Part shown: positions 1-56,844 of the stretch, in pieces
Numbering within the stretch: position 1 is the first letter of the stretch
Layout of the letters: the number at the start of each line of letters is the position of its first letter
DNA from: Rhodocyclales bacterium RIFCSPLOWO2_02_FULL_63_24
GTDB lineage: Bacteria > Pseudomonadota > Gammaproteobacteria > Burkholderiales > Rhodocyclaceae
Assembly: GCA_001828935.1 (NCBI GenBank)
Contig: MHZX01000068.1
Span: 1-56,844, forward strand
Length of the DNA stretch: 56,844 nucleotides
Reading direction: 5' to 3'
Notes under the pieces: generated by a model
Databases searched by the model: none
The model's input: only the letters and a program-made list of their open reading frames with translations
Told to the model about the DNA's origin: nothing
Position numbers and translations under genes: made by a program

Positions 1-243
1 ATGAACACGCTTACCGCCAGCGAAGCTCGCGCCAATCTGTACCGGCTTATTGATCAAACCGTGGAGTCACATGAGCCGATCATCATTTCCGGAAAACGCA
101 ATAGCGCCGTGCTGCTCTCCGCGGAAGATTGGAGCGCAATTCAAGAAACCTTGTACCTGTTGGCCGTGCCTGGCATGCGCGAATCCATCAAGGCTGGTAT
201 GGCCGAGCCCCTCGCGAAAAGCTCGAAGGAGCTTAAGTGGTGA
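1..243 (+). CDS. Phd/YefM-family antitoxin
   Basis: Eighty-residue antitoxin expected to bind and neutralise the toxin encoded immediately downstream and to repress its own operon. The N-terminal half has the YefM/Phd pattern: 'TASEARANLYRLID', then 'EPIIISGKRNSAVLLS' and 'EDWSAIQETLYLL', which form the DNA-binding and dimerisation fold. The C-terminal tail, rich in Lys and Glu, would be the toxin-wrapping part. The stop codon overlaps the toxin start, as is usual for translationally coupled pairs. The ATG is the first base of the window, so promoter and operator lie outside and a longer N-terminus cannot be excluded. Confidence 0.9.
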   Translation: MNTLTASEARANLYRLIDQTVESHEPIIISGKRNSAVLLSAEDWSAIQETLYLLAVPGMRESIKAGMAEPLAKSSKELKW

Positions 244-503
244 GTTGGGCCATTGTTTATGCGAAGCAAGCAATGAAGGACGCAAAGAAGCTCGCAGCAA
301 GCGGTCTTAAACCAAAAGCGCAAGAACTGCTCGCGGTTCTTGGCAACGACCCATTTCAAAATCCTCCACCGTTCGAGAAGTTGGTCGGCGATCTTTCCGG
401 CGCGTACTCTCGCCGCATCAATATTCAGCACCGCATCGTGTACGAAGTCTTTACCAAAGAGAAAACGGTTCGCGTCCTGCGTATGTGGACGCACTATGAA
501 TGA
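237..503 (+). CDS. YoeB/Txe-family toxin, ribosome-dependent mRNA interferase
   Basis: An 88-residue RelE-superfamily toxin of the YoeB type, which in the family cleaves mRNA at the ribosomal A site. The C-terminus reads 'RINIQHRIVYEV...RMWTHYE', matching the YoeB pattern in which a central Arg and a C-terminal His-Tyr pair are catalytic. The start is a GTG at 237 or 240 that overlaps the antitoxin stop. Length is close to the 84 residues of E. coli YoeB and no key residue appears lost, so the pair is probably functional. Confidence 0.9.
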   Translation: MVSWAIVYAKQAMKDAKKLAASGLKPKAQELLAVLGNDPFQNPPPFEKLVGDLSGAYSRRINIQHRIVYEVFTKEKTVRVLRMWTHYE

Positions 504-597
504 GAAGCCCGGCCGATCCCCGCCGGCTGCGTCCGGCGTCACCGCAAGCAGGACAGAACATCCATATCAAGCGCAAACCCCGCACCAAGACCCCGTG

Positions 598-1143
598 ATG
601 AATCTCCACCTCGGATACCTCCCCGGCTGCATAGGCCGTGTCGTTGAGATGCATGCGACCTACTACGCCAGGGCCGTTGGCTTCGGCGCGCCCTTCGAGG
701 CCAAGGTGGCCGCCGAGCTTGCGCAGTTCTGCCGCCACTTCGAGGCAGGCCGCGACGGCCTCTGGCTTGCCGAGGACGCCGGAGTCATACATGGCTCGGT
801 CGCCATCGACGGCTCGCACTATCAAGCGTCGGGGGCCCACCTGCGGTGGTTCATCACGTCGGACGCAATGCGAGGCAAAGGCCTCGGCGCGCAATTGCTC
901 GGCGCCGCGATGGCCTTCTGCCAGGCGCAGGGCTATCGCAAGGCGTACCTCTGGACCTTCGACGAACTGCATGCGGCGCGCCACCTGTACGAGAAGTTCG
1001 GCTTCAAGTTGGCGCGCATGCAGCGCGGGTCGCAGTGGGGCAAGGAAGTCAATGAACAGTTGTTCACGTTCGGCGACGCCTCAACTGCCACCGATCCACC
1101 GATGGGGCGAGGAAATCGCCGTGCTACCGGCGCCGACTCTTGA
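598..1143 (+). CDS. GNAT-family N-acetyltransferase
   Basis: Acetyl-CoA-dependent N-acetyltransferase fold of about 181 residues; substrate unknown. The acetyl-CoA loop is visible as 'RGKGLGAQLLGAAM' (Q/RxxGxG/A type), preceded by the beta-4 strand 'HLRWFITSDAMR' and followed by 'KAYLWTFDELHAARHLYEKFGFK', the usual GNAT C-terminal helix and strand. This subtype is often found alone or fused to MarR regulators; no MarR domain is present. ATG 598 was chosen because the protein becomes GNAT-like there. An in-frame ATG at 496, overlapping the toxin stop, would add 34 low-complexity residues. The last ~25 residues are atypical. Confidence 0.8.
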   Translation: MNLHLGYLPGCIGRVVEMHATYYARAVGFGAPFEAKVAAELAQFCRHFEAGRDGLWLAEDAGVIHGSVAIDGSHYQASGAHLRWFITSDAMRGKGLGAQLLGAAMAFCQAQGYRKAYLWTFDELHAARHLYEKFGFKLARMQRGSQWGKEVNEQLFTFGDASTATDPPMGRGNRRATGADS

Positions 1144-1235
1144 AAAATGCGCTTTGCCGCGCCGGCAGACCGGTAGCGCGGGTTGGCCGAACTCGATGAG
1201 CCATGCGCGGCTGGGCCGGCTCGGTTTGCCCGGCG

Positions 1236-1598
1236 CTACTGAAGCGCGCTCTTCTCCACCTCGTTCCTGAGTGCAAAGACTGCGCTGATCAACTGCCGCG
1301 ACGCCGTCTCGAATGGCCCTTCAAGGCCCGCCCTGGCGCCTGCCTGATTGCCTTGTTCCACTCGCTTGACCACTTCGGCGGCGCAGGCGTGAAATTCGGC
1401 ATGTTTCCTCACCACTTCGTCGTAAATCGCCGAATCCTTGTGCGTCGCTCCGGCGCCGTAGATCCATTTGCCAAAGTCGCACAAATCATCCTTGCAAACC
1501 GCGGCGACATCGAGGCCTTCGCTGGTTCCGCTGTCTATCATTCGCTTCAGGCGCAACTTCCATACGAGATGGGCCGCCATCGCGTCGTCGAACGTCAT
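1236..1598 (-). CDS. Stand-alone CZB (chemoreceptor zinc-binding) domain protein
   Basis: About 120 residues consisting of a single CZB domain. The signature is complete: the first His in 'AHLVW', the Cys in 'LCDFGKW' (the Cx[hydrophobic]Gx[aromatic] core), and the His pair in 'KHAEFHA' (HxxxH). In known CZB proteins (DgcZ, TlpD) these residues bind zinc, and the Cys-Zn site responds to zinc or hypochlorous acid. Here there is no attached GGDEF, MCP or kinase domain, so it would act in trans or as a zinc buffer. Start: ATG 1598 behind a GGGAGAG Shine-Dalgarno; the codon before it is TTG. Confidence 0.85.
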   Translation of the reverse strand: MTFDDAMAAHLVWKLRLKRMIDSGTSEGLDVAAVCKDDLCDFGKWIYGAGATHKDSAIYDEVVRKHAEFHACAAEVVKRVEQGNQAGARAGLEGPFETASRQLISAVFALRNEVEKSALQ

Positions 1599-1707
1599 CA
1601 ACTCTCTCCCTTTTGCCGTTTCGGCCTATTCCCAAAGTAATAGTAGGGATTGGTCGCCTCCGATGTCAAGAAGATTCAGGCGCGAGCGGCACCAGGCCGC
1701 GACGGGC

Positions 1708-2835
1708 TTATGGCGCAGGCCTGGGGGCGGGCGCCGCCTGGTTCAGCGACGCCTGCAGCTTGACCCAGTCATAGGCCAGGGCCGGTTGCGGCGGGGCGTC
1801 GCGCATCAGTTGCTGCAACCGGGCCGAGCGTTCGCTGCTGGCCGGATGGGTCGACAGCAGGCTCAGCGCCTCGGGCAGCGCGCCCTGTGCCTTGCCCAGC
1901 CGGTCGAAAAAGCTGGCCATGCCGCGCGGGTCGATGCCGGCCTTGAGCAGGCGAGCGTGGCCGCCCGTGTCGGCGGCGATCTCCTGCTCGCGCGAAAACT
2001 GCATGGCGGCGAGATGCTTGATCCAGTCGCCGGCCAGGCCGCCGCCGAGATCGCCGCTGACGGCCAGCCAGAGGACGGAGAGGCCCATGGCCTGGACCAT
2101 GCCGCGCAGGCCGTGGCGGCTCTCGACGTGCTGTATCTCGTGCGCCAGGACGCCGGCGACTTCCTCCGCCGAACCGGCCTTGGCGATCAGGCCGCGATGC
2201 ACCACGATGTAGCCGGCGGGCAGGGCGAAGGCGTTGATCGATGGGTCATCGACCAGGTGGAAGCGATAGACGTAGGGCGTCGGCGCCGCGGCGGCCAGCC
2301 GTGCGCCGAGTTGCTCGACCAGTTGGTTGGCGGCGCTGCCCTTGATCAGCTTGAGTTGCCGCCGTTGCAGAGTCCACATTTCGTCCGCCAGGCGCTGCTC
2401 CTGCTGCGGTGGAATCTGCGTCACCAGCAGATCGACCAGCTCGCCGCGAAAGGCGAAGAACAGGCCCAGCAGCAGTATTGGCAGGCCGAGGAGGAGGAAC
2501 AGCGAGGCCCACAGCCAGGCGCGGGTGCGGGCATCGCCGCGCGCCGTGCCGGCCTGCGCCGGCGCGAGGCGGCGCAGGATCGCTACCGCCGTGTCGCCGG
2601 CGCCGACTCCTTGATCCAGCGCCAGGGCGCAGCGGCCGCCCGGCACGTCCCACTCCAGCAGCAGCCCGGCGCCCTGGCGCCGCGCCGTCAGTTGCTCGGC
2701 GCGCACTGCGCGACCGGCTTCGGGCCAGGTTTCCAGGTGCAGAACCTCGCCGCTCCAGCGGGCCTGGATTTCGGCGCCGGCCGGCGGCAAGCCGGGGCCG
2801 AAACCGCGGCCGGTGAAGCGGGCTGAGTCGCGCAT
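1708..2835 (-). CDS. M48-family zinc metalloprotease with one membrane anchor
   Basis: Membrane-anchored zinc endopeptidase of 375 residues. Residues 1-~100 form a small N-terminal beta-rich domain, followed by a basic stretch and one transmembrane segment at ~108-128. The M48 catalytic domain follows: 'NAFALPAGYIVVHRGL' at 201-216, the zinc motif HEIQH at 232-236, and the third ligand Glu in 'SREQEIAAD' near 285. The family (HtpX, BepA, Oma1) takes part in membrane or envelope protein quality control. The specific substrate cannot be read from sequence. It lies 33 nt downstream of the AIM24 gene on the same strand and may be co-transcribed with it. Confidence 0.9.
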   Translation of the reverse strand: MRDSARFTGRGFGPGLPPAGAEIQARWSGEVLHLETWPEAGRAVRAEQLTARRQGAGLLLEWDVPGGRCALALDQGVGAGDTAVAILRRLAPAQAGTARGDARTRAWLWASLFLLLGLPILLLGLFFAFRGELVDLLVTQIPPQQEQRLADEMWTLQRRQLKLIKGSAANQLVEQLGARLAAAAPTPYVYRFHLVDDPSINAFALPAGYIVVHRGLIAKAGSAEEVAGVLAHEIQHVESRHGLRGMVQAMGLSVLWLAVSGDLGGGLAGDWIKHLAAMQFSREQEIAADTGGHARLLKAGIDPRGMASFFDRLGKAQGALPEALSLLSTHPASSERSARLQQLMRDAPPQPALAYDWVKLQASLNQAAPAPRPAP

Positions 2836-2867
2836 CGGGGGCTAAACGCCGGGCTGCGGCGCCGGCT

Positions 2868-3662
2868 TCAGTCGTCGCCGCCGAGAATGTTGCCGAGGAT
2901 GCTGCCCTGCTCGCCGCCCGAGCCGCCGCCGCCCTTGCGCACCGGCGCCGCGGCGAAGATGCGCGAGGCGAGGCGGGCGAAGGGCAGGGACTGCATCCAG
3001 ACCGTGCCGGGGCCGCGCAGCACGGCGAAGAACAGGCCCTCGCCGCCGAACAGGGCGGTCTTGATGCCGCCGACGAACTGGATGTCGAAATCGATGCTCG
3101 GCGTATAGGCCACGACGCAGCCGGTATCCACGCGCAGCACTTCGCCGGGCGCCAGGTTGCGCTCGATCACGGTGCCGCCGGAATGGGCGAAGGCCATGCC
3201 GTCGCCGTCAAGCTTCTGCATGATGAAGCCTTCGCCGCCGAAGAAGCCGGTGCCGAGTTTCTTCTGGAAGGCGATGCCGAGCGAGACGCCCTTGGCCGCG
3301 CAAAGGAAGGCGTCCTTCTGGCAGATCATGGTGCCGCCGAACTTCTGAAGGTCGAAGGCGATGATCTTGCCGGTATAGGGAGCGGCGAAGGCGACCCGCT
3401 TCTTGCCCTGGCCCTTGTGTGTATACACCGTGGTGAACAGCGATTCGCCGGTGATCAGGCGCTTGCCGGCGCCGACCAGCTTGCCGAACAGCCCGCCCTG
3501 CTGCGCCGAGGCGTCGCCGAACACCGTGTCCATGACGATGCCGTCTTCCATGTACATCATGCTGCCGGCTTCGCCGATCGCGGCTTCGCCCGGGTCGAGC
3601 TCGATTTCGACGAACTGCATGTCGTCGCCGTGAATGAAATAGTCGATGACGTCCATGGCCAT
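2868..3662 (-). CDS. TIGR00266 / AIM24-family protein
   Basis: Soluble beta-helical AIM24 (DUF124) protein of 264 residues. Typical segments are '[18 protein letters not shown]' near the N-terminus, then '[13 protein letters not shown]', '[13 protein letters not shown]' and '[19 protein letters not shown]'. The C-terminus has a Gly-rich tail ('[20 protein letters not shown]'). Family members are conserved in bacteria and mitochondria but have no agreed biochemical activity. The start ATG at 3662 has a GGAG Shine-Dalgarno at good spacing; an ATG two codons in is an alternative. It is divergent from the gene at 3813. Confidence 0.9.
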
Positions 3663-3812
3663 GATGCGATCTCCGGTTCGGGTGGCAGGGGCGCACAGGA
3701 TACCGGAATTGGCGGCCGGCTTTTTCCTGCCGGCGGCGGCACCCGCGCCGCCGAATAAGCTTTACTATTTTGGCTCCGGCATTGTCTGCCCGGCACAGCA
3801 AAGGAAAATCGC

Positions 3813-4172
3813 ATGAGCCATGTGAAGTCCCGCGAAGTGGTCCTCGCCATCAAGGCCACGGACGAGCTGCTGCAGGCGCTCGGCGCCTTGCGCGACGGTT
3901 GGCGGCGCGATCCCGGCACGGTGCCGAAGGGGCTCTCCTGTTCGCAGTCGAAGGAGGGCCAGTTCGTCCTGGTGGCGGCCGAATCCGTCTTCGTCACGCT
4001 GCCGGGCGCCTGCGTGGTCAAGGGTCTCGGCGCGATCGAACTGGTCGGCGCCGAGCCGGCGTTCGAGGAGGGGGCGAGTTCGAAGACCCTGGTCTTGCGC
4101 GAAACGGAGGACGGCTGGAAGTTCTCCGTCAAGTTCGTGCCGCCGATCGTGCGCGAGCGCAACGCGAAGTGA
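3813..4172 (+). CDS. Conserved-looking hypothetical protein, 119 aa
   Basis: Not recognised. A soluble 119-residue protein without signal peptide or membrane segment. Strands such as 'EGQFVLVAAESVFVTL' and 'ACVVKGLGAIELVG' suggest an alpha/beta or small beta fold. It is preceded by a good Shine-Dalgarno (AAGGA) eight bases before the ATG, and codon use is like that of its neighbours, so it is probably a real gene. It is transcribed divergently from the AIM24 gene across a 150-bp intergenic region. Confidence 0.6.
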   Translation: MSHVKSREVVLAIKATDELLQALGALRDGWRRDPGTVPKGLSCSQSKEGQFVLVAAESVFVTLPGACVVKGLGAIELVGAEPAFEEGASSKTLVLRETEDGWKFSVKFVPPIVRERNAK

Positions 4173-4233
4173 AGCGACATTGAACTTCAGCGTGGGCCTG
4201 TCGTTGCCCACGCCGCATGACATGCGCCAAGCT

Positions 4234-5238
4234 TCAGGCGGCGGGCCGGCTGCCGATGAAGCGCGGGTTCTCGAACAGCGAGTCGATCCTGACCTGGCGC
4301 ACCTCGGGGTGGTCGGGCACCAGGTACATGGCCGGCGTCAGCATCTCCTCGAAGATTCCGCGCAGGCTGCGCGCACCGACGCGGTACTCCATCGCCAGGT
4401 CGGCGATCTGGCCGAAGACCAGCGGGTCGATGGTCAGTTCCACGCCGTCGCGTTGCAATATCTGGCGATACTGCCGGTAGATCGAGTTTTCCGGCTCGGT
4501 CATGATCCTTACCATCATCTCGCGCGAGAGCGGCTTCAGGTGCGCGACGATCGGCAGGCGTCCGGCGAATTCCTGGATCAGCCCGTATTCGAACAGGTCG
4601 GTCGGCTTGACGCGCGCATTCAGGCGATCGAGCAGCTTGGGGTTGTCGTCTTCCGAGGTGGCGATGAAGCCGAAGTTGCGGGTCTTGGCGAGGATTTCGT
4701 CGATCCCGACGAAGGCGCCGCCGCAGATGAACAGCACCTGGGTGGTGTCGATGTAGCGCTCGCCCTTGATGCTGACCGGGGCGCCTTCCATGATTTTCAG
4801 CAGCGCATGCTGGACGCCCTCGCCGGACGTCCCGCGGGCCTGGCCGTGCTGGCTGCCGAGGTCCTTCAGCTTGTCGATCTCGTCGATGAAGACGATGCCG
4901 CGCTGGGCCTGCCCGACATCGCCTTCGGCCTTGTCGATGAGGCGCTGCAGGATCGCCTCGATTTCCTGGTTGACGTACTCGCTTTGCGCCAGAGAGGTGG
5001 CGTTGGCCATGACGAAGGGCACCTGCAGCACCCGCGAGAGGGTCTCGCACAGCAGGGTCTTGCCGGTGCCGGTGGGACCGATCAGGAGCACGTTGCTCTT
5101 GACGATCTCGGTCTTGTCGGGCGTGGCGAGTTCGATCTTCCGGTAGTGGGTATAGACGGCGACCGCGAGCTGGCGCTTGGCCTCCTCCTGGCCGACGACA
5201 TGGAGGTCGAGATAGCTGACGATCTGGCTCGGAGTCAT
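4234..5238 (-). CDS. ClpX-like AAA+ ATPase without N-terminal zinc domain and with altered pore loops
   Basis: A ClpX paralogue of about 334 residues. From the upstream GTG at 5253 (residue 1; the ATG at 5238 is residue 6) one sees Walker A GPTGTGKT at 59-66, Walker B VFIDEID at 121-127, 'LLKIMEGAPV', 'VLFICGGAFVGID', 'FEYGLIQEFAGRLP' and sensor 2 'GARSLRGIFEEML'. Compared with E. coli ClpX, the whole N-terminal Cys4 zinc domain is absent. The substrate-gripping pore loop GYVG is replaced by EYVN (92-95), and the RKH loop before 'FICGGAF' is shortened and lacks RKH. The ClpP-contacting IGF loop region reads FGF. ATPase residues look intact, so it may be an unfoldase or remodeller with a different adaptor or protease partner. 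Neither start has a clear Shine-Dalgarno. Confidence 0.85.
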   Translation of the reverse strand: MTPSQIVSYLDLHVVGQEEAKRQLAVAVYTHYRKIELATPDKTEIVKSNVLLIGPTGTGKTLLCETLSRVLQVPFVMANATSLAQSEYVNQEIEAILQRLIDKAEGDVGQAQRGIVFIDEIDKLKDLGSQHGQARGTSGEGVQHALLKIMEGAPVSIKGERYIDTTQVLFICGGAFVGIDEILAKTRNFGFIATSEDDNPKLLDRLNARVKPTDLFEYGLIQEFAGRLPIVAHLKPLSREMMVRIMTEPENSIYRQYRQILQRDGVELTIDPLVFGQIADLAMEYRVGARSLRGIFEEMLTPAMYLVPDHPEVRQVRIDSLFENPRFIGSRPAA

Positions 5239-5414
5239 GATGGCGGGCGGCACGGGCCGAAATGGAAACAGGCGTCAGGTTACCAGCATCAATCGGGATT
5301 CGACGCGCGAATGCCGGCCGCCGCGGCAGCGCGCCGCGGTGACAATGGCATCACGGCGGAGTGGGATAGACTGACGGAAAAAATCGGCTGCCGCCAAGCC
5401 CTCTCCCCAACGAC

Positions 5415-6222
5415 ATGAACACTGCCACTGCACAGACCACGCGGACCGACCACTGGATTGTTCGCATGAACTACCAGAACCGGTCCGGTTCTTTCGTCAT
5501 GGTTTTCGCCGCGATCGGCGCACACCGACTGGCCGGCGACCCTGCTCAGCATCATCTGCTTGTCGCTTTACCTGCTGGTGGTCGCCAATGCCGCGTACCG
5601 CCGCGCCGTCAAGCTGCACGAAGCGCGGGCGCAGTTGCGCAACGGCGAGCAGGCGCTGCACCGCCAGCTCGATGAAATCCACGCCCTGCAGTCGCGGCTC
5701 AGCGAGCAGGCCAACCGCGACCCGTTGACCGGTCTCTACAACCGGCGCTATCTCGATGCCACCATGGACCGCGATCTGGCGTACTGCAAGCGCGAGGGGC
5801 ACGCGCTGAGCCTGATGCTGATCGATCTCGACCATTTCAAGCGCATCAACGATACCTACGGCCACCAGGCGGGCGACGAAGTCCTCAAGGACCTGGCGGC
5901 GATGCTGGGCGAGCAGGCGCGTGCTGCCGACGTGGCCTGCCGCTATGGCGGCGAGGAGTTCCTGCTGCTGTTGCCGAGCATGCCGCAAGCAGTGGCGCTG
6001 GAGCGGGCGGAACTGCTGCGCGCCGCTTTTGAGGCGAAGGCGATCCGCTTCGGTGAATTCAGTATCCGGGCAACGCTGTCGATCGGGATTGCCACTTACC
6101 CCGGTCATGGCACGTCGCCGCACGAACTGATCGGACGCGCCGATATGGCGCTCTACCGCGCCAAGACCGAGGGCCGCAACCGGGTGGTGGCTTTCGATTC
6201 GCCGCCGGCCGTCGCTGCTTTC
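5415..6222 (+). pseudogene. Decayed MASE2-GGDEF diguanylate cyclase
   Basis: The first ~37 residues (from ATG 5415) end in 'MNYQNRSGSFVMVFAAIGAH', which resembles the start of a MASE2 membrane domain. Around 5525 the reading continues in another frame as 'TDWPATLLSIICLSLYLLVV', which resembles the end of MASE2. About four of the usual five or six transmembrane helices are therefore missing, and the frame has changed. The GGDEF domain itself is complete: 'DPLTGLYNRRYLD', 'DLDHFKRINDTYGHQAGDE', active site GGEEF and an RAAD inhibitory site just before it. After 'GRNRVVAFDSPPAVAA' the frame has no stop until 7674, running antisense through the adenylate cyclase gene. A TTG at 5560 could start a truncated cytoplasmic GGDEF protein, but I consider the gene degraded. 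Confidence 0.7.
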
Positions 6223-6291
6223 ATCTGCGCCTGGCCCTGCGCGCCGCTATCCCGCCGTACTGCCGACGCCGACTGTTGTACGGCTGTGCCG

Positions 6292-7542
6292 CTATCCTGC
6301 GGCGGCAGTCTCGCCCACCACGTGCCAGATCTCGATGGGCCCTTTGCCCTTGAGATTCACCGTGCCCCTGGCTTCGCAAACGAACTGGTCCTTGATGCGC
6401 TCGTAGGTTCCGCGCGTGACCTGGATCGCGCCTTCGCTGCCGCTCGATTCCATCCGGCTCGCGACATTGACGGCGTCGCCCCAAAGATCGTAGATGAATT
6501 TGCGCCGCCCGATGACGCCGGCGACGATCGGGCCGGAATTGATGCCTATCCGAAGTTTCAGCCGCTGGCCGACGAACTCGTGGCTGGCGATGTATTCGCG
6601 GATGTCGAGCGCCATGCGCACCAGCAGCCGTGCGCTGTCGGGGCGGGGCAGCGGCACCCCGCTCGCCGCCATGTAGCAGTCGCCGATGGTCTTGATCTTC
6701 TCGATGCCGTATTTCTCGGCCAGCTCGTCGAAATGCGAGAACACCTCGTTCAGCATCTCGACCAGGTCTTCGGCCCGCATGCGTTCCGAGAGCGGTGTGA
6801 AGTTGACCACGTCCGCAAACAGGATGCTGACGTCCTCGTAATGGTCGGCGATGGTCCGTCGGCCGCTCTTGAGGACGGCGGCGATATCGCGCGGCAGGAT
6901 GTTCAGCAGCAGGTTCTCGGACTTCTCCTGCTCGCTGCGCAGCAGTTCGAGACTGGCCTCCTTCTGCGCGGCGAAGCTATAGAGCAGCGTGAAGGTGATC
7001 GCCGATACGGTCACGATGTTCAGGACGAAAAGCATCACCACGGCCCATTGCGGAAGCTTGTTGCCGGTCGCCAGGTAGGGTTCCAGCAGGCCGCTGGCGA
7101 CGACGACCGCGGCGAAGGCGGCAAACCAACGCGGCGCCCGGCGCGGTTCGTCGAACAACAGTGCGCCCAAGGGACACAACAGGGCCCAGAGAATGACCGC
7201 GCTCGAACTGACGAAGCCGCCCAGCGCGAGCTGGAGCAGGAAGGGCAGCAGCAGGATCAGCAGGAACTGGCTGGTACGGAACAACTCGTAGCGGCCGGTG
7301 GCGCCGAACAGCGCGACGCTGATCAGCGAAATGCCGGCATAGCCGAGCGGAATCGCGCCGGCGAGAGGCTCCCCGAAGCCGATGTAGAGCAGTCCCCAGA
7401 GCACGCCGGCGAAGATGAACATCAGGCTGCCGCCCGCCAACAGCGACTTGTGCAGCCGCACGTCCTCGCTGTCGTCCGGGTCGGCGCCGATGCGGGCGAT
7501 CGCCAGCAGGAAGGGGCGAAACAAACTCGGCACCGTGACCAT
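6292..7542 (-). CDS. Membrane class III adenylate cyclase
   Basis: A 416-residue cyclase with about six predicted membrane segments in the first ~190 residues, a short coiled linker ('SLELLRSEQEKSENLLLNILP') and a C-terminal class III catalytic domain. Metal-binding Asp residues are in 'LFADVVNF' and 'IGDCYMAASG'. The adenine-selecting Lys is in 'EKIKTIGD' and the Asp in 'FIYDLWGD'. The transition-state Asn/Arg pair is in 'AVNVASRM'. All catalytic and ATP-selectivity residues are present, so cAMP is the expected product. The ATG has an AAGGAG Shine-Dalgarno six bases upstream. The cyclic-nucleotide-binding protein at 17.5 kb is a possible, unproven, receiver. Confidence 0.92.
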   Translation of the reverse strand: MVTVPSLFRPFLLAIARIGADPDDSEDVRLHKSLLAGGSLMFIFAGVLWGLLYIGFGEPLAGAIPLGYAGISLISVALFGATGRYELFRTSQFLLILLLPFLLQLALGGFVSSSAVILWALLCPLGALLFDEPRRAPRWFAAFAAVVVASGLLEPYLATGNKLPQWAVVMLFVLNIVTVSAITFTLLYSFAAQKEASLELLRSEQEKSENLLLNILPRDIAAVLKSGRRTIADHYEDVSILFADVVNFTPLSERMRAEDLVEMLNEVFSHFDELAEKYGIEKIKTIGDCYMAASGVPLPRPDSARLLVRMALDIREYIASHEFVGQRLKLRIGINSGPIVAGVIGRRKFIYDLWGDAVNVASRMESSGSEGAIQVTRGTYERIKDQFVCEARGTVNLKGKGPIEIWHVVGETAAAG

Positions 7543-7677
7543 CGAACTCTCCTTGTCGGAGATGCGGGATGGTTCAGGCTAGTACCCGTCAAGGGCGAAG
7601 TCAATTGCCCCGGCGATCGCGGCGCGGCGCGATCGGGTCCGCGCATGGACCGATCGGCGCGGACAGCCGGGTGACAC

Positions 7678-8244
7678 TCAGCCGCTGCGCTGTTCCAGCC
7701 AGAATATCGCGACGACGAAGAGGAAAGCCGCGAATTCGAGCGCGCTGACCCAGACGATCATGCGCACAATGCGGCGCTGTTGCGGCACCATCCGGCCGAG
7801 AAAGTCCTCGTGCCACCAGCGCCAGCCGGGCAGCCAGCCCCAGCGCCGGCGGCCGAGCAGATGGCGGCGGAGGGCGTCGACCAAGGGCACCAGGCTGCGA
7901 TCGACTTCGGCGACGCGCGGATCCTGCGCGTCCTCGATGACCGGATAGTGCTCGGTGACGACGAGACGGCAGCCCTCGCCCGCGCCGCCTTCGACCGCCA
8001 GCGAGGTGGCGCGCTTGAGGCCGTCCGCGTAGCTCAGGACGATGCGGCGCACGGCGGGTGTCGTCTCGACGCGGACGGTTGTCTCGATGCGCCGTCCGGT
8101 GGTCTCGTTCTGCGCGGCGAAGCGCATGCCGTCGGGCAGGCGCCGCCAGTGCCATGGTGGCAGAGCAGCAGTGTCAGTGGTGTTTTCATGGCGACCGATC
8201 CGGTGGCTGGGGTCCTTGCCGAGGACGTCAGGGACATAAATCAA
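7678..8244 (-). CDS. Hypothetical protein with C-terminal membrane anchor
   Basis: 188 residues if read from the TTG at 8244, which overlaps the stop of the Sel1-like gene. The middle ('GRRIETTVRVETTPAVRRIVLSY', 'LVVTEHYPVIED') alternates polar and hydrophobic residues like a beta-sheet lipid-binding or SRPBCC-type fold, but I do not recognise it firmly. Residues ~160-182 are one transmembrane helix near the C-terminus. The first ~25 residues look out of character, and a shadow frame there starts at an ATG, so the true start or an N-terminal truncation is uncertain. It probably shares a transcript with the upstream Sel1-like gene. Confidence 0.5.
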   Translation of the reverse strand: MIYVPDVLGKDPSHRIGRHENTTDTAALPPWHWRRLPDGMRFAAQNETTGRRIETTVRVETTPAVRRIVLSYADGLKRATSLAVEGGAGEGCRLVVTEHYPVIEDAQDPRVAEVDRSLVPLVDALRRHLLGRRRWGWLPGWRWWHEDFLGRMVPQQRRIVRMIVWVSALEFAAFLFVVAIFWLEQRSG

Positions 8245-8933
8245 TAGTTGTCCCGGGTCGACAGCCTCGTCGGGACACGGTATCCGGCTTCGACAGCCTT
8301 GGCTTCAAATCTTGCGGCCTCCCCCACCCGCCCGTCGATGTTGTAGATTTGGGCCACTTCCCAGCTGGCGTCGGCACTGCCGAGTTCGGCGGCGATATGC
8401 AGCCACTGTGCTGCGCGGCGCTCGCTGCGACGCAGACCATGGGTGCCTTCCATGTACATCATGGCGACGCGATACGCGGATTCCTTATCGCCGCGCAATG
8501 CCTGGGTAAGCTCATTACGATAGGCGACATCGCCGGACGGTTCTTCGATCGCGCCCGAAGAAAGCCGCGCGTCCCGCAGGGCCTGAAACGCCTTCCGGGC
8601 ACCGGCCTGAATGTCCTTGTCAGCCTGACTGTATTGGCTGCCTGGGAAATCCTTCTCGAACTCCTCGCTCAGCTTGACCAGTACGTCCGGCCGAATGGTC
8701 TGCTGAAGTTTTTGCCAGCGGGCTTCCATTGCCGCGGTGTAGAAACTCGCATGGCGCTCGCCCGCAGTTGCAGAATAATCCTGCGTATTCGCCAACGCGA
8801 GTTTCACGTGCTGACCCGTACCGAACGCACGTTCTTCGGACGCTTGTGCGACGATCGGTGACAAAAGGGCTGAGATACCCAACGCAGCGGCTAAGTACAG
8901 CCTAGTCTTTTGATTCAGTGATCTTGATTTCAT
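8241..8933 (-). CDS. Secreted Sel1/TPR-like repeat protein under a c-di-GMP riboswitch
   Basis: A 230-residue protein with a Sec signal peptide ('KTRLYLAAALGISALLSPIVAQASEE', cleavage likely after AQA). It ends in Sel1-like helical repeats: 'GDKESAYRVAMMYMEGTHGL', 'SERRAAQWLHIAAELGSADA', 'VAQIYNIDGRVGEAARFEAK'. Such repeats usually mediate protein-protein contacts in the periplasm. The start ATG at 8933 is fixed by an AAGGAG Shine-Dalgarno seven bases upstream and by the signal peptide; reading further upstream would run into the riboswitch leader. The leader (8934-9119) carries a GEMM-I aptamer, so expression should follow cellular c-di-GMP. No enzymatic motif was seen. Confidence 0.85.
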   Translation of the reverse strand: MKSRSLNQKTRLYLAAALGISALLSPIVAQASEERAFGTGQHVKLALANTQDYSATAGERHASFYTAAMEARWQKLQQTIRPDVLVKLSEEFEKDFPGSQYSQADKDIQAGARKAFQALRDARLSSGAIEEPSGDVAYRNELTQALRGDKESAYRVAMMYMEGTHGLRRSERRAAQWLHIAAELGSADASWEVAQIYNIDGRVGEAARFEAKAVEAGYRVPTRLSTRDNY

Positions 8934-9001
8934 GACGACACTCCTTAAAAAAACATCGGGTGCCGGCCATGCTGGTGACGTTGACGGATCCGCCAGGGCG
9001 G

Positions 9002-9091
9002 ACACGGCAGCTGGCGAGCATAGAACCTTGCGGTACTTTAGCCCCTGTAGCTTTGCGCCACCGGCTTTCGCCGGGTTTGCGTACTTCGTGT
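9002..9091 (-). promoter_or_regulatory. Cyclic di-GMP-I (GEMM) riboswitch aptamer
   Basis: On the minus strand the leader of the Sel1-like gene contains the GEMM-I core in order: a P1 strand ACACG, then GCAAACC, a CGG-CGAAAG-CCGG hairpin (GNRA tetraloop), GCGCAAAGC (tetraloop receptor side), GGGGCTAAAGTACC, a GCAA-looped second hairpin, and the closing P1 strand CGTGT. P1 pairs perfectly (ACACG with CGTGT). The order and spacing match the well-known Vc2 aptamer. Between the aptamer and the Shine-Dalgarno there is a CCGCC/GGCGG hairpin and, at 8947-8953, a run of seven T after a weak hairpin. This suggests a transcription-terminating expression platform. The in-line G/A that separates c-di-GMP from cGAMP specificity was not resolved by eye. 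Confidence 0.88.
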
Positions 9092-9125
9092 TTCCAAACA
9101 AAACAACCTTCCATACAGCGATTTC

Positions 9126-9154
9126 TTTGTAGCACACGCCGCTACCGAAGTCAA
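9126..9154 (-). promoter_or_regulatory. Sigma-70-type promoter of the riboswitch leader
   Basis: Minus strand: -35 TTGACT (9154-9149), a 17-bp spacer and -10 TACAAA (9131-9126). The predicted transcription start is near 9119, about 28 nt before the aptamer, which is the expected architecture for a riboswitch-controlled gene. The remaining intergenic DNA up to 9245 shows nothing else. Confidence 0.6.
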
Positions 9155-9245
9155 TAGCCGAGAAGTTCGGAAGAGTGTCCTGCTGCGCAGGGCGCTACTG
9201 GCTGCGTACTATCAACGGGCTGAATGACGAAAAACAAAGGGAGGC

Positions 9246-10868
9246 TCAGTTCTCCTCCGCCACCATGCGGATGGCGCCGCAGGGACATTCGGTGGCGCAG
9301 ATGCCGCAGCCCTTGCAGTAGTCGAGGTTGAATTCGAAGCCCTTGCCGGGGCCGAGCTTGATCACCGCATTGTCGGGGCAGACGCCATAGCAGTTGTCGC
9401 ACTCGAAGCAGTTGCCGCAGGACATGCAGCGGCGCGCCTCGAACAGCGCATTGCCTTCGTCCAGCCCGCCCAGCACTTCCTCGAAGGTCGACTGGCGGCG
9501 GATGATGTCGAGCACGGGACGTACGGTCTTCGGCGCGTCGGAGTAGTACCAGGGATTCATGCGCTCGAAGGTGGCGAGTTCGTTCTTCGCCGCCGGTGCG
9601 CACTGTTCGCCGCGCAGCCAGGCGTCGATGGCGCGCGCGGCCTTCTTGCCGTGACCGACGGCGACCGTGACGGTGCGCTCGTTGCCGGCCATGTCGCCGC
9701 CGGCGAAGACGCCGGGCTGGCCGGTCATCATGTCGCCATCGACCTCGATCATGCCGTCCTTGACGACCAGGCCGGGTACGTTCTCAAGCAGCGAGAGGTC
9801 GGTGTCCTGGCCCAGCGCCAGCACCACCGAGTCGGCCTCGATGCGCTCGAACTCGCCGGTCGGCTGCGGAAAGCCCTTGTCGTCGAGCGCCATCTTTTCG
9901 ACCATGATGTCGGACTCGCCGGCTTCCTTGATGGTCGACAGCCACTTGATCGAGATGCCTTCCTGCAGCGCATCCTCGACCTCGAAGTCGTGCGCCGGCA
10001 TTTTTTCGCGAGTGCGGCGATAGACGATGATCGCCTCTTCGGCGCCGAGGCGCTTGGCGGTGCGGGCGACGTCGATCGCGGTGTTGCCGCCGCCGTAGAC
10101 CACTACCTTGCGGCCCAGCATCGGCGCGGCTTCGCCTTCCATGCCACGCAGCACTGCGACCGCGTCGAGTACCTTGCTGGCGTCGCCGGCGGGGATGTAG
10201 GCGCGCTTGGCGATGTGCGCGCCGACGCCGAGGAACACCGCGTCGAAGCCGTCCTGCATCGCCTCGGCCACATTGGTGACCTTGGTCCGCAGTTGCAGTT
10301 CGACGCCGAAGTCAAGCAGGCGCTGGATTTCGGCATCGAGCACTTCGCGCGGCAGGCGATATTTCGGGATGCCGAAGCGCATCATGCCGCCGGCCAGCGG
10401 CGCTGCCTCGTAGATTACTGCCTTGTGGCCGCGGCGCGTCAGGTGGTAGGCGGCCGACAGCCCGGCCGGACCGGAGCCGATGACCAGCACGCGCTTGCCG
10501 CTGGCCGCCGCTGCCGGCGCGAACTGCCAGCCGTGCTTGATGGCCTCGTCGCCGAGAAAGCGCTCGACCGAATTGATGCCGACTGCGGAATCGATGTGCT
10601 GCCGGTTGCAGGCGCCCTCGCAGGGGTGGTAGCAGACGCGGCCCATGATGGCTGGCAGCGGATTGTTCTCGGTGAGCGAGCGCCAGGCCGTTTCATAGTC
10701 GCCGCTTTCGGCGTGGAACAGCCAGCCCTGGATGTTCTCGCCAGCGGGGCAGGTGGCATTGCAGGGCGGCAGGCGGTCGACGTACTCGGGGCGGAAAGTG
10801 CGCCACGATCCGGTGCGGTTGGCCAGCGAGGAGCCCGGATTGAGGGTGATGGCGAAGGGCTTGTCCAT
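9246..10868 (-). CDS. GltD-like FAD/NAD(P) subunit of 2-oxoacid oxidoreductase fused to a 2[4Fe-4S] ferredoxin
   Basis: A 540-residue electron-transfer subunit. Domain order: a Cys-rich N-terminal Fer4-type domain ('CNATCPAGENIQGWL', 'CYHPCEGACNR'), an FAD-binding GxGxxG ('VIGSGPAGLSAAYHL'), an NAD(P)-binding region ('VYGGGNTAIDVARTAKRLGA'), and a C-terminal ferredoxin with two clusters ('CDNCYGVCPDNA', 'CKGCGICATECPCGA'). It resembles PadH of phenylglyoxylate dehydrogenase and glutamate synthase small subunits. It should pass electrons from the thiamine-diphosphate core to NAD(P)+, or the reverse. Start ATG 10868 sits one base after the stop of the beta subunit. The fused C-terminal ferredoxin replaces a separate delta subunit. 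Confidence 0.9.
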   Translation of the reverse strand: MDKPFAITLNPGSSLANRTGSWRTFRPEYVDRLPPCNATCPAGENIQGWLFHAESGDYETAWRSLTENNPLPAIMGRVCYHPCEGACNRQHIDSAVGINSVERFLGDEAIKHGWQFAPAAAASGKRVLVIGSGPAGLSAAYHLTRRGHKAVIYEAAPLAGGMMRFGIPKYRLPREVLDAEIQRLLDFGVELQLRTKVTNVAEAMQDGFDAVFLGVGAHIAKRAYIPAGDASKVLDAVAVLRGMEGEAAPMLGRKVVVYGGGNTAIDVARTAKRLGAEEAIIVYRRTREKMPAHDFEVEDALQEGISIKWLSTIKEAGESDIMVEKMALDDKGFPQPTGEFERIEADSVVLALGQDTDLSLLENVPGLVVKDGMIEVDGDMMTGQPGVFAGGDMAGNERTVTVAVGHGKKAARAIDAWLRGEQCAPAAKNELATFERMNPWYYSDAPKTVRPVLDIIRRQSTFEEVLGGLDEGNALFEARRCMSCGNCFECDNCYGVCPDNAVIKLGPGKGFEFNLDYCKGCGICATECPCGAIRMVAEEN

Positions 10869-10869
10869 T

Positions 10870-11889
10870 TCAGTGGCCCTCCTGGCGGGCTTGCAGCCGG
10901 TACTTGCGGATGTTCTTGTCGGCCAGTGCCTGGATGTGCGCAATGGTTTCCACGGCGGGATTCTTGCCGAACAGGTGGGCGTAGCGCTTTTGCGGCCGTA
11001 GATACTCCTCGACCGGCAGCGGCCGCCGTATCGCCAGCACCGACTTTACCTCGCCGTGCTCGGCCTCGAATACCGGGAAGATGCCGGTTTCCTTGGCCAG
11101 CCGCGCCATGCGGATGGTGTCGTGCGAGGCGGTGCCCCAGCCTAGCGGACAGGGCACCAGGATGTGGATGTAGCGCGCGCCGCGCATGCCCATCGCTTTG
11201 GCGACCTTGTATTCGAGGTCGCGCAGGTCGGCCACGGTGGCGGTGGCGACGTAGGGAATCTCGTGCGCCATGGCGATGGCGGGGACGAACTTGCCCTGGC
11301 CGAAGGGATTGCCCGGTTCGGGGCCGAGCGGCATGGTGGTCGCCGTGCGCGCCGCCGGCGGCGTGGCGGAACTACGCTGCACGCCGGTGTTCATGTAGCC
11401 GCCGTTGTCGTAGCAGATGTAGAGCACGTCATCGTTGCGCTCGAACATGCCGGACAGGCAGCCGAAGCCGATGTCGGTGGTGCCGCCGTCGCCGCCCTGG
11501 GCGACGACGCGGACATCGCCGCCTTGCCCCTTCTGGCGCTTCACCTTGATCGCCGCGGAGATACCAGTAGCTACCGCCGCCGTGTTGCCGAACAGCGAGT
11601 GAATCCATGGAATCTGCCAGGAGGTTTCCGGGTAGGGCGTGGAGAAGACTTCTAGGCAGCCGGTGGCGTTGGCCGCAATCAGTTGCCGGTCGGTGGCGTT
11701 CATCGCGGCGTCGATCGCGTAGCGCGCCCCGAGCGCTTCGCCGCAGCCCTGGCAGGCGCGATGCCCTGAGTTGATCGAGTTGGTGCGCTGCATGTTGGCC
11801 TGGACCGAGCGCTCTTCCGGCGCCAGCAGCCGGTTGCCGACGGTGAAGGTGCCGGTCTGGTAGAACTTGACGGTTTGTAATCCGTTCAT
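10870..11889 (-). CDS. 2-oxoacid:acceptor oxidoreductase, beta subunit (TPP-binding)
   Basis: A 339-residue PorB-type subunit. Thiamine diphosphate and Mg binding is shown by 'GGDGGTTDIGFG' followed by 'ICYDNGGYMNTG'. Cysteines for the proximal [4Fe-4S] cluster lie in 'HRACQGCGEALGAR', 'ATGCLEVF' and the late 'LVPCPLGWG'. Together with alpha and gamma subunits it would oxidatively decarboxylate a 2-oxoacid to the acyl-CoA. The start ATG 11889 has a GGAGG Shine-Dalgarno ten bases upstream; reading ten codons further up would include it. A repeat-bearing 124-bp spacer separates it from the alpha gene. Confidence 0.9.
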   Translation of the reverse strand: MNGLQTVKFYQTGTFTVGNRLLAPEERSVQANMQRTNSINSGHRACQGCGEALGARYAIDAAMNATDRQLIAANATGCLEVFSTPYPETSWQIPWIHSLFGNTAAVATGISAAIKVKRQKGQGGDVRVVAQGGDGGTTDIGFGCLSGMFERNDDVLYICYDNGGYMNTGVQRSSATPPAARTATTMPLGPEPGNPFGQGKFVPAIAMAHEIPYVATATVADLRDLEYKVAKAMGMRGARYIHILVPCPLGWGTASHDTIRMARLAKETGIFPVFEAEHGEVKSVLAIRRPLPVEEYLRPQKRYAHLFGKNPAVETIAHIQALADKNIRKYRLQARQEGH

Positions 11890-11971
11890 GGTGTTGTCGC
11901 CTCCGCAGGGCCGCCCCAAGGAGGCGACGAGTCAGTGGATTGGAAGCCGCGCCGCGGCTGAACCGTTGTCA

Positions 11972-12003
11972 CCCCCTTCAGGAAGGGGGCTGGGGGGAAG
12001 GGC
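11972..12003. repeat. Short G-rich interspersed repeat with hairpin
   Basis: CCCCCTTC-AG-GAAGGGGG forms an 8-bp perfect stem (11972-11989) and continues into GCTGGGGGGAAGGG. The portion AAGGGGGCTGGGGG recurs at 21280 inside the cobalamin adenosyltransferase gene. Here it lies in the 124-bp gap between the alpha and beta genes of the oxidoreductase operon. It could attenuate or stabilise the mRNA. Confidence 0.6.
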
Positions 12004-12013
12004 GTATTCATTC

Positions 12014-13267
12014 CTAGGCGATCTTGGAAGCCACGGTGCCGACGTCGCGCAGCATGCTTTCCGCCGCCGGCCCCGAGCGCCGCGTCTGCCGTTCGCGTTC
12101 GAGTTGCCGGTTGACCACCTTCCAGTCGAGGTCGAGGAAGGTCAGCAATTCCAGGTCGTCGCGGCCGGCCTTCTCGAACAGCGTCGTCAGCGATTTGACC
12201 GTGATGGCGCGGCCGCCAAGGCCGGCGACCACGGTGTAACCCTTGAGCCCCATGCCGGTGACGGCCATCCGCACGTTGGTTGCGACGATGCCGCCGATGC
12301 CGACGGCGAGGCTCTTCTCCAGCACCAGGAAACGCTTGCAGTGCTTCAGCGCCGCGGCCACCTCGGTCAGCGGGAAGGGCCGAAAGCTGGTGATGCCGAG
12401 CACGCCGATCTTGTGCCCGGCGGCGCGCATTTCATCCACGGTGTCCTTGATGGTGCCCAGCACCGAGCCCATGGCGATGACCATGGTCTCCGCGTCGTCG
12501 GCGCGATAGGTGTGGATCAGGCCGCCGGTGGTGCGGCCGAAGACCTTGTGGAACTCCTCGGCCAGTTGCGGAATGCGTTCCAACGCCTGCATCTGCTTGG
12601 CATGGGCGAGGTAGCGCACTTCCATGAAGGCTTCCGGCCCGACCATGGCGCCGATCGACACCGGTTCGGCCGGATCGAGCACCTGGCGCGGCTCGTAGGG
12701 CGGCAGGAAGGCATCGACCTGCTCCTGGGTCGGGATATCGACGCGCTCGTAGGCGTGGGTCAGGATGAAGCCGTCCATGCACACCATCACCGGCAGGCTG
12801 AGTTCCTCGGCCAGCTTGAAGGCCTGGATATGCAGATCAAGTGCTTCCTGGTTGGTTTCGGCGAACAGCTGGATCCAGCCACAATCGCGCTGCGAGAGCG
12901 AATCGGAATGGTCGTTCCAGATGTTGATCGGCGCGCCGATGGCGCGGTTGGCCACCGTCATGACGATGGGCAGGCCGAGCCCGGAGGCGTTGTACACGGC
13001 TTCGACCATGAACAGCAGACCTTGCGATGCGGTCGCCGTGTAGCTGCGGGCGCCGGCGGCGGAGGAGCCGATGGCGACGGACATCGCGGCGAACTCGGAT
13101 TCGACGTTGATGAACTCGCAGTCGCGCAAGTCGCCCGATTTGACCATTTCGCCGAGACCTTCGACGATGTGGGTCTGCGGCGAAATCGGGTAGGCGCAAA
13201 TCACTTCGGGCCGGCACAGGGCGACCGCTTCGGCCACGGCATGGGAACCTTCACACTGCTTAAGCAT
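12014..13267 (-). CDS. 2-oxoacid:acceptor oxidoreductase, alpha subunit
   Basis: A 417-residue PorA-type subunit. It has the N-terminal pyrimidine-binding fold ('AYPISPQTHIVEGLGEM', 'NVESEFAAMSVAIGSSAAG', 'TATASQGLLFMVEAVYNAS'), the middle segment 'NIWNDHSDSLSQRDCGWIQ', and the transketolase C-terminal-like domain ('MGSVLGTIKDTVDEM', 'FRPFPLTEVAAAL', 'LEKSLAVGIGG'). It matches the PadG/PorA group, which acts on phenylglyoxylate, pyruvate or related 2-oxoacids. The substrate cannot be decided from sequence alone. Its start overlaps the gamma stop by eight bases, indicating one operon. Confidence 0.88.
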   Translation of the reverse strand: MLKQCEGSHAVAEAVALCRPEVICAYPISPQTHIVEGLGEMVKSGDLRDCEFINVESEFAAMSVAIGSSAAGARSYTATASQGLLFMVEAVYNASGLGLPIVMTVANRAIGAPINIWNDHSDSLSQRDCGWIQLFAETNQEALDLHIQAFKLAEELSLPVMVCMDGFILTHAYERVDIPTQEQVDAFLPPYEPRQVLDPAEPVSIGAMVGPEAFMEVRYLAHAKQMQALERIPQLAEEFHKVFGRTTGGLIHTYRADDAETMVIAMGSVLGTIKDTVDEMRAAGHKIGVLGITSFRPFPLTEVAAALKHCKRFLVLEKSLAVGIGGIVATNVRMAVTGMGLKGYTVVAGLGGRAITVKSLTTLFEKAGRDDLELLTFLDLDWKVVNRQLERERQTRRSGPAAESMLRDVGTVASKIA

Positions 13268-13856
13268 GGGCGGCCTCCTGGCGGCGCGTTTCTTCCATCT
13301 TGACGCGAACGAAGTTGTAGGCTTCCGTCGCCCCCGCGACGTTGCCGAGGGCCACCTTGCCCGAGAATTTGTCGTTGATGGCCATGACCACCGATTCCAG
13401 GCGGATGACCTTGGACACCGCGGCGAAGCCGCCCAGCAGCGGCACGTTGGGTACCGGCCGGCCGACGTGCTTGAGCGCCAGTTCCATGGCCGGCACGGTG
13501 CATAGCCGTTCGTGGCGCCAGTCGCGGACGAAGTCGCCGAGGCCGAGCTGGTCGAAGCTCTTGCTGGTGTTGATCAGGATGTAGCCGTCTTTCTTCAGTC
13601 CGGCGAAGACATCGACCTGATGCAGCAGGGTCGGGTCCTGGATGATGATCGCGTCGGGCTCCATGATCGGCTCGCGCAGGCGTATCTCTTTGTCGGCGAT
13701 GCGACAGAAGGCCACCACCGGCGCTCCCATGCGCTCCGAACCGAAGCTGGGGAAGGCCTGCGCGTGCCGGCCTTCTTCGAACGCGGCGACCGATAGCATC
13801 TCGGCCGCGGTGACGACGCCCTGACCGCCGCGGCCGTGTATTCGAACCTGGAACAT
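13260..13856 (-). CDS. 2-oxoacid:acceptor oxidoreductase, gamma subunit
   Basis: A 198-residue PorG-type subunit and the first gene of the four-gene operon. Diagnostic segments are the N-terminal 'IHGRGGQGVVTAAEMLS', 'FPSFGSERMGAPVVAFCRI' and 'DAIIIQDPTLL', then 'LGGFAAVSKVI'. This domain binds CoA in related enzymes. Gene order gamma-alpha-beta-FAD/Fd resembles the pad and por clusters of Rhodocyclales. The operon is divergent from aroG, with about 140 bp between them for both promoters. Confidence 0.9.
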   Translation of the reverse strand: MFQVRIHGRGGQGVVTAAEMLSVAAFEEGRHAQAFPSFGSERMGAPVVAFCRIADKEIRLREPIMEPDAIIIQDPTLLHQVDVFAGLKKDGYILINTSKSFDQLGLGDFVRDWRHERLCTVPAMELALKHVGRPVPNVPLLGGFAAVSKVIRLESVVMAINDKFSGKVALGNVAGATEAYNFVRVKMEETRRQEAAHA

Positions 13857-13995
13857 GATTCCCCCCTGTTTTTGTTCGATCGTGACGACTTTACGCCTTG
13901 GCGGGTCGATTGGGAATCAGGGAAATCCGCAATCGGAAAGCCCGACCCGCGCACGACCGGTAGAATCACGCTTTTCCCCGCATCCAGGCCGAAGC

Positions 13996-15063
13996 ATGAA
14001 ACACATCACCGATGACGTCCGCATTCGCGAGATCAAGGAACTCTCGCCTCCCGCGCACATCCTGCGCGAGTTTCCCACCACCGACGCGGCAGCCGATACG
14101 ACCTATGAGGCGCGCCAGGCGGTGCATCGCGTGCTGCACGGCGCCGACGACCGGCTGGTGGTGGTGGTCGGCCCCTGCTCGATCCACGACTATGCGGCGG
14201 CGATGGAGTATGCGCGCAAGCTGCGCCAGGAAGGAGAGCGCTTCGCCGACGACCTGCTGATCCTGATGCGCGTGTATTTCGAGAAGCCGCGCACCACGGT
14301 GGGCTGGAAGGGGTTGATCAACGATCCGCGCATGGATGGCAGCTTCAGGATCAACGAAGGCCTGCGCCTGGCGCGCAAGCTGCTGTGGGAGATCAACGAG
14401 CTGGGCCTGCCGGCGGCCACCGAGTTCCTCGACACCATTACGCCGCAGTACACGGCGGACCTGATCAGCTGGGGCGCGATCGGCGCCCGCACCACGGAGT
14501 CGCAGGTGCATCGCGAACTGGCCTCGGGCCTTTCCTGTCCGGTCGGATTCAAGAACGGCACCGACGGCAACATCAAGATTGCGGTCGATGCGATCAAGGC
14601 CTCCGCCAGCCCCCACCATTTCCTCTCGGTGACCAAGGCCGGCCATTCGGCCATCGTCTCGACCAACGGCAACGAGGACTGCCACGTCATCCTGCGCGGC
14701 GGCAAGACCACCAACTATGACGCCGCATCAGTGGACGCGGCCTGTGTCGAACTCGGCAAGTCCGGCCTCGCCGCCCGCGTCATGGTGGATTTCTCGCATG
14801 CCAACAGCAGCAAGCAGTTCAAGCGCCAGATCGAAGTGGCGCGCGATGTCGCCGCCCAGATGGCGGTCGGCGAGGACCGCATCTTCGGTGTCATGATCGA
14901 ATCCCATCTCAGGGAAGGTCGCCAGGATCTGACGCCGGGCAAGCCGCTCGAATATGGCGTTTCGGTCACCGATGCCTGCCTCGGCTGGGATGACACGGTG
15001 GTGGCGCTGGAGATCCTGGCCGACGCCGTGAAGGCGCGACGGATTGCGCTGGCTGAGCGTTAG
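13996..15063 (+). CDS. aroG: 3-deoxy-D-arabino-heptulosonate-7-phosphate synthase, class I alpha
   Basis: First enzyme of the shikimate pathway (phosphoenolpyruvate plus erythrose 4-phosphate). The 355-residue length is the usual one for the AroF/G/H type. Visible motifs: 'VVVGPCSIHDYAAAMEYA' with the metal-binding Cys, 'RVYFEKPRTTVGWKGLINDP' for PEP and E4P binding, 'GARTTESQVHRELASGL', 'VGFKNGTDG', 'VMVDFSHANSSK' (metal His) and 'GVSVTDACLGWDDT'. All catalytic residues are present. ATG 13996 was chosen from the family N-terminus 'DDVRIREIKELSPP'. A possible -10 TAGAAT lies at 13961-13966. Which aromatic amino acid inhibits it cannot be told. Confidence 0.95.
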   Translation: MKHITDDVRIREIKELSPPAHILREFPTTDAAADTTYEARQAVHRVLHGADDRLVVVVGPCSIHDYAAAMEYARKLRQEGERFADDLLILMRVYFEKPRTTVGWKGLINDPRMDGSFRINEGLRLARKLLWEINELGLPAATEFLDTITPQYTADLISWGAIGARTTESQVHRELASGLSCPVGFKNGTDGNIKIAVDAIKASASPHHFLSVTKAGHSAIVSTNGNEDCHVILRGGKTTNYDAASVDAACVELGKSGLAARVMVDFSHANSSKQFKRQIEVARDVAAQMAVGEDRIFGVMIESHLREGRQDLTPGKPLEYGVSVTDACLGWDDTVVALEILADAVKARRIALAER

Positions 15064-15090
15064 CCAAGCGCTGGCTGCAGACTCGCGACG

Positions 15091-16596
15091 ATGACCGGCC
15101 GCCTGTTCGCCGCGCTGCTGGTCCTGACGCTGGCCTTCCGCTTCTGGCTGGCGGCCGTCTTTCCAATCACCGGCGACGAGGCCTATTTCATCTGGTGGGG
15201 CTGGAAACCGGATTGGGGTTTCTACGACCATCCGCCGATGATCGGCTGGTGGCTCGCCGCACTGCTGCAAGTTGGCGACGCCGAATGGTGGCTGCGTCTG
15301 CCGGTCATCCTGCAGCCGGCGCTGCTGGCCCTGGCGGTGTATGGGGCGCTGCCGCGCCTGATTCAGGGGCTGGGCGAGGAACGCCGGCTCTGGGCCGCCG
15401 TGCTGGTCCTGCTGGCGCCGGTGAATGTCTGGAACGTGTTCATTACCACCGACACGCCGTTGATCTATTTCAGCGTGGGGTCCGGCCTGGCGTGGATCCG
15501 CGCCTGCCGCGACGACGCCCCGCGCTGGTACCTGGCGGCAGGCCTGCTACTGGCGGGCGCGGTGCTTTCGAAGTACTTCGCGGCGATCCTCGGCTTCGCC
15601 TATCTGGTGGATGTGCTGCGGCGGCGCCGGCCGGGCGCCTGGGTGGGCCTCGCCATCGCCTACGCCTGCACGCTGCCTGCGCTGGCGCTGATGGCGTGGT
15701 GGAACAGCGGCCACTGTTGGCCGAACTACATGTTCAACTTCGTCAATCGCCACGGCGATGCGGGCTGGTCGCTGAAGACGCCGCTGCTCTATGCCGTGAC
15801 GCTGGTTTATGTGCTGGGGCCGCCGGTGCTGTGGCTGGCCTGGCGCAATCGCCGCGTCACCAGCGCCGACTCTTCAATCCCTTCCGCATTGACGACCCTG
15901 GCCTGGCTGCCCTTCCTGCTGTTCGCCGTGCTCTCGCTGGTCAAGCAGATCGGCTTGCACTGGCTGTTGTCCTTCGTGCCCTTCGTCCTGATCTGGCTGA
16001 CCCTGCGCCTGGCGCCCGCCAGCCTGCGCAGGCTCGGCCTGTTCTTCGCCGGTTTCGCGACGCTGCACATCGCAGCGGTGCTGGTCGTGTCCCGGGTTCC
16101 GCTCGAAACCTGGCAGCAGACGCGGCTTTACGACGGCATCGTGCTCAGCTTCGAGCATCGTGCACTGGCGCGCGAACTGCAGCCGTATGGAAAGGACTGG
16201 GTGCTGGCGATGGACGGCTATTCGAATGCCGTGACGCTGGGCTACAATCTGCGCCAGTACGTGGTGGTTTTCGGCGAGGCGTCGAGCCACGCCCGGCACG
16301 ACGACCTGGCGACCGATTTCCGCGCGCTGGCGGGCCGCAACATCCTGATCCTGAGGAAGTCGGCGCCGAACCTCGACGATTACCGCAGGTATTTCCGCGA
16401 GGTCAGCACGGACAGCTTCGAAATCCGCGGCGCCCGTTTCTGGCGGGTCAAGGGCGAGGGTTTCGATTACCCTGCCTATCGCGACGGGGTGCTGGCCGGC
16501 GTCAGACAGAAGTACTATGCGCTGCCAGGCTGGTTGCCGCAGACCGCCTGCTACATGTGCGACAGATATTTCCCGGGGGACGCGTGTCATCGTTGA
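15091..16596 (+). CDS. GT39-type integral-membrane glycosyltransferase (ArnT/PMT-like)
   Basis: A 501-residue polytopic membrane protein with roughly ten hydrophobic segments. The signature of lipid-phosphate-dependent GT39/GT83 enzymes is visible: 'FPITGDEAYFIWWGW' (catalytic acidic pair DE in the first periplasmic loop) followed by 'YDHPPMIGWWLAALL', then 'FITTDTPLIYFSVGSGLAW'. The enzyme should transfer a sugar from a polyprenyl-phosphate donor to a lipid or protein on the periplasmic side; acceptor unknown. It overlaps the downstream UbiA-like gene, whose product makes polyprenyl-linked phosphosugar in the family. The pair may therefore supply and use a lipid-linked pentose. Confidence 0.88.
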   Translation: MTGRLFAALLVLTLAFRFWLAAVFPITGDEAYFIWWGWKPDWGFYDHPPMIGWWLAALLQVGDAEWWLRLPVILQPALLALAVYGALPRLIQGLGEERRLWAAVLVLLAPVNVWNVFITTDTPLIYFSVGSGLAWIRACRDDAPRWYLAAGLLLAGAVLSKYFAAILGFAYLVDVLRRRRPGAWVGLAIAYACTLPALALMAWWNSGHCWPNYMFNFVNRHGDAGWSLKTPLLYAVTLVYVLGPPVLWLAWRNRRVTSADSSIPSALTTLAWLPFLLFAVLSLVKQIGLHWLLSFVPFVLIWLTLRLAPASLRRLGLFFAGFATLHIAAVLVVSRVPLETWQQTRLYDGIVLSFEHRALARELQPYGKDWVLAMDGYSNAVTLGYNLRQYVVVFGEASSHARHDDLATDFRALAGRNILILRKSAPNLDDYRRYFREVSTDSFEIRGARFWRVKGEGFDYPAYRDGVLAGVRQKYYALPGWLPQTACYMCDRYFPGDACHR

Positions 16597-17492
16597 TGCC
16601 TGCTCGATTACCTGCTTGGCTGCGCCTGTTGCGCCCGCACCAGTGGCTCAAGAACGGCTTCGTCTTCGTCGGTCTGCTGTTCGGCCACGCCTGGAACGAC
16701 CCGCTCAAGCTCGGGCAGGCGCTGGCCGCCTTCGCCGCGTTCTGCCTGCTGGCTTCCGCCGTGTATGTGATGAACGACCTGATCGATCGCGAACAGGATC
16801 GGCGGCATCCAAGAAAGAAGGACCGACCGCTGGCTGCGGGTAGCGTCAGCGTAGGCGCGGCGGTGGCGCTGGCGGGGGCCTGCCTGGTCGCCGGCAGCGC
16901 CGTCGCTTGGCTGCTGGCCGGTTCGGCACCCTGGATTTTCTTCAGCTACGTGGTCTTGAACGTCGGCTACAGTTTCGGCCTCAAGCACGTCGTCATCCTC
17001 GACGTGTTCATCATCGCCGCCGGCTTCATGCTGCGCATCCTGGCCGGCACGCTGGGCCTCGGCATAGCACCCTCGCAGTGGCTGCTGCTGTGCGGCTTGA
17101 TGCTGACGCTGTTCCTCGGTTTCGCCAAGCGCCGCGCCGAGCTCAACGCGCTGCTGGCCGACAGCGCGGGCCACCGCCGCGTGCTCGAACACTACACGGC
17201 GCCCATGCTCGACCAGTTCATCGCGATTGCCGCGGCGGCCACCGTGATTTCCTACGCGCTGTACACGGTGAGCGCGGAGACTGTGGCCCTGCACGGCACG
17301 CGCGGCCTGATCGCGACCGTCCCCTTCGTCCTCTACGGCATGCTGCGCTACCTGTGGCGCCTGCACGCACGGGGCGGCGGCGGCGATCCGGCGCAGGAGT
17401 TGCTGACCGATTCCCACCTTCTGGCGGCGACGGGCGGCTGGTTGCTGCTGGTGTTTGCCCTGTTGGGCGGGGCTATAATGCCAAGGCCATGA
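16584..17492 (+). CDS. Decaprenyl-phosphate phosphoribosyltransferase-like UbiA protein
   Basis: A UbiA-superfamily prenyl-phosphate enzyme of 302 residues with about eight membrane helices. The first acidic motif is 'NDLIDREQDRRHPRKKDRP', the exact form typical of 5-phosphoribosyl-decaprenyl-phosphate synthases (NDxxDxxxDxxHPxKxxRP). The second is around 'VILDVFIIAAGFMLRILAG'. A GGGGGA Shine-Dalgarno precedes the GTG at 16584 and decides the start; the ATG at 16596 is too far from it. The start overlaps the GT39 gene by 13 bases. A DprE-type epimerase pair is not in the window. Confidence 0.85.
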   Translation: MSSLMPARLPAWLRLLRPHQWLKNGFVFVGLLFGHAWNDPLKLGQALAAFAAFCLLASAVYVMNDLIDREQDRRHPRKKDRPLAAGSVSVGAAVALAGACLVAGSAVAWLLAGSAPWIFFSYVVLNVGYSFGLKHVVILDVFIIAAGFMLRILAGTLGLGIAPSQWLLLCGLMLTLFLGFAKRRAELNALLADSAGHRRVLEHYTAPMLDQFIAIAAAATVISYALYTVSAETVALHGTRGLIATVPFVLYGMLRYLWRLHARGGGGDPAQELLTDSHLLAATGGWLLLVFALLGGAIMPRP

Positions 17493-18019
17493 GCTCTATC
17501 GACACTATTCCGAACGTCGAGTTTCTCGGTGATGCCGTGCCCTTCGTTGCGCGCATCCGCGAGATCATCGAGGCGATTCAGTTGTTCGAGGACTTCGAGC
17601 CCGATGAACTGGAAGGGCTGGCCCGCTACATGCGCTGCTACCGCGCGCCCCTGGGTACCGAGATCATTCGCGAGGGCGACGAGGGCGATTTCATGCTGCT
17701 GTTGCTAGACGGCAGCGTCGAGATCGTCAAGAAGGATGTGCGCGGACTGGCGCAGATCATGGGTACGGCCGGTCCGGGCAAGACCTTGGGCGAGATGTCG
17801 CTGATCGACGGCGAGCCGCGCTTCGCCAGTTGCGTTGCGCTCGACGCGGTCGAAATTGCCGTGCTCGACCGCGAGAGTCTTTCTCGCATCATTGCCGAAG
17901 AGCCACGCATCGGCGTCAAGCTGATGATGGAGTTGCTGATGCTGCTCAATCAGCGGCTGCGCAGCGTCAGCGCGCAACTCATGGACTGCATGGAAGCCCG
18001 CCGTTCGCGCATTCGCTAG
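17489..18019 (+). CDS. Cyclic-nucleotide-binding-domain protein
   Basis: A 176-residue single-domain cNMP-binding protein. The barrel is evident in 'LFEDFEPDELEGLARYM', 'GTEIIREGDEGDFMLLLLDGSVEIVK', 'GPGKTLGEMSLIDGEPRFASCVA' (phosphate-binding cassette with the GE and an Arg) and 'VAVLDRESL'-like helices at the end. No DNA-binding HTH follows, so it is not a CRP/FNR regulator; the C-terminus is a helix. The start overlaps the UbiA-like stop. A perfect TATAAT at 17474-17479, just before the start, might give an extra near-leaderless transcript. The family often serves in signalling together with other proteins. Confidence 0.85.
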   Translation: MSSIDTIPNVEFLGDAVPFVARIREIIEAIQLFEDFEPDELEGLARYMRCYRAPLGTEIIREGDEGDFMLLLLDGSVEIVKKDVRGLAQIMGTAGPGKTLGEMSLIDGEPRFASCVALDAVEIAVLDRESLSRIIAEEPRIGVKLMMELLMLLNQRLRSVSAQLMDCMEARRSRIR

Positions 18020-18040
18020 GCCGTTGCGGCCGGCTGCGGT

Positions 18041-18655
18041 TCACTCGCCCAACGGGCGTACCACGAAAACTTCGGGGTCGTCGCCGTGCTCGAGCAGCAG
18101 GGCACGCACCCGGGCTTGCCAGGATTTGCGGAATCCGGCCGTTTCGTCCGGCGTGGCGCTGCCGTCGAGGCACTTTTGCATCAATTCGCCGGTTTGCGGC
18201 GCGAAGGGAACGAGTTGCAGGCGTGCGGCGAGGTCCACGGCCCGGCCGGTATCCACGCGCGTGTAACGGATTTCCTCGGCGACATCGGCGGAAAAATAGA
18301 GCAGCTGGCGACGGTCGAAACGGCCGCCGATGCCCTTGAACCCGGTATCAAAGGTGGCGCCGGTGAGCATCGCGACCACGTTGGCGATCACGCCGGTGAC
18401 CCCCGACAGCTGATCCTGGCGGAATTCCACGCGAATCCCGCCGCGTTGCGGCAGGGTATCGGGATACAGGCTTTCCAGCGCTTTCAGCGTCATCCAGTAG
18501 GCCGCGGCGACGGTGGGGCAGGAGTGGCCGGACAGCTTGACCGCATCGATGTAGCGGTACTCGATGCGGCCATTTTCTGCAGCGCCAAGGAACTCGGCCA
18601 GCGGGTCATGGACCGTCAGGTGGCGAACCTGGCTGTAGAAGGCCGGCGTCTGCAC
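18041..18655 (-). CDS. FmdE-like protein (204 aa)
   Basis: Soluble protein with an N-terminal 'YIDAVKLSGHSCPTVAAAYWM', reminiscent of the HGHxCPG signature of FmdE (formylmethanofuran dehydrogenase operon E) proteins. There His and Cys bind a metal. It continues with 'VTGVIANVVAMLTGATFDTGFKGI', another FmdE-like segment. The true substrate is unknown; in non-methanogens the family is linked to anaerobic metabolism only by context. It starts six bases after the DUF2249 gene and shares its FNR-type promoter. The call rests on two motifs, so confidence is moderate. Confidence 0.6.
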   Translation of the reverse strand: MQTPAFYSQVRHLTVHDPLAEFLGAAENGRIEYRYIDAVKLSGHSCPTVAAAYWMTLKALESLYPDTLPQRGGIRVEFRQDQLSGVTGVIANVVAMLTGATFDTGFKGIGGRFDRRQLLYFSADVAEEIRYTRVDTGRAVDLAARLQLVPFAPQTGELMQKCLDGSATPDETAGFRKSWQARVRALLLEHGDDPEVFVVRPLGE

Positions 18656-18661
18656 GGCGCG

Positions 18662-18913
18662 CTACTGCTTCTTGACGAAGTCGATCACGATCTGCCCCGG
18701 CTCACGCTGCTTGTAGGTGATTTCTACCGCCTCGCCATAGCGCTGCGTGAGTTGGTCGAGCAGCGGCAGCGGATCGTGGTCATTGACGAAACGCATGGTT
18801 TCGCCGGCACGCAGCGCATCCAGCGCGCCAAAGATGGCGGCATGGCGGAAGCGCTTGGCAATGCCGCGGGCGTCGAAGGGATAGATCGAATCGGGAGAGA
18901 GATGAACATGCAT
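18662..18913 (-). CDS. DUF2249 protein, first gene of an FNR-type operon
   Basis: An 83-residue soluble protein with the DUF2249 pattern: 'FDARGIAKRFRHAAIFGALDAL', 'GETMRFVNDHDPLPLLDQLTQRYG', 'YKQREPGQIVIDFVKK'. DUF2249 proteins resemble the SirA/TusA fold and often appear near nitrogen-oxide respiration genes under FNR/DNR control in comparative genomics. ATG 18913 lies about 25 nt downstream of the predicted transcript start. Only a weak Shine-Dalgarno is visible. Confidence 0.85.
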   Translation of the reverse strand: MHVHLSPDSIYPFDARGIAKRFRHAAIFGALDALRAGETMRFVNDHDPLPLLDQLTQRYGEAVEITYKQREPGQIVIDFVKKQ

Positions 18914-18944
18914 GGCGAACTTTCGGTTGGGTGGGGACGCCCGA

Positions 18945-18986
18945 ATTATGGTTCGCCCCCTGGAACTGAAAATTGATACAAATCAT
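18945..18986 (-). promoter_or_regulatory. FNR/DNR-type box with class II promoter
   Basis: An FNR-like dyad TTGAT-ACAA-ATCAT (18973-18986) matches nine of ten consensus bases of TTGAT-N4-ATCAA. On the minus strand the -10 CATAAT lies at 18950-18945. The dyad centre is 32 bp from the centre of the -10, exactly the geometry of a class II FNR site at -41.5, giving a start near 18938. It drives the DUF2249/FmdE-like pair. Confidence 0.75.
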
Positions 18987-18992
18987 TTATAA

Positions 18993-19030
18993 ATCAAAAA
19001 CTTAAAACCATACTAGAAAAGTAGGTTTTA
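18993..19030 (-). terminator. Intrinsic terminator of the PAS-GGDEF gene
   Basis: On the minus strand TAAAACC-TACT...AGTA-GGTTTTA forms an 11-bp stem with one bulge (19030-19003), followed by AGTTTTTGATTT. It lies about 80 bp after the stop of the gene at 19107 and directly upstream of the FNR promoter, so it would insulate the two units. Confidence 0.7.
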
Positions 19031-19039
19031 GTGCTCGCG

Positions 19040-19093
19040 AAATCCGGGAAATCCGGGAAATCCGGGAAATCCGGGAAAGCCGGGAAAGCCGCG
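19040..19093. repeat. 9-bp tandem repeat
   Basis: Four perfect copies of AAATCCGGG (19040-19075) followed by two degenerate ones (AAAGCCGGG, AAAGCCGCG). The array lies between the stop of the PAS-GGDEF gene and its terminator. A plus-strand reading would give Ser-Gly-Lys triplets, but no gene is supported there. Confidence 0.85.
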
Positions 19094-19106
19094 AAGCAGA
19101 TTCCTG

Positions 19107-20804
19107 CTAGACGGCCGGCGTGGCGTTTGCGGATGCGCACACCCGATTGCGTCCGCCACGTTTGGCGGCATACACGGCGCCGTCGGCGCGCTCGATCAAG
19201 GTTTCGAGCGGAAGGTCCTCCGACGGCAGCAGCGTGGCCACGCCAAAGCTGGCGGTAATCTGCAGGGTCGGCTTGACTTCCAGGCCGATGTCGATTTCCT
19301 TGCTCTCCAGCGCCCGCCGCAGTTTCTCCGCGACCAGGCCGCCTTCGTGGGCATTGGCGTCGGTCAGCAGGATGAGGAATTCCTCGCCGCCAAAGCGCGC
19401 TACCAGGTCGATGGTGCGCACATGGCTGGCCAGCACGTTGGCCACCGACTTCAGGCAGATATCGCCGACGATGTGCCCCCAGGTGTCATTCACCTGCTTG
19501 AAATGGTCGACGTCGACCAGCACCAGGGTCAGCGGCAGGCCGACGCGGGCCTGGCGCAGACGTTCGAGTTCATAGCGGTCCTGGAACTTGCGGCGGTTGG
19601 CCAGGCCGGTGAGCGGATCGTGCAAGGCGATCTGCTCCAGCGCCTGCCGCGCCAGAGTGATCTCGGTGACGTCGACATCGACGCCGCGATAGCCCAGGTA
19701 GCGCCCGCCCGGATCGTATACCGGTTGGGCGCTGGTCGACAGCCAGGTCAAGGTGCCTGCCTTGCTTCTTGCTTCCACCACCAGGCGCTCGATCGGTTCC
19801 AGGGCTTGCATGCGCCGCGCGACCTCGCAGTCGGCACAGTCTCGCTTGTCGCACAGAGTGGAACAGCGCGACATGCCGAGCAACTCGCTCTCGCTGAAGC
19901 CGAGGATGTGCTCGACGCCCTGCAGATGCGTGTAGTTGCCTTCGGCGTCGGTTTCCCAAATGAAGGTGGGCGAGAAATTGATGGCGTCGCTCATCATGTC
20001 TTTCACCCGACGCAGGGTTTCCTCGTTGCGAATGCGTTCGGTGATGTCGGTGTAGGTGGTCACGAAGCCGGCCACCTTGCCGTCGATCTGCATGTCGCGG
20101 CCCTCGATCTCCAGGGTGCGGCCGTCGGTGCGCGTTCGTTCGAGGCGATGCGGCTCGAATTTCATCGCCAGCGCCACGGTGTCGCGGGCTTTTTGCGCGG
20201 GATCGACGTCGCCGTATTCGCCGCGCTCGGCGTTTCGGCGAATCACGTCTTCGAAGCGGACGCCGGGGAAGAGCTCCCCCTCGGGAAGGTTCAACAGATT
20301 CTCGAAACGTTTGTTCCAGAGTTCGATGTCGAGTCTTTCGTTGATTACGGTGACGCCCTGCGGCAGCGAATTGAGCACCGTGTCGAGATAGGTCGAATAA
20401 CGTCGTGCCTCGTGTTCGGCCCGCTTGCGGTCGGTGATGTCGGTATAGATGCTGACCCAGCCGCCGCCGGGCAGCGGCGCGCCGCGGATTTCAAGCACGT
20501 TGCCATTTGGCCGTTGCCGCTCGAAGACGTGGGGTTGCATGCCGCGCGCGCGCTCGCAAACCTGGTCGGCGATCACCTGCGGGTCTCCCGCGCCATACTC
20601 GCCGCGCTCGGCATTGAACAGCGCAAGCTCGCGCAGCGATGGCAAGCCATCGGCAAAAAACGAGTCGGGAAATTCGAGCATGGTACGAAATGTCTGGTTG
20701 CACACCACCATCTGCTGCTCGACGTTGAACATCGTTATTCCGCTCGGCAGAAAGTCGATGATGGTTTGCAGCGTGTGCTGATAACCGGCGCCTGGATCGC
20801 CCAT
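19107..20804 (-). CDS. Diguanylate cyclase with three PAS domains
   Basis: A 565-residue cytoplasmic protein. Two successive PAS-7-type domains ('LPSGITMFNVEQQMVVCNQTF', 'LPQGVTVINERLDIELWNKRF') and a third PAS ('SPTFIWETDAEGNYTHLQG') precede the GGDEF domain. The third contains an unusual Cys group, 'RCSTLCDKRDCADC', which could bind metal or sense redox. The active site is GGEEF, preceded five residues earlier by the RTID inhibitory site, so it should make c-di-GMP with product inhibition. There is no EAL domain or membrane segment. ATG 20804 is preceded by GGGGGAGGGAC. An intrinsic terminator follows at 19030-18993. Confidence 0.93.
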   Translation of the reverse strand: MGDPGAGYQHTLQTIIDFLPSGITMFNVEQQMVVCNQTFRTMLEFPDSFFADGLPSLRELALFNAERGEYGAGDPQVIADQVCERARGMQPHVFERQRPNGNVLEIRGAPLPGGGWVSIYTDITDRKRAEHEARRYSTYLDTVLNSLPQGVTVINERLDIELWNKRFENLLNLPEGELFPGVRFEDVIRRNAERGEYGDVDPAQKARDTVALAMKFEPHRLERTRTDGRTLEIEGRDMQIDGKVAGFVTTYTDITERIRNEETLRRVKDMMSDAINFSPTFIWETDAEGNYTHLQGVEHILGFSESELLGMSRCSTLCDKRDCADCEVARRMQALEPIERLVVEARSKAGTLTWLSTSAQPVYDPGGRYLGYRGVDVDVTEITLARQALEQIALHDPLTGLANRRKFQDRYELERLRQARVGLPLTLVLVDVDHFKQVNDTWGHIVGDICLKSVANVLASHVRTIDLVARFGGEEFLILLTDANAHEGGLVAEKLRRALESKEIDIGLEVKPTLQITASFGVATLLPSEDLPLETLIERADGAVYAAKRGGRNRVCASANATPAV

Positions 20805-20988
20805 GTCCCTCCCCCGTGTATTTGCTCTTATATCCGGCAATCATACCCGGCTGGCAGGAGGTCGCGCCATATTCCCGGACGTGGACGGGATGAGGCTCCC
20901 GCCGCGAACCGGCTGCGGAACAGCATCGATCCGGGAATTCGGCGGACTTTCGGCGCCAGGCCAAGCGGGCGCGGCTTGCGACTTCAAC

Positions 20989-21648
20989 TCAGGCGTTCCT
21001 GCCCTTTTGCCACAGCACGTCGCCGCCGCCGGCGGTCTTGTTCAGCCAGCGGCCGAGCACGAAGAGCAAATCGGACAGGCGATTGAGGTACTGCCGTCCG
21101 GCATCGGATACCGTTTCTTCCGCAGCCAGCGCGACTATTGCGCGCTCGGCGCGACGGCAGACGGTGCGCGCCAGATGCGTCAGGGCGGCGGCGCGTGCGG
21201 CGCTGGGCCGCTCTGGGCCGCACATTTCGCTGCCCGGTGCGGACGCAGTCCGCGAAGCGCCGTCGCCTTCTTCAATGGCAAGGGGGCTGGGGGAAAGGGG
21301 AATTCCGGCGCCGGGCAGAATGAATTCCTTGAGCGGTCCGAGATCGGCGTTGTAGCGGTCGATCGCGGCTTCCAGCCGTGCCGGCTGCGTGGCTTTCAGC
21401 AGGACCGCGCCGGGGATCGACATTTCGCCGCCCAGGTCGAACAGGTCGTGCTGGATGCCGATCAAAAGTTCGCGAATTTCAGCCGGCAGTTCTTCACAGA
21501 GGATTACCCCGAGCAGCGAGTTCAATTCGTCCACGTCGCCCATCGCGGCGACGCGGGCGGAATTCTTGGCGGTGCGCGAGCCGTCGCCGAGGCCGGTGGT
21601 GCCGGCGTCGCCGGTGCGGGTGTAAATCTTCGAGAGGCGGTGTCCCAT
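20989..21648 (-). CDS. Cob(I)yrinic acid a,c-diamide adenosyltransferase (PduO type) with a repeat-derived insertion
   Basis: Transfers the 5'-deoxyadenosyl group of ATP to cob(I)alamin. The N-terminal ATP loop is '[19 protein letters not shown]', followed by '[11 protein letters not shown]' and '[12 protein letters not shown]'. The C-terminal active-site helix is '[17 protein letters not shown]', ending '[17 protein letters not shown]'. In ordinary homologues 'FILPGG' runs almost directly into this helix. Here about 36 extra residues (114-149) are inserted in frame, encoded by a G-rich dispersed repeat and a 15-bp palindrome. Length is 219 residues instead of about 185. All catalytic segments remain, so the protein may still work with an added surface loop. 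Confidence 0.9.
21202..21309. repeat. Repeat element inserted in frame within the adenosyltransferase gene
   Basis: It contains AAGGGGGCTGGGGG (from 21280), shared with 11983-11996, and a perfect 15-bp palindrome GCGGAC-GCA-GTCCGC (21239-21253). It sits where homologues have only a short Gly-rich turn. The flanks carry inverted CTGCCCGG and CCGGGCAG. It resembles a REP- or MITE-like intergenic repeat that kept the frame open. Confidence 0.6.
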
Positions 21649-21711
21649 GGTCAAAAGTTGGAGGTGGCGGAGCGGCGAAGTTTAAACAAAAGCGGTGCGT
21701 CAGGCTGAAAC

Positions 21712-24333
21712 TCAGGCCTGGTTCTTGACCGCGGCGACCAGCGCCCCGGGTTCCGGTGCGCGCTTGACTATCAGTACGGCGCAGGACAGGCTGCCAGCCA
21801 CGCCGTCTGTGGTTTGTCCCGCTATCTTGCGCGACAGACCCTTGCGTTGATCGTTGCCGATGACGACAAGGTCCGCGCCGATTTCCTGCGCCGTTTCGAT
21901 GATCGCTCGCTCGGGCGACTTGGCGACGATCATGACCTCGCAATCGATACCGTCCAGCTTGAGCAAACGGACTTTTTCGGCAAGATCCAATTCGGCTCTG
22001 GTGCGCTCGGCGTCCGTTCCGGCTGCCGCGAGCACGGTGACCGGCAAGTGCGATACTTTGGCGATTTGCGCGGTGACCTCGGCGACGGTTGCGCTGATCG
22101 GCGTGCCGTCCGTCGCCATCAGGATGCGTCGCACCCACGGCTGCGCCTGTGAGTTGGCGATCAGTACATGGCACGGCGAGTCGGTGATGATTTGCTGCGC
22201 AATGTCGCCGAGCAGCCGCTCCTTGACATCGCCGCTCGGCGGGCGGCGGCCGATGACGAGGATATTGCTGTCGGTGGCGCTCGCGGCGGCGACGATTTCT
22301 TTCACTGGCAGCTTGCCATGACGCACCATCGCTTCGGTGTCGACGCCGGCAATGAGGGCCTTGCGCTCCGCCTGGGCAAGTCGATTGCGGGCGGCCCCGT
22401 CGTCTTCCGGGGTTTCGACGCAGGTCATCAGGTCGAGCGTGACGCCGAAACGTTTCGCCAGCGCAATGGCAACGTCTTCCGGCGCATGGCTGAACTCGCT
22501 GCCGTCGGTGGCGAGCAGGAGGCGCTGGCGGCGCAGGCCATCGGGCAGGACGCCCGCGTTGCATTCCTTGAAGATACGCGCCCTGCAACTGCGGCAGACA
22601 TCCGGGTCTAGCGTCCAGTAAAGCGCTCCAGTGGCATTGGTCATTACAGGGAAGAAGGCGCCTTCGCCGATGTCGCGCGTGTAGTCGCCCTGTCGAAGGA
22701 AACGGTAGCTGGACTGATTGAGCCGGTAGAAGTACAGGCCACCGCCCATGCGGCGGCGGCGGCGCGCTTCCTGGGCCAGCACCTCGGCGCCGGCGATGTC
22801 GATGTAGGACAGGCCGGAGGCGGCAATCAACACGGATTTTTGCAGCGGGTTGTCTTCGTCGATCTGTTGCAGTGCGGCCTGCACAAAGCTGGCGGCACCG
22901 AAATAAATCGAGCCGGTGATGCGCACGATGCGCAACTGAGGACATTCCGGGCGAGCCTCGGCGCGGACGAAATGATAGGCGCCTTCCTCGGGTGCCGGCA
23001 CGACGGGCACGATTTCCGGCCGCGAGGTGCGATAGAGGAACATCAGGAGCGACAGGAAAACGCCGAGGAAAATACCGAGTTCGAGATTGAACAGGGTGCC
23101 GATCAAGGTCGACGCCAGAATCGCCGTTTCCATCTTGCTGGTGTGCCAGATGTGGGAAATGTGGTGGAAGTCGATCAGACCCCAGGCGACGAGGAAGAGG
23201 ATGCCGGCCATGGCGGCGTTGGGCAGGTAGGCGGCAAGCGGCGCTACGATCAGTAGCACCAGCAGTAGGAAAACGGAGGCAAACACCGAAGCCAGCGGCG
23301 TGCGTGCGCCGGCCTCGAAATTCACGCCGCTACGGTTGAAGGATCCGGACGAGGCATAGGCCGAGAAGAAAGCGCCGACGATGTTGGACAGCCCTTGGCC
23401 GATGAATTCCTGGTTGCCATCGATGCGCTGCTCCGAGCGCACGGCGATGGCGCGGGCGATCGACACGGCCTCGGTCAGCGCCAGCATGGTGATGACAAGC
23501 GCCGGGCCGACCGCGTGACTCAGGGTTTCGAGCGAGAAATCAGGCGCCGATAGCGGCGGCAGACCGGAAGGAAGGGCGCCGACAGTCAGGATTCCGGTAT
23601 TCGCCTGTCCGTGCCACAGGTTGACAATGGCCGCCACGATGCTGCCGACGACCATGGCCGCGATCATGTAGGGAATCTTCCTGACGTAACGCTTGGTGAG
23701 GATGCCTGCCGCAAGCGTGACGCCGCCGACACCGGCGACCCATGGATTGATGTCGCCGGCCTGTACGAGAAGTTGGCGGATGATTTCGTAGAATGGCGTG
23801 CCGCGCGGGATGTCGACACCGAAGAAGTTGCGTACCTGACTGGCGGCAATGAGGACCGCGGCGCCGGCGGTGAAGCCTATTACCACCGAGTGCGATATGA
23901 AGTTCACCAGCGCGCCCATGCGGGCCAGACCCAGCGCTAACTGAAATATGCCGACGAGAAATGTCAGCGTCAGTACGATCTGGATATATTGGGGCGATCC
24001 TGGTTCGGCCAGCGGCGAAAGCGCCGCGAAAACGGCAATCGAGATAGCGGTGGTCGGCCCCGATACCAGGTGCCAACTGGAGCCGAACAGCGCGCCGATC
24101 ACGGCCGGTACCATCGCCGCATAGAGGCCATACTGCGGCGGCAGACCGGCGATAGTGGCGAAGGCGACGCCCTGTGGCAGCACGATCAGGGCGCCGCTGA
24201 AGCCGGCAAGCAAGTCGTCGCGCAGGCTGCTGCGTGTGATCAGCGGCCACCAGCGCAGGAAAGGAAACAGTTTGGCCAGATGGGTAGAAGGCAGTTTCAT
24301 TTTTTGGTGCGTAGGCACGACAGGGGTGGCCAC
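21712..24333 (-). CDS. SulP-family anion transporter fused to STAS and two universal-stress domains
   Basis: An 873-residue fusion. Residues ~20-430 form the SulP transporter ('LLAGFSGALIVLPQGVAFA', 'GLPPQYGLYAAMVPA', 'GSSWHLVSGPTTAISI', 'FSAYASSGSFNRSGVNFEAG'). A STAS domain follows (~465-570, 'SGLSYIDIAGAEVL'). Then comes a short Cys motif 'CRSCRARIFKEC'. Two UspA-like domains ('LLLATDGSEFSHAPEDVAIAL' and 'RILMATDGTPISATVAEVTAQ', with 'ILVIGRR' and 'LVVIGND' strands) close the protein. SulP proteins move sulfate, bicarbonate or other anions; the substrate is undetermined. Usp domains may bind ATP and gate transport. Start is the GTG 24333; an ATG eleven codons later (24300) is an alternative, and neither has a clear Shine-Dalgarno. 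Confidence 0.9.
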   Translation of the reverse strand: MATPVVPTHQKMKLPSTHLAKLFPFLRWWPLITRSSLRDDLLAGFSGALIVLPQGVAFATIAGLPPQYGLYAAMVPAVIGALFGSSWHLVSGPTTAISIAVFAALSPLAEPGSPQYIQIVLTLTFLVGIFQLALGLARMGALVNFISHSVVIGFTAGAAVLIAASQVRNFFGVDIPRGTPFYEIIRQLLVQAGDINPWVAGVGGVTLAAGILTKRYVRKIPYMIAAMVVGSIVAAIVNLWHGQANTGILTVGALPSGLPPLSAPDFSLETLSHAVGPALVITMLALTEAVSIARAIAVRSEQRIDGNQEFIGQGLSNIVGAFFSAYASSGSFNRSGVNFEAGARTPLASVFASVFLLLVLLIVAPLAAYLPNAAMAGILFLVAWGLIDFHHISHIWHTSKMETAILASTLIGTLFNLELGIFLGVFLSLLMFLYRTSRPEIVPVVPAPEEGAYHFVRAEARPECPQLRIVRITGSIYFGAASFVQAALQQIDEDNPLQKSVLIAASGLSYIDIAGAEVLAQEARRRRRMGGGLYFYRLNQSSYRFLRQGDYTRDIGEGAFFPVMTNATGALYWTLDPDVCRSCRARIFKECNAGVLPDGLRRQRLLLATDGSEFSHAPEDVAIALAKRFGVTLDLMTCVETPEDDGAARNRLAQAERKALIAGVDTEAMVRHGKLPVKEIVAAASATDSNILVIGRRPPSGDVKERLLGDIAQQIITDSPCHVLIANSQAQPWVRRILMATDGTPISATVAEVTAQIAKVSHLPVTVLAAAGTDAERTRAELDLAEKVRLLKLDGIDCEVMIVAKSPERAIIETAQEIGADLVVIGNDQRKGLSRKIAGQTTDGVAGSLSCAVLIVKRAPEPGALVAAVKNQA

Positions 24334-24351
24334 GGTATTGGAAAACCTTGA

Positions 24352-24380
24352 ATATTAGCAGAGTGCGATATTGCTTTGAA
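24352..24380 (-). promoter_or_regulatory. Candidate sigma-70 promoter of the SulP-Usp gene
   Basis: Minus strand: TTCAAA (24380-24375), 17-bp spacer, TAATAT (24357-24352). It lies about 20 bp upstream of the SulP start, four of six matches in each box. The nearby region 24402-24440 carries a 17-bp direct repeat (GCGGCGTCATCAATCCG, twice) spanning the stop codon of the upstream regulator gene. Confidence 0.4.
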
Positions 24381-24432
24381 CCCGCAGGACTGGACGCGAG
24401 GGCGGCGTCATCAATCCGAGAGAGCGGCGTCA

Positions 24433-25805
24433 TCAATCCGGCGCGGGATTGTCGTCGGGGTTCTTCGGCTTGAGCTTGCGCCAGAGCGAACTGCGATTGA
24501 TGCCCAACGCCTGTGCGGCGAGAGTCTGGTGGCCGCCGACGGCGTCGAGCACCCAGCGGATGTAATCGCGCTCCTGCTCGTCCAGCGTCGGTATGCGGCC
24601 ATTCTTCTTGCGGAACACCGCGAGCTCGCCGGATCGCAAATGAGGCGGCAACTGCTCCAGCCCCAGGGTGTCGCCGACGGAAATTGCCACTCCGCGCTCG
24701 ATGATATTTTCCAGCTCGCGCACGTTGCCCGGGAACGCATAGGCCTGCACACGCTCGAGTGCATCGGGTGCGATTACCGAGACCGGCTGGCCCATCTGCA
24801 GCGCAAATTTGTGCAGAAGGTGTTGTGCCAGCAACGGAATGTCGTCGGGCCGCTGCGCCAGCGGCGCGATGTGCAGGGCGACCACATTGAGGCGGAAGTA
24901 CAGGTCCTGGCGCAGGATCTGGTCCGCGACGGCCTGTGCGACGTCGCGATTGGTTGCAGCGACGACGCGGATGTCAACCTTGGTCGGTGCGGTCGCTCCG
25001 AGACGCAGCACCTCTTTCTCCTGGATGACGCGCAGCAGCTTGACCTGCATCTCCGGCGGCATCTCGGTGATCTCGTCGAGAAACAGCGTGCCGCCCGATG
25101 CGGCCTCGATCAGGCCCTTGCGCGCGCTTGCGGCGCCGGTGAAGGCTTCGCGCCCATGGCCGAAAGCTCGTTGGCGAACAGTTCCTTGTTGAAGGCGCCG
25201 CAATTGACTGCGACCAGTGGGCCGTTGTGGCGGCCGCTGTGCCGATGGAGGAATTGCACCAGCAGTTCCTTGCCGGTGCCGCTGTCGCCGGTAACGAGGA
25301 CGTTGCAGTCGGTGGGGGCGATTTGTCGCGCCAGGTCGAGCAGGCGCAGGGTGGCAGGATCCTGGGTGATGAATTTCGCCTTGCCGCGGTAGCTGGCGAT
25401 CTCGGCTCGCAGCCGCTGGTTTTCACGGCGCAGCCGCAGCTTTTCCAGCGCCTCGGCGACGACTTTCCTGACTTCGTCGAAATGGAAGGGCTTGGCAATG
25501 TAATGGAAGGCGCCCAGCTTCATCGCGCTTACCGCGGTTTCCGTGGTGGCGTAGCCGGTGATGACGATCACTTCGCTGTCGGGGTGGAGCTCCTTGCAGG
25601 CCTTGAGCAGGGCCATGCCGTTGATCTTTTCCATGCGCAGGTCGGTCAGCAGCAGGTCGAAGGGCCGGCTTTCGAGCAATGTCAGGCCTTCGCTGCCGCT
25701 TTGCGCCGTGGTGACCTCGTATCCCTCCGCCGTCATGACGTGGCTCAAGTTGCGCACGGCGATTTCCTCGTCGTCGACGATCAGGATTCGATCAGGCTTA
25801 TTCAT
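24433..25805 (-). pseudogene. NtrC-family sigma-54 response regulator with a frameshift
   Basis: Start ATG 25805 overlaps the kinase stop. Receiver domain: 'ILIVDDEE', 'DLLLTDLRMEKINGMALL', 'VITGYATTETAVSAM', 'KPFHF'. The sigma-54 AAA+ domain follows: '[22 protein letters not shown]' in part, '[12 protein letters not shown]' (the GAFTGA loop as EAFTGA), '[13 protein letters not shown]', '[11 protein letters not shown]' and '[16 protein letters not shown]'. The C-terminal Fis-type HTH is '[19 protein letters not shown]'. Between 'KELFANEL' and '[11 protein letters not shown]' one base is missing near 25163-25166 (an AAA run on the plus strand), so the ORF is split at the start of the oligomerisation loop. 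It is either a sequencing indel or a true pseudogene. The truncated partner kinase argues for real decay. Confidence 0.85.
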
Positions 25806-26175
25806 ATGCATGTGCAATTTCACCGTCTTGCGGCAGCCGCATGACGAAGGTGGCGCCGCGGCCATCTTCGCTGGATGCCGAGACGCAGCCGCGGTGCTCT
25901 TCGACAATCTGGTAGACGATGAACAGGCCCAGCCCCATGCCTTTACCAACCTCCTTGGTGGTGAAGAACGGATCGAAGATGCGCGGCAGGATCTGCGGGG
26001 GAATTCCCGGGCCGTCGTCGTTGACGCGGATGTCGACGGCGGCCATCTCGCGGCAGGGCGCAAGACCCGGGTCGACCGGCGCGGCGGCGCCGGCGGCATG
26101 CCGGTTGGCAGCGATCGTCACGCGGCCGTTCTCGCCAGAGGCCTGCATGGCGTTCTTGATCAGGTTATGGTCTAT
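25798..26175 (-). pseudogene. Histidine kinase remnant, ATP-binding domain only
   Basis: What remains starts inside the N box ('[20 protein letters not shown]'). It keeps the G1 box '[11 protein letters not shown]', the F box '[22 protein letters not shown]' (with G2) and the end of the HATPase fold. Sensor, dimerisation helix and phosphorylated His are all missing; an in-frame TAA stands at 26178-26176. The break lies against the unassigned scar that follows. It overlaps the regulator gene by eight bases, as in an intact two-component operon, so the pair was once functional. Confidence 0.85.
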
Positions 26176-26414
26176 TTAGGATTGCTAATATCATTTGCTC
26201 CGTGAAGATAAGGTCAAGACGCGGGATGTGTTGGCGCTGTATCGCCATCCGCTACGGCGAGGAGCGCGTCTTTTGCTCGACTGCCTTGTAGCGCAGTTGC
26301 TTCATCAGCGCCGATTCCCCAGACCAGCTTTAAGCATTGCGCCATGGGCTATGCTGGGTGCTACACAAGGACAGACATGGGACGCAAGATTTTCTTTTTG
26401 CCGGGAGAGCCTTG
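26176..26414. other. Unassigned spacer at the kinase breakpoint
   Basis: About 240 bp between the beheaded kinase and the start of the P-loop gene. It begins with an AT-richer stretch (26176-26215) unlike the surroundings. A short plus-strand open frame from 26195 ('LREDKVKTRDVLALYRHPLR') has no recognisable family. I interpret it as the scar of a deletion or departed mobile element. No terminal repeat or transposase motif was identified. Confidence 0.35.
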
Positions 26415-28163
26415 ATGGGCGGCGAGAACGCCTCTGCCGGCGCAGGCTCGGCCTGGAATCCGGGCGTCGGTACGGGCATCCCCGCAGAGTTCCGGACGCT
26501 GGAGACGATCTTCCGCCCGGACTGCGTCTTCAGCGGCGTCGCCGAGATCGACGAGTTCGCCGCGCTGACCGGGCTGCCGCACGAGGAACTGACGGTATTC
26601 CGGCCGCAGCGGCTGGCGCTGCATGAAATCATCATTCGCGTGACAGCCGATATCGCGGTTGCCGAAGGCGACGAGGAAGAGGATTTTGGGCGCAATTTCC
26701 GCCGCATCGCGGTGAAGATCCGCGACGACTTCGTCGCCCCGCAGATGGCCGCGATCGAACAGGCCTACGCCGACCTCGCCCAGCGCGCCGATGCGCTGGT
26801 GCGCCGGATTCTTGCCGAAACCTTGTTCGCGCCGCCGCAGCCGCCGCCCTCGCGCGGCTGGTTCGGCCGCTGGCGCAGGCCAGCGCGCCCGGGTCCGGCG
26901 CCGGAATCGGCCGCGGAGCGCGAGTACCGCATCGTTGCGGCCTACAAGACGCTGGGCCTGGACGCCGCGGACCCCCTGCGGCGCGCGGTATTCAAGAGCC
27001 TCTACCGGGTGCTCGGCGCGCTGGCCGGCCGGCGCGGGCGCCTGGGGGCGGACCGGGAGCTGCTGGCGAAACTGGTCGTCCGCCACGTCTGCAACAGCCA
27101 GGGCAGCCAGGCGATCGGCCACATCATCGCGCCGCTGGTCGACGCCGCCATCGCGCGCCAAGGCTACGTCCGCGTCGCCACGCAAGCGGCGCCGGTGCTG
27201 ATCAGCCTGAAGGGCGCCTCGGCGGCCGGCAAGAGCTCGCTACGGCCGATGCTGAAGCAGATCCTGCGCGAGCAGGGCATCGAAGCCGACGGCTATGCCA
27301 CCATCAGCCCCGACGTCTGGCGGCGCCAGTTGCTCGACTATGGGTCGCTCGGGCCGGCGCGCAAATATGCCGGCCACCTGACCAGCCGCGAGCTGATGGT
27401 GATCGACGGCAAACTCGATCGCTACATCCGCGACAAGGCCAATCGGGAAGGAGCCATCCCCCACTTGCTGGTCGATCGCTTCCGTTTTGACAGCTTTACC
27501 GCCGAGAAGGTGGCGCGGGTGCTGCACGACACCTACGCCCGCTACGTCGACACGATGTACATGTACTTCATCGTTACGCCGCCCGAGGAAACCGTCGAGC
27601 GCGGTTGGCAGCGGGCGCTGGAGCGGGGCCGCTACAAGGCCGTGGAAGATTTCCTGGCGCACGGCGTGGAAGCCTATCGCGGCATGCCGAAGATCCTGTT
27701 CAAATGGCTGGCCAGTCCCCGGCCGGAATACCGCTACGTCTTCCTCGACAATCGGGTGCCGCGCGGCACCTTTCCCAAGACCATTGCCCGCGGCGACCGC
27801 GGCGCGATGGTGATTTACGACCCGGTGGCGTTCATCGACATCGAGCGCTACCAGAAGATCGACATCAACGCCGCCTCGCCGGAGGCGGTCTATCCCTCTG
27901 CCGCGGAGATGACCGTCGCAGCGAATTCGGGCTTCCTGAAGGAATGCGTGCGGCGCATCGGAACGCTTGAATTCGTCGATCGGAGCAGCGGCATGACCTA
28001 CCTTCGGGCGCGCCAGGGAAACTTCGAGGTACTCGATGCGGCCCTGCTCGCACGGGTGCTAAGCGATCGGGAACTGGCTGCCACGCTGGGCGAGATTGCG
28101 CCCCGCATTGTGGCTCCAGGCCAGGAGTCGGCGCCGGCGGCACGGCGCGATACGCTGTCCTGA
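26415..28163 (+). CDS. Large P-loop protein with zeta-toxin-like kinase core, function unknown
   Basis: 582 residues. The first ~255 form an unrecognised helical region containing a Pro/Arg-rich linker near 138-166. A Walker A loop 'LKGASAAGKSSLRPML' starts at about 265. It is followed by 'GYATISPDVWRRQLLDY', 'HLTSRELMVIDGKLDRYIRD', 'LLVDRFRFDSF' and 'MYFIVTPPEETVERGWQRALERG'. That arrangement resembles the zeta-toxin/AAA-33 kinase fold (P-loop, then a conserved Asp, then a lid Arg cluster). No epsilon-type antitoxin is adjacent. Start ATG 26415 follows GGGAGAG. It sits intact between two decayed loci. The true substrate is unknown. Confidence 0.65.
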   Translation: MGGENASAGAGSAWNPGVGTGIPAEFRTLETIFRPDCVFSGVAEIDEFAALTGLPHEELTVFRPQRLALHEIIIRVTADIAVAEGDEEEDFGRNFRRIAVKIRDDFVAPQMAAIEQAYADLAQRADALVRRILAETLFAPPQPPPSRGWFGRWRRPARPGPAPESAAEREYRIVAAYKTLGLDAADPLRRAVFKSLYRVLGALAGRRGRLGADRELLAKLVVRHVCNSQGSQAIGHIIAPLVDAAIARQGYVRVATQAAPVLISLKGASAAGKSSLRPMLKQILREQGIEADGYATISPDVWRRQLLDYGSLGPARKYAGHLTSRELMVIDGKLDRYIRDKANREGAIPHLLVDRFRFDSFTAEKVARVLHDTYARYVDTMYMYFIVTPPEETVERGWQRALERGRYKAVEDFLAHGVEAYRGMPKILFKWLASPRPEYRYVFLDNRVPRGTFPKTIARGDRGAMVIYDPVAFIDIERYQKIDINAASPEAVYPSAAEMTVAANSGFLKECVRRIGTLEFVDRSSGMTYLRARQGNFEVLDAALLARVLSDRELAATLGEIAPRIVAPGQESAPAARRDTLS

Positions 28164-28168
28164 TTGCA

Positions 28169-28184
28169 GAACAACAACCTTGTT
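28169..28184. repeat. Perfect inverted repeat ACAACAA-CC-TTGTTGT
   Basis: A 7+2+7 palindrome five bases after the P-loop gene stop and about 100 bp before the SulP pseudogene. No T run follows, so an operator is as likely as a terminator. Confidence 0.5.
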
Positions 28185-28286
28185 GTCTCCAATGTATTAG
28201 GCGCTGCTACGATCGAGCGCTTCGTCAAGGGAGCGTCAAGAACCGATGCACGCCCCGCTCCTTGCCCACAGAGTGAGTTCCCGGAC

Positions 28287-30427
28287 ATGAGCTTCTCACC
28301 GTCGCTGCTGCGGTTCCTGCCTTTCCTGCGTTGGCTGCCCTACGGCGGGGCGACGCTGCGAGCCGACTTCCTCGCCGGTCTGACGGTGGTCCTGGTGCTG
28401 GTGCCGCAGTCGATGGCCTATGCCCAGCTGGCCGGCCTGCCGGCTTATTACGGGTTCTATGCGGCCTTCCTGCCGGTGATGGTGGCCGCGATGTAGGGCT
28501 CGTCGAACCAGCTCGGAACCGGACCGGTGGCCGTGGCCTCGCTGCTTACGGCTTCGTCGCTGACGTCGCTGGCGGCGCCAGGTTCCGAGCAATTCATTGC
28601 CCTCGCGATCATGCTGGCCCTTTTGGTCGGGATCGTCCAACTGGTTCTCGGGGCGTTCAAGCTCGGCGTCATCGTGAACTTCCTGTCGCACCGGTGATCG
28701 TCGGCTTTACCAACGCAGCGGCCATGATCATCGGCCTGTCGCAGGTCAACAAGCTGATCGGCGTGCCGATGGGACGGTCGGAACACTTCATCCAGGACAT
28801 CTGGGGCGTTGCCAAGCAGGTGGGCGATACCCACCTGCCGATTTTGGCCATGGGTGCGGCCGCCATCGCCATCATCTGGGCGATCCGCAAGAAGGCGCCG
28901 AAGCTTCCCGGCATGCTGATCGCCGTGGCCGTGACGACGACGGCGTCGTGGCTGATCGGTTTCGAGCGCGACGCCGTCGCGACGATCGACCAGGTGGCAG
29001 AATCCGAGGCCAAGGCCTTGCTGACCGAGTTTGTCCGCACCGATGCGCGGATCAAGGAGATCAACGAGCAGCTTGCCGCCAGGACCGCCGAGTTGAAGGC
29101 GCTGCGCACGGAGCGCGGCGATCTTTCCCACCAAGCGGTGACGCTGAACTACGAGGTGGAATTGCTGCGCCTGCAGCTCAAAGACCGCGAGGACGAGAAT
29201 CGCCGCCGCAATCGGGCAATACGCAGCTTTGTCTTCGAGCGCGTCGTCGCAGCGGATGGCCAGGCGGCGGAACTCTATGCCGAAGGCAAGGTACCGCAAG
29301 GCAAGGCGTCGGATGGCCACCGCTGGCGCATCGCCCGTGCGGCCTCGGGCAGCATGAGGCTGACCGGCGGCGGCGAGGTGGTCGGTAAGGTGCCGGAAGG
29401 CCTGCCCTCCGTCGGCGTGCCGAAAATGTCCTGGGAGATGCCCGGCAGCCTGCTCTCGGCCGCCATCGTCATCTCGCTGGTGGGGTTCATGGAGGCGATT
29501 TCCATCGCCAAGGCCATCGCCGCCACGACCAAACAGAAGATCGACCCGAACCAGGAACTCATCGGCCAGGGGCTGGCCAACATCGTCGGTGCCGCGACCC
29601 AGGCGTTTCCGGTTTCGGGTTCCTTCTCGCGCTCGGCGGTAAATATCAATGCCGGGGCGAAGACCGGCATGTCTTCCTGATTCACCGGCCTCTTCGTGCT
29701 GCTGACCCTGCTGTTCCTGACGCCGCTGCTCTATCACCTGCCGCAGGCGGTGCTGGCCGCGGTGATCATCATGGCGGTGATCGGCCTGATCAATTTCGCG
29801 GCGGTCAAGCATGCCTGGCAGGCCAACAAGCACGACGGCATCGCCGCCGTGGCAACCTTCGTCGCCATCCTGGCCGCGGCGCCCCATCTCGACAACGGGA
29901 TCATGGTCGGCGCCGGCCTGGCCATCGGTCTCTACCTGTATCGCGCCATGTCGCCGCGCGTGGCCATTCTCGGCCGGCATGCTGACGGCAGCTTGCGCGA
30001 CGCACGGGTGCATAACCTGCCGCCCTCCGAGATCGTGACCGCAGTGCGCTTCGACGGCCGCCTGTACTTCGCCAACGTGGCCTTCTTCGAGGATGCGATC
30101 CTCGATGCGGTGGCGGCCAACCCCAAGGCGCACGCCCTGCTGGTGGCGGGCGAAGGGATCAACGAACTCGATGCTTCCGGCGAGGAGGTGATGCATCACG
30201 TGGTTCAGCACCTGCCGGACGCCGGAATTTCATTGTCATTTTCCGGCCTCAAGAAGCAGGCGGTGGACGTAATGCGCGCCACGGGGTTGCTCGAGTTCAT
30301 AGGCGAACGGAATATCTATCCGACCGCCGATGATGCGCTGGAGGCCATCCACAGCGAGGCTGCAGCGCGCGGTCTGGACGATTCCGCGTGCCCGCTGCGG
30401 CCGCTTGCGGCACAGCGATTTGCATGA
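28287..30427 (+). pseudogene. SulP-family anion transporter, inactivated, with a coiled-coil insertion
   Basis: Continuous SulP-STAS homology runs through three lesions. The N-terminus 'LAGLTVVLVLVPQSMAYAQL' ends at a TAG (28494) in '...MVAAM*GSSNQLGTGPVA'. One base is lost near 28692 between 'VIVNFLSH' and 'PVIVGFTNAAAMIIGL'. A TGA (29678) interrupts 'GAKTGMSS*FTGLFVLLTLL'. The C-terminal STAS-like part continues to 30427. Between 'WLIGFERDAVATI' and 'PKMSWEMPGSLLSAA' there is an insertion of about 140 residues rich in Glu, Leu and Arg heptads ('IKEINEQLAARTAELKALRT'), an apparent coiled coil absent from ordinary SulP proteins. Either stop could arise from a TGG Trp codon by one G-to-A change. 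It directly precedes the Hyf-type operon. Confidence 0.85.
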
Positions 30428-30477
30428 TCAGGGTTTGCTGCGATAGCCGCCAACCCGAAAAAGCGCAGTAGAATATT

Positions 30478-30491
30478 ATTGATGAGTCAAT
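30478..30491. promoter_or_regulatory. Palindrome upstream of the Hyf-type operon
   Basis: ATTGA-TGAG-TCAAT is a perfect 5+4+5 dyad about 120 bp upstream of hyfB, next to an AT-rich TAGAATATTATT that could be a -10 region. It resembles but does not match an FNR site (half-site spacing is two bases too short). The rest of 30428-30607 shows nothing else. Confidence 0.35.
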
Positions 30492-30607
30492 GTCTGTGCT
30501 GCTCTTTGGCAAGGACGCGAGAGTCCGTTCCTGTCATGTCCGTCGTTCCGCCCAGCGGTCGTCATTCGGCGACGTCGCGGACGGCTGGTTGCGGAAGCGG
30601 GCTATAA

Positions 30608-32620
30608 GTGCTGACCGGGCTTCCGCATCTTGACTGGTTGTTGTGGCTGTGCGCCGCCTGGCTTACGGTGGGCGCGCTCGGCATCGTCGCGTTGCGGCGC
30701 TTCGAGTTCGTCTCCCACGTGCTGTTCCCCCTCGGCGGCCTGATTTGCCTCGGCGTTTTCCTGGTCGCATTGAATGCGGTTTTCGCTGTACCGGAGTTGG
30801 CGGTGCTGCCGCTGGGATTGCCCGGTCTGCCCTTCCACCTCCGCCTCGACGCGCTTGCCGCGCTGTTCATCGCAGTAATTGGCGGGGTCGGTACCGGCGT
30901 CTCGGTGTTCGCCGCGGGCTATTTCCGCAAGGGCGAGGGTACCCCCCCCGGGCTGCTTTGCCTGCAGTACCACATCTTTATGGCGAGCATGGTCATGGTG
31001 GTGCTGGCCGACGATGCCTACGTTTTCATGGTGATGTGGGAGACCATGGCGATGTCATCGTTCTTCCTGGTTACCAGCAACCATCGCATCGAGGCGATCC
31101 GTCGTGCCGGCTATCTCTACCTGCTGGTGGCGCATATCGGCGCCATCGCGATCCTGCTTTGTTTCGGCGTGCTGCAGGCGAACACCGGCGACTACACCTT
31201 TGCCAACATGCGCGCCCAGCAACTTTCTCCGTTCTGGGCTTCCGCCGCATTCCTGCTTGCAGTGTTCGGCTTCGGCGCCAAGGCCGGCATCGTGCCGCTG
31301 CACGTCTGGTTGCCCGAGGCGCATCCGGCGGCGCCATCGCCGGTATCGGCGCTGATGAGCGGCGTGATGCTGAAAACAGCGATCTACGGATTGCTGCGGG
31401 TGAGCTTTGACCTCCTGCATGTGCAGTTGTGGTGGTGGGGCGTGATCCTGCTTGCGCTGGGTTTGGTCACGGCGCTGTTCGGCGTGATTTTCAGCGCGGT
31501 GCAGACCGACATGAAGCGGCTGCTGGCGTATTCCTCGATCGAGAATATCGGCCTGCTCTGCGTCGGCATGGGATTGGGCGTGCTGTTCAAGGCCTATCGC
31601 ATGGACGGACTGGCGGCGCTGGCGCTCACCGCCTGCCTCTATCATGTCGCCAGCCATGCCTTCTTCAAGAGTCTGCTGTTCGTAGGTACCGGTTCGGTGC
31701 TGCATGCCACGGGCGAACGCAACCTCGGTCGCCTGGGCGGCTTGATGCGCTACATGCCCTGGGTGGCCTGGGCCACGCTGGTCGGCGTGCTGGCCAGCGC
31801 GGGCTTGCCGCCTTTCGGCGGCTTCGTTTCGGAGTGGTTGCTGTTACAAAGCTTCCTGTTCACTCCAGGCCTGCCCGATCCCTTCCTGAACATGCTGATC
31901 CCTGTGGTGGCGGCCGCGGTGGCCCTGGTGGCGGCGCTGGCCGGGTTCGCCATGGTCAAGTTCTTCGGCGTAATCTTTCTCGGACAGCCGCGCGAGGAAA
32001 AACTGGCGAAGGCGCATGATGCAGCGTGGTGGGAGCGTGCGGGCATGTTCTGGCTGGTAGCCGGCTGTCTGGTGCTGGGTTTGTTCCCGGTGCACGTCAT
32101 CGAGCCCATCGGACGCGTTACGCTGCTGCTGGTCGGGCAGAACCTGGCCGACACGGTGCGCACCAATGGCTGGTTCCTGCTGGCGCCGATGTCGGTCGAT
32201 CGGGCCAGCTACGCGCCCTTGGTATTCCTCGTGGTCGGCGCGGCGAGTTTCTATCTGGCCGTGATCATCGTGCGGGTGCTCTATCGTGGTCAGCTGCGGC
32301 GTGCCGCGCCGTGGGATTGCGGCTATCCAGCCGGTAATGCGCGCATGCAGGATACCGCTGAAGGCTTCGGCCAGCCGATCCGCCGGATGTTCGAGCCCTT
32401 CTTCCGCATGGAGGTCAAGCTTCCCTCGCCCTTCGACGAGAAGCCGGTGTATCGCATCCGCGTCGACGACCACTTCTGGCACTGGATCTACCTGCCGATC
32501 GCCGTGGCGACGGAAGCGGTGGCCAAGCTGGTCGGGCGCTTGCAGCAGGGACGCATTTCGGTCTATCTGCTATACAGCTTCGTGACCCTGATCGCCATGC
32601 TGGTGCTGGTGAGGCTATGA
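30608..32620 (+). CDS. hyfB: HyfB-like antiporter-type membrane subunit
   Basis: A 670-residue NuoL/NuoM/MrpA-type subunit with about fourteen or more membrane helices and a C-terminal extension, the size of HyfB. Proton-translocation residues are visible: the TM5 Glu in 'FMVMWETMAMSSFF', the TM7 Lys in 'FGFGAKAGIVPLHVWLPEAHPAAPSPVSALMSG' (read in two parts), and 'KRLLAYSSIENIG'. It starts with GTG at 30608. It is the first gene of a six-gene operon with overlapping or near-overlapping junctions. In the complex it should conduct protons or sodium ions coupled to electron transfer in the HyfG/HyfI arm. Confidence 0.92.
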   Translation: MLTGLPHLDWLLWLCAAWLTVGALGIVALRRFEFVSHVLFPLGGLICLGVFLVALNAVFAVPELAVLPLGLPGLPFHLRLDALAALFIAVIGGVGTGVSVFAAGYFRKGEGTPPGLLCLQYHIFMASMVMVVLADDAYVFMVMWETMAMSSFFLVTSNHRIEAIRRAGYLYLLVAHIGAIAILLCFGVLQANTGDYTFANMRAQQLSPFWASAAFLLAVFGFGAKAGIVPLHVWLPEAHPAAPSPVSALMSGVMLKTAIYGLLRVSFDLLHVQLWWWGVILLALGLVTALFGVIFSAVQTDMKRLLAYSSIENIGLLCVGMGLGVLFKAYRMDGLAALALTACLYHVASHAFFKSLLFVGTGSVLHATGERNLGRLGGLMRYMPWVAWATLVGVLASAGLPPFGGFVSEWLLLQSFLFTPGLPDPFLNMLIPVVAAAVALVAALAGFAMVKFFGVIFLGQPREEKLAKAHDAAWWERAGMFWLVAGCLVLGLFPVHVIEPIGRVTLLLVGQNLADTVRTNGWFLLAPMSVDRASYAPLVFLVVGAASFYLAVIIVRVLYRGQLRRAAPWDCGYPAGNARMQDTAEGFGQPIRRMFEPFFRMEVKLPSPFDEKPVYRIRVDDHFWHWIYLPIAVATEAVAKLVGRLQQGRISVYLLYSFVTLIAMLVLVRL

Positions 32621-33561
32621 GCTGGTCGGGCGTCTTCTCGCAATTGCTGGAAATCGTCGCCGCCCTGTTGCTGGCGCCGCTCCTGACCGGCTGGGTGAAC
32701 CAGTGCCGCGCCTGGCTGCAGAACAAGTCGGCGCCAAGTCTACTGCTGCAGTACCAGATGCTGCGCAAGCTGTTCCACAAGGAGTCGGTGGTTGCCGAGC
32801 ACGCCTCGCCGCTGTTCCGCATCGCACCTTATATCGTGTTCGGCTGCATGGCGCTGGCCAGCGGCATCATTCCCACCCTGTCCATCGACCTGCCGCTGTC
32901 GCCGGCGGCCGACGCCATCGCGCTGGTCGGCTTGTTCGCCTTCGCCCGCGTCTTCATTTCCCTGGCGGCGATGGATATCGGCACCGCCTTCGGCAGTCTG
33001 GGTGCGCGCCGCGAAATGCTGATCGGTTTTCTCGCCGAACCGGCGCTGCTGATGGTGCTGTTTTCGGCGTCGCTGATCACGCAGTCGACCTCGCTCACCA
33101 GCGTCATCGAGACACTGGCGCACCGCGAGTTCGTCATCTATCCGAGCCTGGCTTTCGCCGGCGTCGCGTTCACCCTGGTGTCGCTCGCTGAAAACGCCCG
33201 CGTGCCGGTCGACAACCCGAGCACCCACCTGGAATTGACCATGATTCATGAGGCGATGATCCTCGAATATTCCGGACGCCACCTGGCCCTGATCGAATGG
33301 GCCGCCAGCCTCAAGCTGTTCGCCTACTCCTGTATCGGGCTGACGCTGTTCTTTCCTTGGGGCTTGGCCGAGGTCGGTTCGCCGGGGGAAATGATTCTCG
33401 CCCTGCCGGTGCTGGTTCTCAAGCTCGCCATCGGCGGCGCTTTGCTGGCGCTGATCGAGGCGGTCAGCGCCAAGATGCGCATTTTCCGCGTTCCGGAATT
33501 TCTCGCCACTGCGTTCATGCTCGCGGTGATAGGCATGCTGGTGCATTTCCTTCTCGGTTAA
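32617..33561 (+). CDS. hyfC: HyfC-like (NuoH-type) membrane subunit
   Basis: A 314-residue respiratory-chain complex I subunit 1 family protein (HyfC/HycD/EchB) with about eight helices. Typical segments are 'LLLQYQMLRKLFHKESVV' after the first helix, 'GFLAEPALLMVLFSAS', 'NPSTHLELTMIHEAM' and 'YSGRHLALIEWAASLKLF'. It links the peripheral arm to the antiporter subunits and carries the acidic residues of the quinone/ion channel region. ATG 32617 overlaps the hyfB stop (ATGA). Confidence 0.92.
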   Translation: MSWSGVFSQLLEIVAALLLAPLLTGWVNQCRAWLQNKSAPSLLLQYQMLRKLFHKESVVAEHASPLFRIAPYIVFGCMALASGIIPTLSIDLPLSPAADAIALVGLFAFARVFISLAAMDIGTAFGSLGARREMLIGFLAEPALLMVLFSASLITQSTSLTSVIETLAHREFVIYPSLAFAGVAFTLVSLAENARVPVDNPSTHLELTMIHEAMILEYSGRHLALIEWAASLKLFAYSCIGLTLFFPWGLAEVGSPGEMILALPVLVLKLAIGGALLALIEAVSAKMRIFRVPEFLATAFMLAVIGMLVHFLLG

Positions 33562-34226
33562 TGATGATGCAGGCCTACCTGATCCAGTCCGTCAATCTGT
33601 TTGCCTCGGCGCTGCTGCTGCTGTCCTTCGCCATGCTGTCGCAGCGGCGCATTTTGTCGCTGATCCATCTGTTTACCTTGCAAGGGGCAGCCTTGGTCGC
33701 CGCGACTGTGGTCGTCGCCTACGTCACCAATCAGCATCATCTTTACTACTCCGCCGCGATCACGCTGGTAACCAAGGTGATCGTCATCCCGATCCTGTTG
33801 CACCGGCTGATCGACAGGCTCAACGTCAAATGGGACGTGGAGACGCTGATCAATATTCCGACCACCATGCTGCTCGGCATCCTGTTGGTGGTGTTCGCCT
33901 TCAACCTGGCGCTGCCGATCGCCAAGCTGTCTTCGTCCATCGTGCACAGCACGCTCGGCATTGCGCTGGCCTGCGTGCTGCTTTCATTCATGATGATGAT
34001 CACGCGCGCCAAGGCGGTGCCCCAGGTGATTGGTTTTCTTTCGATGGAGAACGGCCTGTTTTTTGCCGCCACCGCGGCTACCTACGGCATGCCGATGGTG
34101 GTCGAGTTCGGCATTGCCTTCGACGTCTTGGTCGGCATGTTCATTCTCGGCGTGTTCATGTTCCAGATTCGCGAGCAGTTCGACAGCCTGGACATCCGGC
34201 ATCTGGAAAAACTCAAGGAAGACTAG
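33561..34226 (+). CDS. hyfE: HyfE-like membrane subunit
   Basis: A 221-residue subunit whose N-terminal part resembles NuoK ('LLLSFAMLSQRRILSLIHLFTLQGAAL', in two parts) and whose C-terminal part has further helices, as in HyfE. 'VPQVIGFLSMENGLFF' contains the conserved membrane Glu. Three ATGs are in tandem at 33561, 33564 and 33567; the first overlaps the hyfC stop. About six or seven helices are predicted. Confidence 0.9.
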   Translation: MMMQAYLIQSVNLFASALLLLSFAMLSQRRILSLIHLFTLQGAALVAATVVVAYVTNQHHLYYSAAITLVTKVIVIPILLHRLIDRLNVKWDVETLINIPTTMLLGILLVVFAFNLALPIAKLSSSIVHSTLGIALACVLLSFMMMITRAKAVPQVIGFLSMENGLFFAATAATYGMPMVVEFGIAFDVLVGMFILGVFMFQIREQFDSLDIRHLEKLKED

Positions 34227-34232
34227 CCCGAG

Positions 34233-35687
34233 ATGGAACAATTGCTGCTTGTTCTCGCCGTTCCCCTGCTCGGTGGTTTTGTGCTGGCCTTGTGCGGGCA
34301 TCGCGACTATGCGCCGGAGGTCAACGTCGGCGTCAGCCTCGGCACCCTGGTTGCCGCCGGCCTGCTGACGGCGCGAATCATAGACCGCGGACCCATGCTG
34401 GCCTTCGACGACCAGTTCTTCGTCGATCCGCTCAACGTCTTCCTGATCGCGCTGACTGCCTTTGTCGGCTTCACCACCTCGGTTTTCTCGCGGCCCTACA
34501 TGCGTCACGAGCGTGACTGCGGCAAGATGACGCCGGGACGGATGCGTCTCTATCACAGCATGTATCAGCTGTTCAACTTCACCATGCTGGTTGCCTTGTC
34601 CACCAACAACCTCGGCATTCTTTGGGTTGCGATGGAAGCGGCGACGCTGACCACCGTGTTGCTGGTCAGCGTCTATCGCACCGCAGCCAGCCTGGAAGCC
34701 GCCTGGAAATATTTCATTCTCTGCGGCGTCGGCATTGCCCAGGCCCTGTTTGGCACCATCCTGCTCTACCTGGCGGCCGACAAGGTGATCGGCGCCGGCG
34801 GCGGTGCCCTGCTGTGGACCAACCTGGAGGCGGTGAAGGCCCAGCTCGAACCCAACGTCATGGCGCTGGCTTTCGTCTTTCTGCTGCTTGGCTATGGCAC
34901 CAAGGTGGGCCTGGTCCCGGTCCATAACTGGCTTCCGGATGCTCACGCCGAAGGTCCGACGCCGATCTCGGCAGTGCTGTCTGGCTTGCTCTTGAATGTT
35001 GCCCTGTATGCGGTCCTGCGCTGCAAAATGCTGACGGACGGAGCTCTCGGCAATCATCTTGCGGGCCATTTGATGATCGGCTTCGGCCTGCTTTCGGTGG
35101 TCGCCGCGGCCTTCTTTCTGTCGCGGCAGAAAGACATCAAGCGCATGTTCGCCTATTCCTCGATCGAGCACATGGGCCTGATGACTTTTGCTTTCGGTCT
35201 GGGCGGGCCGATCGCCAACTTCGCCGGTCTGCTGCACATGACGGTCCATTCGCTGATCAAGTCAGCCATCTTCTTCGCCGTCGGCCATGCCGCGCAGAGC
35301 GCCGGCAGCCAACTGATGGAAAAGATTCGCGGCCTGATCAAGGTCAATCCCATGGTCGGCTGGGGCTTGCTGCTGGGTACGTTGGCGATCCTTGGCATGC
35401 CGCCCTTCGGTGTATTCGCCAGCGAATTCCTGATTCTCACTACCGCCATGCGCGACTTGCCGTGGGCGACGCCGTTCCTGTTGCTGGCGCTGGGCGTGGC
35501 TTTCGCTTCGATCTTCAGCCGGGTGCAGGAGATGGTGTTTGGCGACACGGATTTGAAGCCGCTGGAGCATCCGCCGGCCTTGTTGCCCGTATTTGTTCAT
35601 CTCGGCCTTGGCCTGATGCTGGGCGTCTACATTCCACCCTATCTGGTGGACTGGTATCAGCAGGCCGCCAAAATGATCGGAGGATGA
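34233..35687 (+). CDS. hyfF: HyfF-like antiporter-type membrane subunit
   Basis: A 484-residue second antiporter-like subunit. The TM5 Glu appears in 'ILWVAMEAATLTTVLLV', the TM7 Lys in 'GYGTKVGLVPVHNWLPDAHA', then 'GPTPISAVLSGLLLNVALYA' and 'KRMFAYSSIEHMGLM'. It provides another ion pathway, so with HyfB the complex has two; HyfD, the third antiporter of E. coli Hyf, is absent. A GGAGG near its end serves the next gene. Confidence 0.92.
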   Translation: MEQLLLVLAVPLLGGFVLALCGHRDYAPEVNVGVSLGTLVAAGLLTARIIDRGPMLAFDDQFFVDPLNVFLIALTAFVGFTTSVFSRPYMRHERDCGKMTPGRMRLYHSMYQLFNFTMLVALSTNNLGILWVAMEAATLTTVLLVSVYRTAASLEAAWKYFILCGVGIAQALFGTILLYLAADKVIGAGGGALLWTNLEAVKAQLEPNVMALAFVFLLLGYGTKVGLVPVHNWLPDAHAEGPTPISAVLSGLLLNVALYAVLRCKMLTDGALGNHLAGHLMIGFGLLSVVAAAFFLSRQKDIKRMFAYSSIEHMGLMTFAFGLGGPIANFAGLLHMTVHSLIKSAIFFAVGHAAQSAGSQLMEKIRGLIKVNPMVGWGLLLGTLAILGMPPFGVFASEFLILTTAMRDLPWATPFLLLALGVAFASIFSRVQEMVFGDTDLKPLEHPPALLPVFVHLGLGLMLGVYIPPYLVDWYQQAAKMIGG

Positions 35688-35692
35688 TGCCG

Positions 35693-37261
35693 ATGCCGCT
35701 CTCCGCACTCAATTGCCAGTTCCATGCACTGCCCGGGCCGCTGCCGATGCAGCGTGCCACGGTGACGCGCGAGCAGTGGCAGATGGCGCCAGCCGCAGTC
35801 GATCAGGTCGGGGGCCGCTTGGTTTCCCTGTGGGGTTCGGACCGGCGCGGGATCGACGGCGGGTTTGCCGTTTCGGCCGCCTATGCATTGGCCGAAGGCC
35901 TGGCCTGGCTCAGTTTGCCCATACCCGTGCCCTTGCCCGATGCGGCGGGCGCGGGGCAAGCCTCCTATCCGGATATCGCTCGCGTATTTCCCGCTGCCGG
36001 CCGCATGCAGCGCGCCTGTCGCGACCTGCTCGGACTGGTCGCCGAGGACGCGACCGACCAGCGGCCATGGCTGCGGCACGGCGCCTGGCCCGAGGACTAT
36101 TTTCCCTTGCGCCGCGAGAATTCCGGCGCCGAGTCATTCGCGTTGACTCCCGAGTCCTATCCGTTCGTGCTGGTCGAGGGCGACGGCGTACACGAGATTG
36201 CGGTCGGCCCGGTTCATGCCGGAATCATCGAGCCGGGGCACTTCCGTTTTTCGGTGATCGGCGAGCGCGTGTTGCGCCTCGAACAGCATCTGGGCTACAA
36301 GCACAAAGGCATCGAAAAGCGCTTTGAGCACATCGCGCCGCTGGACGGGTACCGACTCGCGGGGCGCGTCTCGGGCGATTCCACCGTGGCCTTTGCCTGG
36401 GCTTATTGCATGGCGCTCGAGTCGATCGCCGGCTGCGAAATTTCATGGCGTGCGCGGTGGTTGCGCGCCCTGCTGCTGGAGCGCGAGCGGGTTGCCAACC
36501 ATCTGGGTGATCTCGGTGCGCTGGGCAACGACGCCGCGCTCGGCTTCGGCCTGGCGCAGTTCTCGCGCCTCAAGGAAGACTGGTTGCGGCTGAACCGCGA
36601 ACTGTTCGGCCATCGCTTCATGATGGACCGGGTGGTCCCCGGCGGGGTCGATGTCGACCTCGATGCCAACGCCGGAGAGCGCATACGCCGCCAGTGCGAC
36701 GAGATCGAGGCCGACGTACGGACCTTGAAGGGAATCTACGACGAACACAGCGGACTGCAGGATCGTTTCCTGACTACCGGGCGCGTATCGCCCAAGCTGG
36801 CGGCGCAACTCGGCCTGTGCGGCATGGCGGGCCGGGCCAGCGCGCAGGCCAGCGATTTGCGCATGGATTTCGCATGGGAGCCCTATGCTGCCTTGCAGGC
36901 GACCATGGTCAGCCACCGCAACGGCGACGTCGCGGCACGGGTGACGGTACGATTCGAGGAAATCCTCGAATCGCTGCGCCTGATCCGGGAGACGGTCAGG
37001 CGGCTGCCGCAGGGGACGCTGCGCATCGCGCTGAATCCGCTGCCTGCTGAAGGCGTCGGCGCCGGTTGGGTCGAGGGCTGGCGCGGCGACGTACTGGTGA
37101 CGCTGGAGCTTGAGGCAGGCGGCATTCGCCGCTGTCACTGCCATGATCCGTCGTGGCAGAACTGGCCCTTGCTGGAACACGCCGTGATGGACAACATCGT
37201 TCCGGATTTCCCGCTGATCAACAAATCTTTCAATCTCAGTTATTCGGGGCAGGATCTCTGA
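35693..37261 (+). CDS. hyfG: HyfG-like large subunit lacking all nickel ligands
   Basis: 522 residues: an N-terminal NuoC-like region (~1-150) fused to a NuoD/hydrogenase-large-subunit-like domain ('HFRFSVIGERVLRLEQHLGY', 'KHKGIEKRFE', 'ALLLERERVANHLGDLGALGND'). In [NiFe] hydrogenases the L1 motif CGxC and the L2 motif DPCxxC hold the nickel. Here L1 reads RVSGDS (S227-S230) and L2 reads DPSWQN (485-490), so all four cysteines are missing. The subunit also ends in 'INKSFNLSYSGQDL' without the usual cleaved maturation tail. It cannot be a hydrogenase and fits the Ehr class. The start at 35693 has GGAGG nine bases upstream; ATGs at 35684 and 35687 are alternatives overlapping hyfF. Confidence 0.9.
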   Translation: MPLSALNCQFHALPGPLPMQRATVTREQWQMAPAAVDQVGGRLVSLWGSDRRGIDGGFAVSAAYALAEGLAWLSLPIPVPLPDAAGAGQASYPDIARVFPAAGRMQRACRDLLGLVAEDATDQRPWLRHGAWPEDYFPLRRENSGAESFALTPESYPFVLVEGDGVHEIAVGPVHAGIIEPGHFRFSVIGERVLRLEQHLGYKHKGIEKRFEHIAPLDGYRLAGRVSGDSTVAFAWAYCMALESIAGCEISWRARWLRALLLERERVANHLGDLGALGNDAALGFGLAQFSRLKEDWLRLNRELFGHRFMMDRVVPGGVDVDLDANAGERIRRQCDEIEADVRTLKGIYDEHSGLQDRFLTTGRVSPKLAAQLGLCGMAGRASAQASDLRMDFAWEPYAALQATMVSHRNGDVAARVTVRFEEILESLRLIRETVRRLPQGTLRIALNPLPAEGVGAGWVEGWRGDVLVTLELEAGGIRRCHCHDPSWQNWPLLEHAVMDNIVPDFPLINKSFNLSYSGQDL

Positions 37262-37782
37262 TGTGGCGCATGCTGGTACAAATTGCGAAGAACGGCCTGC
37301 GCACCGAGCCGCGGCCGGAGGCCAATGACGACTGGCGCATCGAGCGGGCGGAGGCAGAGCGCATCCATGCCGATATCCTGGCCATTCTCGGCCGTGCGCT
37401 GACCATCCGCGAAGTCGATGCCGGTTCCTGCAACGGCTGCGAACTCGAAATCCACGCGCTCAACAACCCCTACTACAACATCGAGGGCCTCGGCATCAAG
37501 TTCGTCGCCAGCCCGCGCCATGCAGACATGCTGCTGGTCACCGGCCCGGTCTCGCGTCACATGGAGGTGGCGCTGCAGCGGACCTATGCGGCAACACCCG
37601 CGCCCAAGCTGGTGGTGGCAGTCGGCGACTGCGGCTGCAGCGGTGGAATATTTGGCGAGAGCTATGCGAGCTGCGGCAAGGTGTCCAACGTGATTCCGGT
37701 CGATGTCGCGGTGCCCGGTTGCCCGCCGCCGCCGCTCGATCTGTTGCGCGGCATCCTGACGGCGATTCGCCGTCGGGAGTAG
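37261..37782 (+). CDS. hyfI: HyfI-like (NuoB-type) small subunit with one [4Fe-4S] cluster
   Basis: 173 residues. Four cluster cysteines are present: 'SCNGCELEIHALNNP', 'VGDCGCSGGIF' and 'VPGCPPPPLDLLRGIL', the NuoB/HyfI arrangement of the cluster next to the catalytic or quinone site. ATG 37261 overlaps the hyfG stop. It is the last gene of the operon; the next gene is convergent. No HyfA/HyfH-type polyferredoxin gene is present, so the electron donor to this cluster must be a soluble ferredoxin or an unlinked protein. Confidence 0.92.
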   Translation: MWRMLVQIAKNGLRTEPRPEANDDWRIERAEAERIHADILAILGRALTIREVDAGSCNGCELEIHALNNPYYNIEGLGIKFVASPRHADMLLVTGPVSRHMEVALQRTYAATPAPKLVVAVGDCGCSGGIFGESYASCGKVSNVIPVDVAVPGCPPPPLDLLRGILTAIRRRE

Positions 37783-37850
37783 CGCCGGACGGACCGCCGC
37801 CAAGAGTCGGCGCTGGTGCCACGGCGTCCCAGGAGGGGCAACCGAGCCGC

Positions 37851-39044
37851 TCAGTTCGACTCCGGGTGGTCGTCTGCAGCGAGCAGTGCGTCGCGACCCA
37901 GCGACTGCAGGTCGGTAGTGCCGCTCAGCGCCATGGCGACGTTGATTTCCTGGCGCATCACCGACAGCATGTGGGCGATTCCCGCCTCGCCGCGCGCCGC
38001 CACGGCGTAGCCCCAGGCCCGACCCAGCAAGCAGGCCTTGGCGCCGAGCGCGAGCGCCTTGACCACGTCGAGGCCGCTGCGCACGCCGCCGTCCATCAAT
38101 ACTTCGAGCTTGTTCCCGACTGCATCCACAATTCGCGGCAAGGCGTCCGCGCTGGCCGCCACGCTATCCAGTTGACGGCCGCCGTGGTTGGACACCACGA
38201 TGCCGTCGACGCCTGCCGCCGCCGCTTCGCGCGCGTCATCCACGTCGAGAATGCCCTTCAGCAGAATCTTGCCTGGCCAGTTTTCCCTCACCCACTCCAG
38301 GTCGCGCCAGCCGACGCGCGGATCGAACTGGCTATCGACCCAGGCCTTGAACGCCGGCAGGCTTTGCGCGTCGGGTACCGCCGCGGTCAGGTTGCCGAAG
38401 GTCAGGGGTTTGCCCTTGATCGCCACATCCAGCAGCCAGTGCGGATGCGAGAGCAGATCCCAGGCCTTGCTCAGGCGGCCGGCCAGCGGCAGTGCGCCCG
38501 CCATGCCATTGCGGATGTCGCGGTAGCGCGCGCCCATCACCGCCAGATCGACAGTGAGCACCAGTACCGGGCAGCCAGCCGCTTGTGCCCGCACCAGCAA
38601 GTCTTTGGCATAGCCACGGTCGCGCATCACATACAGTTGGTACCAGAAAGGAGCCTGGGTCGCGGCGCGAACTTCCTCGATCGAGCAGATCGATACGGTC
38701 GATTCGCAAAATGCGATGCCGGCACCCTCGGCGGCTCGTGCCGCCGCCACTTCGGCCCGGCGCGCCATGACGCCAGCAAGTCCGAGCGGGGCGAGAATCA
38801 ACGGCATGGCGAACTCCTGCCCGAGTACGCGGCTGGACAGGTTCCGGCAGGAGACATCGCGCATGACGCGCTGGCGCAGCCGCAGGCGTTGAAACGCCCG
38901 CTGGTTGTCGCCCGCAGTTATCTCCTCGTAAGCGGCGCCGTCGAGATAATCGAACAGGTGCCGCGGCAGGCGCCGGCGTGCCAATTCCCGGTAATCGTTG
39001 GCGGTGGCGGGGGCAAGGCCGAGCCCGCGGGTTTCATTGTTCAT
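37851..39044 (-). CDS. FMN-dependent alpha-hydroxy-acid dehydrogenase (lactate-dehydrogenase type)
   Basis: A 397-residue FMN enzyme oxidising an L-2-hydroxy acid (L-lactate, glycolate or mandelate) to the 2-oxoacid. Features: N-terminal 'LPRHLFDYLDGAAYEEIT', 'FAMPLILAPLGLAGVM', 'FWYQLYVMRDRG' (active-site Tyr), 'LVLTVDLAVMGARYRDIRNG', 'ILLKGILDVDDAREA', catalytic His in 'GIVVSNHGGRQLDSV', and the phosphate-binding 'MDGGVRSGLDVVKALALGA' and 'LLGRAWGYAVAARG'. ATG 39044 follows GGAG by eight bases. It is convergent with hyfI and divergent from the PAS gene. Its 2-oxoacid product class would suit the oxidoreductase at 9-14 kb, but they are not linked. Confidence 0.92.
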   Translation of the reverse strand: MNNETRGLGLAPATANDYRELARRRLPRHLFDYLDGAAYEEITAGDNQRAFQRLRLRQRVMRDVSCRNLSSRVLGQEFAMPLILAPLGLAGVMARRAEVAAARAAEGAGIAFCESTVSICSIEEVRAATQAPFWYQLYVMRDRGYAKDLLVRAQAAGCPVLVLTVDLAVMGARYRDIRNGMAGALPLAGRLSKAWDLLSHPHWLLDVAIKGKPLTFGNLTAAVPDAQSLPAFKAWVDSQFDPRVGWRDLEWVRENWPGKILLKGILDVDDAREAAAAGVDGIVVSNHGGRQLDSVAASADALPRIVDAVGNKLEVLMDGGVRSGLDVVKALALGAKACLLGRAWGYAVAARGEAGIAHMLSVMRQEINVAMALSGTTDLQSLGRDALLAADDHPESN

Positions 39045-39191
39045 GACATTCGCTCCGATTTTTTGCATCTTACAGCCCCCGCGCGACAAGGGCGCAGCCT
39101 TGATTTGCCGCTTCCGACGATGGAAACTCGGCTACCATGAGGGGGATTCCCCAAATCGGCAAGCCGATCCGTATCGTACAAGGACGCAGGC

Positions 39192-42100
39192 ATGACGCTC
39201 AGCATCGACGAGGCCACGACGCAGCAGTTGCTCGAGTACCAGCTGATTTTTGAGCGTGCGCAAGTCGGCATAGTGGTATTGCGCGATCGTATCGTCCAGC
39301 GCTGCAATCCCCGCTTCGAGGAAATCCTCGGTTACGGCCCCGGCGAGCTTATCGGCAAATCGAGCCTGGTTTATTACCCAAGCGCCGAGGAGTGGAGCGA
39401 GGTGGGCCGCCGGGCCTACGCGGCGGTTGCCGCAACCGGAAGCTTCACCCGCGAAGGACTCTACCGCCGCCGCGACGGCAGCCTGATCTGGTGCCAGGTT
39501 ACCGGCAGCTCGATAAATACGGGCGATCCTCGCGAAGGATACGTCTGGCTCTACTACGACGTCACCGAGGAAAGGCAGGCACGAGATGCACTGAAAGAGT
39601 TGCTGCGCGAGCAGACGCTGATTTTCGAACGCGCCCATACCGGCATCATGTTCGTCCGCGATCGGATGATCCTGCGCTGCAATCCTCGTTTCGAAGCCAT
39701 CTTCGGGCATCCGCACGGCTCCCTCAGCGGCCAGTCGACCCGCGTGCTTTTTGCCGACGAACAGGCATGGCTCGAGAATGGTGCCAAGGTGTATTCGACG
39801 ATCAACAACTCGGGGATTCTCGACGAGGAATTGAACTATGTCCGCGGTGACGGTTTGCCGATCTGCTGCCACGTCATCGGTAGCCTGCTGGACTCCGCAA
39901 ATCCGTCCGCGGGTACGGTATGGCTGTATGAGGACATCACTGCCCGCCGCGCGGCAGAGGAAGCTTTGCGGCAGAGCAATCGGGAACAGCAGCTGATTTT
40001 TGACAATGCGCTGATCGGGATTTCCTATCAGCGCGACCGCACCGTCCTGCGCTGCAATCGCCGCCTCGAGGAGATGTTTGGCTATGCTCCAGGGGGACTG
40101 ATCGGGCAGTCGACCCGCGTTCTGTTCGCCAGCGACAGCGAATGGGAAGAGGCCGGGCGCAGGGTCTATACGGGACTTGGCGGCGAGCAGATATTTGATG
40201 GCGAAATGCGCTACAGCAAGCGCGACGGTACGCCGATTCTGGCTCATATCATCGGCCGTACCGTCGATGTCGCCGATGGTCCGGCGACCTGGATCTGGAC
40301 CTACGAGGACATCACCGCACGCCGCGTGGCCGAGGAGGCCCTGGCCAAGAACGTCAGGGAATACGCGCTGATATTCGACAATGCGATGATCGGCATCGCC
40401 TACATGCGCGGCCGCAGCTTCCTGCGCTGCAACCGCCGCCTGGAGGAGATTTTCGGCTTTGCCGCAGGCGTTCTGACGGGAAAGACCTCGCGCGAACTTT
40501 TTACCAGCGACGAAGAATGGGAGGTGACCAGTCGCAACATGCTGGCCGTCGCACGGGAAGGCAAGGGTTATTCCGGCGAAATCCGCTACCAGCGTCAGGA
40601 TGGCACGCCGATCTGGGCGCGCGTCAAGGGCCAGCCGATTCAGGAAGGCGACGGGCAGGTCTGGATCTGGACAATGCAGGACGTCACTCGTCGCCGGCAG
40701 GCCGAAGACGCCTTGCGTCAAAGTTACAGCGAGATGGAACGCCGCGTTGCCGAGCGTACCGCAGAGCTTTCGCGGCAACTGTATTTCATGGAGCAGTTGA
40801 TCGAGGCGATTCCCGGGCCAGTGTTCTACAAGGATCGGCAGGGACGCTATCTCGGCTGCAATCAGCGCTACATCGACTTTCTCGGCAAGCCGCGCAGTGC
40901 GCTGATCGGCGCGACGGTTCATGACATCGCGCCGCAGGATCTTGCGGACCGTTACCGGGCAGCCGACGAAGAGCTCTTGAGGAACCCCGGGTCGCAGGTA
41001 TACGAGACCCAGGTCCAGCCGGCCCGCGGCGAACGGCGCGACGTGATGTTCCAGAAGGCAACGTTCGCGGATTCGGACGGCAGCGTCGGCGGCATCATCG
41101 GCGTGATGTTCGACATTACCGAGCGCAAGCGCATGGAAGAGCGCATGCAGCAGGCGGCAACGGTTTTCGATAGCAGCGTCGAGGGCATCATCATCACCGC
41201 GCCCGATGAATCGATCATTGCGGTCAACCGCGCTTTTACCGAAATCACCGGCTACAGCGAAAGTGAGGTGCTTGGCCGCACCCCGCGGATCCTGCAATCG
41301 ACTCGGCAGGACAAGAGCTTCTATCGCGAGATGTGGGACACCATTGCGCGCAGCGGCCGCTGGCAGGGCGAACTCTGGAACCAGCGCAAGGACGGCAGCC
41401 TGTTTCCCGAATCGCTGACCATCAGCGCCGTCAAGGATGCCGCCGGCAAGGTGATGCACTATGTCGGTGTCTTTTCCGACATCACCGAAATCAAGCGCGC
41501 CAACGACCTGCTCGACCATCAGGCGCATCACGACCATTTGACGGGCCTGCCGAATCGGCTGCTGCTCGAGGACCGCCTGCATGGAGCCCTGCTGCGCGCC
41601 CAGCGCGAGCAGATGCAGCTGGCGGTGCTGTTCGTCGACCTCGATCGCTTCAAGAACATCAACGACAGCCTCGGCCATCACGTCGGCGATCGCGTCTTGT
41701 GCGAAGTGGCGAAGCGTTTTTGCGCGCTGACCCGCGAGTCGGACACCGTTGCCCGTCTTGGCGGCGACGAATTCCTGATCATCATGGAAGGTATTCACGA
41801 TCCGGCGACGGCTTCGCGCATCGCCGACAAGATCCTCGACGACTTGCGCGCGAATCCGGTGACGCTGGAGCAGGAGTTTTTTATCGGCGCCAGCCTGGGC
41901 ATCAGCCTCTTTCCGCAGGATGGAACCGATTCGGCAACCCTGATCAAGAACGCGGATGCCGCCATGTATCGCGCCAAGGAGCGCGGCCGCAATACCTATG
42001 AGTTCTTCAGCGACGACCTGACGCAATTTTCACTCGACCGCTTCAAGATGGAAACCGACCTGCGGCGCGCAATCGATCGCGACGAACTGATCGTCTATCT

Positions 42101-42800
42101 GCAGCCGCAGTTCGCCCTCAAGACCGGCAAGCTGATCGGCGCCGAAGCATTGGTGCGCTGGCAGCATCCACAGCAGGGTCTGGTGGCGCCGGGAAAATTC
42201 ATTCCCCTGGCCGAGGAATCAGGACTGATCGTTTCGCTGGGCGAGTGGGTACAGTACGCCGCATGCCGTCACTGGTCCGCGTGGATCGCCACCGGACTCG
42301 AACCAGGCGTACTTTCGATCAATGTCTCCGGGGTCGAATTCCGCCGTGGACAGATACAGGACACGGTACGCAACGTCCTCGCCGCGACACGCATGCCGCC
42401 GGCGCAGCTTGAGTTGGAGATCACCGAGGGCGCGATCATGAGCCAGGCGGAGAACAGTATTCAGGTACTGCACGATCTGCGGGCGATGGGCATCAGCCTG
42501 GCCATCGACGATTTCGGTACCGGCTATTCGTCGCTGGCCTATCTGAAGCGCCTGCCGCTCAACAAGCTGAAAGTCGATCAAAGCTTTGTGCGCGGGTTGC
42601 CCGGCGACGCGGAGGACTGCGCAATTGCCCGCGCCGTGATCGCCCTTGGCCACAGCCTGCAACTGAAAGTGATCGCCGAAGGGGTGGAAACCGAGGACCA
42701 GCGCGAGTTCCTGATCATTGCTGGCTGCGACGAGATGCAGGGCTACCTGCGTGGCAAGCCGATGCCGGCAGCCGACTTCAGGAATGCGTTTCTGGCTTGA
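39192..42800 (+). CDS. Six-PAS GGDEF-EAL c-di-GMP protein, 1202 aa
   Basis: A large cytoplasmic sensor. Four closely similar PAS domains occur in tandem (about 1-125, 128-255, 258-385, 388-512), each opening like 'LIFERAQVGIVVLRDRIVQR' and containing 'RCNPRFEEI' or 'RCNRRLEEI'. A coiled stretch (~510-545), a fifth PAS and a sixth PAS-9-type domain ('VFDSSVEGIIITAPDESIIA') follow. GGDEF has an intact active site and an RESD inhibitory site. EAL is intact: 'GAEALVRW', 'SINVSG', 'LELEITEGAIM', 'AIDDFGTGYSSLAYL', 'KLKVDQSFV', 'VIAEGVETE'. Either or both activities are possible. No membrane segment. Confidence 0.93.
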   Translation: MTLSIDEATTQQLLEYQLIFERAQVGIVVLRDRIVQRCNPRFEEILGYGPGELIGKSSLVYYPSAEEWSEVGRRAYAAVAATGSFTREGLYRRRDGSLIWCQVTGSSINTGDPREGYVWLYYDVTEERQARDALKELLREQTLIFERAHTGIMFVRDRMILRCNPRFEAIFGHPHGSLSGQSTRVLFADEQAWLENGAKVYSTINNSGILDEELNYVRGDGLPICCHVIGSLLDSANPSAGTVWLYEDITARRAAEEALRQSNREQQLIFDNALIGISYQRDRTVLRCNRRLEEMFGYAPGGLIGQSTRVLFASDSEWEEAGRRVYTGLGGEQIFDGEMRYSKRDGTPILAHIIGRTVDVADGPATWIWTYEDITARRVAEEALAKNVREYALIFDNAMIGIAYMRGRSFLRCNRRLEEIFGFAAGVLTGKTSRELFTSDEEWEVTSRNMLAVAREGKGYSGEIRYQRQDGTPIWARVKGQPIQEGDGQVWIWTMQDVTRRRQAEDALRQSYSEMERRVAERTAELSRQLYFMEQLIEAIPGPVFYKDRQGRYLGCNQRYIDFLGKPRSALIGATVHDIAPQDLADRYRAADEELLRNPGSQVYETQVQPARGERRDVMFQKATFADSDGSVGGIIGVMFDITERKRMEERMQQAATVFDSSVEGIIITAPDESIIAVNRAFTEITGYSESEVLGRTPRILQSTRQDKSFYREMWDTIARSGRWQGELWNQRKDGSLFPESLTISAVKDAAGKVMHYVGVFSDITEIKRANDLLDHQAHHDHLTGLPNRLLLEDRLHGALLRAQREQMQLAVLFVDLDRFKNINDSLGHHVGDRVLCEVAKRFCALTRESDTVARLGGDEFLIIMEGIHDPATASRIADKILDDLRANPVTLEQEFFIGASLGISLFPQDGTDSATLIKNADAAMYRAKERGRNTYEFFSDDLTQFSLDRFKMETDLRRAIDRDELIVYLQPQFALKTGKLIGAEALVRWQHPQQGLVAPGKFIPLAEESGLIVSLGEWVQYAACRHWSAWIATGLEPGVLSINVSGVEFRRGQIQDTVRNVLAATRMPPAQLELEITEGAIMSQAENSIQVLHDLRAMGISLAIDDFGTGYSSLAYLKRLPLNKLKVDQSFVRGLPGDAEDCAIARAVIALGHSLQLKVIAEGVETEDQREFLIIAGCDEMQGYLRGKPMPAADFRNAFLA

Positions 42801-42811
42801 GGCAGTCGGCT

Positions 42812-44659
42812 TCAGTCCAGTTCGAGCAGCAGTTGTACATCCTGTTTTCGCACCGGCAGCCCGATGTGGTAGCCCTGCAGCAGATCGCAGCCAGCTTCCT
42901 TCAGGCATTCGGCCTGCATGGCGGACTCAACGCCCTCGGCGACAAGGCTCAGACCGACTGCATGTCCTATGGCAATGATGCCTTTGACCAGAGCCAGCGC
43001 CTCGGCATTGTCCGGTAAGTTGCGGATGACCCGGATATCTATCTTGAGTACGGATGCCGGCAAGTGGCGCAGATGGTCGAGAGATAAATTTCCGCTGCCG
43101 AAATCGTCGATGGCGATTTGGATGCCGCGCTTGGCCAAATCGCCAATAGCTTGGGCATGCGCAGCGGGCTGGTTGATGAAAACGCTTTCGCCCAATTCGA
43201 TTTTGATCGCTTCCGGCTTGAGTCCGTACTTATTCAGCGCGGCGAGAATTTCGTCGCCGATGTCTTCCTGCACCACCTGTCGCGCGGAGACATTTACCGC
43301 CACGGGCGGCACGACATGGCCACTGCCGCGCAGTTCCACAATGTCCCGGCACACGTGATCAAGCACGACACGGCCCAAGTCCCGGATCAGGCCGGCTTCC
43401 TCCGCGACGGGGATAAACTCGAGCGGCGAGACAATGCCGCGCTCCGGATGGCGCCAGCGCACCAGGGCTTCCAGGCCTTCGATACGGCCGCTGCGTGAAG
43501 AACGTTGCGGCTGATAGACGACATACAATTCGTCGTGCTCAAGCGCCTGGCGCAATCCTGCCTCGATGTCGAGGTCGCGCCGTGCCTTGTTGCCGATCTT
43601 GGCGGAAAAAAACTGGTGAGTATTCTTGCCGGCCTGTTTGGCGTGATACATCGCCAGGTCGGCGCTGCGCAGTGCGCTTTCCAAATCCGCCGCATCCTGC
43701 GGAATCATGCAGATGCCGATGCTGAAGCCGATATGGGCCGGAACTCCGCCGGTATCGAAAGGTTCGGCGCCGGCCCTTACCAGGTTTTCCGCCACGCTTT
43801 CAACATCTTCCGGTGATGGCGTATTGGTCAGGATAACGGCAAATTCATCGCCGCCGACGCGTGCCACGATATCCGCACCGCGCAGGGTCTTGGTCAGGCG
43901 ATCACCGATCGCCTTCAATACTTGGTCGCCGACCTGGTGGCCAAACAGGTCGTTGACCTTTTTGAAATCATCGACGTCGATGAACAGCAGGGCTGAACCG
44001 CCCTTGTCGCGGGCGTGACGTTGCAGCGTCTGGGTCAGGCTCAACTCGAAGGCGTGGCGATTGGCCAGTCCAGTCACGCCGTCATACAGCGCCATGCGTT
44101 CGATTTCATTGTCGGCCTCGACCATCTGCAGGCGCATCTTGCGGCTGACATAGCTGCCAAGTGCGGCGGAAGTGGCCAGGATGAGAAGCATGCTGACAAA
44201 AACGCGCCCGAGTTCCGCGTACAGATCGTCCATCGATGCGCGCAAGGCAATGCTGCCGACAGTCCGTCCCTCCAGTTCTACCGGAGTAACCAGCTTGATG
44301 TCGTCGAAGGAATAGATGTGCCCGTAAGGCGGCGCCCTTTCGCCGAACTGGACCTCGGCGTTCAAACGTTGGAAGCGCGCCATCAGGCTGCCGTCGACGC
44401 GATAGATGGCAGCCTCCAGAATCATTGGCGACGACTCTACCGTGCCGATGATCTCGGTCGCGGTGCGGCCATCCTCGAACACGACGGCGGCAGTGACATT
44501 GGCGGCCAGCAAGCGCGCCTGTGTGGCCACATTGTTCACCAGTTCTTCCCGTTCCCGGAAGCCGTGGTCGCCAAGCAGCAGCAGCAATGCCATCAGCAAT
44601 GCGCTGCCGGTCGAGAGCAGGCTGAGTCGCCAGTAGTTGCGGAGGCGTGTTTCGGTCAT
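42812..44659 (-). CDS. YfiN-like membrane GGDEF-EAL protein with CHASE8-type periplasmic sensor
   Basis: 615 residues: a transmembrane helix at ~13-30, a periplasmic CHASE8-like domain (~31-151, 'LAANVTAAVVFEDGRTATEI', 'AAIYRVDGSLMARF'), a second helix at ~152-170, then GGDEF (269-273) with the RGAD inhibitory site, then EAL ('GLEALVRWRHPE', 'VNVSAR', 'IELGESVF', 'AIDDFGSGNLSLDHL', 'VLKID', 'VAEGVES'). It resembles YfiN/DgcN but has an extra, apparently intact EAL domain. The gene begins four bases after yfiR, whose product in the family binds the periplasmic domain and shuts the enzyme off. Confidence 0.92.
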   Translation of the reverse strand: MTETRLRNYWRLSLLSTGSALLMALLLLLGDHGFREREELVNNVATQARLLAANVTAAVVFEDGRTATEIIGTVESSPMILEAAIYRVDGSLMARFQRLNAEVQFGERAPPYGHIYSFDDIKLVTPVELEGRTVGSIALRASMDDLYAELGRVFVSMLLILATSAALGSYVSRKMRLQMVEADNEIERMALYDGVTGLANRHAFELSLTQTLQRHARDKGGSALLFIDVDDFKKVNDLFGHQVGDQVLKAIGDRLTKTLRGADIVARVGGDEFAVILTNTPSPEDVESVAENLVRAGAEPFDTGGVPAHIGFSIGICMIPQDAADLESALRSADLAMYHAKQAGKNTHQFFSAKIGNKARRDLDIEAGLRQALEHDELYVVYQPQRSSRSGRIEGLEALVRWRHPERGIVSPLEFIPVAEEAGLIRDLGRVVLDHVCRDIVELRGSGHVVPPVAVNVSARQVVQEDIGDEILAALNKYGLKPEAIKIELGESVFINQPAAHAQAIGDLAKRGIQIAIDDFGSGNLSLDHLRHLPASVLKIDIRVIRNLPDNAEALALVKGIIAIGHAVGLSLVAEGVESAMQAECLKEAGCDLLQGYHIGLPVRKQDVQLLLELD

Positions 44660-44663
44660 GGCT

Positions 44664-45200
44664 TCAGTCGATCAGGGTTCGTGCCAGGCGCAGAATCTTG
44701 GAGCTGGGTGCCAGGCCGCTCTTTTTCATGGCGCCGTGGTTGATGTCGAAACTAACATGCCCGCCATCGGTATGCAGACCGATCATGGCGCCGCGGTCCA
44801 CTGCGCCGGCACCCTCGGCGATCACCAGTATGGCCTGGGTGCGCGCCAGCACACCGAGTCGCGCGAGGATGCGCGGGTTGCCCGCTTCGACCATTACCGC
44901 TAGACAGGTGCCGAGATCTTCGGGCGTCGCGCTGACGCGATGAATTTCGAGCGTCTGCCCCTGCACTTTCTTTCGTTCGTGGCGACGCAATGCCATCGTC
45001 AGCGCGCCGTCGTCGAGTACGCAAAAGCGGAAGCTGCCAGTTGACGACGCTTGCGCCGGCCACTGGACGAATAGCAGCAGGTTGTAGATTACGGCAGCCT
45101 TGACTTCGTTTTCGTCGACACGCTCAGCCGCCCACGCCCAATGGCCCGGCAATGCCTGCAGCAGCGCCGCCAGGACTGCTGCGCAAAGGCGCCGCCACAT
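44664..45200 (-). CDS. YfiR-family periplasmic regulator
   Basis: 178 residues with a signal peptide ('RLCAAVLAALLQALPGHWAWAA'), then a DUF4154/YfiR domain: 'ENEVKAAVIYNLLLFVQWPA', 'FRFCVLDDGALTMAL', 'LEIHRVSATPEDLGTC', 'AILVIAEGAGAVDRGAMIGL', 'HVSFDINHGAMKKSGL', 'SSKILRLARTLID'. In Pseudomonas YfiR binds YfiN in the periplasm and represses it. Its ATG overlaps the stop of the receptor gene (TGATG), linking it translationally to that receptor. A Cys pair (in 'FRFC' and 'LGTC') might form a redox-sensitive disulfide. Confidence 0.88.
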   Translation of the reverse strand: MWRRLCAAVLAALLQALPGHWAWAAERVDENEVKAAVIYNLLLFVQWPAQASSTGSFRFCVLDDGALTMALRRHERKKVQGQTLEIHRVSATPEDLGTCLAVMVEAGNPRILARLGVLARTQAILVIAEGAGAVDRGAMIGLHTDGGHVSFDINHGAMKKSGLAPSSKILRLARTLID

Positions 45201-47164
45201 CAGATCTCCAGCTCCCAGCGCAGGCGCCACTGTCGCCCGTCGCGCTCCAGGCTGTCGATCGGCGCGACTTCGGGGCCGAGCGGGTCGCGATAACGCTTGC
45301 CCGCCAGATTGTAGATGCCGAGGCTCCACAAGCCGTGGCCGTGCTGCCGTGCTTCGCGCAACACGAGGTTGCCGGTGACATGGCCAGCTACCCTGCCGAG
45401 TACGCTGCGACGCGGGCCCATTGCCTGTACGTTGAGGCCCAGCGTGGCACCGAGGCTGGAGATCGGTCCATCGATCAGCAGCTTGCCGAGGCGGCGTGGC
45501 GAGTTGACGGGTTCCCCGCCGGGTTGGTCGATCGACTGCCAGGCAAGGCTACCGCGCACGCGCCAGCCGCCGCCGAACATCGCCTCGACATCCGTCTCCC
45601 AACCGCGGGCCGAGAGCTTGTCGCGGTTGCGAAACACCAGCAGGTCATCCGCGGGATCGGTCTCCTGATCGATCAGGTCGCGCAGTACATATTGGTAATG
45701 GCCGATACCGAGTCGCAGCCTGGGCGTCGGCGTGAAGTCGAGCGTGGCTTCGCGGGTGCGAATGCGCTCCGGGCGCAGATCGGGATTGCCTTTTTGCGTT
45801 ACTCCGTTGTCGCCATAGTCGCGCTCGTAGTCGTTAGGGGCGCGGAATGCACGCCCCCCCATCAGCTTCAGCGTGATCTCGTCGCGCGGATGCCAGATCA
45901 GGGCCGCCCGCGGCGAGGCGATGGTCGGCGCCGTGGTCTGGCTATCTACGCGCAAGCCAAAATTGGCCAGCCAGCCGGGAGCAATGCGCCATTCGTCCTG
46001 CACAAAAACGGCGCTCGTGCGGCCGCTGTGGCGGTCGTCTAGATTTTCGGCGCGGGGCGAGATATCGAAGTTGCGTTGCTCCAAACGGCCATAGTTGCGC
46101 GCTTCGATACCACCCAACAGGCGGTGGCCACGCCAGCCTGTCCATGTAAGCTGCCATTCTGCGCTCCACCAGTCGGCGCGAGTTTCGTCGCGGTTGGTGT
46201 AGCCGTCAAACGGATATTCCCCGTCATAGGCGTAGCGTCCGATATGGACACGTATCTGCTGGTCCAGCGCGTCCACCAGTGTCGAGGTGCGGGCAATGTC
46301 GAAATGATAGCCGGTATCCTGTGCGAAGTTGCCCGGAGCATCGAATACGGTGTCATAGTAGGCGGTGGGCACGTGCTTCCGTCGCTGCGAAAACGTTGCG
46401 CTGCCGCGCCAGTTTTCCCAACTGGTCTTCAGCATGGCTTTGAGGTAACGCTCACCGTCGCGCTTGTGCGCCAAGCCGTCGCTGGTCCCAGGCCTGTCGT
46501 ACTCAGCGAAGTAGAGATCGTCCCCTCGTCGCTGGTAGGCGCTGATGCCGGCGACCCAGTCGAGCCCGCCGGCGGTGCGCCCGCCCGAGAGCAGGTTGGC
46601 CCTACTCCCGTGGCCGTCGCTGGCATCGAGCGAAACACGGCTGCCGTTGAGGTCGGCGCCAGTCCACAGCACCGCATTGACGATGCCGAACAAGGCATTC
46701 CCGCCATAGCTGGCGGATGACGGGCCGGGAACGAACTCCAGGCGCTTGATCCAGTCGATGTCGATCGGCGCTTCGTTGCCAACCATTGCCTGATCGTAGA
46801 TCGGGTCGTTGTTGCGCGCGTCATCCACCAGCAGCAGGATGCGCGTGTTGTAGTCACCCGGTCGGCTGAAGCCGCGCACGCCAAGGTAGGTGTAGCCCCG
46901 GTCGTAGCTGGTGTAGACGCCCCGTGCCGATTGCAGCGCCTCGCCGATATCGCGGAAGCCGAAGCGGCGTATGTCGGCGGCGGGAATCACGGTTGCGCTC
47001 GATGGTGCTTCCGCCAGCGGCTGGGCATAGCGGGAGGCTCCCTGGACTTCAACGTGAAGCAAGTCCTCCAGCCCCATGCCGGAGACTTCGTCGCCTGCAA
47101 GCAGCACCGCCGGCATTCCGCATGCAGCGATGAGTCCCGCCGAAAAGATCAGCTTGAATTGCAT
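45200..47164 (-). CDS. TonB-dependent outer-membrane receptor of unknown ligand
   Basis: About 654 residues: a signal peptide from ATG 47164 ('FKLIFSAGLIAACGMPAVLLA'), then a plug domain ('ASRYAQPLAEAPSSATVIPA', 'DIGEALQSARGVYTSYDRGY', 'LGVRGFSRPGDYNTRILLLVD', 'LEFVPGPSSASYGGNALFGI'), then a long beta-barrel ending 'SLERDGRQWRLRWELEI'. The final residue is not the usual aromatic. A TonB-box-like N-terminus 'DLLHVEVQG' is present. The ligand is not obvious: no cobalamin or siderophore signature, and no dedicated ABC importer lies nearby. Placement between tonB and yfiR suggests a sensing role. An in-frame TTG at 47203 would add 13 residues ahead of the signal peptide. Confidence 0.9.
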   Translation of the reverse strand: MQFKLIFSAGLIAACGMPAVLLAGDEVSGMGLEDLLHVEVQGASRYAQPLAEAPSSATVIPAADIRRFGFRDIGEALQSARGVYTSYDRGYTYLGVRGFSRPGDYNTRILLLVDDARNNDPIYDQAMVGNEAPIDIDWIKRLEFVPGPSSASYGGNALFGIVNAVLWTGADLNGSRVSLDASDGHGSRANLLSGGRTAGGLDWVAGISAYQRRGDDLYFAEYDRPGTSDGLAHKRDGERYLKAMLKTSWENWRGSATFSQRRKHVPTAYYDTVFDAPGNFAQDTGYHFDIARTSTLVDALDQQIRVHIGRYAYDGEYPFDGYTNRDETRADWWSAEWQLTWTGWRGHRLLGGIEARNYGRLEQRNFDISPRAENLDDRHSGRTSAVFVQDEWRIAPGWLANFGLRVDSQTTAPTIASPRAALIWHPRDEITLKLMGGRAFRAPNDYERDYGDNGVTQKGNPDLRPERIRTREATLDFTPTPRLRLGIGHYQYVLRDLIDQETDPADDLLVFRNRDKLSARGWETDVEAMFGGGWRVRGSLAWQSIDQPGGEPVNSPRRLGKLLIDGPISSLGATLGLNVQAMGPRRSVLGRVAGHVTGNLVLREARQHGHGLWSLGIYNLAGKRYRDPLGPEVAPIDSLERDGRQWRLRWELEI

Positions 47165-47250
47165 GCGCTTGGCCCGAACCGTATCGCAGAGACTGGATGG
47201 CAAATTCTACCCTCTTCCAGTCCGCTTACTTCTATCACAGCCTCTGCTGC

Positions 47251-47775
47251 TCAGGGATCGCGCCGCAAAAGCGTAGGTCCGGTTTCATATCGGATGACCA
47301 AGTCGAGCGTACTGGCAACAGGTTCCGATCCTGCCAGCGCAGGCGCCAGTTGCGCCTGTTGCAGGCGGCTGAACAGGCCGTCGAGCAACTCCTTGGGTAC
47401 CGGGTCGCTCTTGATCACCGTGAGGCGATCCACGGTGCCCAGCGACGTCACGTACAGGCGAACGGTCAGGCTGCCGGAAAATGGGACCGGAATTTCCTCC
47501 AGCGTCGCGAGATCCGGAGCAACGAGAAACCGTGCCTTTTGCGTCAGCTTGCCGGCGACAATCGTTGTTCCAGCGCCGGAAGACGCGGGCAATTGTTGTC
47601 GCGCTGGAATCGGCAGGGGTGGCGGGCGCTCTTGTTGTGGCAGCACCACGGTCAGCGTAATTGCCGTCGCGGGGTTTGCCAAATGTCCGGCGGGTCTCGC
47701 CGACAGCAACCAGCCGCCGCACAAATGGAGTGCCAGCGACGCAGCAAGGGACCAGGCAAGCCGCTGCGACCTCAA
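47251..47775 (-). CDS. TonB-family energy transducer
   Basis: 174 residues starting with a TTG at 47775 that overlaps the stop of the response-regulator gene. One N-terminal helix, 'LAWSLAASLALHLCGGWLL', carries the membrane His typical of TonB. A short Pro-rich spacer follows ('PQQERPPPLPIPA'), then a compact TonB-like C-terminal domain ('SLTVRLYVTSLGTVDRLTVI', 'LLDGLFSRLQQAQLAPAL'). It is shorter than E. coli TonB and its periplasmic linker is brief. It is probably dedicated to the receptor 86 bp downstream. ExbB/ExbD are not in the window. Confidence 0.8.
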   Translation of the reverse strand: MRSQRLAWSLAASLALHLCGGWLLSARPAGHLANPATAITLTVVLPQQERPPPLPIPARQQLPASSGAGTTIVAGKLTQKARFLVAPDLATLEEIPVPFSGSLTVRLYVTSLGTVDRLTVIKSDPVPKELLDGLFSRLQQAQLAPALAGSEPVASTLDLVIRYETGPTLLRRDP

Positions 47776-48404
47776 TCGAAGAGCCTGTGTTCGATCGCGT
47801 AGCGGATCAGATCGGCGTTGTTGCCGATGCCAAGCTTCTCCATCAGGTGGGTCTTGTGGGTGGTGACGGTCTTCGGGCTGAGATGAAGTTGCTCGGCAAT
47901 TTGGCTGAGCATCACGCCCTGTGCGATCAGGCGCAGCACTTGCCACTCGCGCTGACTCAGGCTTTGGTGGGGGTCGCCGGCGCCGTGGGCAACCGTATCG
48001 AAAGCCAGCGATTCTGCAATTGACGGATCGATATAGCGTTCGCCGGCGCCAACGCGGGTGACGGCGGTGAACAAGGTGTCGGGACTCGATCCCTTGGTGA
48101 TGTAGCCGGATGCCCCCGCCTGCAGCGCGCGGCGCACCGTTCCCGGCTCATCGTGCATGCTGAGCACCAGAATCGGCAAATCGGGCTGCGCCTTCCGGGT
48201 CTGCTCGATCAGGCTGGTGCCCGACGCGCCGGGCATGGTCAGATCCATGATGATCAGTTCGGCTTCCTCGCTACTCGCCGCTGCCAGCGCTTCCGCCGCA
48301 TTGGTGGCTTCGCGTACCACATTGATTCCCGAAAATGAGTGCAGCATCTGCTTGAGGCCGACGCGGAACAGCGTATGGTCGTCGGCGATGATGATTCTGA
48401 TCAT
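47772..48404 (-). CDS. NarL/LuxR-family response regulator
   Basis: 210 residues: receiver domain with 'IIIADDHTLFRVGL', phosphoacceptor Asp in 'AELIIMDLTMPGASG', 'LVLSMHDEPGTVRRAL' and the Lys in 'GYITKGS'. A LuxR-type HTH follows ('LSQREWQVLRLIAQGVMLSQ', 'IAEQLHLSPKTVTTHKTHLM'). Start ATG 48404 overlaps the kinase stop by four bases; its stop overlaps the tonB start. It would activate transcription on phosphorylation by the kinase; targets are unknown, possibly this operon. Confidence 0.93.
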   Translation of the reverse strand: MIRIIIADDHTLFRVGLKQMLHSFSGINVVREATNAAEALAAASSEEAELIIMDLTMPGASGTSLIEQTRKAQPDLPILVLSMHDEPGTVRRALQAGASGYITKGSSPDTLFTAVTRVGAGERYIDPSIAESLAFDTVAHGAGDPHQSLSQREWQVLRLIAQGVMLSQIAEQLHLSPKTVTTHKTHLMEKLGIGNNADLIRYAIEHRLFD

Positions 48405-50548
48405 GGCGGGGTCGGGCTCCAGTCGGTATTGTCCGCCTTGAGCGGAACTTGCGGAAGTGTCACAGAAAGACGAGTGCCGGCGCCCGGAGTGCTGTCGATC
48501 TCAAGTACGCCGCCAAGAGACTGGACGCGTTCGGAGATTCCCAGCAGTCCGAAGTGCGTCGCATGGTTCACCTGCGTCGTTTCGAATCCCTTGCCGTCGT
48601 CTTCCACCAGCAGGCGCATTTCTCCCTCGTGGTGGCTGAGCGTGATGTGTACGTTCCTCGCTTCGGCATGGCGGACGATGTTGGTCAAGGATTCCTGGAC
48701 GATGCGGAACAGCGCGATGGCGTAGTCGTCATCCATCCTGTCCGCGGCCTGGGTACAGGAAATGCTGCACTGGATTCGCGCGGCGCCCAATATGCGGGCA
48801 GCAACCCATTCGATCGCCGCAGCCAGACCCAGGTTGAGCGCAGCCGGACGCAGGTCGGAGGCGATTGTTTTGACGCTGCGATAGGCTTCGGCAATCATTG
48901 CGTCGATGCTGTGTGCCGCTTCGCGGGCGTCGGAGGACTCTGCCGGGAGGCTGCGTTCAAGCAATTGCAGATGCATGCGCGCGGTTGTCAGTACCTGGCC
49001 CAGTTCGTCGTGGAATTCGCGCGCGAGCCGCTGATGTTCGCGTTCGATCAGGCCTTCGCGATGCGCCCCGAGTCGACGTAGATCGGCGCGCGAGCGTTCC
49101 AGTGCCTGCTGGACGTTCTTGAGCTGGGTAATGTCGAGAATGACGCCGCTCACCGAGACTTTGCCGTCGACCGTGGACTCCAACGTGGCGCGGATTTGCA
49201 GCCAGCATGCAGCATCCGTTTCCGGATTTCTGCGACCGGTCCATTCCGACTCACGGCCGGTTTCCCGTCCCGCGGCAACTGCCTGCGAGAGGGCGGCCCA
49301 CTGCTTCAACAGCGATCTACGGTCGTCCGGATGGATGGCGTCGAGAAAGAGCACGGGATTGGCGATAATTTCCTCGGGACTGCGGTGCAGCAAGCGCTGA
49401 ATACCTTCGCTGAGGTAGGTGAACCCCTCGTCGCCCCGGGTGTCGGTGCGGTACTGGAACACTGCGACCGGAATGTGATCGGAGACCTTGCGCAGGCGAT
49501 TCTCCGAGTCGCGCAACGCAAGTTCGGCGCGCTTTCTGTCGCCAATATCCAGCACCACGGTGCCGGTGCCGATGGGAATCCGTCCGGAATGGGTGTAGAT
49601 GGGGAAATAGGATATCAGCCAGTGCTTGTCCTGTTCCGGATCGGCCGGCGTGCGGCCCGATATCTCGATGTTGTGGAAGCTGTGGCCGGTGACCAGCACT
49701 TCACGCATCAGCGGCACCACGTTCGAGGCGAGGTCAGGAACAAGCTGTTCGATCGGGCGGCCGATGTGATCCCCGGCGGCGCGTCCGTTGATCCTGGCCA
49801 GTGTTTCGTTGATGCGGACAAAGCGCAGATCGCGATCGAGGATGGCCATGCCCGCCGGGGAGGCGTCGAAGAAGGCGTCGAAGGCAGCCTCGCTGCGTTC
49901 AATATCGCGGGCCATGCGACGCTGCTTGTGAGCCGACCAGAGTGCGATCAGCAGCGCGATGGCGAGGCCGCTGGCGGTCAGCGTGAGCGCAACCAGGGTG
50001 ACTTGTTGCCCGGTATACGCCCGCTTGGCCGGTTTCAGCCAGCGTTGTCGCAAGGCTTCGACGTCCTCGGGAGAGAAGGAGCGTTGGGCTTTCTTGATGA
50101 TCGCTTCCAATTGGGGCCAGTCGCCGCGCATTCCAATGACGTGCGGAAACTGGTACTGGGGCAGCGGCGAGGAGAAGGTCAGGTGCCCGTCTTCCAGCGC
50201 CGACCTGCCTGTGCGCGCGACGACATCGATCGCACGGGTTTTCCCTTCCTCCTGCAGCGTGAACCATTCCTCATAGACGTGAAATTCAAAGCGCACGCCG
50301 ATGCGATTTTCCAGTGCGCGCATGTAATCGGCCGCAAATCCCGCCTGGCTCTCCTGTTCAGTGAAGTTGTAAGTTCCCGTCGCCTGATCGGTACCGTAGT
50401 GAATCACGGGATGGGTGCGCAGCCATTCGCGTTCGTCGGCGCTCAGCAGCAAGGTTCCCGCGAGCGCCGTCCATGACTGCAGCACCAGGCACAGCGCCAG
50501 CGCGACGCCGATGATGGGGTGGAGCGGGATTTTGTCAGGGGAATTCAT
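48401..50548 (-). CDS. Hybrid periplasmic-sensor histidine kinase with a shortened SBP domain
   Basis: 715 residues. A signal-anchor helix (~10-30) is followed by a family-3 solute-binding-like domain ('LSADEREWLRTHPVIHYGTD', 'AADYMRALENRIGVRFEF', 'IDVVARTGRS'). It jumps from 'LTFSSPLPQYQFPHVIGM' straight to 'RGDWPQLEAIIKKAQRSFSP', so most of lobe 2 (roughly 75 residues) is missing. A helix (~182-203), two PAS domains, and HisKA_3 ('HQRLAREFHDELGQVLTTAR' with the phosphorylatable His) and HATPase domains ('FRIVQESLTNIVRHAEA', 'VEDDGKGF', 'HFGLLGISERV') follow. All kinase motifs are intact. It is the first gene of the six-gene minus-strand unit. Confidence 0.9.
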   Translation of the reverse strand: MNSPDKIPLHPIIGVALALCLVLQSWTALAGTLLLSADEREWLRTHPVIHYGTDQATGTYNFTEQESQAGFAADYMRALENRIGVRFEFHVYEEWFTLQEEGKTRAIDVVARTGRSALEDGHLTFSSPLPQYQFPHVIGMRGDWPQLEAIIKKAQRSFSPEDVEALRQRWLKPAKRAYTGQQVTLVALTLTASGLAIALLIALWSAHKQRRMARDIERSEAAFDAFFDASPAGMAILDRDLRFVRINETLARINGRAAGDHIGRPIEQLVPDLASNVVPLMREVLVTGHSFHNIEISGRTPADPEQDKHWLISYFPIYTHSGRIPIGTGTVVLDIGDRKRAELALRDSENRLRKVSDHIPVAVFQYRTDTRGDEGFTYLSEGIQRLLHRSPEEIIANPVLFLDAIHPDDRRSLLKQWAALSQAVAAGRETGRESEWTGRRNPETDAACWLQIRATLESTVDGKVSVSGVILDITQLKNVQQALERSRADLRRLGAHREGLIEREHQRLAREFHDELGQVLTTARMHLQLLERSLPAESSDAREAAHSIDAMIAEAYRSVKTIASDLRPAALNLGLAAAIEWVAARILGAARIQCSISCTQAADRMDDDYAIALFRIVQESLTNIVRHAEARNVHITLSHHEGEMRLLVEDDGKGFETTQVNHATHFGLLGISERVQSLGGVLEIDSTPGAGTRLSVTLPQVPLKADNTDWSPTPP

Positions 50549-50768
50549 CTAGCAAGCATTGGCGCACCAGTGGTGCCTATCCGGGCATTAGGGCTGCGTC
50601 GGCCGAGCCAGGCCAGCGGCAGGCAAATAGTGATGGCATCGGCAGCAATACGGAATCAGGGAAGCCCTGTCGTCGAATCAGGTTTTCCCTACCAAGAATC
50701 CGCCTTTGCTGATGGCGCGCGAGGACGTGCAAGGGAATCATTGTTCTATCTTCTTAGACACGCAGCAC
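50549..50768. other. Divergent intergenic region between kinase operon and pilin operon
   Basis: 220 bp that must hold the promoters of both transcription units. I see an imperfect hairpin (GGCGCACCA/TGGTGCC, about 50564-50580). I do not see a convincing sigma-54 (GG-N10-GC) site, a GEMM core or an FNR box. Confidence 0.3.
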
Positions 50769-51257
50769 ATGCCAATGATATCCCTTCGGCCGGCAGCTTA
50801 TCCGCGAGTGCCAAGCGTCATTCGCCGTGGGCCAGGCAATGACGGCTTTTCACTGGTCGAGCTGGTGGTCGTCGTCGCGATTATCGGAATTCTCACCGCG
50901 ATCGCCGCACCCGCTTACAACCAGTACATGATCCGTGCCAACAAGTCGGCCGCCAAGGCCGTGCTGATGGAAGTGTTCAGCCGCGAGGAGCAGTACATGA
51001 TGAACTCGGGTAGCTACGGCACATTGGCACAGCTTAACTACACGGTGCCGACGGAAGTCAGTACCTATTTCGACATAACGCTGACCACTGGAACCAATTC
51101 GGGCTCCACGGTGGCTGCCCTGCAGGGCATGCCTATCTTCACCATCAGCGCCAGCGGCAAGGCTGGCACTTTGCAGGAGGGCCAGCCGGCGGCCGGGGCA
51201 AGCACGGCGTTTTCGATCAACCAGTTCGGACTCAAGCTGCCGGTGGCCGAATGGTAG
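50769..51257 (+). CDS. PilE-like type IV pilin
   Basis: About 162 residues. The prepilin site is 'GPGNDG|FSLVELVVVVAIIG', with the conserved Glu at +5, followed by 'ILTAIAAPAYNQYMIRANKS', the typical alpha-1 helix. The rest matches the PilE/ComP group ('KAVLMEVFSREEQYMMNSGSY'). The leader is long (26 residues from ATG 50769). ATG 50775 or a GTG at 50808 would shorten it to a more usual length. It heads the minor-pilin operon and overlaps fimT by seven bases. Confidence 0.88.
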   Translation: MPMISLRPAAYPRVPSVIRRGPGNDGFSLVELVVVVAIIGILTAIAAPAYNQYMIRANKSAAKAVLMEVFSREEQYMMNSGSYGTLAQLNYTVPTEVSTYFDITLTTGTNSGSTVAALQGMPIFTISASGKAGTLQEGQPAAGASTAFSINQFGLKLPVAEW

Positions 51258-51781
51258 CCACTCGCCGCCGGGCCTCCGGATTCAGCTTGATCGAAATGAT
51301 GATGGTGATCGCCATCGCCGGAATATTGATGAGCATCGCGGTCCCCGGCATCAAGACCCTGCTCAACACACAAAAAATGAAGTCCGCGACCTTCGACCTG
51401 GTAGCTACGGCGATGTTGGCGCGGAGCGAAGCCATCAAATGGAGTGGGGCATCCTCTTCGTCCATTTCCATTGTCGCTCCGTCAAACGATTTCAACAGTG
51501 GCTGGTGCATCGTGTTCACCAGTTCCACCACCTGCAGCACATCCAGCCCCGGCGATGGCGTGATGCAGATCATCAGGCCAACCACGGGTATCACCTATGC
51601 GTATCAAGGTACCGCGGCGCCGATCATCTTTACCCGTACCGGACGCCTGTCCGGCGGTGTGGCGGTGAAATTGCTGGTGACCGACGACGATAGTTTTGCC
51701 ACGCCGCGCTGCGTCACCTTCGACACCAACGGCAATGCCAGCGTGCGGGTCATGGCGGCAGGAACCACATCATGCTCGTGA
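51251..51781 (+). CDS. fimT: Minor pilin FimT/GspH family
   Basis: 176 residues with a class III prepilin leader 'MVATRRRASG|FSLIEMMMVIAIAGI' and the GspH/FimT globular part, ending in a Cys pair ('TPRCVTFDTNG', 'GTTSCS'). FimT proteins prime pilus assembly and in some species bind DNA during uptake. ATG 51251 overlaps the pilin stop. Confidence 0.85.
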   Translation: MVATRRRASGFSLIEMMMVIAIAGILMSIAVPGIKTLLNTQKMKSATFDLVATAMLARSEAIKWSGASSSSISIVAPSNDFNSGWCIVFTSSTTCSTSSPGDGVMQIIRPTTGITYAYQGTAAPIIFTRTGRLSGGVAVKLLVTDDDSFATPRCVTFDTNGNASVRVMAAGTTSCS

Positions 51782-52404
51782 GCGATCGCGCCGTGATGGC
51801 TCGCCAGCGTGGATTCTCGCTGCTCGAAGTGATCATTACGATGGCCATACTCGCCGTGGGATTGCTGGGGCTGGCCGGCTTGCAGGCCAGGTCGATCAAC
51901 GCCGAGGCGGATTCCTTTTCGCGTTCGCAGGCCATGATGCTGGCCAACGAAATGGCCGACCGCATGAATGCCAACCTCGCCGAGGTCAAGACCAGCACCT
52001 CGGCCAACACCGGATACAACCAGCAGGATGGCAGTAGTGTCAAGGTGGTTTTCGGCACCAGTTACAGCAACGACTGCATTACCGTCGCCAACAGCACCTC
52101 TGCCCTCCAGGCTACCTGCTGCGCGGCGAAGGCAAGCATCGCGGCGCGTGACTTGTGCGAATGGGATCTCTCCCTGAAGGGCATCGGTGAGTCCGTTGGC
52201 GGCAGCAAGGTCGGCGGCATGAACGGGGCGCGCGCCTGCGTGTTCAATACCGGCACCAGCGGCGTGTTTCAGGTGGATGTCGTCTGGCAGGGCCGCGATA
52301 TCGGTGTCGTCCCGAGCGACAATACCTGCGGTTCGACCGCGATCACGTCGCGCCGCAGCGGGGTCAGTCGCGTCATCCGCGTTGCCGACCTGGATGGGAC
52401 CTGA
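51772..52404 (+). CDS. pilV: Minor pilin PilV
   Basis: 210 residues: leader 'MLVSDRAVMARQRG|FSLLEVIITMAILAVG', then 'LAGLQARSINAEADSFSRSQ', 'MMLANEMADRMNAN', as in PilV. It contains a Cys-rich middle ('ATCCAAKASIAARDLCEW'). It overlaps fimT by ten bases. PilV joins PilW, PilX and PilY1 in a tip complex that primes type IV pilus extension. Confidence 0.88.
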   Translation: MLVSDRAVMARQRGFSLLEVIITMAILAVGLLGLAGLQARSINAEADSFSRSQAMMLANEMADRMNANLAEVKTSTSANTGYNQQDGSSVKVVFGTSYSNDCITVANSTSALQATCCAAKASIAARDLCEWDLSLKGIGESVGGSKVGGMNGARACVFNTGTSGVFQVDVVWQGRDIGVVPSDNTCGSTAITSRRSGVSRVIRVADLDGT

Positions 52405-52410
52405 GCCGTC

Positions 52411-53583
52411 ATGAAGACCTTGCGACACTGGCGGACTTCCATTCGCGGATTCAGCCTCATAGAACTGATGGTGGCGATGGGCATCAGCATGATTCTCCTG
52501 GCTGCGCTGTCATCCATTTTTGCCCAGTCGATTACCACCCGGGAAAAGATCGACCGTGAAGGCCGCAAGATCGAAACGGCGCGCTATTCGCTCGATACCC
52601 TGGCCGAGGATATCCGCCTCGCCGGCTATTTTGGCAACTACTCGCCGCCTTTTGCCAGTTCGACGCCCGCCGACTGGAAATACGTCGATCCCTGCTCGAC
52701 CACCGGAGGCAGCCCGCTGCCAGGCTGGAATGCGACGACGTCGCCGGTTCAGGTGCCTTTCCCGATCTTCGGCTACGAGGCGCATGGCACCGGCAGCCTG
52801 CCGGCGGCGCTGACCGCCTGCCTGGATAATTACAAGACGGAGACCGATGTCTTTGTGGTGCGTCGCGCCAGCACTACGTCGATCACGGCAGGCGGCACGG
52901 GCTATGTGGCCAGCGATACCTATCTGCAGGTCTCGTCCTGCCCCGACGGCACGGTCGATACCCAGGCGTTTCACGCCATGTCGACTGCGACCAGCACCGA
53001 TTTCAATCTGCATGTATTGGGATGCACGTCGACCACGCCCGGCGCGAATGCATCGGTGCGCAAGCTGATCACCAGAATCTACTTTATTTCGCAGTGCGAC
53101 GACTGCGTCAATGATCTCGATAGCAATGTGGCGACCACGGGTGACGGCATTCCTACGCTGAAGATGGTGGAACTGGCCATTCCCAGCACCGGCGGCAGCA
53201 CGTTGCGTGTCGTTCAGAACGTGAGAACCATTGCGCCCGGCGTGGAGAATCTTCATCTGGAGTATGGAATCGACACCACGGATGACGGGGCGGTGGACGC
53301 CTATGTAGTGTCGAATGAAGATCCGCGCCAGACCGGCGCAACAGGTACCGCGGTGACCGGCATGCGGCTGGACTCCAGCACCGAGAACCGCTGGGAGGAC
53401 GTCATGACGGTCAAGCTGTTCCTGATTGCCCGGGATCTGCAGACCACCGCCGGCTATACCGACACCAAGTCTTTTACCATGGGCAGCAAGACGGTGACGG
53501 CGGCTGGCGACGCCTACCGTCGGCGCCTCACGTCCTCGACCATCAAACTGGTCAATATGTCCGGGCGTCGGGAGGTACCATGA
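52411..53583 (+). CDS. pilW: Minor pilin PilW
   Basis: 390 residues, the largest minor pilin here. Leader 'RTSIRG|FSLIELMVAMGISMI' with Glu+5, then 'AQSITTREKIDREGRKIETA', 'RYSLDTLAEDIRLAGYFGNY', and the conserved C-terminal region 'TAGYTDTKSFTMGSKTVTAA' and 'YRRRLTSSTIKLVNM'. It is six bases after pilV and overlaps pilX by four. Confidence 0.9.
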   Translation: MKTLRHWRTSIRGFSLIELMVAMGISMILLAALSSIFAQSITTREKIDREGRKIETARYSLDTLAEDIRLAGYFGNYSPPFASSTPADWKYVDPCSTTGGSPLPGWNATTSPVQVPFPIFGYEAHGTGSLPAALTACLDNYKTETDVFVVRRASTTSITAGGTGYVASDTYLQVSSCPDGTVDTQAFHAMSTATSTDFNLHVLGCTSTTPGANASVRKLITRIYFISQCDDCVNDLDSNVATTGDGIPTLKMVELAIPSTGGSTLRVVQNVRTIAPGVENLHLEYGIDTTDDGAVDAYVVSNEDPRQTGATGTAVTGMRLDSSTENRWEDVMTVKLFLIARDLQTTAGYTDTKSFTMGSKTVTAAGDAYRRRLTSSTIKLVNMSGRREVP

Positions 53584-54116
53584 GCAGCCTGCCCGCACGC
53601 CAGCGCGGCATTGTGCTGATCGTCAGTCTCATCATGTTGATGGTGCTGACGCTGATTGCCGTTTCGGCGATCCGGCTATCGACCGTCAATTTGCGCAGCG
53701 TGGCCAACGCACAGGCGCGGACCGAAGCCATGTCCACGGCGCAGCGCACGATCGACCTGGTACTTTCCAGCAACTTCACCGACAACGTCGCCGGCACCGC
53801 CTCCACGGTGACCGTCGCCGAAGGCGGCAAGAACTACACGGTGGTCATCGCCCGGCCCTGCCTGGTAAGAACCTTGCCGGTAAAGAATGTCGACCTGGCG
53901 GACCCGATAAATAACGCCGATGACAAGAAGTGCCTGGACACCCTGTCCAACCCCTACTCGGCCTGTGCCGATACCATCTGGCAGATCCAGGCGACGTCCA
54001 CCTCGGGCTGGTTCGGGGCCAATGTTTCGATTACCCAGGGCACCGGCATACGCATGGATAACGGCACCGTGACCGTGTACGCCAACGATTCAGCGTATCG
54101 CTGCACCGGCACCTGA
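53580..54116 (+). CDS. pilX: Minor pilin PilX
   Basis: 178 residues with the PilX-type N-terminus 'LPARQRGIVLIVSLIMLMVL', lacking the Glu+5 of ordinary pilins as expected for PilX/GspK-like subunits. It continues 'SAIRLSTVNLRSVANAQART' and has three Cys pairs' worth of cysteines in the C-terminal half. ATG 53580 overlaps the pilW stop. Confidence 0.88.
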   Translation: MSSLPARQRGIVLIVSLIMLMVLTLIAVSAIRLSTVNLRSVANAQARTEAMSTAQRTIDLVLSSNFTDNVAGTASTVTVAEGGKNYTVVIARPCLVRTLPVKNVDLADPINNADDKKCLDTLSNPYSACADTIWQIQATSTSGWFGANVSITQGTGIRMDNGTVTVYANDSAYRCTGT

Positions 54117-54146
54117 TGGGTCGGGAATAATGGCTGGAGAACTATC

Positions 54147-56844
54147 ATGAGATCAACATTTCGTAGGCTGCTGGGCGCTACCCTATTGACAGGCGCTTTC
54201 CTCTCGCCGCAGCTTCACGCAGACGACATCGACCTCTATACCGGAGGCGAGGCATCCACCGGATCCCAGGCCAATGTCCTGATTGTGATCGACAACTCTT
54301 CTGCGTGGAATAGCAATGCTCAGGGTTGGCCAGACGGAAAACAAGGCTACGAAGAGTATCAGGCACTTGCCGAAATTGTTCAAACCCTGGGGGATAACGT
54401 AAACATTGGAATTGGCATGCTATCCGGCGAGGAAGCTGGATATGTTCGTTTTGGCGTTCGCGAAATGAACAACACCAACAAGTCGGTTCTGGTGAACATG
54501 TTAAACACAATGGCCGACAAATTCCTCGTAGCCGATGAGCGCGGCGATGATCAGGTCGGGCAGAACTCCAACTACGACCAAGCGATGAACAGCTTTTTCC
54601 GCTATTTCAACGGCAAGGATAAGTTTCTGGATGGGAAACAGGGCAGTGATCTCGATCTTAGGGACTACAACTGCAATACTGTAAGTCCGACGCGCCAGCC
54701 AGCGTGCTCGAATAGTCTGGGGTCGTATCCGCTAAGCAATTCCACCGCCACCACCTATAGCCCTCCTGATAGTGCCGCGGGAGGGTGTGCAAAGAATTTT
54801 ATCGTCTTCATTGGGCAGAAGTATCCCAATCAAACCGGAACCACTACCCAACTTACGGATGCCGCCGCGCTGATCGGCATTACCGACGCCACAACGCTGG
54901 CGAGCATCACCGCGACCATCTCCGGCGGCAGCACAAGGCTGGCCGATGAATGGGCGCGCTTCATGAAAACCTACGGCGTCAGTTCCCTGGTGGATGACCC
55001 GAAGAGCACGACCAGCCCGAAGGCAAAACTGGTAAACGGGATCACGACCTATACCCTTGATGTTTGCAAGGACCACTGTGACACGGACCAAGCGACTTTA
55101 CTTAAGAGCATGGCCAATGTGGGCGGTGGCAAGTACTTCAAGTCCACCAGCAAGCAGGAAATCAAGAACGCGATGTCGCTGATCTTCGCCGAGATACAGG
55201 CCGTGAATAGCGTATTCGCCTCCGCCACGCTGCCGATTTCCGTAAACACCCAGGGCACTTTCGAGAACCAGGTCTACATCGGGGTCTTCCGTCCCGATGC
55301 CGGCGCCAAGCCGCGCTGGTTCGGCAACCTCAAGGAATACAAGTTCGGTCGTTATTGCGATGCCGACCGCAACGACAAGGTGCTGATCGACTCCACCCGC
55401 GCCCTCGGCGGCGGCATGGTGGCCGCGACGATGACGGGATCGGCGACGGGAGCGGTAACCGGCAGCTTTACCGGCACGGTGACCAACCAGGCCGGCACCA
55501 GCACGGCGGTCAGCGGCTCGGTGTCGGGCACCATCAGCGGCACCGCGAGCGCCACGCTGCTCGCCACGGTCACCGGCTATTCTCCGGGAACGACCGGCAG
55601 TCCCGCCGCCAGCCTGGGCAGCGGGACGGTGACCGGGACGGTCACCGATGGCACCAGTGTGAGCTCGACATTCACCGGCACGCTCAACGCCACGCCTTCG
55701 ATTACCGGAACCTTCACCGCCGCCGACGAGAGGGTCGGCGACGACGTACCGGCGCCCAGTTGCGGCACCGATGCGACGGGCAATATTCCTCTCAGCCTGT
55801 ACTTGGGTGACAAAAACGGCTATCGCGCAATCGACGAGCAGGGCAATACCGGTTTTATCGACCTGTCGGCAAGCAGCTACTGGACCTCGGCGTCCACCTT
55901 CTGGGCCGCCTCGCCCAACACCACCGCCGGCTCCAGCGACTCACCCGACGGGCCGGAGGTCGAGCGCGGCGGCGCGGCGCAGCGGTTACGCACGCATTGG
56001 GCGGAGACCGCGCCCACCGGACATCCCGATGGTCGCAAGCTGTACACTTGTCTCGGCACCTGCCTCGCCGAGGGAGCAACGGCGAGCCAGAAGACCCTTT
56101 CCAATAATATAGTTTCCACCAGCAACAGCGAGGTGACCACCGCGCTTGCGGCACCGGCCGGATCGGCCACGGTTTCGCTGGCCCGCTCGGGCAACACGGT
56201 GACCGCCACTTCGACCGCGGCCCACGGTTTTTCCGACGGCGCCTCGGTGACCGTCGCCGGCGCCACGCCCACCGACTACAACGGGGCCAAGACCATCACC
56301 TACGTCGACGCGACGCATTTCACCTATACGCTGAACGAGTCGCCATCGAATACGGTGACGGGTACCATCATCGCCGATAAATCGGGCGGAACGGTGAGCA
56401 TCAGCAGCCTGACGCTTTCCACCACGACCGCGGGTGCGACGGCAGTCGCCACCGTGACCAATACCGGGAACAACGGCCTTGCCGTCGGCAGTACCACGAC
56501 CATCGCCGGCGCGGCGCAAAGCTTCCTCAACACCACTCACACGGTGACCAATAGCGCGGCACCGACCGCGACGTCATTCACCTTCAGCGTCACGATACCC
56601 GCCAGCACCAATCCGGGCGCCACCTCGGCAACGGCAACGATCAAGTGCGGCGGTTCCGGCGCCAACGAAACTGCCTCGGGCACCTGGGATTCGGCCACGG
56701 GACGGTTCACGTTCAACAATAGCGCCAGCGGCAACTTCTCCACCTATCCCGCGGGCTGCCGGAGCGCCACGGTCGGCGCCACGGTAACGGTGACCGGCGC
56801 CACCGATTCGAAGTACAACGGCAGCTGGACCGTCATCTCGGCGG
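54147..56844 (+). CDS. pilY1: PilY1-type pilus tip adhesin, 3' end beyond the window
   Basis: Open to the window end (899 codons seen). GGAGA precedes ATG 54147. It has a signal peptide 'FRRLLGATLLTGAFLSPQLHA', then a VWA-like domain starting 'NVLIVIDNSSAWNSNAQGWP' whose MIDAS is DNSSA rather than DxSxS. The VWA part continues with 'YDQAMNSFFRYFNGKDKF', 'NFIVFIGQKYPN' and 'LADEWARFMKTYGVSSL'. The conserved bridge 'FASATLPISVNTQGTFENQV' and 'YIGVFRPDAGAKPRWFGNLK' is PilY1-specific. Two Thr/Gly/Ser-rich beta-repeat insertions follow (55420-55730 and 56180 onward). The propeller domain with its calcium site lies beyond 56844. The first ~700 bases use A/T-ending codons more than neighbours. Confidence 0.9.
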   Translation, partial: MRSTFRRLLGATLLTGAFLSPQLHADDIDLYTGGEASTGSQANVLIVIDNSSAWNSNAQGWPDGKQGYEEYQALAEIVQTLGDNVNIGIGMLSGEEAGYVRFGVREMNNTNKSVLVNMLNTMADKFLVADERGDDQVGQNSNYDQAMNSFFRYFNGKDKFLDGKQGSDLDLRDYNCNTVSPTRQPACSNSLGSYPLSNSTATTYSPPDSAAGGCAKNFIVFIGQKYPNQTGTTTQLTDAAALIGITDATTLASITATISGGSTRLADEWARFMKTYGVSSLVDDPKSTTSPKAKLVNGITTYTLDVCKDHCDTDQATLLKSMANVGGGKYFKSTSKQEIKNAMSLIFAEIQAVNSVFASATLPISVNTQGTFENQVYIGVFRPDAGAKPRWFGNLKEYKFGRYCDADRNDKVLIDSTRALGGGMVAATMTGSATGAVTGSFTGTVTNQAGTSTAVSGSVSGTISGTASATLLATVTGYSPGTTGSPAASLGSGTVTGTVTDGTSVSSTFTGTLNATPSITGTFTAADERVGDDVPAPSCGTDATGNIPLSLYLGDKNGYRAIDEQGNTGFIDLSASSYWTSASTFWAASPNTTAGSSDSPDGPEVERGGAAQRLRTHWAETAPTGHPDGRKLYTCLGTCLAEGATASQKTLSNNIVSTSNSEVTTALAAPAGSATVSLARSGNTVTATSTAAHGFSDGASVTVAGATPTDYNGAKTITYVDATHFTYTLNESPSNTVTGTIIADKSGGTVSISSLTLSTTTAGATAVATVTNTGNNGLAVGSTTTIAGAAQSFLNTTHTVTNSAAPTATSFTFSVTIPASTNPGATSATATIKCGGSGANETASGTWDSATGRFTFNNSASGNFSTYPAGCRSATVGATVTVTGATDSKYNGSWTVISA

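What the first reader, a model, noticed from the sequence alone, without database searches (positions are those of the whole stretch)
30608..37782. Hyf-type ion-pumping complex with no nickel site (Ehr class)
The operon has HyfB, C, E, F, G, I architecture, but HyfG reads RVSGDS in place of the L1 CGxC and DPSWQN in place of the L2 DPCxxC. No maturation tail or Hyp genes are seen. The antiporter Glu/Lys residues and all four HyfI cysteines are intact. Established: Ehr complexes lack the NiFe cysteines and their reaction is unknown. Inference: electron transfer from HyfI to an unknown acceptor drives ion pumping.
Basis: partly seen in the sequence, partly recalled or inferred. Interest (0 to 1): 0.82.

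Follow-up and report, generated by a model that had tools for sequence, protein, structure and literature searches.

The report
Nickel-free pump linked to carbon uptake
Six neighbouring genes are predicted to build a membrane complex shaped like a hydrogen-making enzyme but lacking every nickel-binding cysteine; in some carbon-fixing relatives the same six genes lie beside SulP anion-transporter and carbonic anhydrase-like genes, so the complex likely helps power the uptake of carbon dioxide or bicarbonate.

Summary
An intact hyfBCEFGI operon lies at 30608-37782 in a Sulfuritalea-like betaproteobacterium. HyfG lacks all four nickel-site cysteines, HyfI keeps its four, and the antiporter residues are conserved. 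One detail is wrong: DPSWQN is not the L2 site. The real L2 position is the C-terminus (NLSYSGQDL-stop), which ends where HycI cleaves E. coli HycE. This is an Ehr-class complex, a known orphan; the six-gene set was described in Cupriavidus in 2010.

What is new is its context. No ferredoxin subunit, formate dehydrogenase or Hyp gene recurs as a neighbour. But in 12 of 46 Ehr-bearing genomes of the order, SulP genes lie within 17 kb of HyfG (0.9 expected; NuoD control 0 of 31), in 7 directly upstream of hyfB. A Cam/CcmM-type gamma-carbonic anhydrase lies within 12 kb in 6 of the 11 Ehr genomes that have one. All 12 linked genomes encode RuBisCO. The window has two SulP genes beside the operon, one of them broken.

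Best reading: an ion pump serving inorganic-carbon uptake, as NDH-1MS and DAB do. Function is inferred and untested. 34 of the 46 show no such link.

The parts
30608..32620 (+). hyfB, large antiporter-like subunit (670 aa); E145, K225, K303, H350, K354, E409 conserved in 68 of 68
32617..33561 (+). hyfC, NuoH/HycD-like membrane subunit (314 aa) with conserved acidic residues (E141, E192, D199, E206, E212, E217 in 73 of 73)
33564..34226 (+). hyfE, HyfE-like small membrane subunit (220 aa)
   Evidence: NCBIfam PRK11492 88.7 bits, below cut-off 136; no Pfam match; aligned in 76 rows
34233..35687 (+). hyfF, antiporter-like subunit (484 aa); E135, K159, K224, K303, H339, K343, E398 conserved in 79 of 79
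35684..37261 (+). hyfG, fused NuoC/NuoD-like large subunit (525 aa; ATG at 35684 or 35687) without NiFe cysteines or C-terminal assembly peptide
36371..36385 (+). former L1 site: residues 230-234 S-G-D-S-T in place of C-G-I-C-G
37145..37162 (+). D-P-S-W-Q-N (residues 488-493): conserved motif, not the L2 site
37232..37258 (+). former L2 site: residues 517-525 N-L-S-Y-S-G-Q-D-L at the very C-terminus, aligned with D-P-C-Y-S-C-T-D-R of HycE
37261..37782 (+). hyfI, NuoB/HycG-like small subunit (173 aa) with C57, C60, C124, C154 for one [4Fe-4S] cluster (cluster inferred)
28164..30427 (+). SulP gene of the insert-bearing (about 720 aa) kind directly upstream of hyfB, broken here (in-frame stops and a change of frame); an intact copy sits in the same place in L009
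25798..26148 (-). C-terminal piece (HATPase_c, 116 aa) of a histidine kinase
24433..26099 (-). NtrC-type sigma-54 response regulator, readable in two overlapping frames; kin of a regulator near Ehr in L169, L173, L175, L176, L179 and L180
21712..24333 (-). second SulP gene (873 aa, SulP-STAS-Usp), intact

Best explanation
The six genes likely encode a nickel-free, complex I-like ion pump of the Ehr class that is predicted to power inorganic-carbon uptake together with SulP transporters and carbonic anhydrase. Shown by sequence: the six-gene set; loss of all four NiFe ligands and of the maturation tail; conserved pump residues; four HyfI cysteines; recurrent SulP and gamma-carbonic anhydrase neighbours in part of the relatives, most of them RuBisCO-bearing. 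Inferred: HyfI holds one [4Fe-4S] cluster. With no HyfH/NuoI-type subunit, a soluble carrier such as reduced ferredoxin would dock on HyfI directly. The electrons would go to an acceptor, perhaps quinone, in the rebuilt HyfG/HyfI pocket. Proton movement through HyfB, HyfF, HyfC and HyfE would keep CO2 hydration running towards bicarbonate by removing its proton, or drive SulP import. The acceptor, the electron donor and the direction of pumping are not known.
For: Not a hydrogenase; HycE is cleaved after Arg537 (PMC7654741, passages) and the window's L525 aligns with it. No conserved gene beyond the six in 110 loci, and no formate, Hyp or ferredoxin family seen twice or more among 153 immediate neighbours. 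Carbon link: SulP within 17 kb of HyfG in 12 of 46 Ehr genomes, 0.91 expected, 0 of 200000 simulations reach 12; with one genome per family, 5.5 linked on average against 0.45 expected over 25 families, 0 of 20000 draws. Control: NuoD-like matches in the 31 of these 46 genomes where one was listed, 0 linked. SulP is directly upstream of hyfB on the same strand in 7 of the 12 (G000, G431, G311, G421, G329, G416, G357), with gaps of 20-94 bp in five. Gamma-carbonic anhydrase lies within 12 kb in 6 of the 11 Ehr genomes that have it, 0.1 expected, 10 bp upstream of hyfB in L181; it is Cam/CcmM-like. A CsoSCA-like protein adjoins hyfI in L172 and L174. RuBisCO is 6.4 kb from HyfG in G311. A NuoL-like gene and DabA lie about 1.5 kb downstream in L023. 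12 of 12 SulP-linked genomes have RuBisCO against 17 of 34 unlinked. The linked label needs at least 10 changes on the HyfG tree, so several lineages are involved. Acidithiobacillus caldus hyf is reported next to a beta-carbonic anhydrase (PMC3826726, passages).
Against: 34 of 46 Ehr genomes of the order show no SulP within 17 kb, though short contigs may hide some. RuBisCO within 25 kb of HyfG occurs in only 2 of 46 (6.4 and 19.5 kb) against 1 of 31 for the NuoD control, so RuBisCO adjacency itself is not enriched. The Ehr-RuBisCO co-occurrence (29 of 46 against 28 of 104) shrinks to median p 0.044 with one genome per family and vanishes inside families (1381 of 5000 shuffles). Of five plasmid loci fetched, four carry annotation (two Rhizobium, Paraburkholderia, Methylocalor) and none shows carbon genes within 9 kb of HyfG. 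SulP proteins can carry sulfate, and a TauE/SafE gene lies near Ehr in 5 of the 12 linked genomes. The NCBIfam BicA model is far below cut-off (183.8 and 149.4 of 880). The window genome has no gamma-carbonic anhydrase of this type at 1e-25, and its adjacent SulP is broken. No activity data exist.
Confidence: 0.42

Rival explanations
1. A redox pump with no special carbon role: ferredoxin (or flavodoxin) gives electrons to HyfI, which reduces quinone or another acceptor in the old NiFe pocket, and the membrane arm pumps protons, as an extra respiratory entry point. The SulP link would then be a side effect of clustering energy genes.
For: HyfI cysteines are invariant in all sets examined; antiporter and NuoH-like residues are kept; many Ehr operons, including annotated rhizobial and Paraburkholderia plasmid copies, have no carbon genes nearby. 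The window carries a 2-oxoacid:ferredoxin oxidoreductase cluster that could supply reduced ferredoxin.
Against: The complex I quinone Tyr position is G231 and the His position is I182 in the window (residue roles recalled). It does not predict the SulP and gamma-carbonic anhydrase linkage.
Confidence: 0.27
2. A pmf-driven vectorial carbonic anhydrase or bicarbonate pump like DAB, in which the Fe-S cluster is structural and there is no net redox reaction.
For: No dedicated electron-input subunit; carbon-gene neighbours as for the best explanation; a NuoL-like gene and DabA beside Ehr in L023. DAB2 is reported as a pmf-driven vectorial CO2 hydratase (PMC13144422, part of the abstract and passages).
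Against: Four invariant HyfI cysteines suggest that the cluster does redox work. Neither DabA nor CupA is part of the six genes.
Confidence: 0.15
3. A sulfur-linked role: SulP moves sulfate and TauE/SafE moves sulfite, and Ehr helps energise sulfur-oxyanion traffic in sulfur oxidisers.
For: SulP in 12 of 46 and TauE/SafE near Ehr in 5 of these 12; the nearest named genome is Sulfuritalea.
Against: Gamma-carbonic anhydrase, CsoSCA-like and DabA neighbours do not fit; insert-type SulP genes lie within 2-10 kb of RuBisCO in G340, G341, G381 and G383. A SulP beside a carbonic anhydrase gene is predicted to carry bicarbonate in A. ferrooxidans (PMC6458275, passages).
Confidence: 0.1
4. A working hydrogenase or formate hydrogenlyase.
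For: Overall HycE/HyfG similarity (7z0s_E best PDB match by sequence and fold).
Against: All four NiFe ligands, the assembly peptide and the HyfA, HyfD, HyfH subunits are absent. Ehr expression did not rise with H2 in Nitrospira moscoviensis (PMC12342949, passage).
Confidence: 0.01

Closest known systems
[quoted passage not shown]
   Same: Group 4-like large subunit lacking CxxC pairs, Mrp/complex I-like membrane subunits; function unknown or hypothetical in print (PMC6349859, PMC10284858, PMC7304191, PMC12342949; passages seen).
   Different: Ehr of Margulisbacteria/Saganbacteria is discussed with formate dehydrogenase (PMC6349859); here no formate partner recurs and inorganic-carbon genes do in part of the loci.
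hyfBCEFGI of Cupriavidus metallidurans CH34 (Rmet_4666-4671) and C. necator H16 (H16_A2196-A2201)
   Same: The same six genes, described in 2010 as an incomplete hyf operon very unlikely to act in lithotrophic growth (PMC2864759, section 22 read).
E. coli hydrogenase 4 (Hyf) and hydrogenase 3 (Hyc)
   Same: Subunit kinds and order B-C-E-F-G-I; HyfG matches HycE 7z0s_E at 2.1e-52.
   Different: No HyfA, HyfD, HyfH, HyfJ; no NiFe ligands; no 32-residue assembly peptide (PMC7654741).
Mycobacterium tuberculosis rv0082-rv0087
   Same: A six-gene locus annotated as two oxidoreductases plus hycD, hycP, hycQ, hycE (PMC6901956, passages); reported as horizontally acquired (PMC3087520, passages).
   Different: Subunit mapping is recalled and no sequence was compared here.
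Cyanobacterial NDH-1MS
   Same: Complex I-like pump tied to CO2 hydration (PMC6981117, abstract and Discussion read).
   Different: NDH-1MS carries its own carbonic anhydrase module (CupA); ferredoxin-side subunits recalled; the six genes carry neither.
DAB (DabA-DabB) vectorial carbonic anhydrase
   Same: Antiporter-like subunit in inorganic-carbon capture (PMC13144422, passages); a NuoL-like gene and DabA lie beside Ehr in L023.
   Different: No Fe-S protein and no hydrogenase-like subunit (recalled).

Membership tests
Ehr complexes | Large subunit homologous to group 4 hydrogenase/NuoD | tested here: met
Ehr complexes | All NiFe-binding CxxC cysteines absent | tested here: met
Ehr complexes | NuoB-like small subunit with four cluster cysteines | tested here: met
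   81 of 81, 35 of 35
Ehr complexes | Antiporter-like and NuoH-like membrane subunits in the same operon | tested here: met
Ehr complexes | Placement within reference Ehr sequences (HydDB or published trees) | not tested
   reference sets not held; own trees of HyfG only
[NiFe] group 4a hydrogenase (Hyf/Hyc) | L1 CGxC and L2 DPCxxC | tested here: not met
[NiFe] group 4a hydrogenase (Hyf/Hyc) | C-terminal assembly peptide after Arg537 | tested here: not met
   PMC7654741
[NiFe] group 4a hydrogenase (Hyf/Hyc) | Ferredoxin-type subunits HyfA and HyfH | tested here: not met
   absent from the window operon; no conserved extra gene in 110 loci
[NiFe] group 4a hydrogenase (Hyf/Hyc) | H2 activity | not testable with these tools
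   -
Respiratory complex I | Quinone-site Tyr and His of NuoD | tested here: not met
   Tyr position is G231 and His position is I182 (residue roles recalled)
Respiratory complex I | NuoI and NADH module | tested here: not met
   no such genes in the operon
Vectorial carbonic anhydrases (NDH-1MS, DAB) | Carbonic anhydrase subunit (CupA, DabA) in the complex | tested here: not met
   six genes only; gamma-carbonic anhydrase (6 genomes) or DabA (1 locus) genes are neighbours in relatives
Vectorial carbonic anhydrases (NDH-1MS, DAB) | Antiporter-type pump subunits | tested here: met
Vectorial carbonic anhydrases (NDH-1MS, DAB) | CO2 hydration or carbon-uptake activity | not testable with these tools
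BicA bicarbonate transporter (SulP neighbours) | NCBIfam BicA equivalog score over cut-off | tested here: not met
   183.8 and 149.4 bits against 880 for the two SulP proteins scanned; 53.0 for a window piece

The most novel reading that the evidence does not exclude
Ehr is a widespread third kind of energy-driven CO2 hydrator: a nickel-free descendant of the hydrogenase/complex I line whose pump removes the proton of CO2 hydration, with a Cam/CcmM-type gamma-carbonic anhydrase and SulP as encoded partners. It would be the non-photosynthetic counterpart of NDH-1MS, and a bacterial parallel to plant complex I, which also carries gamma-carbonic anhydrases. The rebuilt SGDST / NKSFN[LC]SYSGxDL pocket of HyfG would be its new active or coupling site.
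Probability: 0.2. Interest if true: 0.9.

Novelty: new variant of a known kind. Interest (0 to 1): 0.7.

Why it matters
Ehr complexes are common (57 of 299 sampled Pseudomonadota genomes carry a close HyfG by my count of the rows; 46 of 150 in the order) and have no established function in the papers whose passages I saw. A physical gene link to SulP and gamma-carbonic anhydrase, with DabA and RuBisCO in single loci, turns an open question into a direct test, low-CO2 growth and carbon uptake of a deletion strain, and suggests how hydrogenase-like machines were reused without nickel.

Tried and rejected
Formate, hydrogen or CO partner genes: no such family matches two or more of the 153 immediate neighbours (families matched once are only partly listed there). 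Recurrent neighbours that look like plain synteny: ScpA, MetG. Spermidine synthase recurs (3 upstream and 5 downstream of the 153) without an explanation. An FNR-type site upstream of hyfB: 0 of 94; loose sigma-54-like and NnrR-like patterns are above a simple shuffled mean (15 of 94 against 6.0; 13 of 94 against 5.0), too weak to use. A crude beta-carbonic anhydrase motif search in 118 loci gave two hits that look like chance frames. The AlphaFold model of HyfG (mean pLDDT 82.3) is below 50 in 159-193, 203-206 and 499-525, the loops around the old active site, so pocket geometry could not be judged. Chance as the cause of SulP adjacency was tested and rejected. Closeness of RuBisCO to Ehr was tested and is no better than the control (2 of 46 against 1 of 31). 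RuBisCO tracking Ehr within families was tested and failed. A first neighbour analysis was contaminated by wrong-frame ORFs and was redone with a coding score; gene calls there stay crude. Rows dropped: of 164 neighbours listed, 153 were scanned (74 of 78 and 79 of 86), the others left out by hand without a look at what they are. The first tree labels (17 linked, 8 changes) missed L012 and L080; with these the count is 19 linked and 10 changes. L013 (same genome as L012) and L122, L123 were left out of that tree. The tree used 14 of 80 betaproteobacterial loci. SulP gene numbers for the simulations were merged by hand. The control uses NuoD-like rows visible in the cut list (31 of 46 genomes); two of them (G367, G388) are long, low-identity proteins that may not be NuoD.
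Full report
WHAT IS THERE. The window lies in an assembly of 147 contigs (4.31 Mb). Its closest named match is Sulfuritalea sp. at 87% identity over HyfG. Six plus-strand genes from 30608 to 37782 overlap or lie a few bases apart: hyfB, hyfC, hyfE, hyfF, hyfG, hyfI. Pfam and NCBIfam identify them as hydrogenase-4-like membrane subunits, a fused NuoC/NuoD-like large subunit and a NuoB-like small subunit. HyfE has no Pfam match and scores below its NCBIfam cut-off; HyfC, HyfG and HyfI match Pfam above cut-off but no NCBIfam equivalog over its cut-off. The predicted HyfG structure (mean pLDDT 82.3) has E. coli HycE as its best solved match, TM-score 0.83, with complex I NuoCD next.

THE ACTIVE SITE. 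HyfG was aligned with 80 betaproteobacterial relatives and with E. coli HyfG, HycE and NuoCD. The L1 motif RVCGICG reads RVSGDST: S230 in 80 of 81, G231 and D232 in 81 of 81, S233 in 74 of 81. The true L2 motif, DPCYSCTDR, aligns with N517-L-S-Y-S-G-Q-D-L525, where the protein stops. HycE is cleaved after Arg537 by HycI (PMC7654741, passages), and L525 aligns with that Arg, so the gene seems to encode an already trimmed subunit. In a wider set of 36 (window, 30 sampled Pseudomonadota loci, 5 plasmids) D232, H310, K514, N517, G522 and D524 are invariant and S230 is kept in 34. Position 518 is Cys in 28 and Leu in 5, the window among them, so a lone Cys occurs in many relatives, but no CxxC pair is conserved. 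E183 and H186, shared with the EPGH motif of HycE, are 81 of 81 and 35 of 36. Two complex I quinone residues, Tyr and His of NuoD (roles recalled), are replaced (G231 and I182).

ELECTRONS AND IONS. All four HyfI cysteines are invariant in 81 of 81 and 35 of 35. Antiporter Glu/Lys/His residues of HyfB and HyfF and the acidic residues of HyfC are conserved. No ferredoxin-type subunit (HyfA, HyfH, NuoI) belongs to the operon. The window also encodes a 2-oxoacid:ferredoxin oxidoreductase cluster at about 9.2-13.9 kb, one possible source of reduced ferredoxin; no link is shown.

DISTRIBUTION. In a phylum sample, 57 of 299 Pseudomonadota genomes hold a close HyfG (314 bits or more); a fragment at 219 bits may be a further one, and the next rows start at 190 bits, where the locus checked (L166) is a true Hyc operon (my count of the listed rows). 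In the order, 46 of 150 do. The family groups apart from HycE/HyfG in the tree, but the node that unites it has weak support (48).

NEIGHBOURS. Clustering genes across 110 loci found no conserved extra gene beside the six. Pfam scans of 74 upstream and 79 downstream genes showed mostly local synteny, but SulP came up 5 times and DabA once. I followed this by coordinates. SulP lies within 17 kb of HyfG on the same contig in 12 of 46 Ehr genomes of the order. A random placement given SulP numbers and genome sizes expects 0.91, and none of 200000 simulations reached 12. The 12 come from 6 of 25 families; with one genome drawn per family, 5.5 are linked on average against 0.45 expected, and no random draw of 20000 reached the observed number. 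NuoD-like matches, listed for 31 of the same genomes, give 0 of 31. In 7 of the 12 a SulP gene is directly upstream of hyfB on the same strand; gaps are 20-94 bp in five, 180 bp in the window and 302 bp in G357. On a tree of 126 HyfG sequences (two of them E. coli) the SulP-linked label needs 10 changes, against a shuffled mean of 18, so the link is partly inherited and partly repeated; loci on short contigs count as unlinked there.

CARBON GENES. In 6 of these genomes, near hyfB, sits a hexapeptide protein whose best named models are CcmM (2.5e-39) and carbonic anhydrase (3.1e-35), both below their equivalog cut-offs (two copies scanned), and whose best PDB relatives include the Cam gamma-carbonic anhydrase. 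Three histidines in the Cam spacing are present in all 6 (read by eye; ligand assignment recalled). This gene occurs in 11 of 46 Ehr genomes and lies within 12 kb of HyfG in 6, with 0.1 expected. In L172 and L174 a CsoSCA-like protein adjoins hyfI: TIGR02701 4.8e-10, below cut-off, for one, Pfam CsoSCA_cat 30.8 bits, over its cut-off of 21.5, for the other. In G311 a RuBisCO gene lies 6.4 kb from HyfG, with a LysR-type regulator before it. In Accumulibacter ACC003 (L023) a NuoL-like gene and DabA lie about 1.5 kb downstream. Insert-type SulP genes, the kind beside Ehr in the window, lie 2-10 kb from RuBisCO in four Ehr genomes: G340, G341, G381, G383. Print offers one parallel: in Acidithiobacillus caldus a hyf cluster adjoins a beta-carbonic anhydrase gene (PMC3826726, passages).

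LIMITS. RuBisCO is commoner in Ehr genomes (29 of 46 against 28 of 104, p 4.6e-5), but with one genome per family the median p is 0.044, and shuffling inside families removes it (1381 of 5000). RuBisCO lies within 25 kb of HyfG in 2 of 46 and of the NuoD control in 1 of 31, so its closeness is not evidence by itself. 12 of 12 SulP-linked genomes have RuBisCO against 17 of 34 unlinked. Three quarters of Ehr genomes in the order, and the four annotated plasmid copies looked at, show no such link. SulP may carry sulfate; TauE/SafE lies near Ehr in 5 of the 12. In the window the adjacent insert-type SulP is broken, the histidine kinase is a fragment and the regulator is split between frames; whether this is biology or assembly error cannot be told here. 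The second SulP (SulP-STAS-Usp) is intact.

MECHANISM. The best-supported account is an ion pump of the Ehr class tied to inorganic-carbon uptake. The loss of nickel chemistry, the pump subunits and the gene links are shown; ferredoxin as donor, the acceptor, the direction of pumping and CO2 hydration are inferred. NDH-1MS (PMC6981117, abstract and Discussion) and DAB2 (PMC13144422, passages) show that complex I-like pump subunits can drive CO2 hydration, so the idea has working analogues, but the six genes are not a member of either.

NOVELTY. The six-gene set itself is in print (PMC2864759, section 22 read). Ehr complexes are stated to be of unknown function (PMC10284858, PMC12342949, passages). 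In the listings of ten searches of the paper library, some of them cut to 15-20 papers, and in the passages seen, I found no paper that links Ehr to SulP and gamma-carbonic anhydrase; PMC3826726 comes nearest. The library lacks most subscription journals.

Noticed in passing
An Ehr relative that may have given up ion pumping.
   Followed up: partly
L009 16485-21561: A second, different Ehr operon (HyfG ending NKSVNGSYSGHDL) on the opposite strand close to the first in Sulfuritalea; G419 and G391 also carry two HyfG genes each.
   Followed up: partly
window 9246-13856 (-): 2-oxoacid:ferredoxin oxidoreductase cluster: POR gamma, POR alpha, TPP-binding beta and a Fer4/FAD oxidoreductase.
   Followed up: no
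window 26337-28163 (+): 608-aa protein with weak P-loop kinase (zeta toxin-like) similarity, below cut-off, between the kinase fragment and the broken SulP; no gene of its kind at that place in L009.
   Followed up: no
L156 3575-3871 and 11047-12087; L159 3563-3859 and 11044-12057: On Rhizobium plasmids an HTH regulator overlaps the start of hyfB and a DUF4365 gene follows hyfI closely on the same strand.
   Followed up: no
L158 2999-3832 and other loci listed: Spermidine synthase genes lie beside Ehr in several Burkholderiales loci; meaning unknown.
   Followed up: no
G000 C104, C111, C112, C66, C132: The same genome holds ordinary [NiFe] hydrogenase large-subunit matches (best 772 bits), so the host may well make nickel hydrogenases elsewhere.
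   Followed up: no
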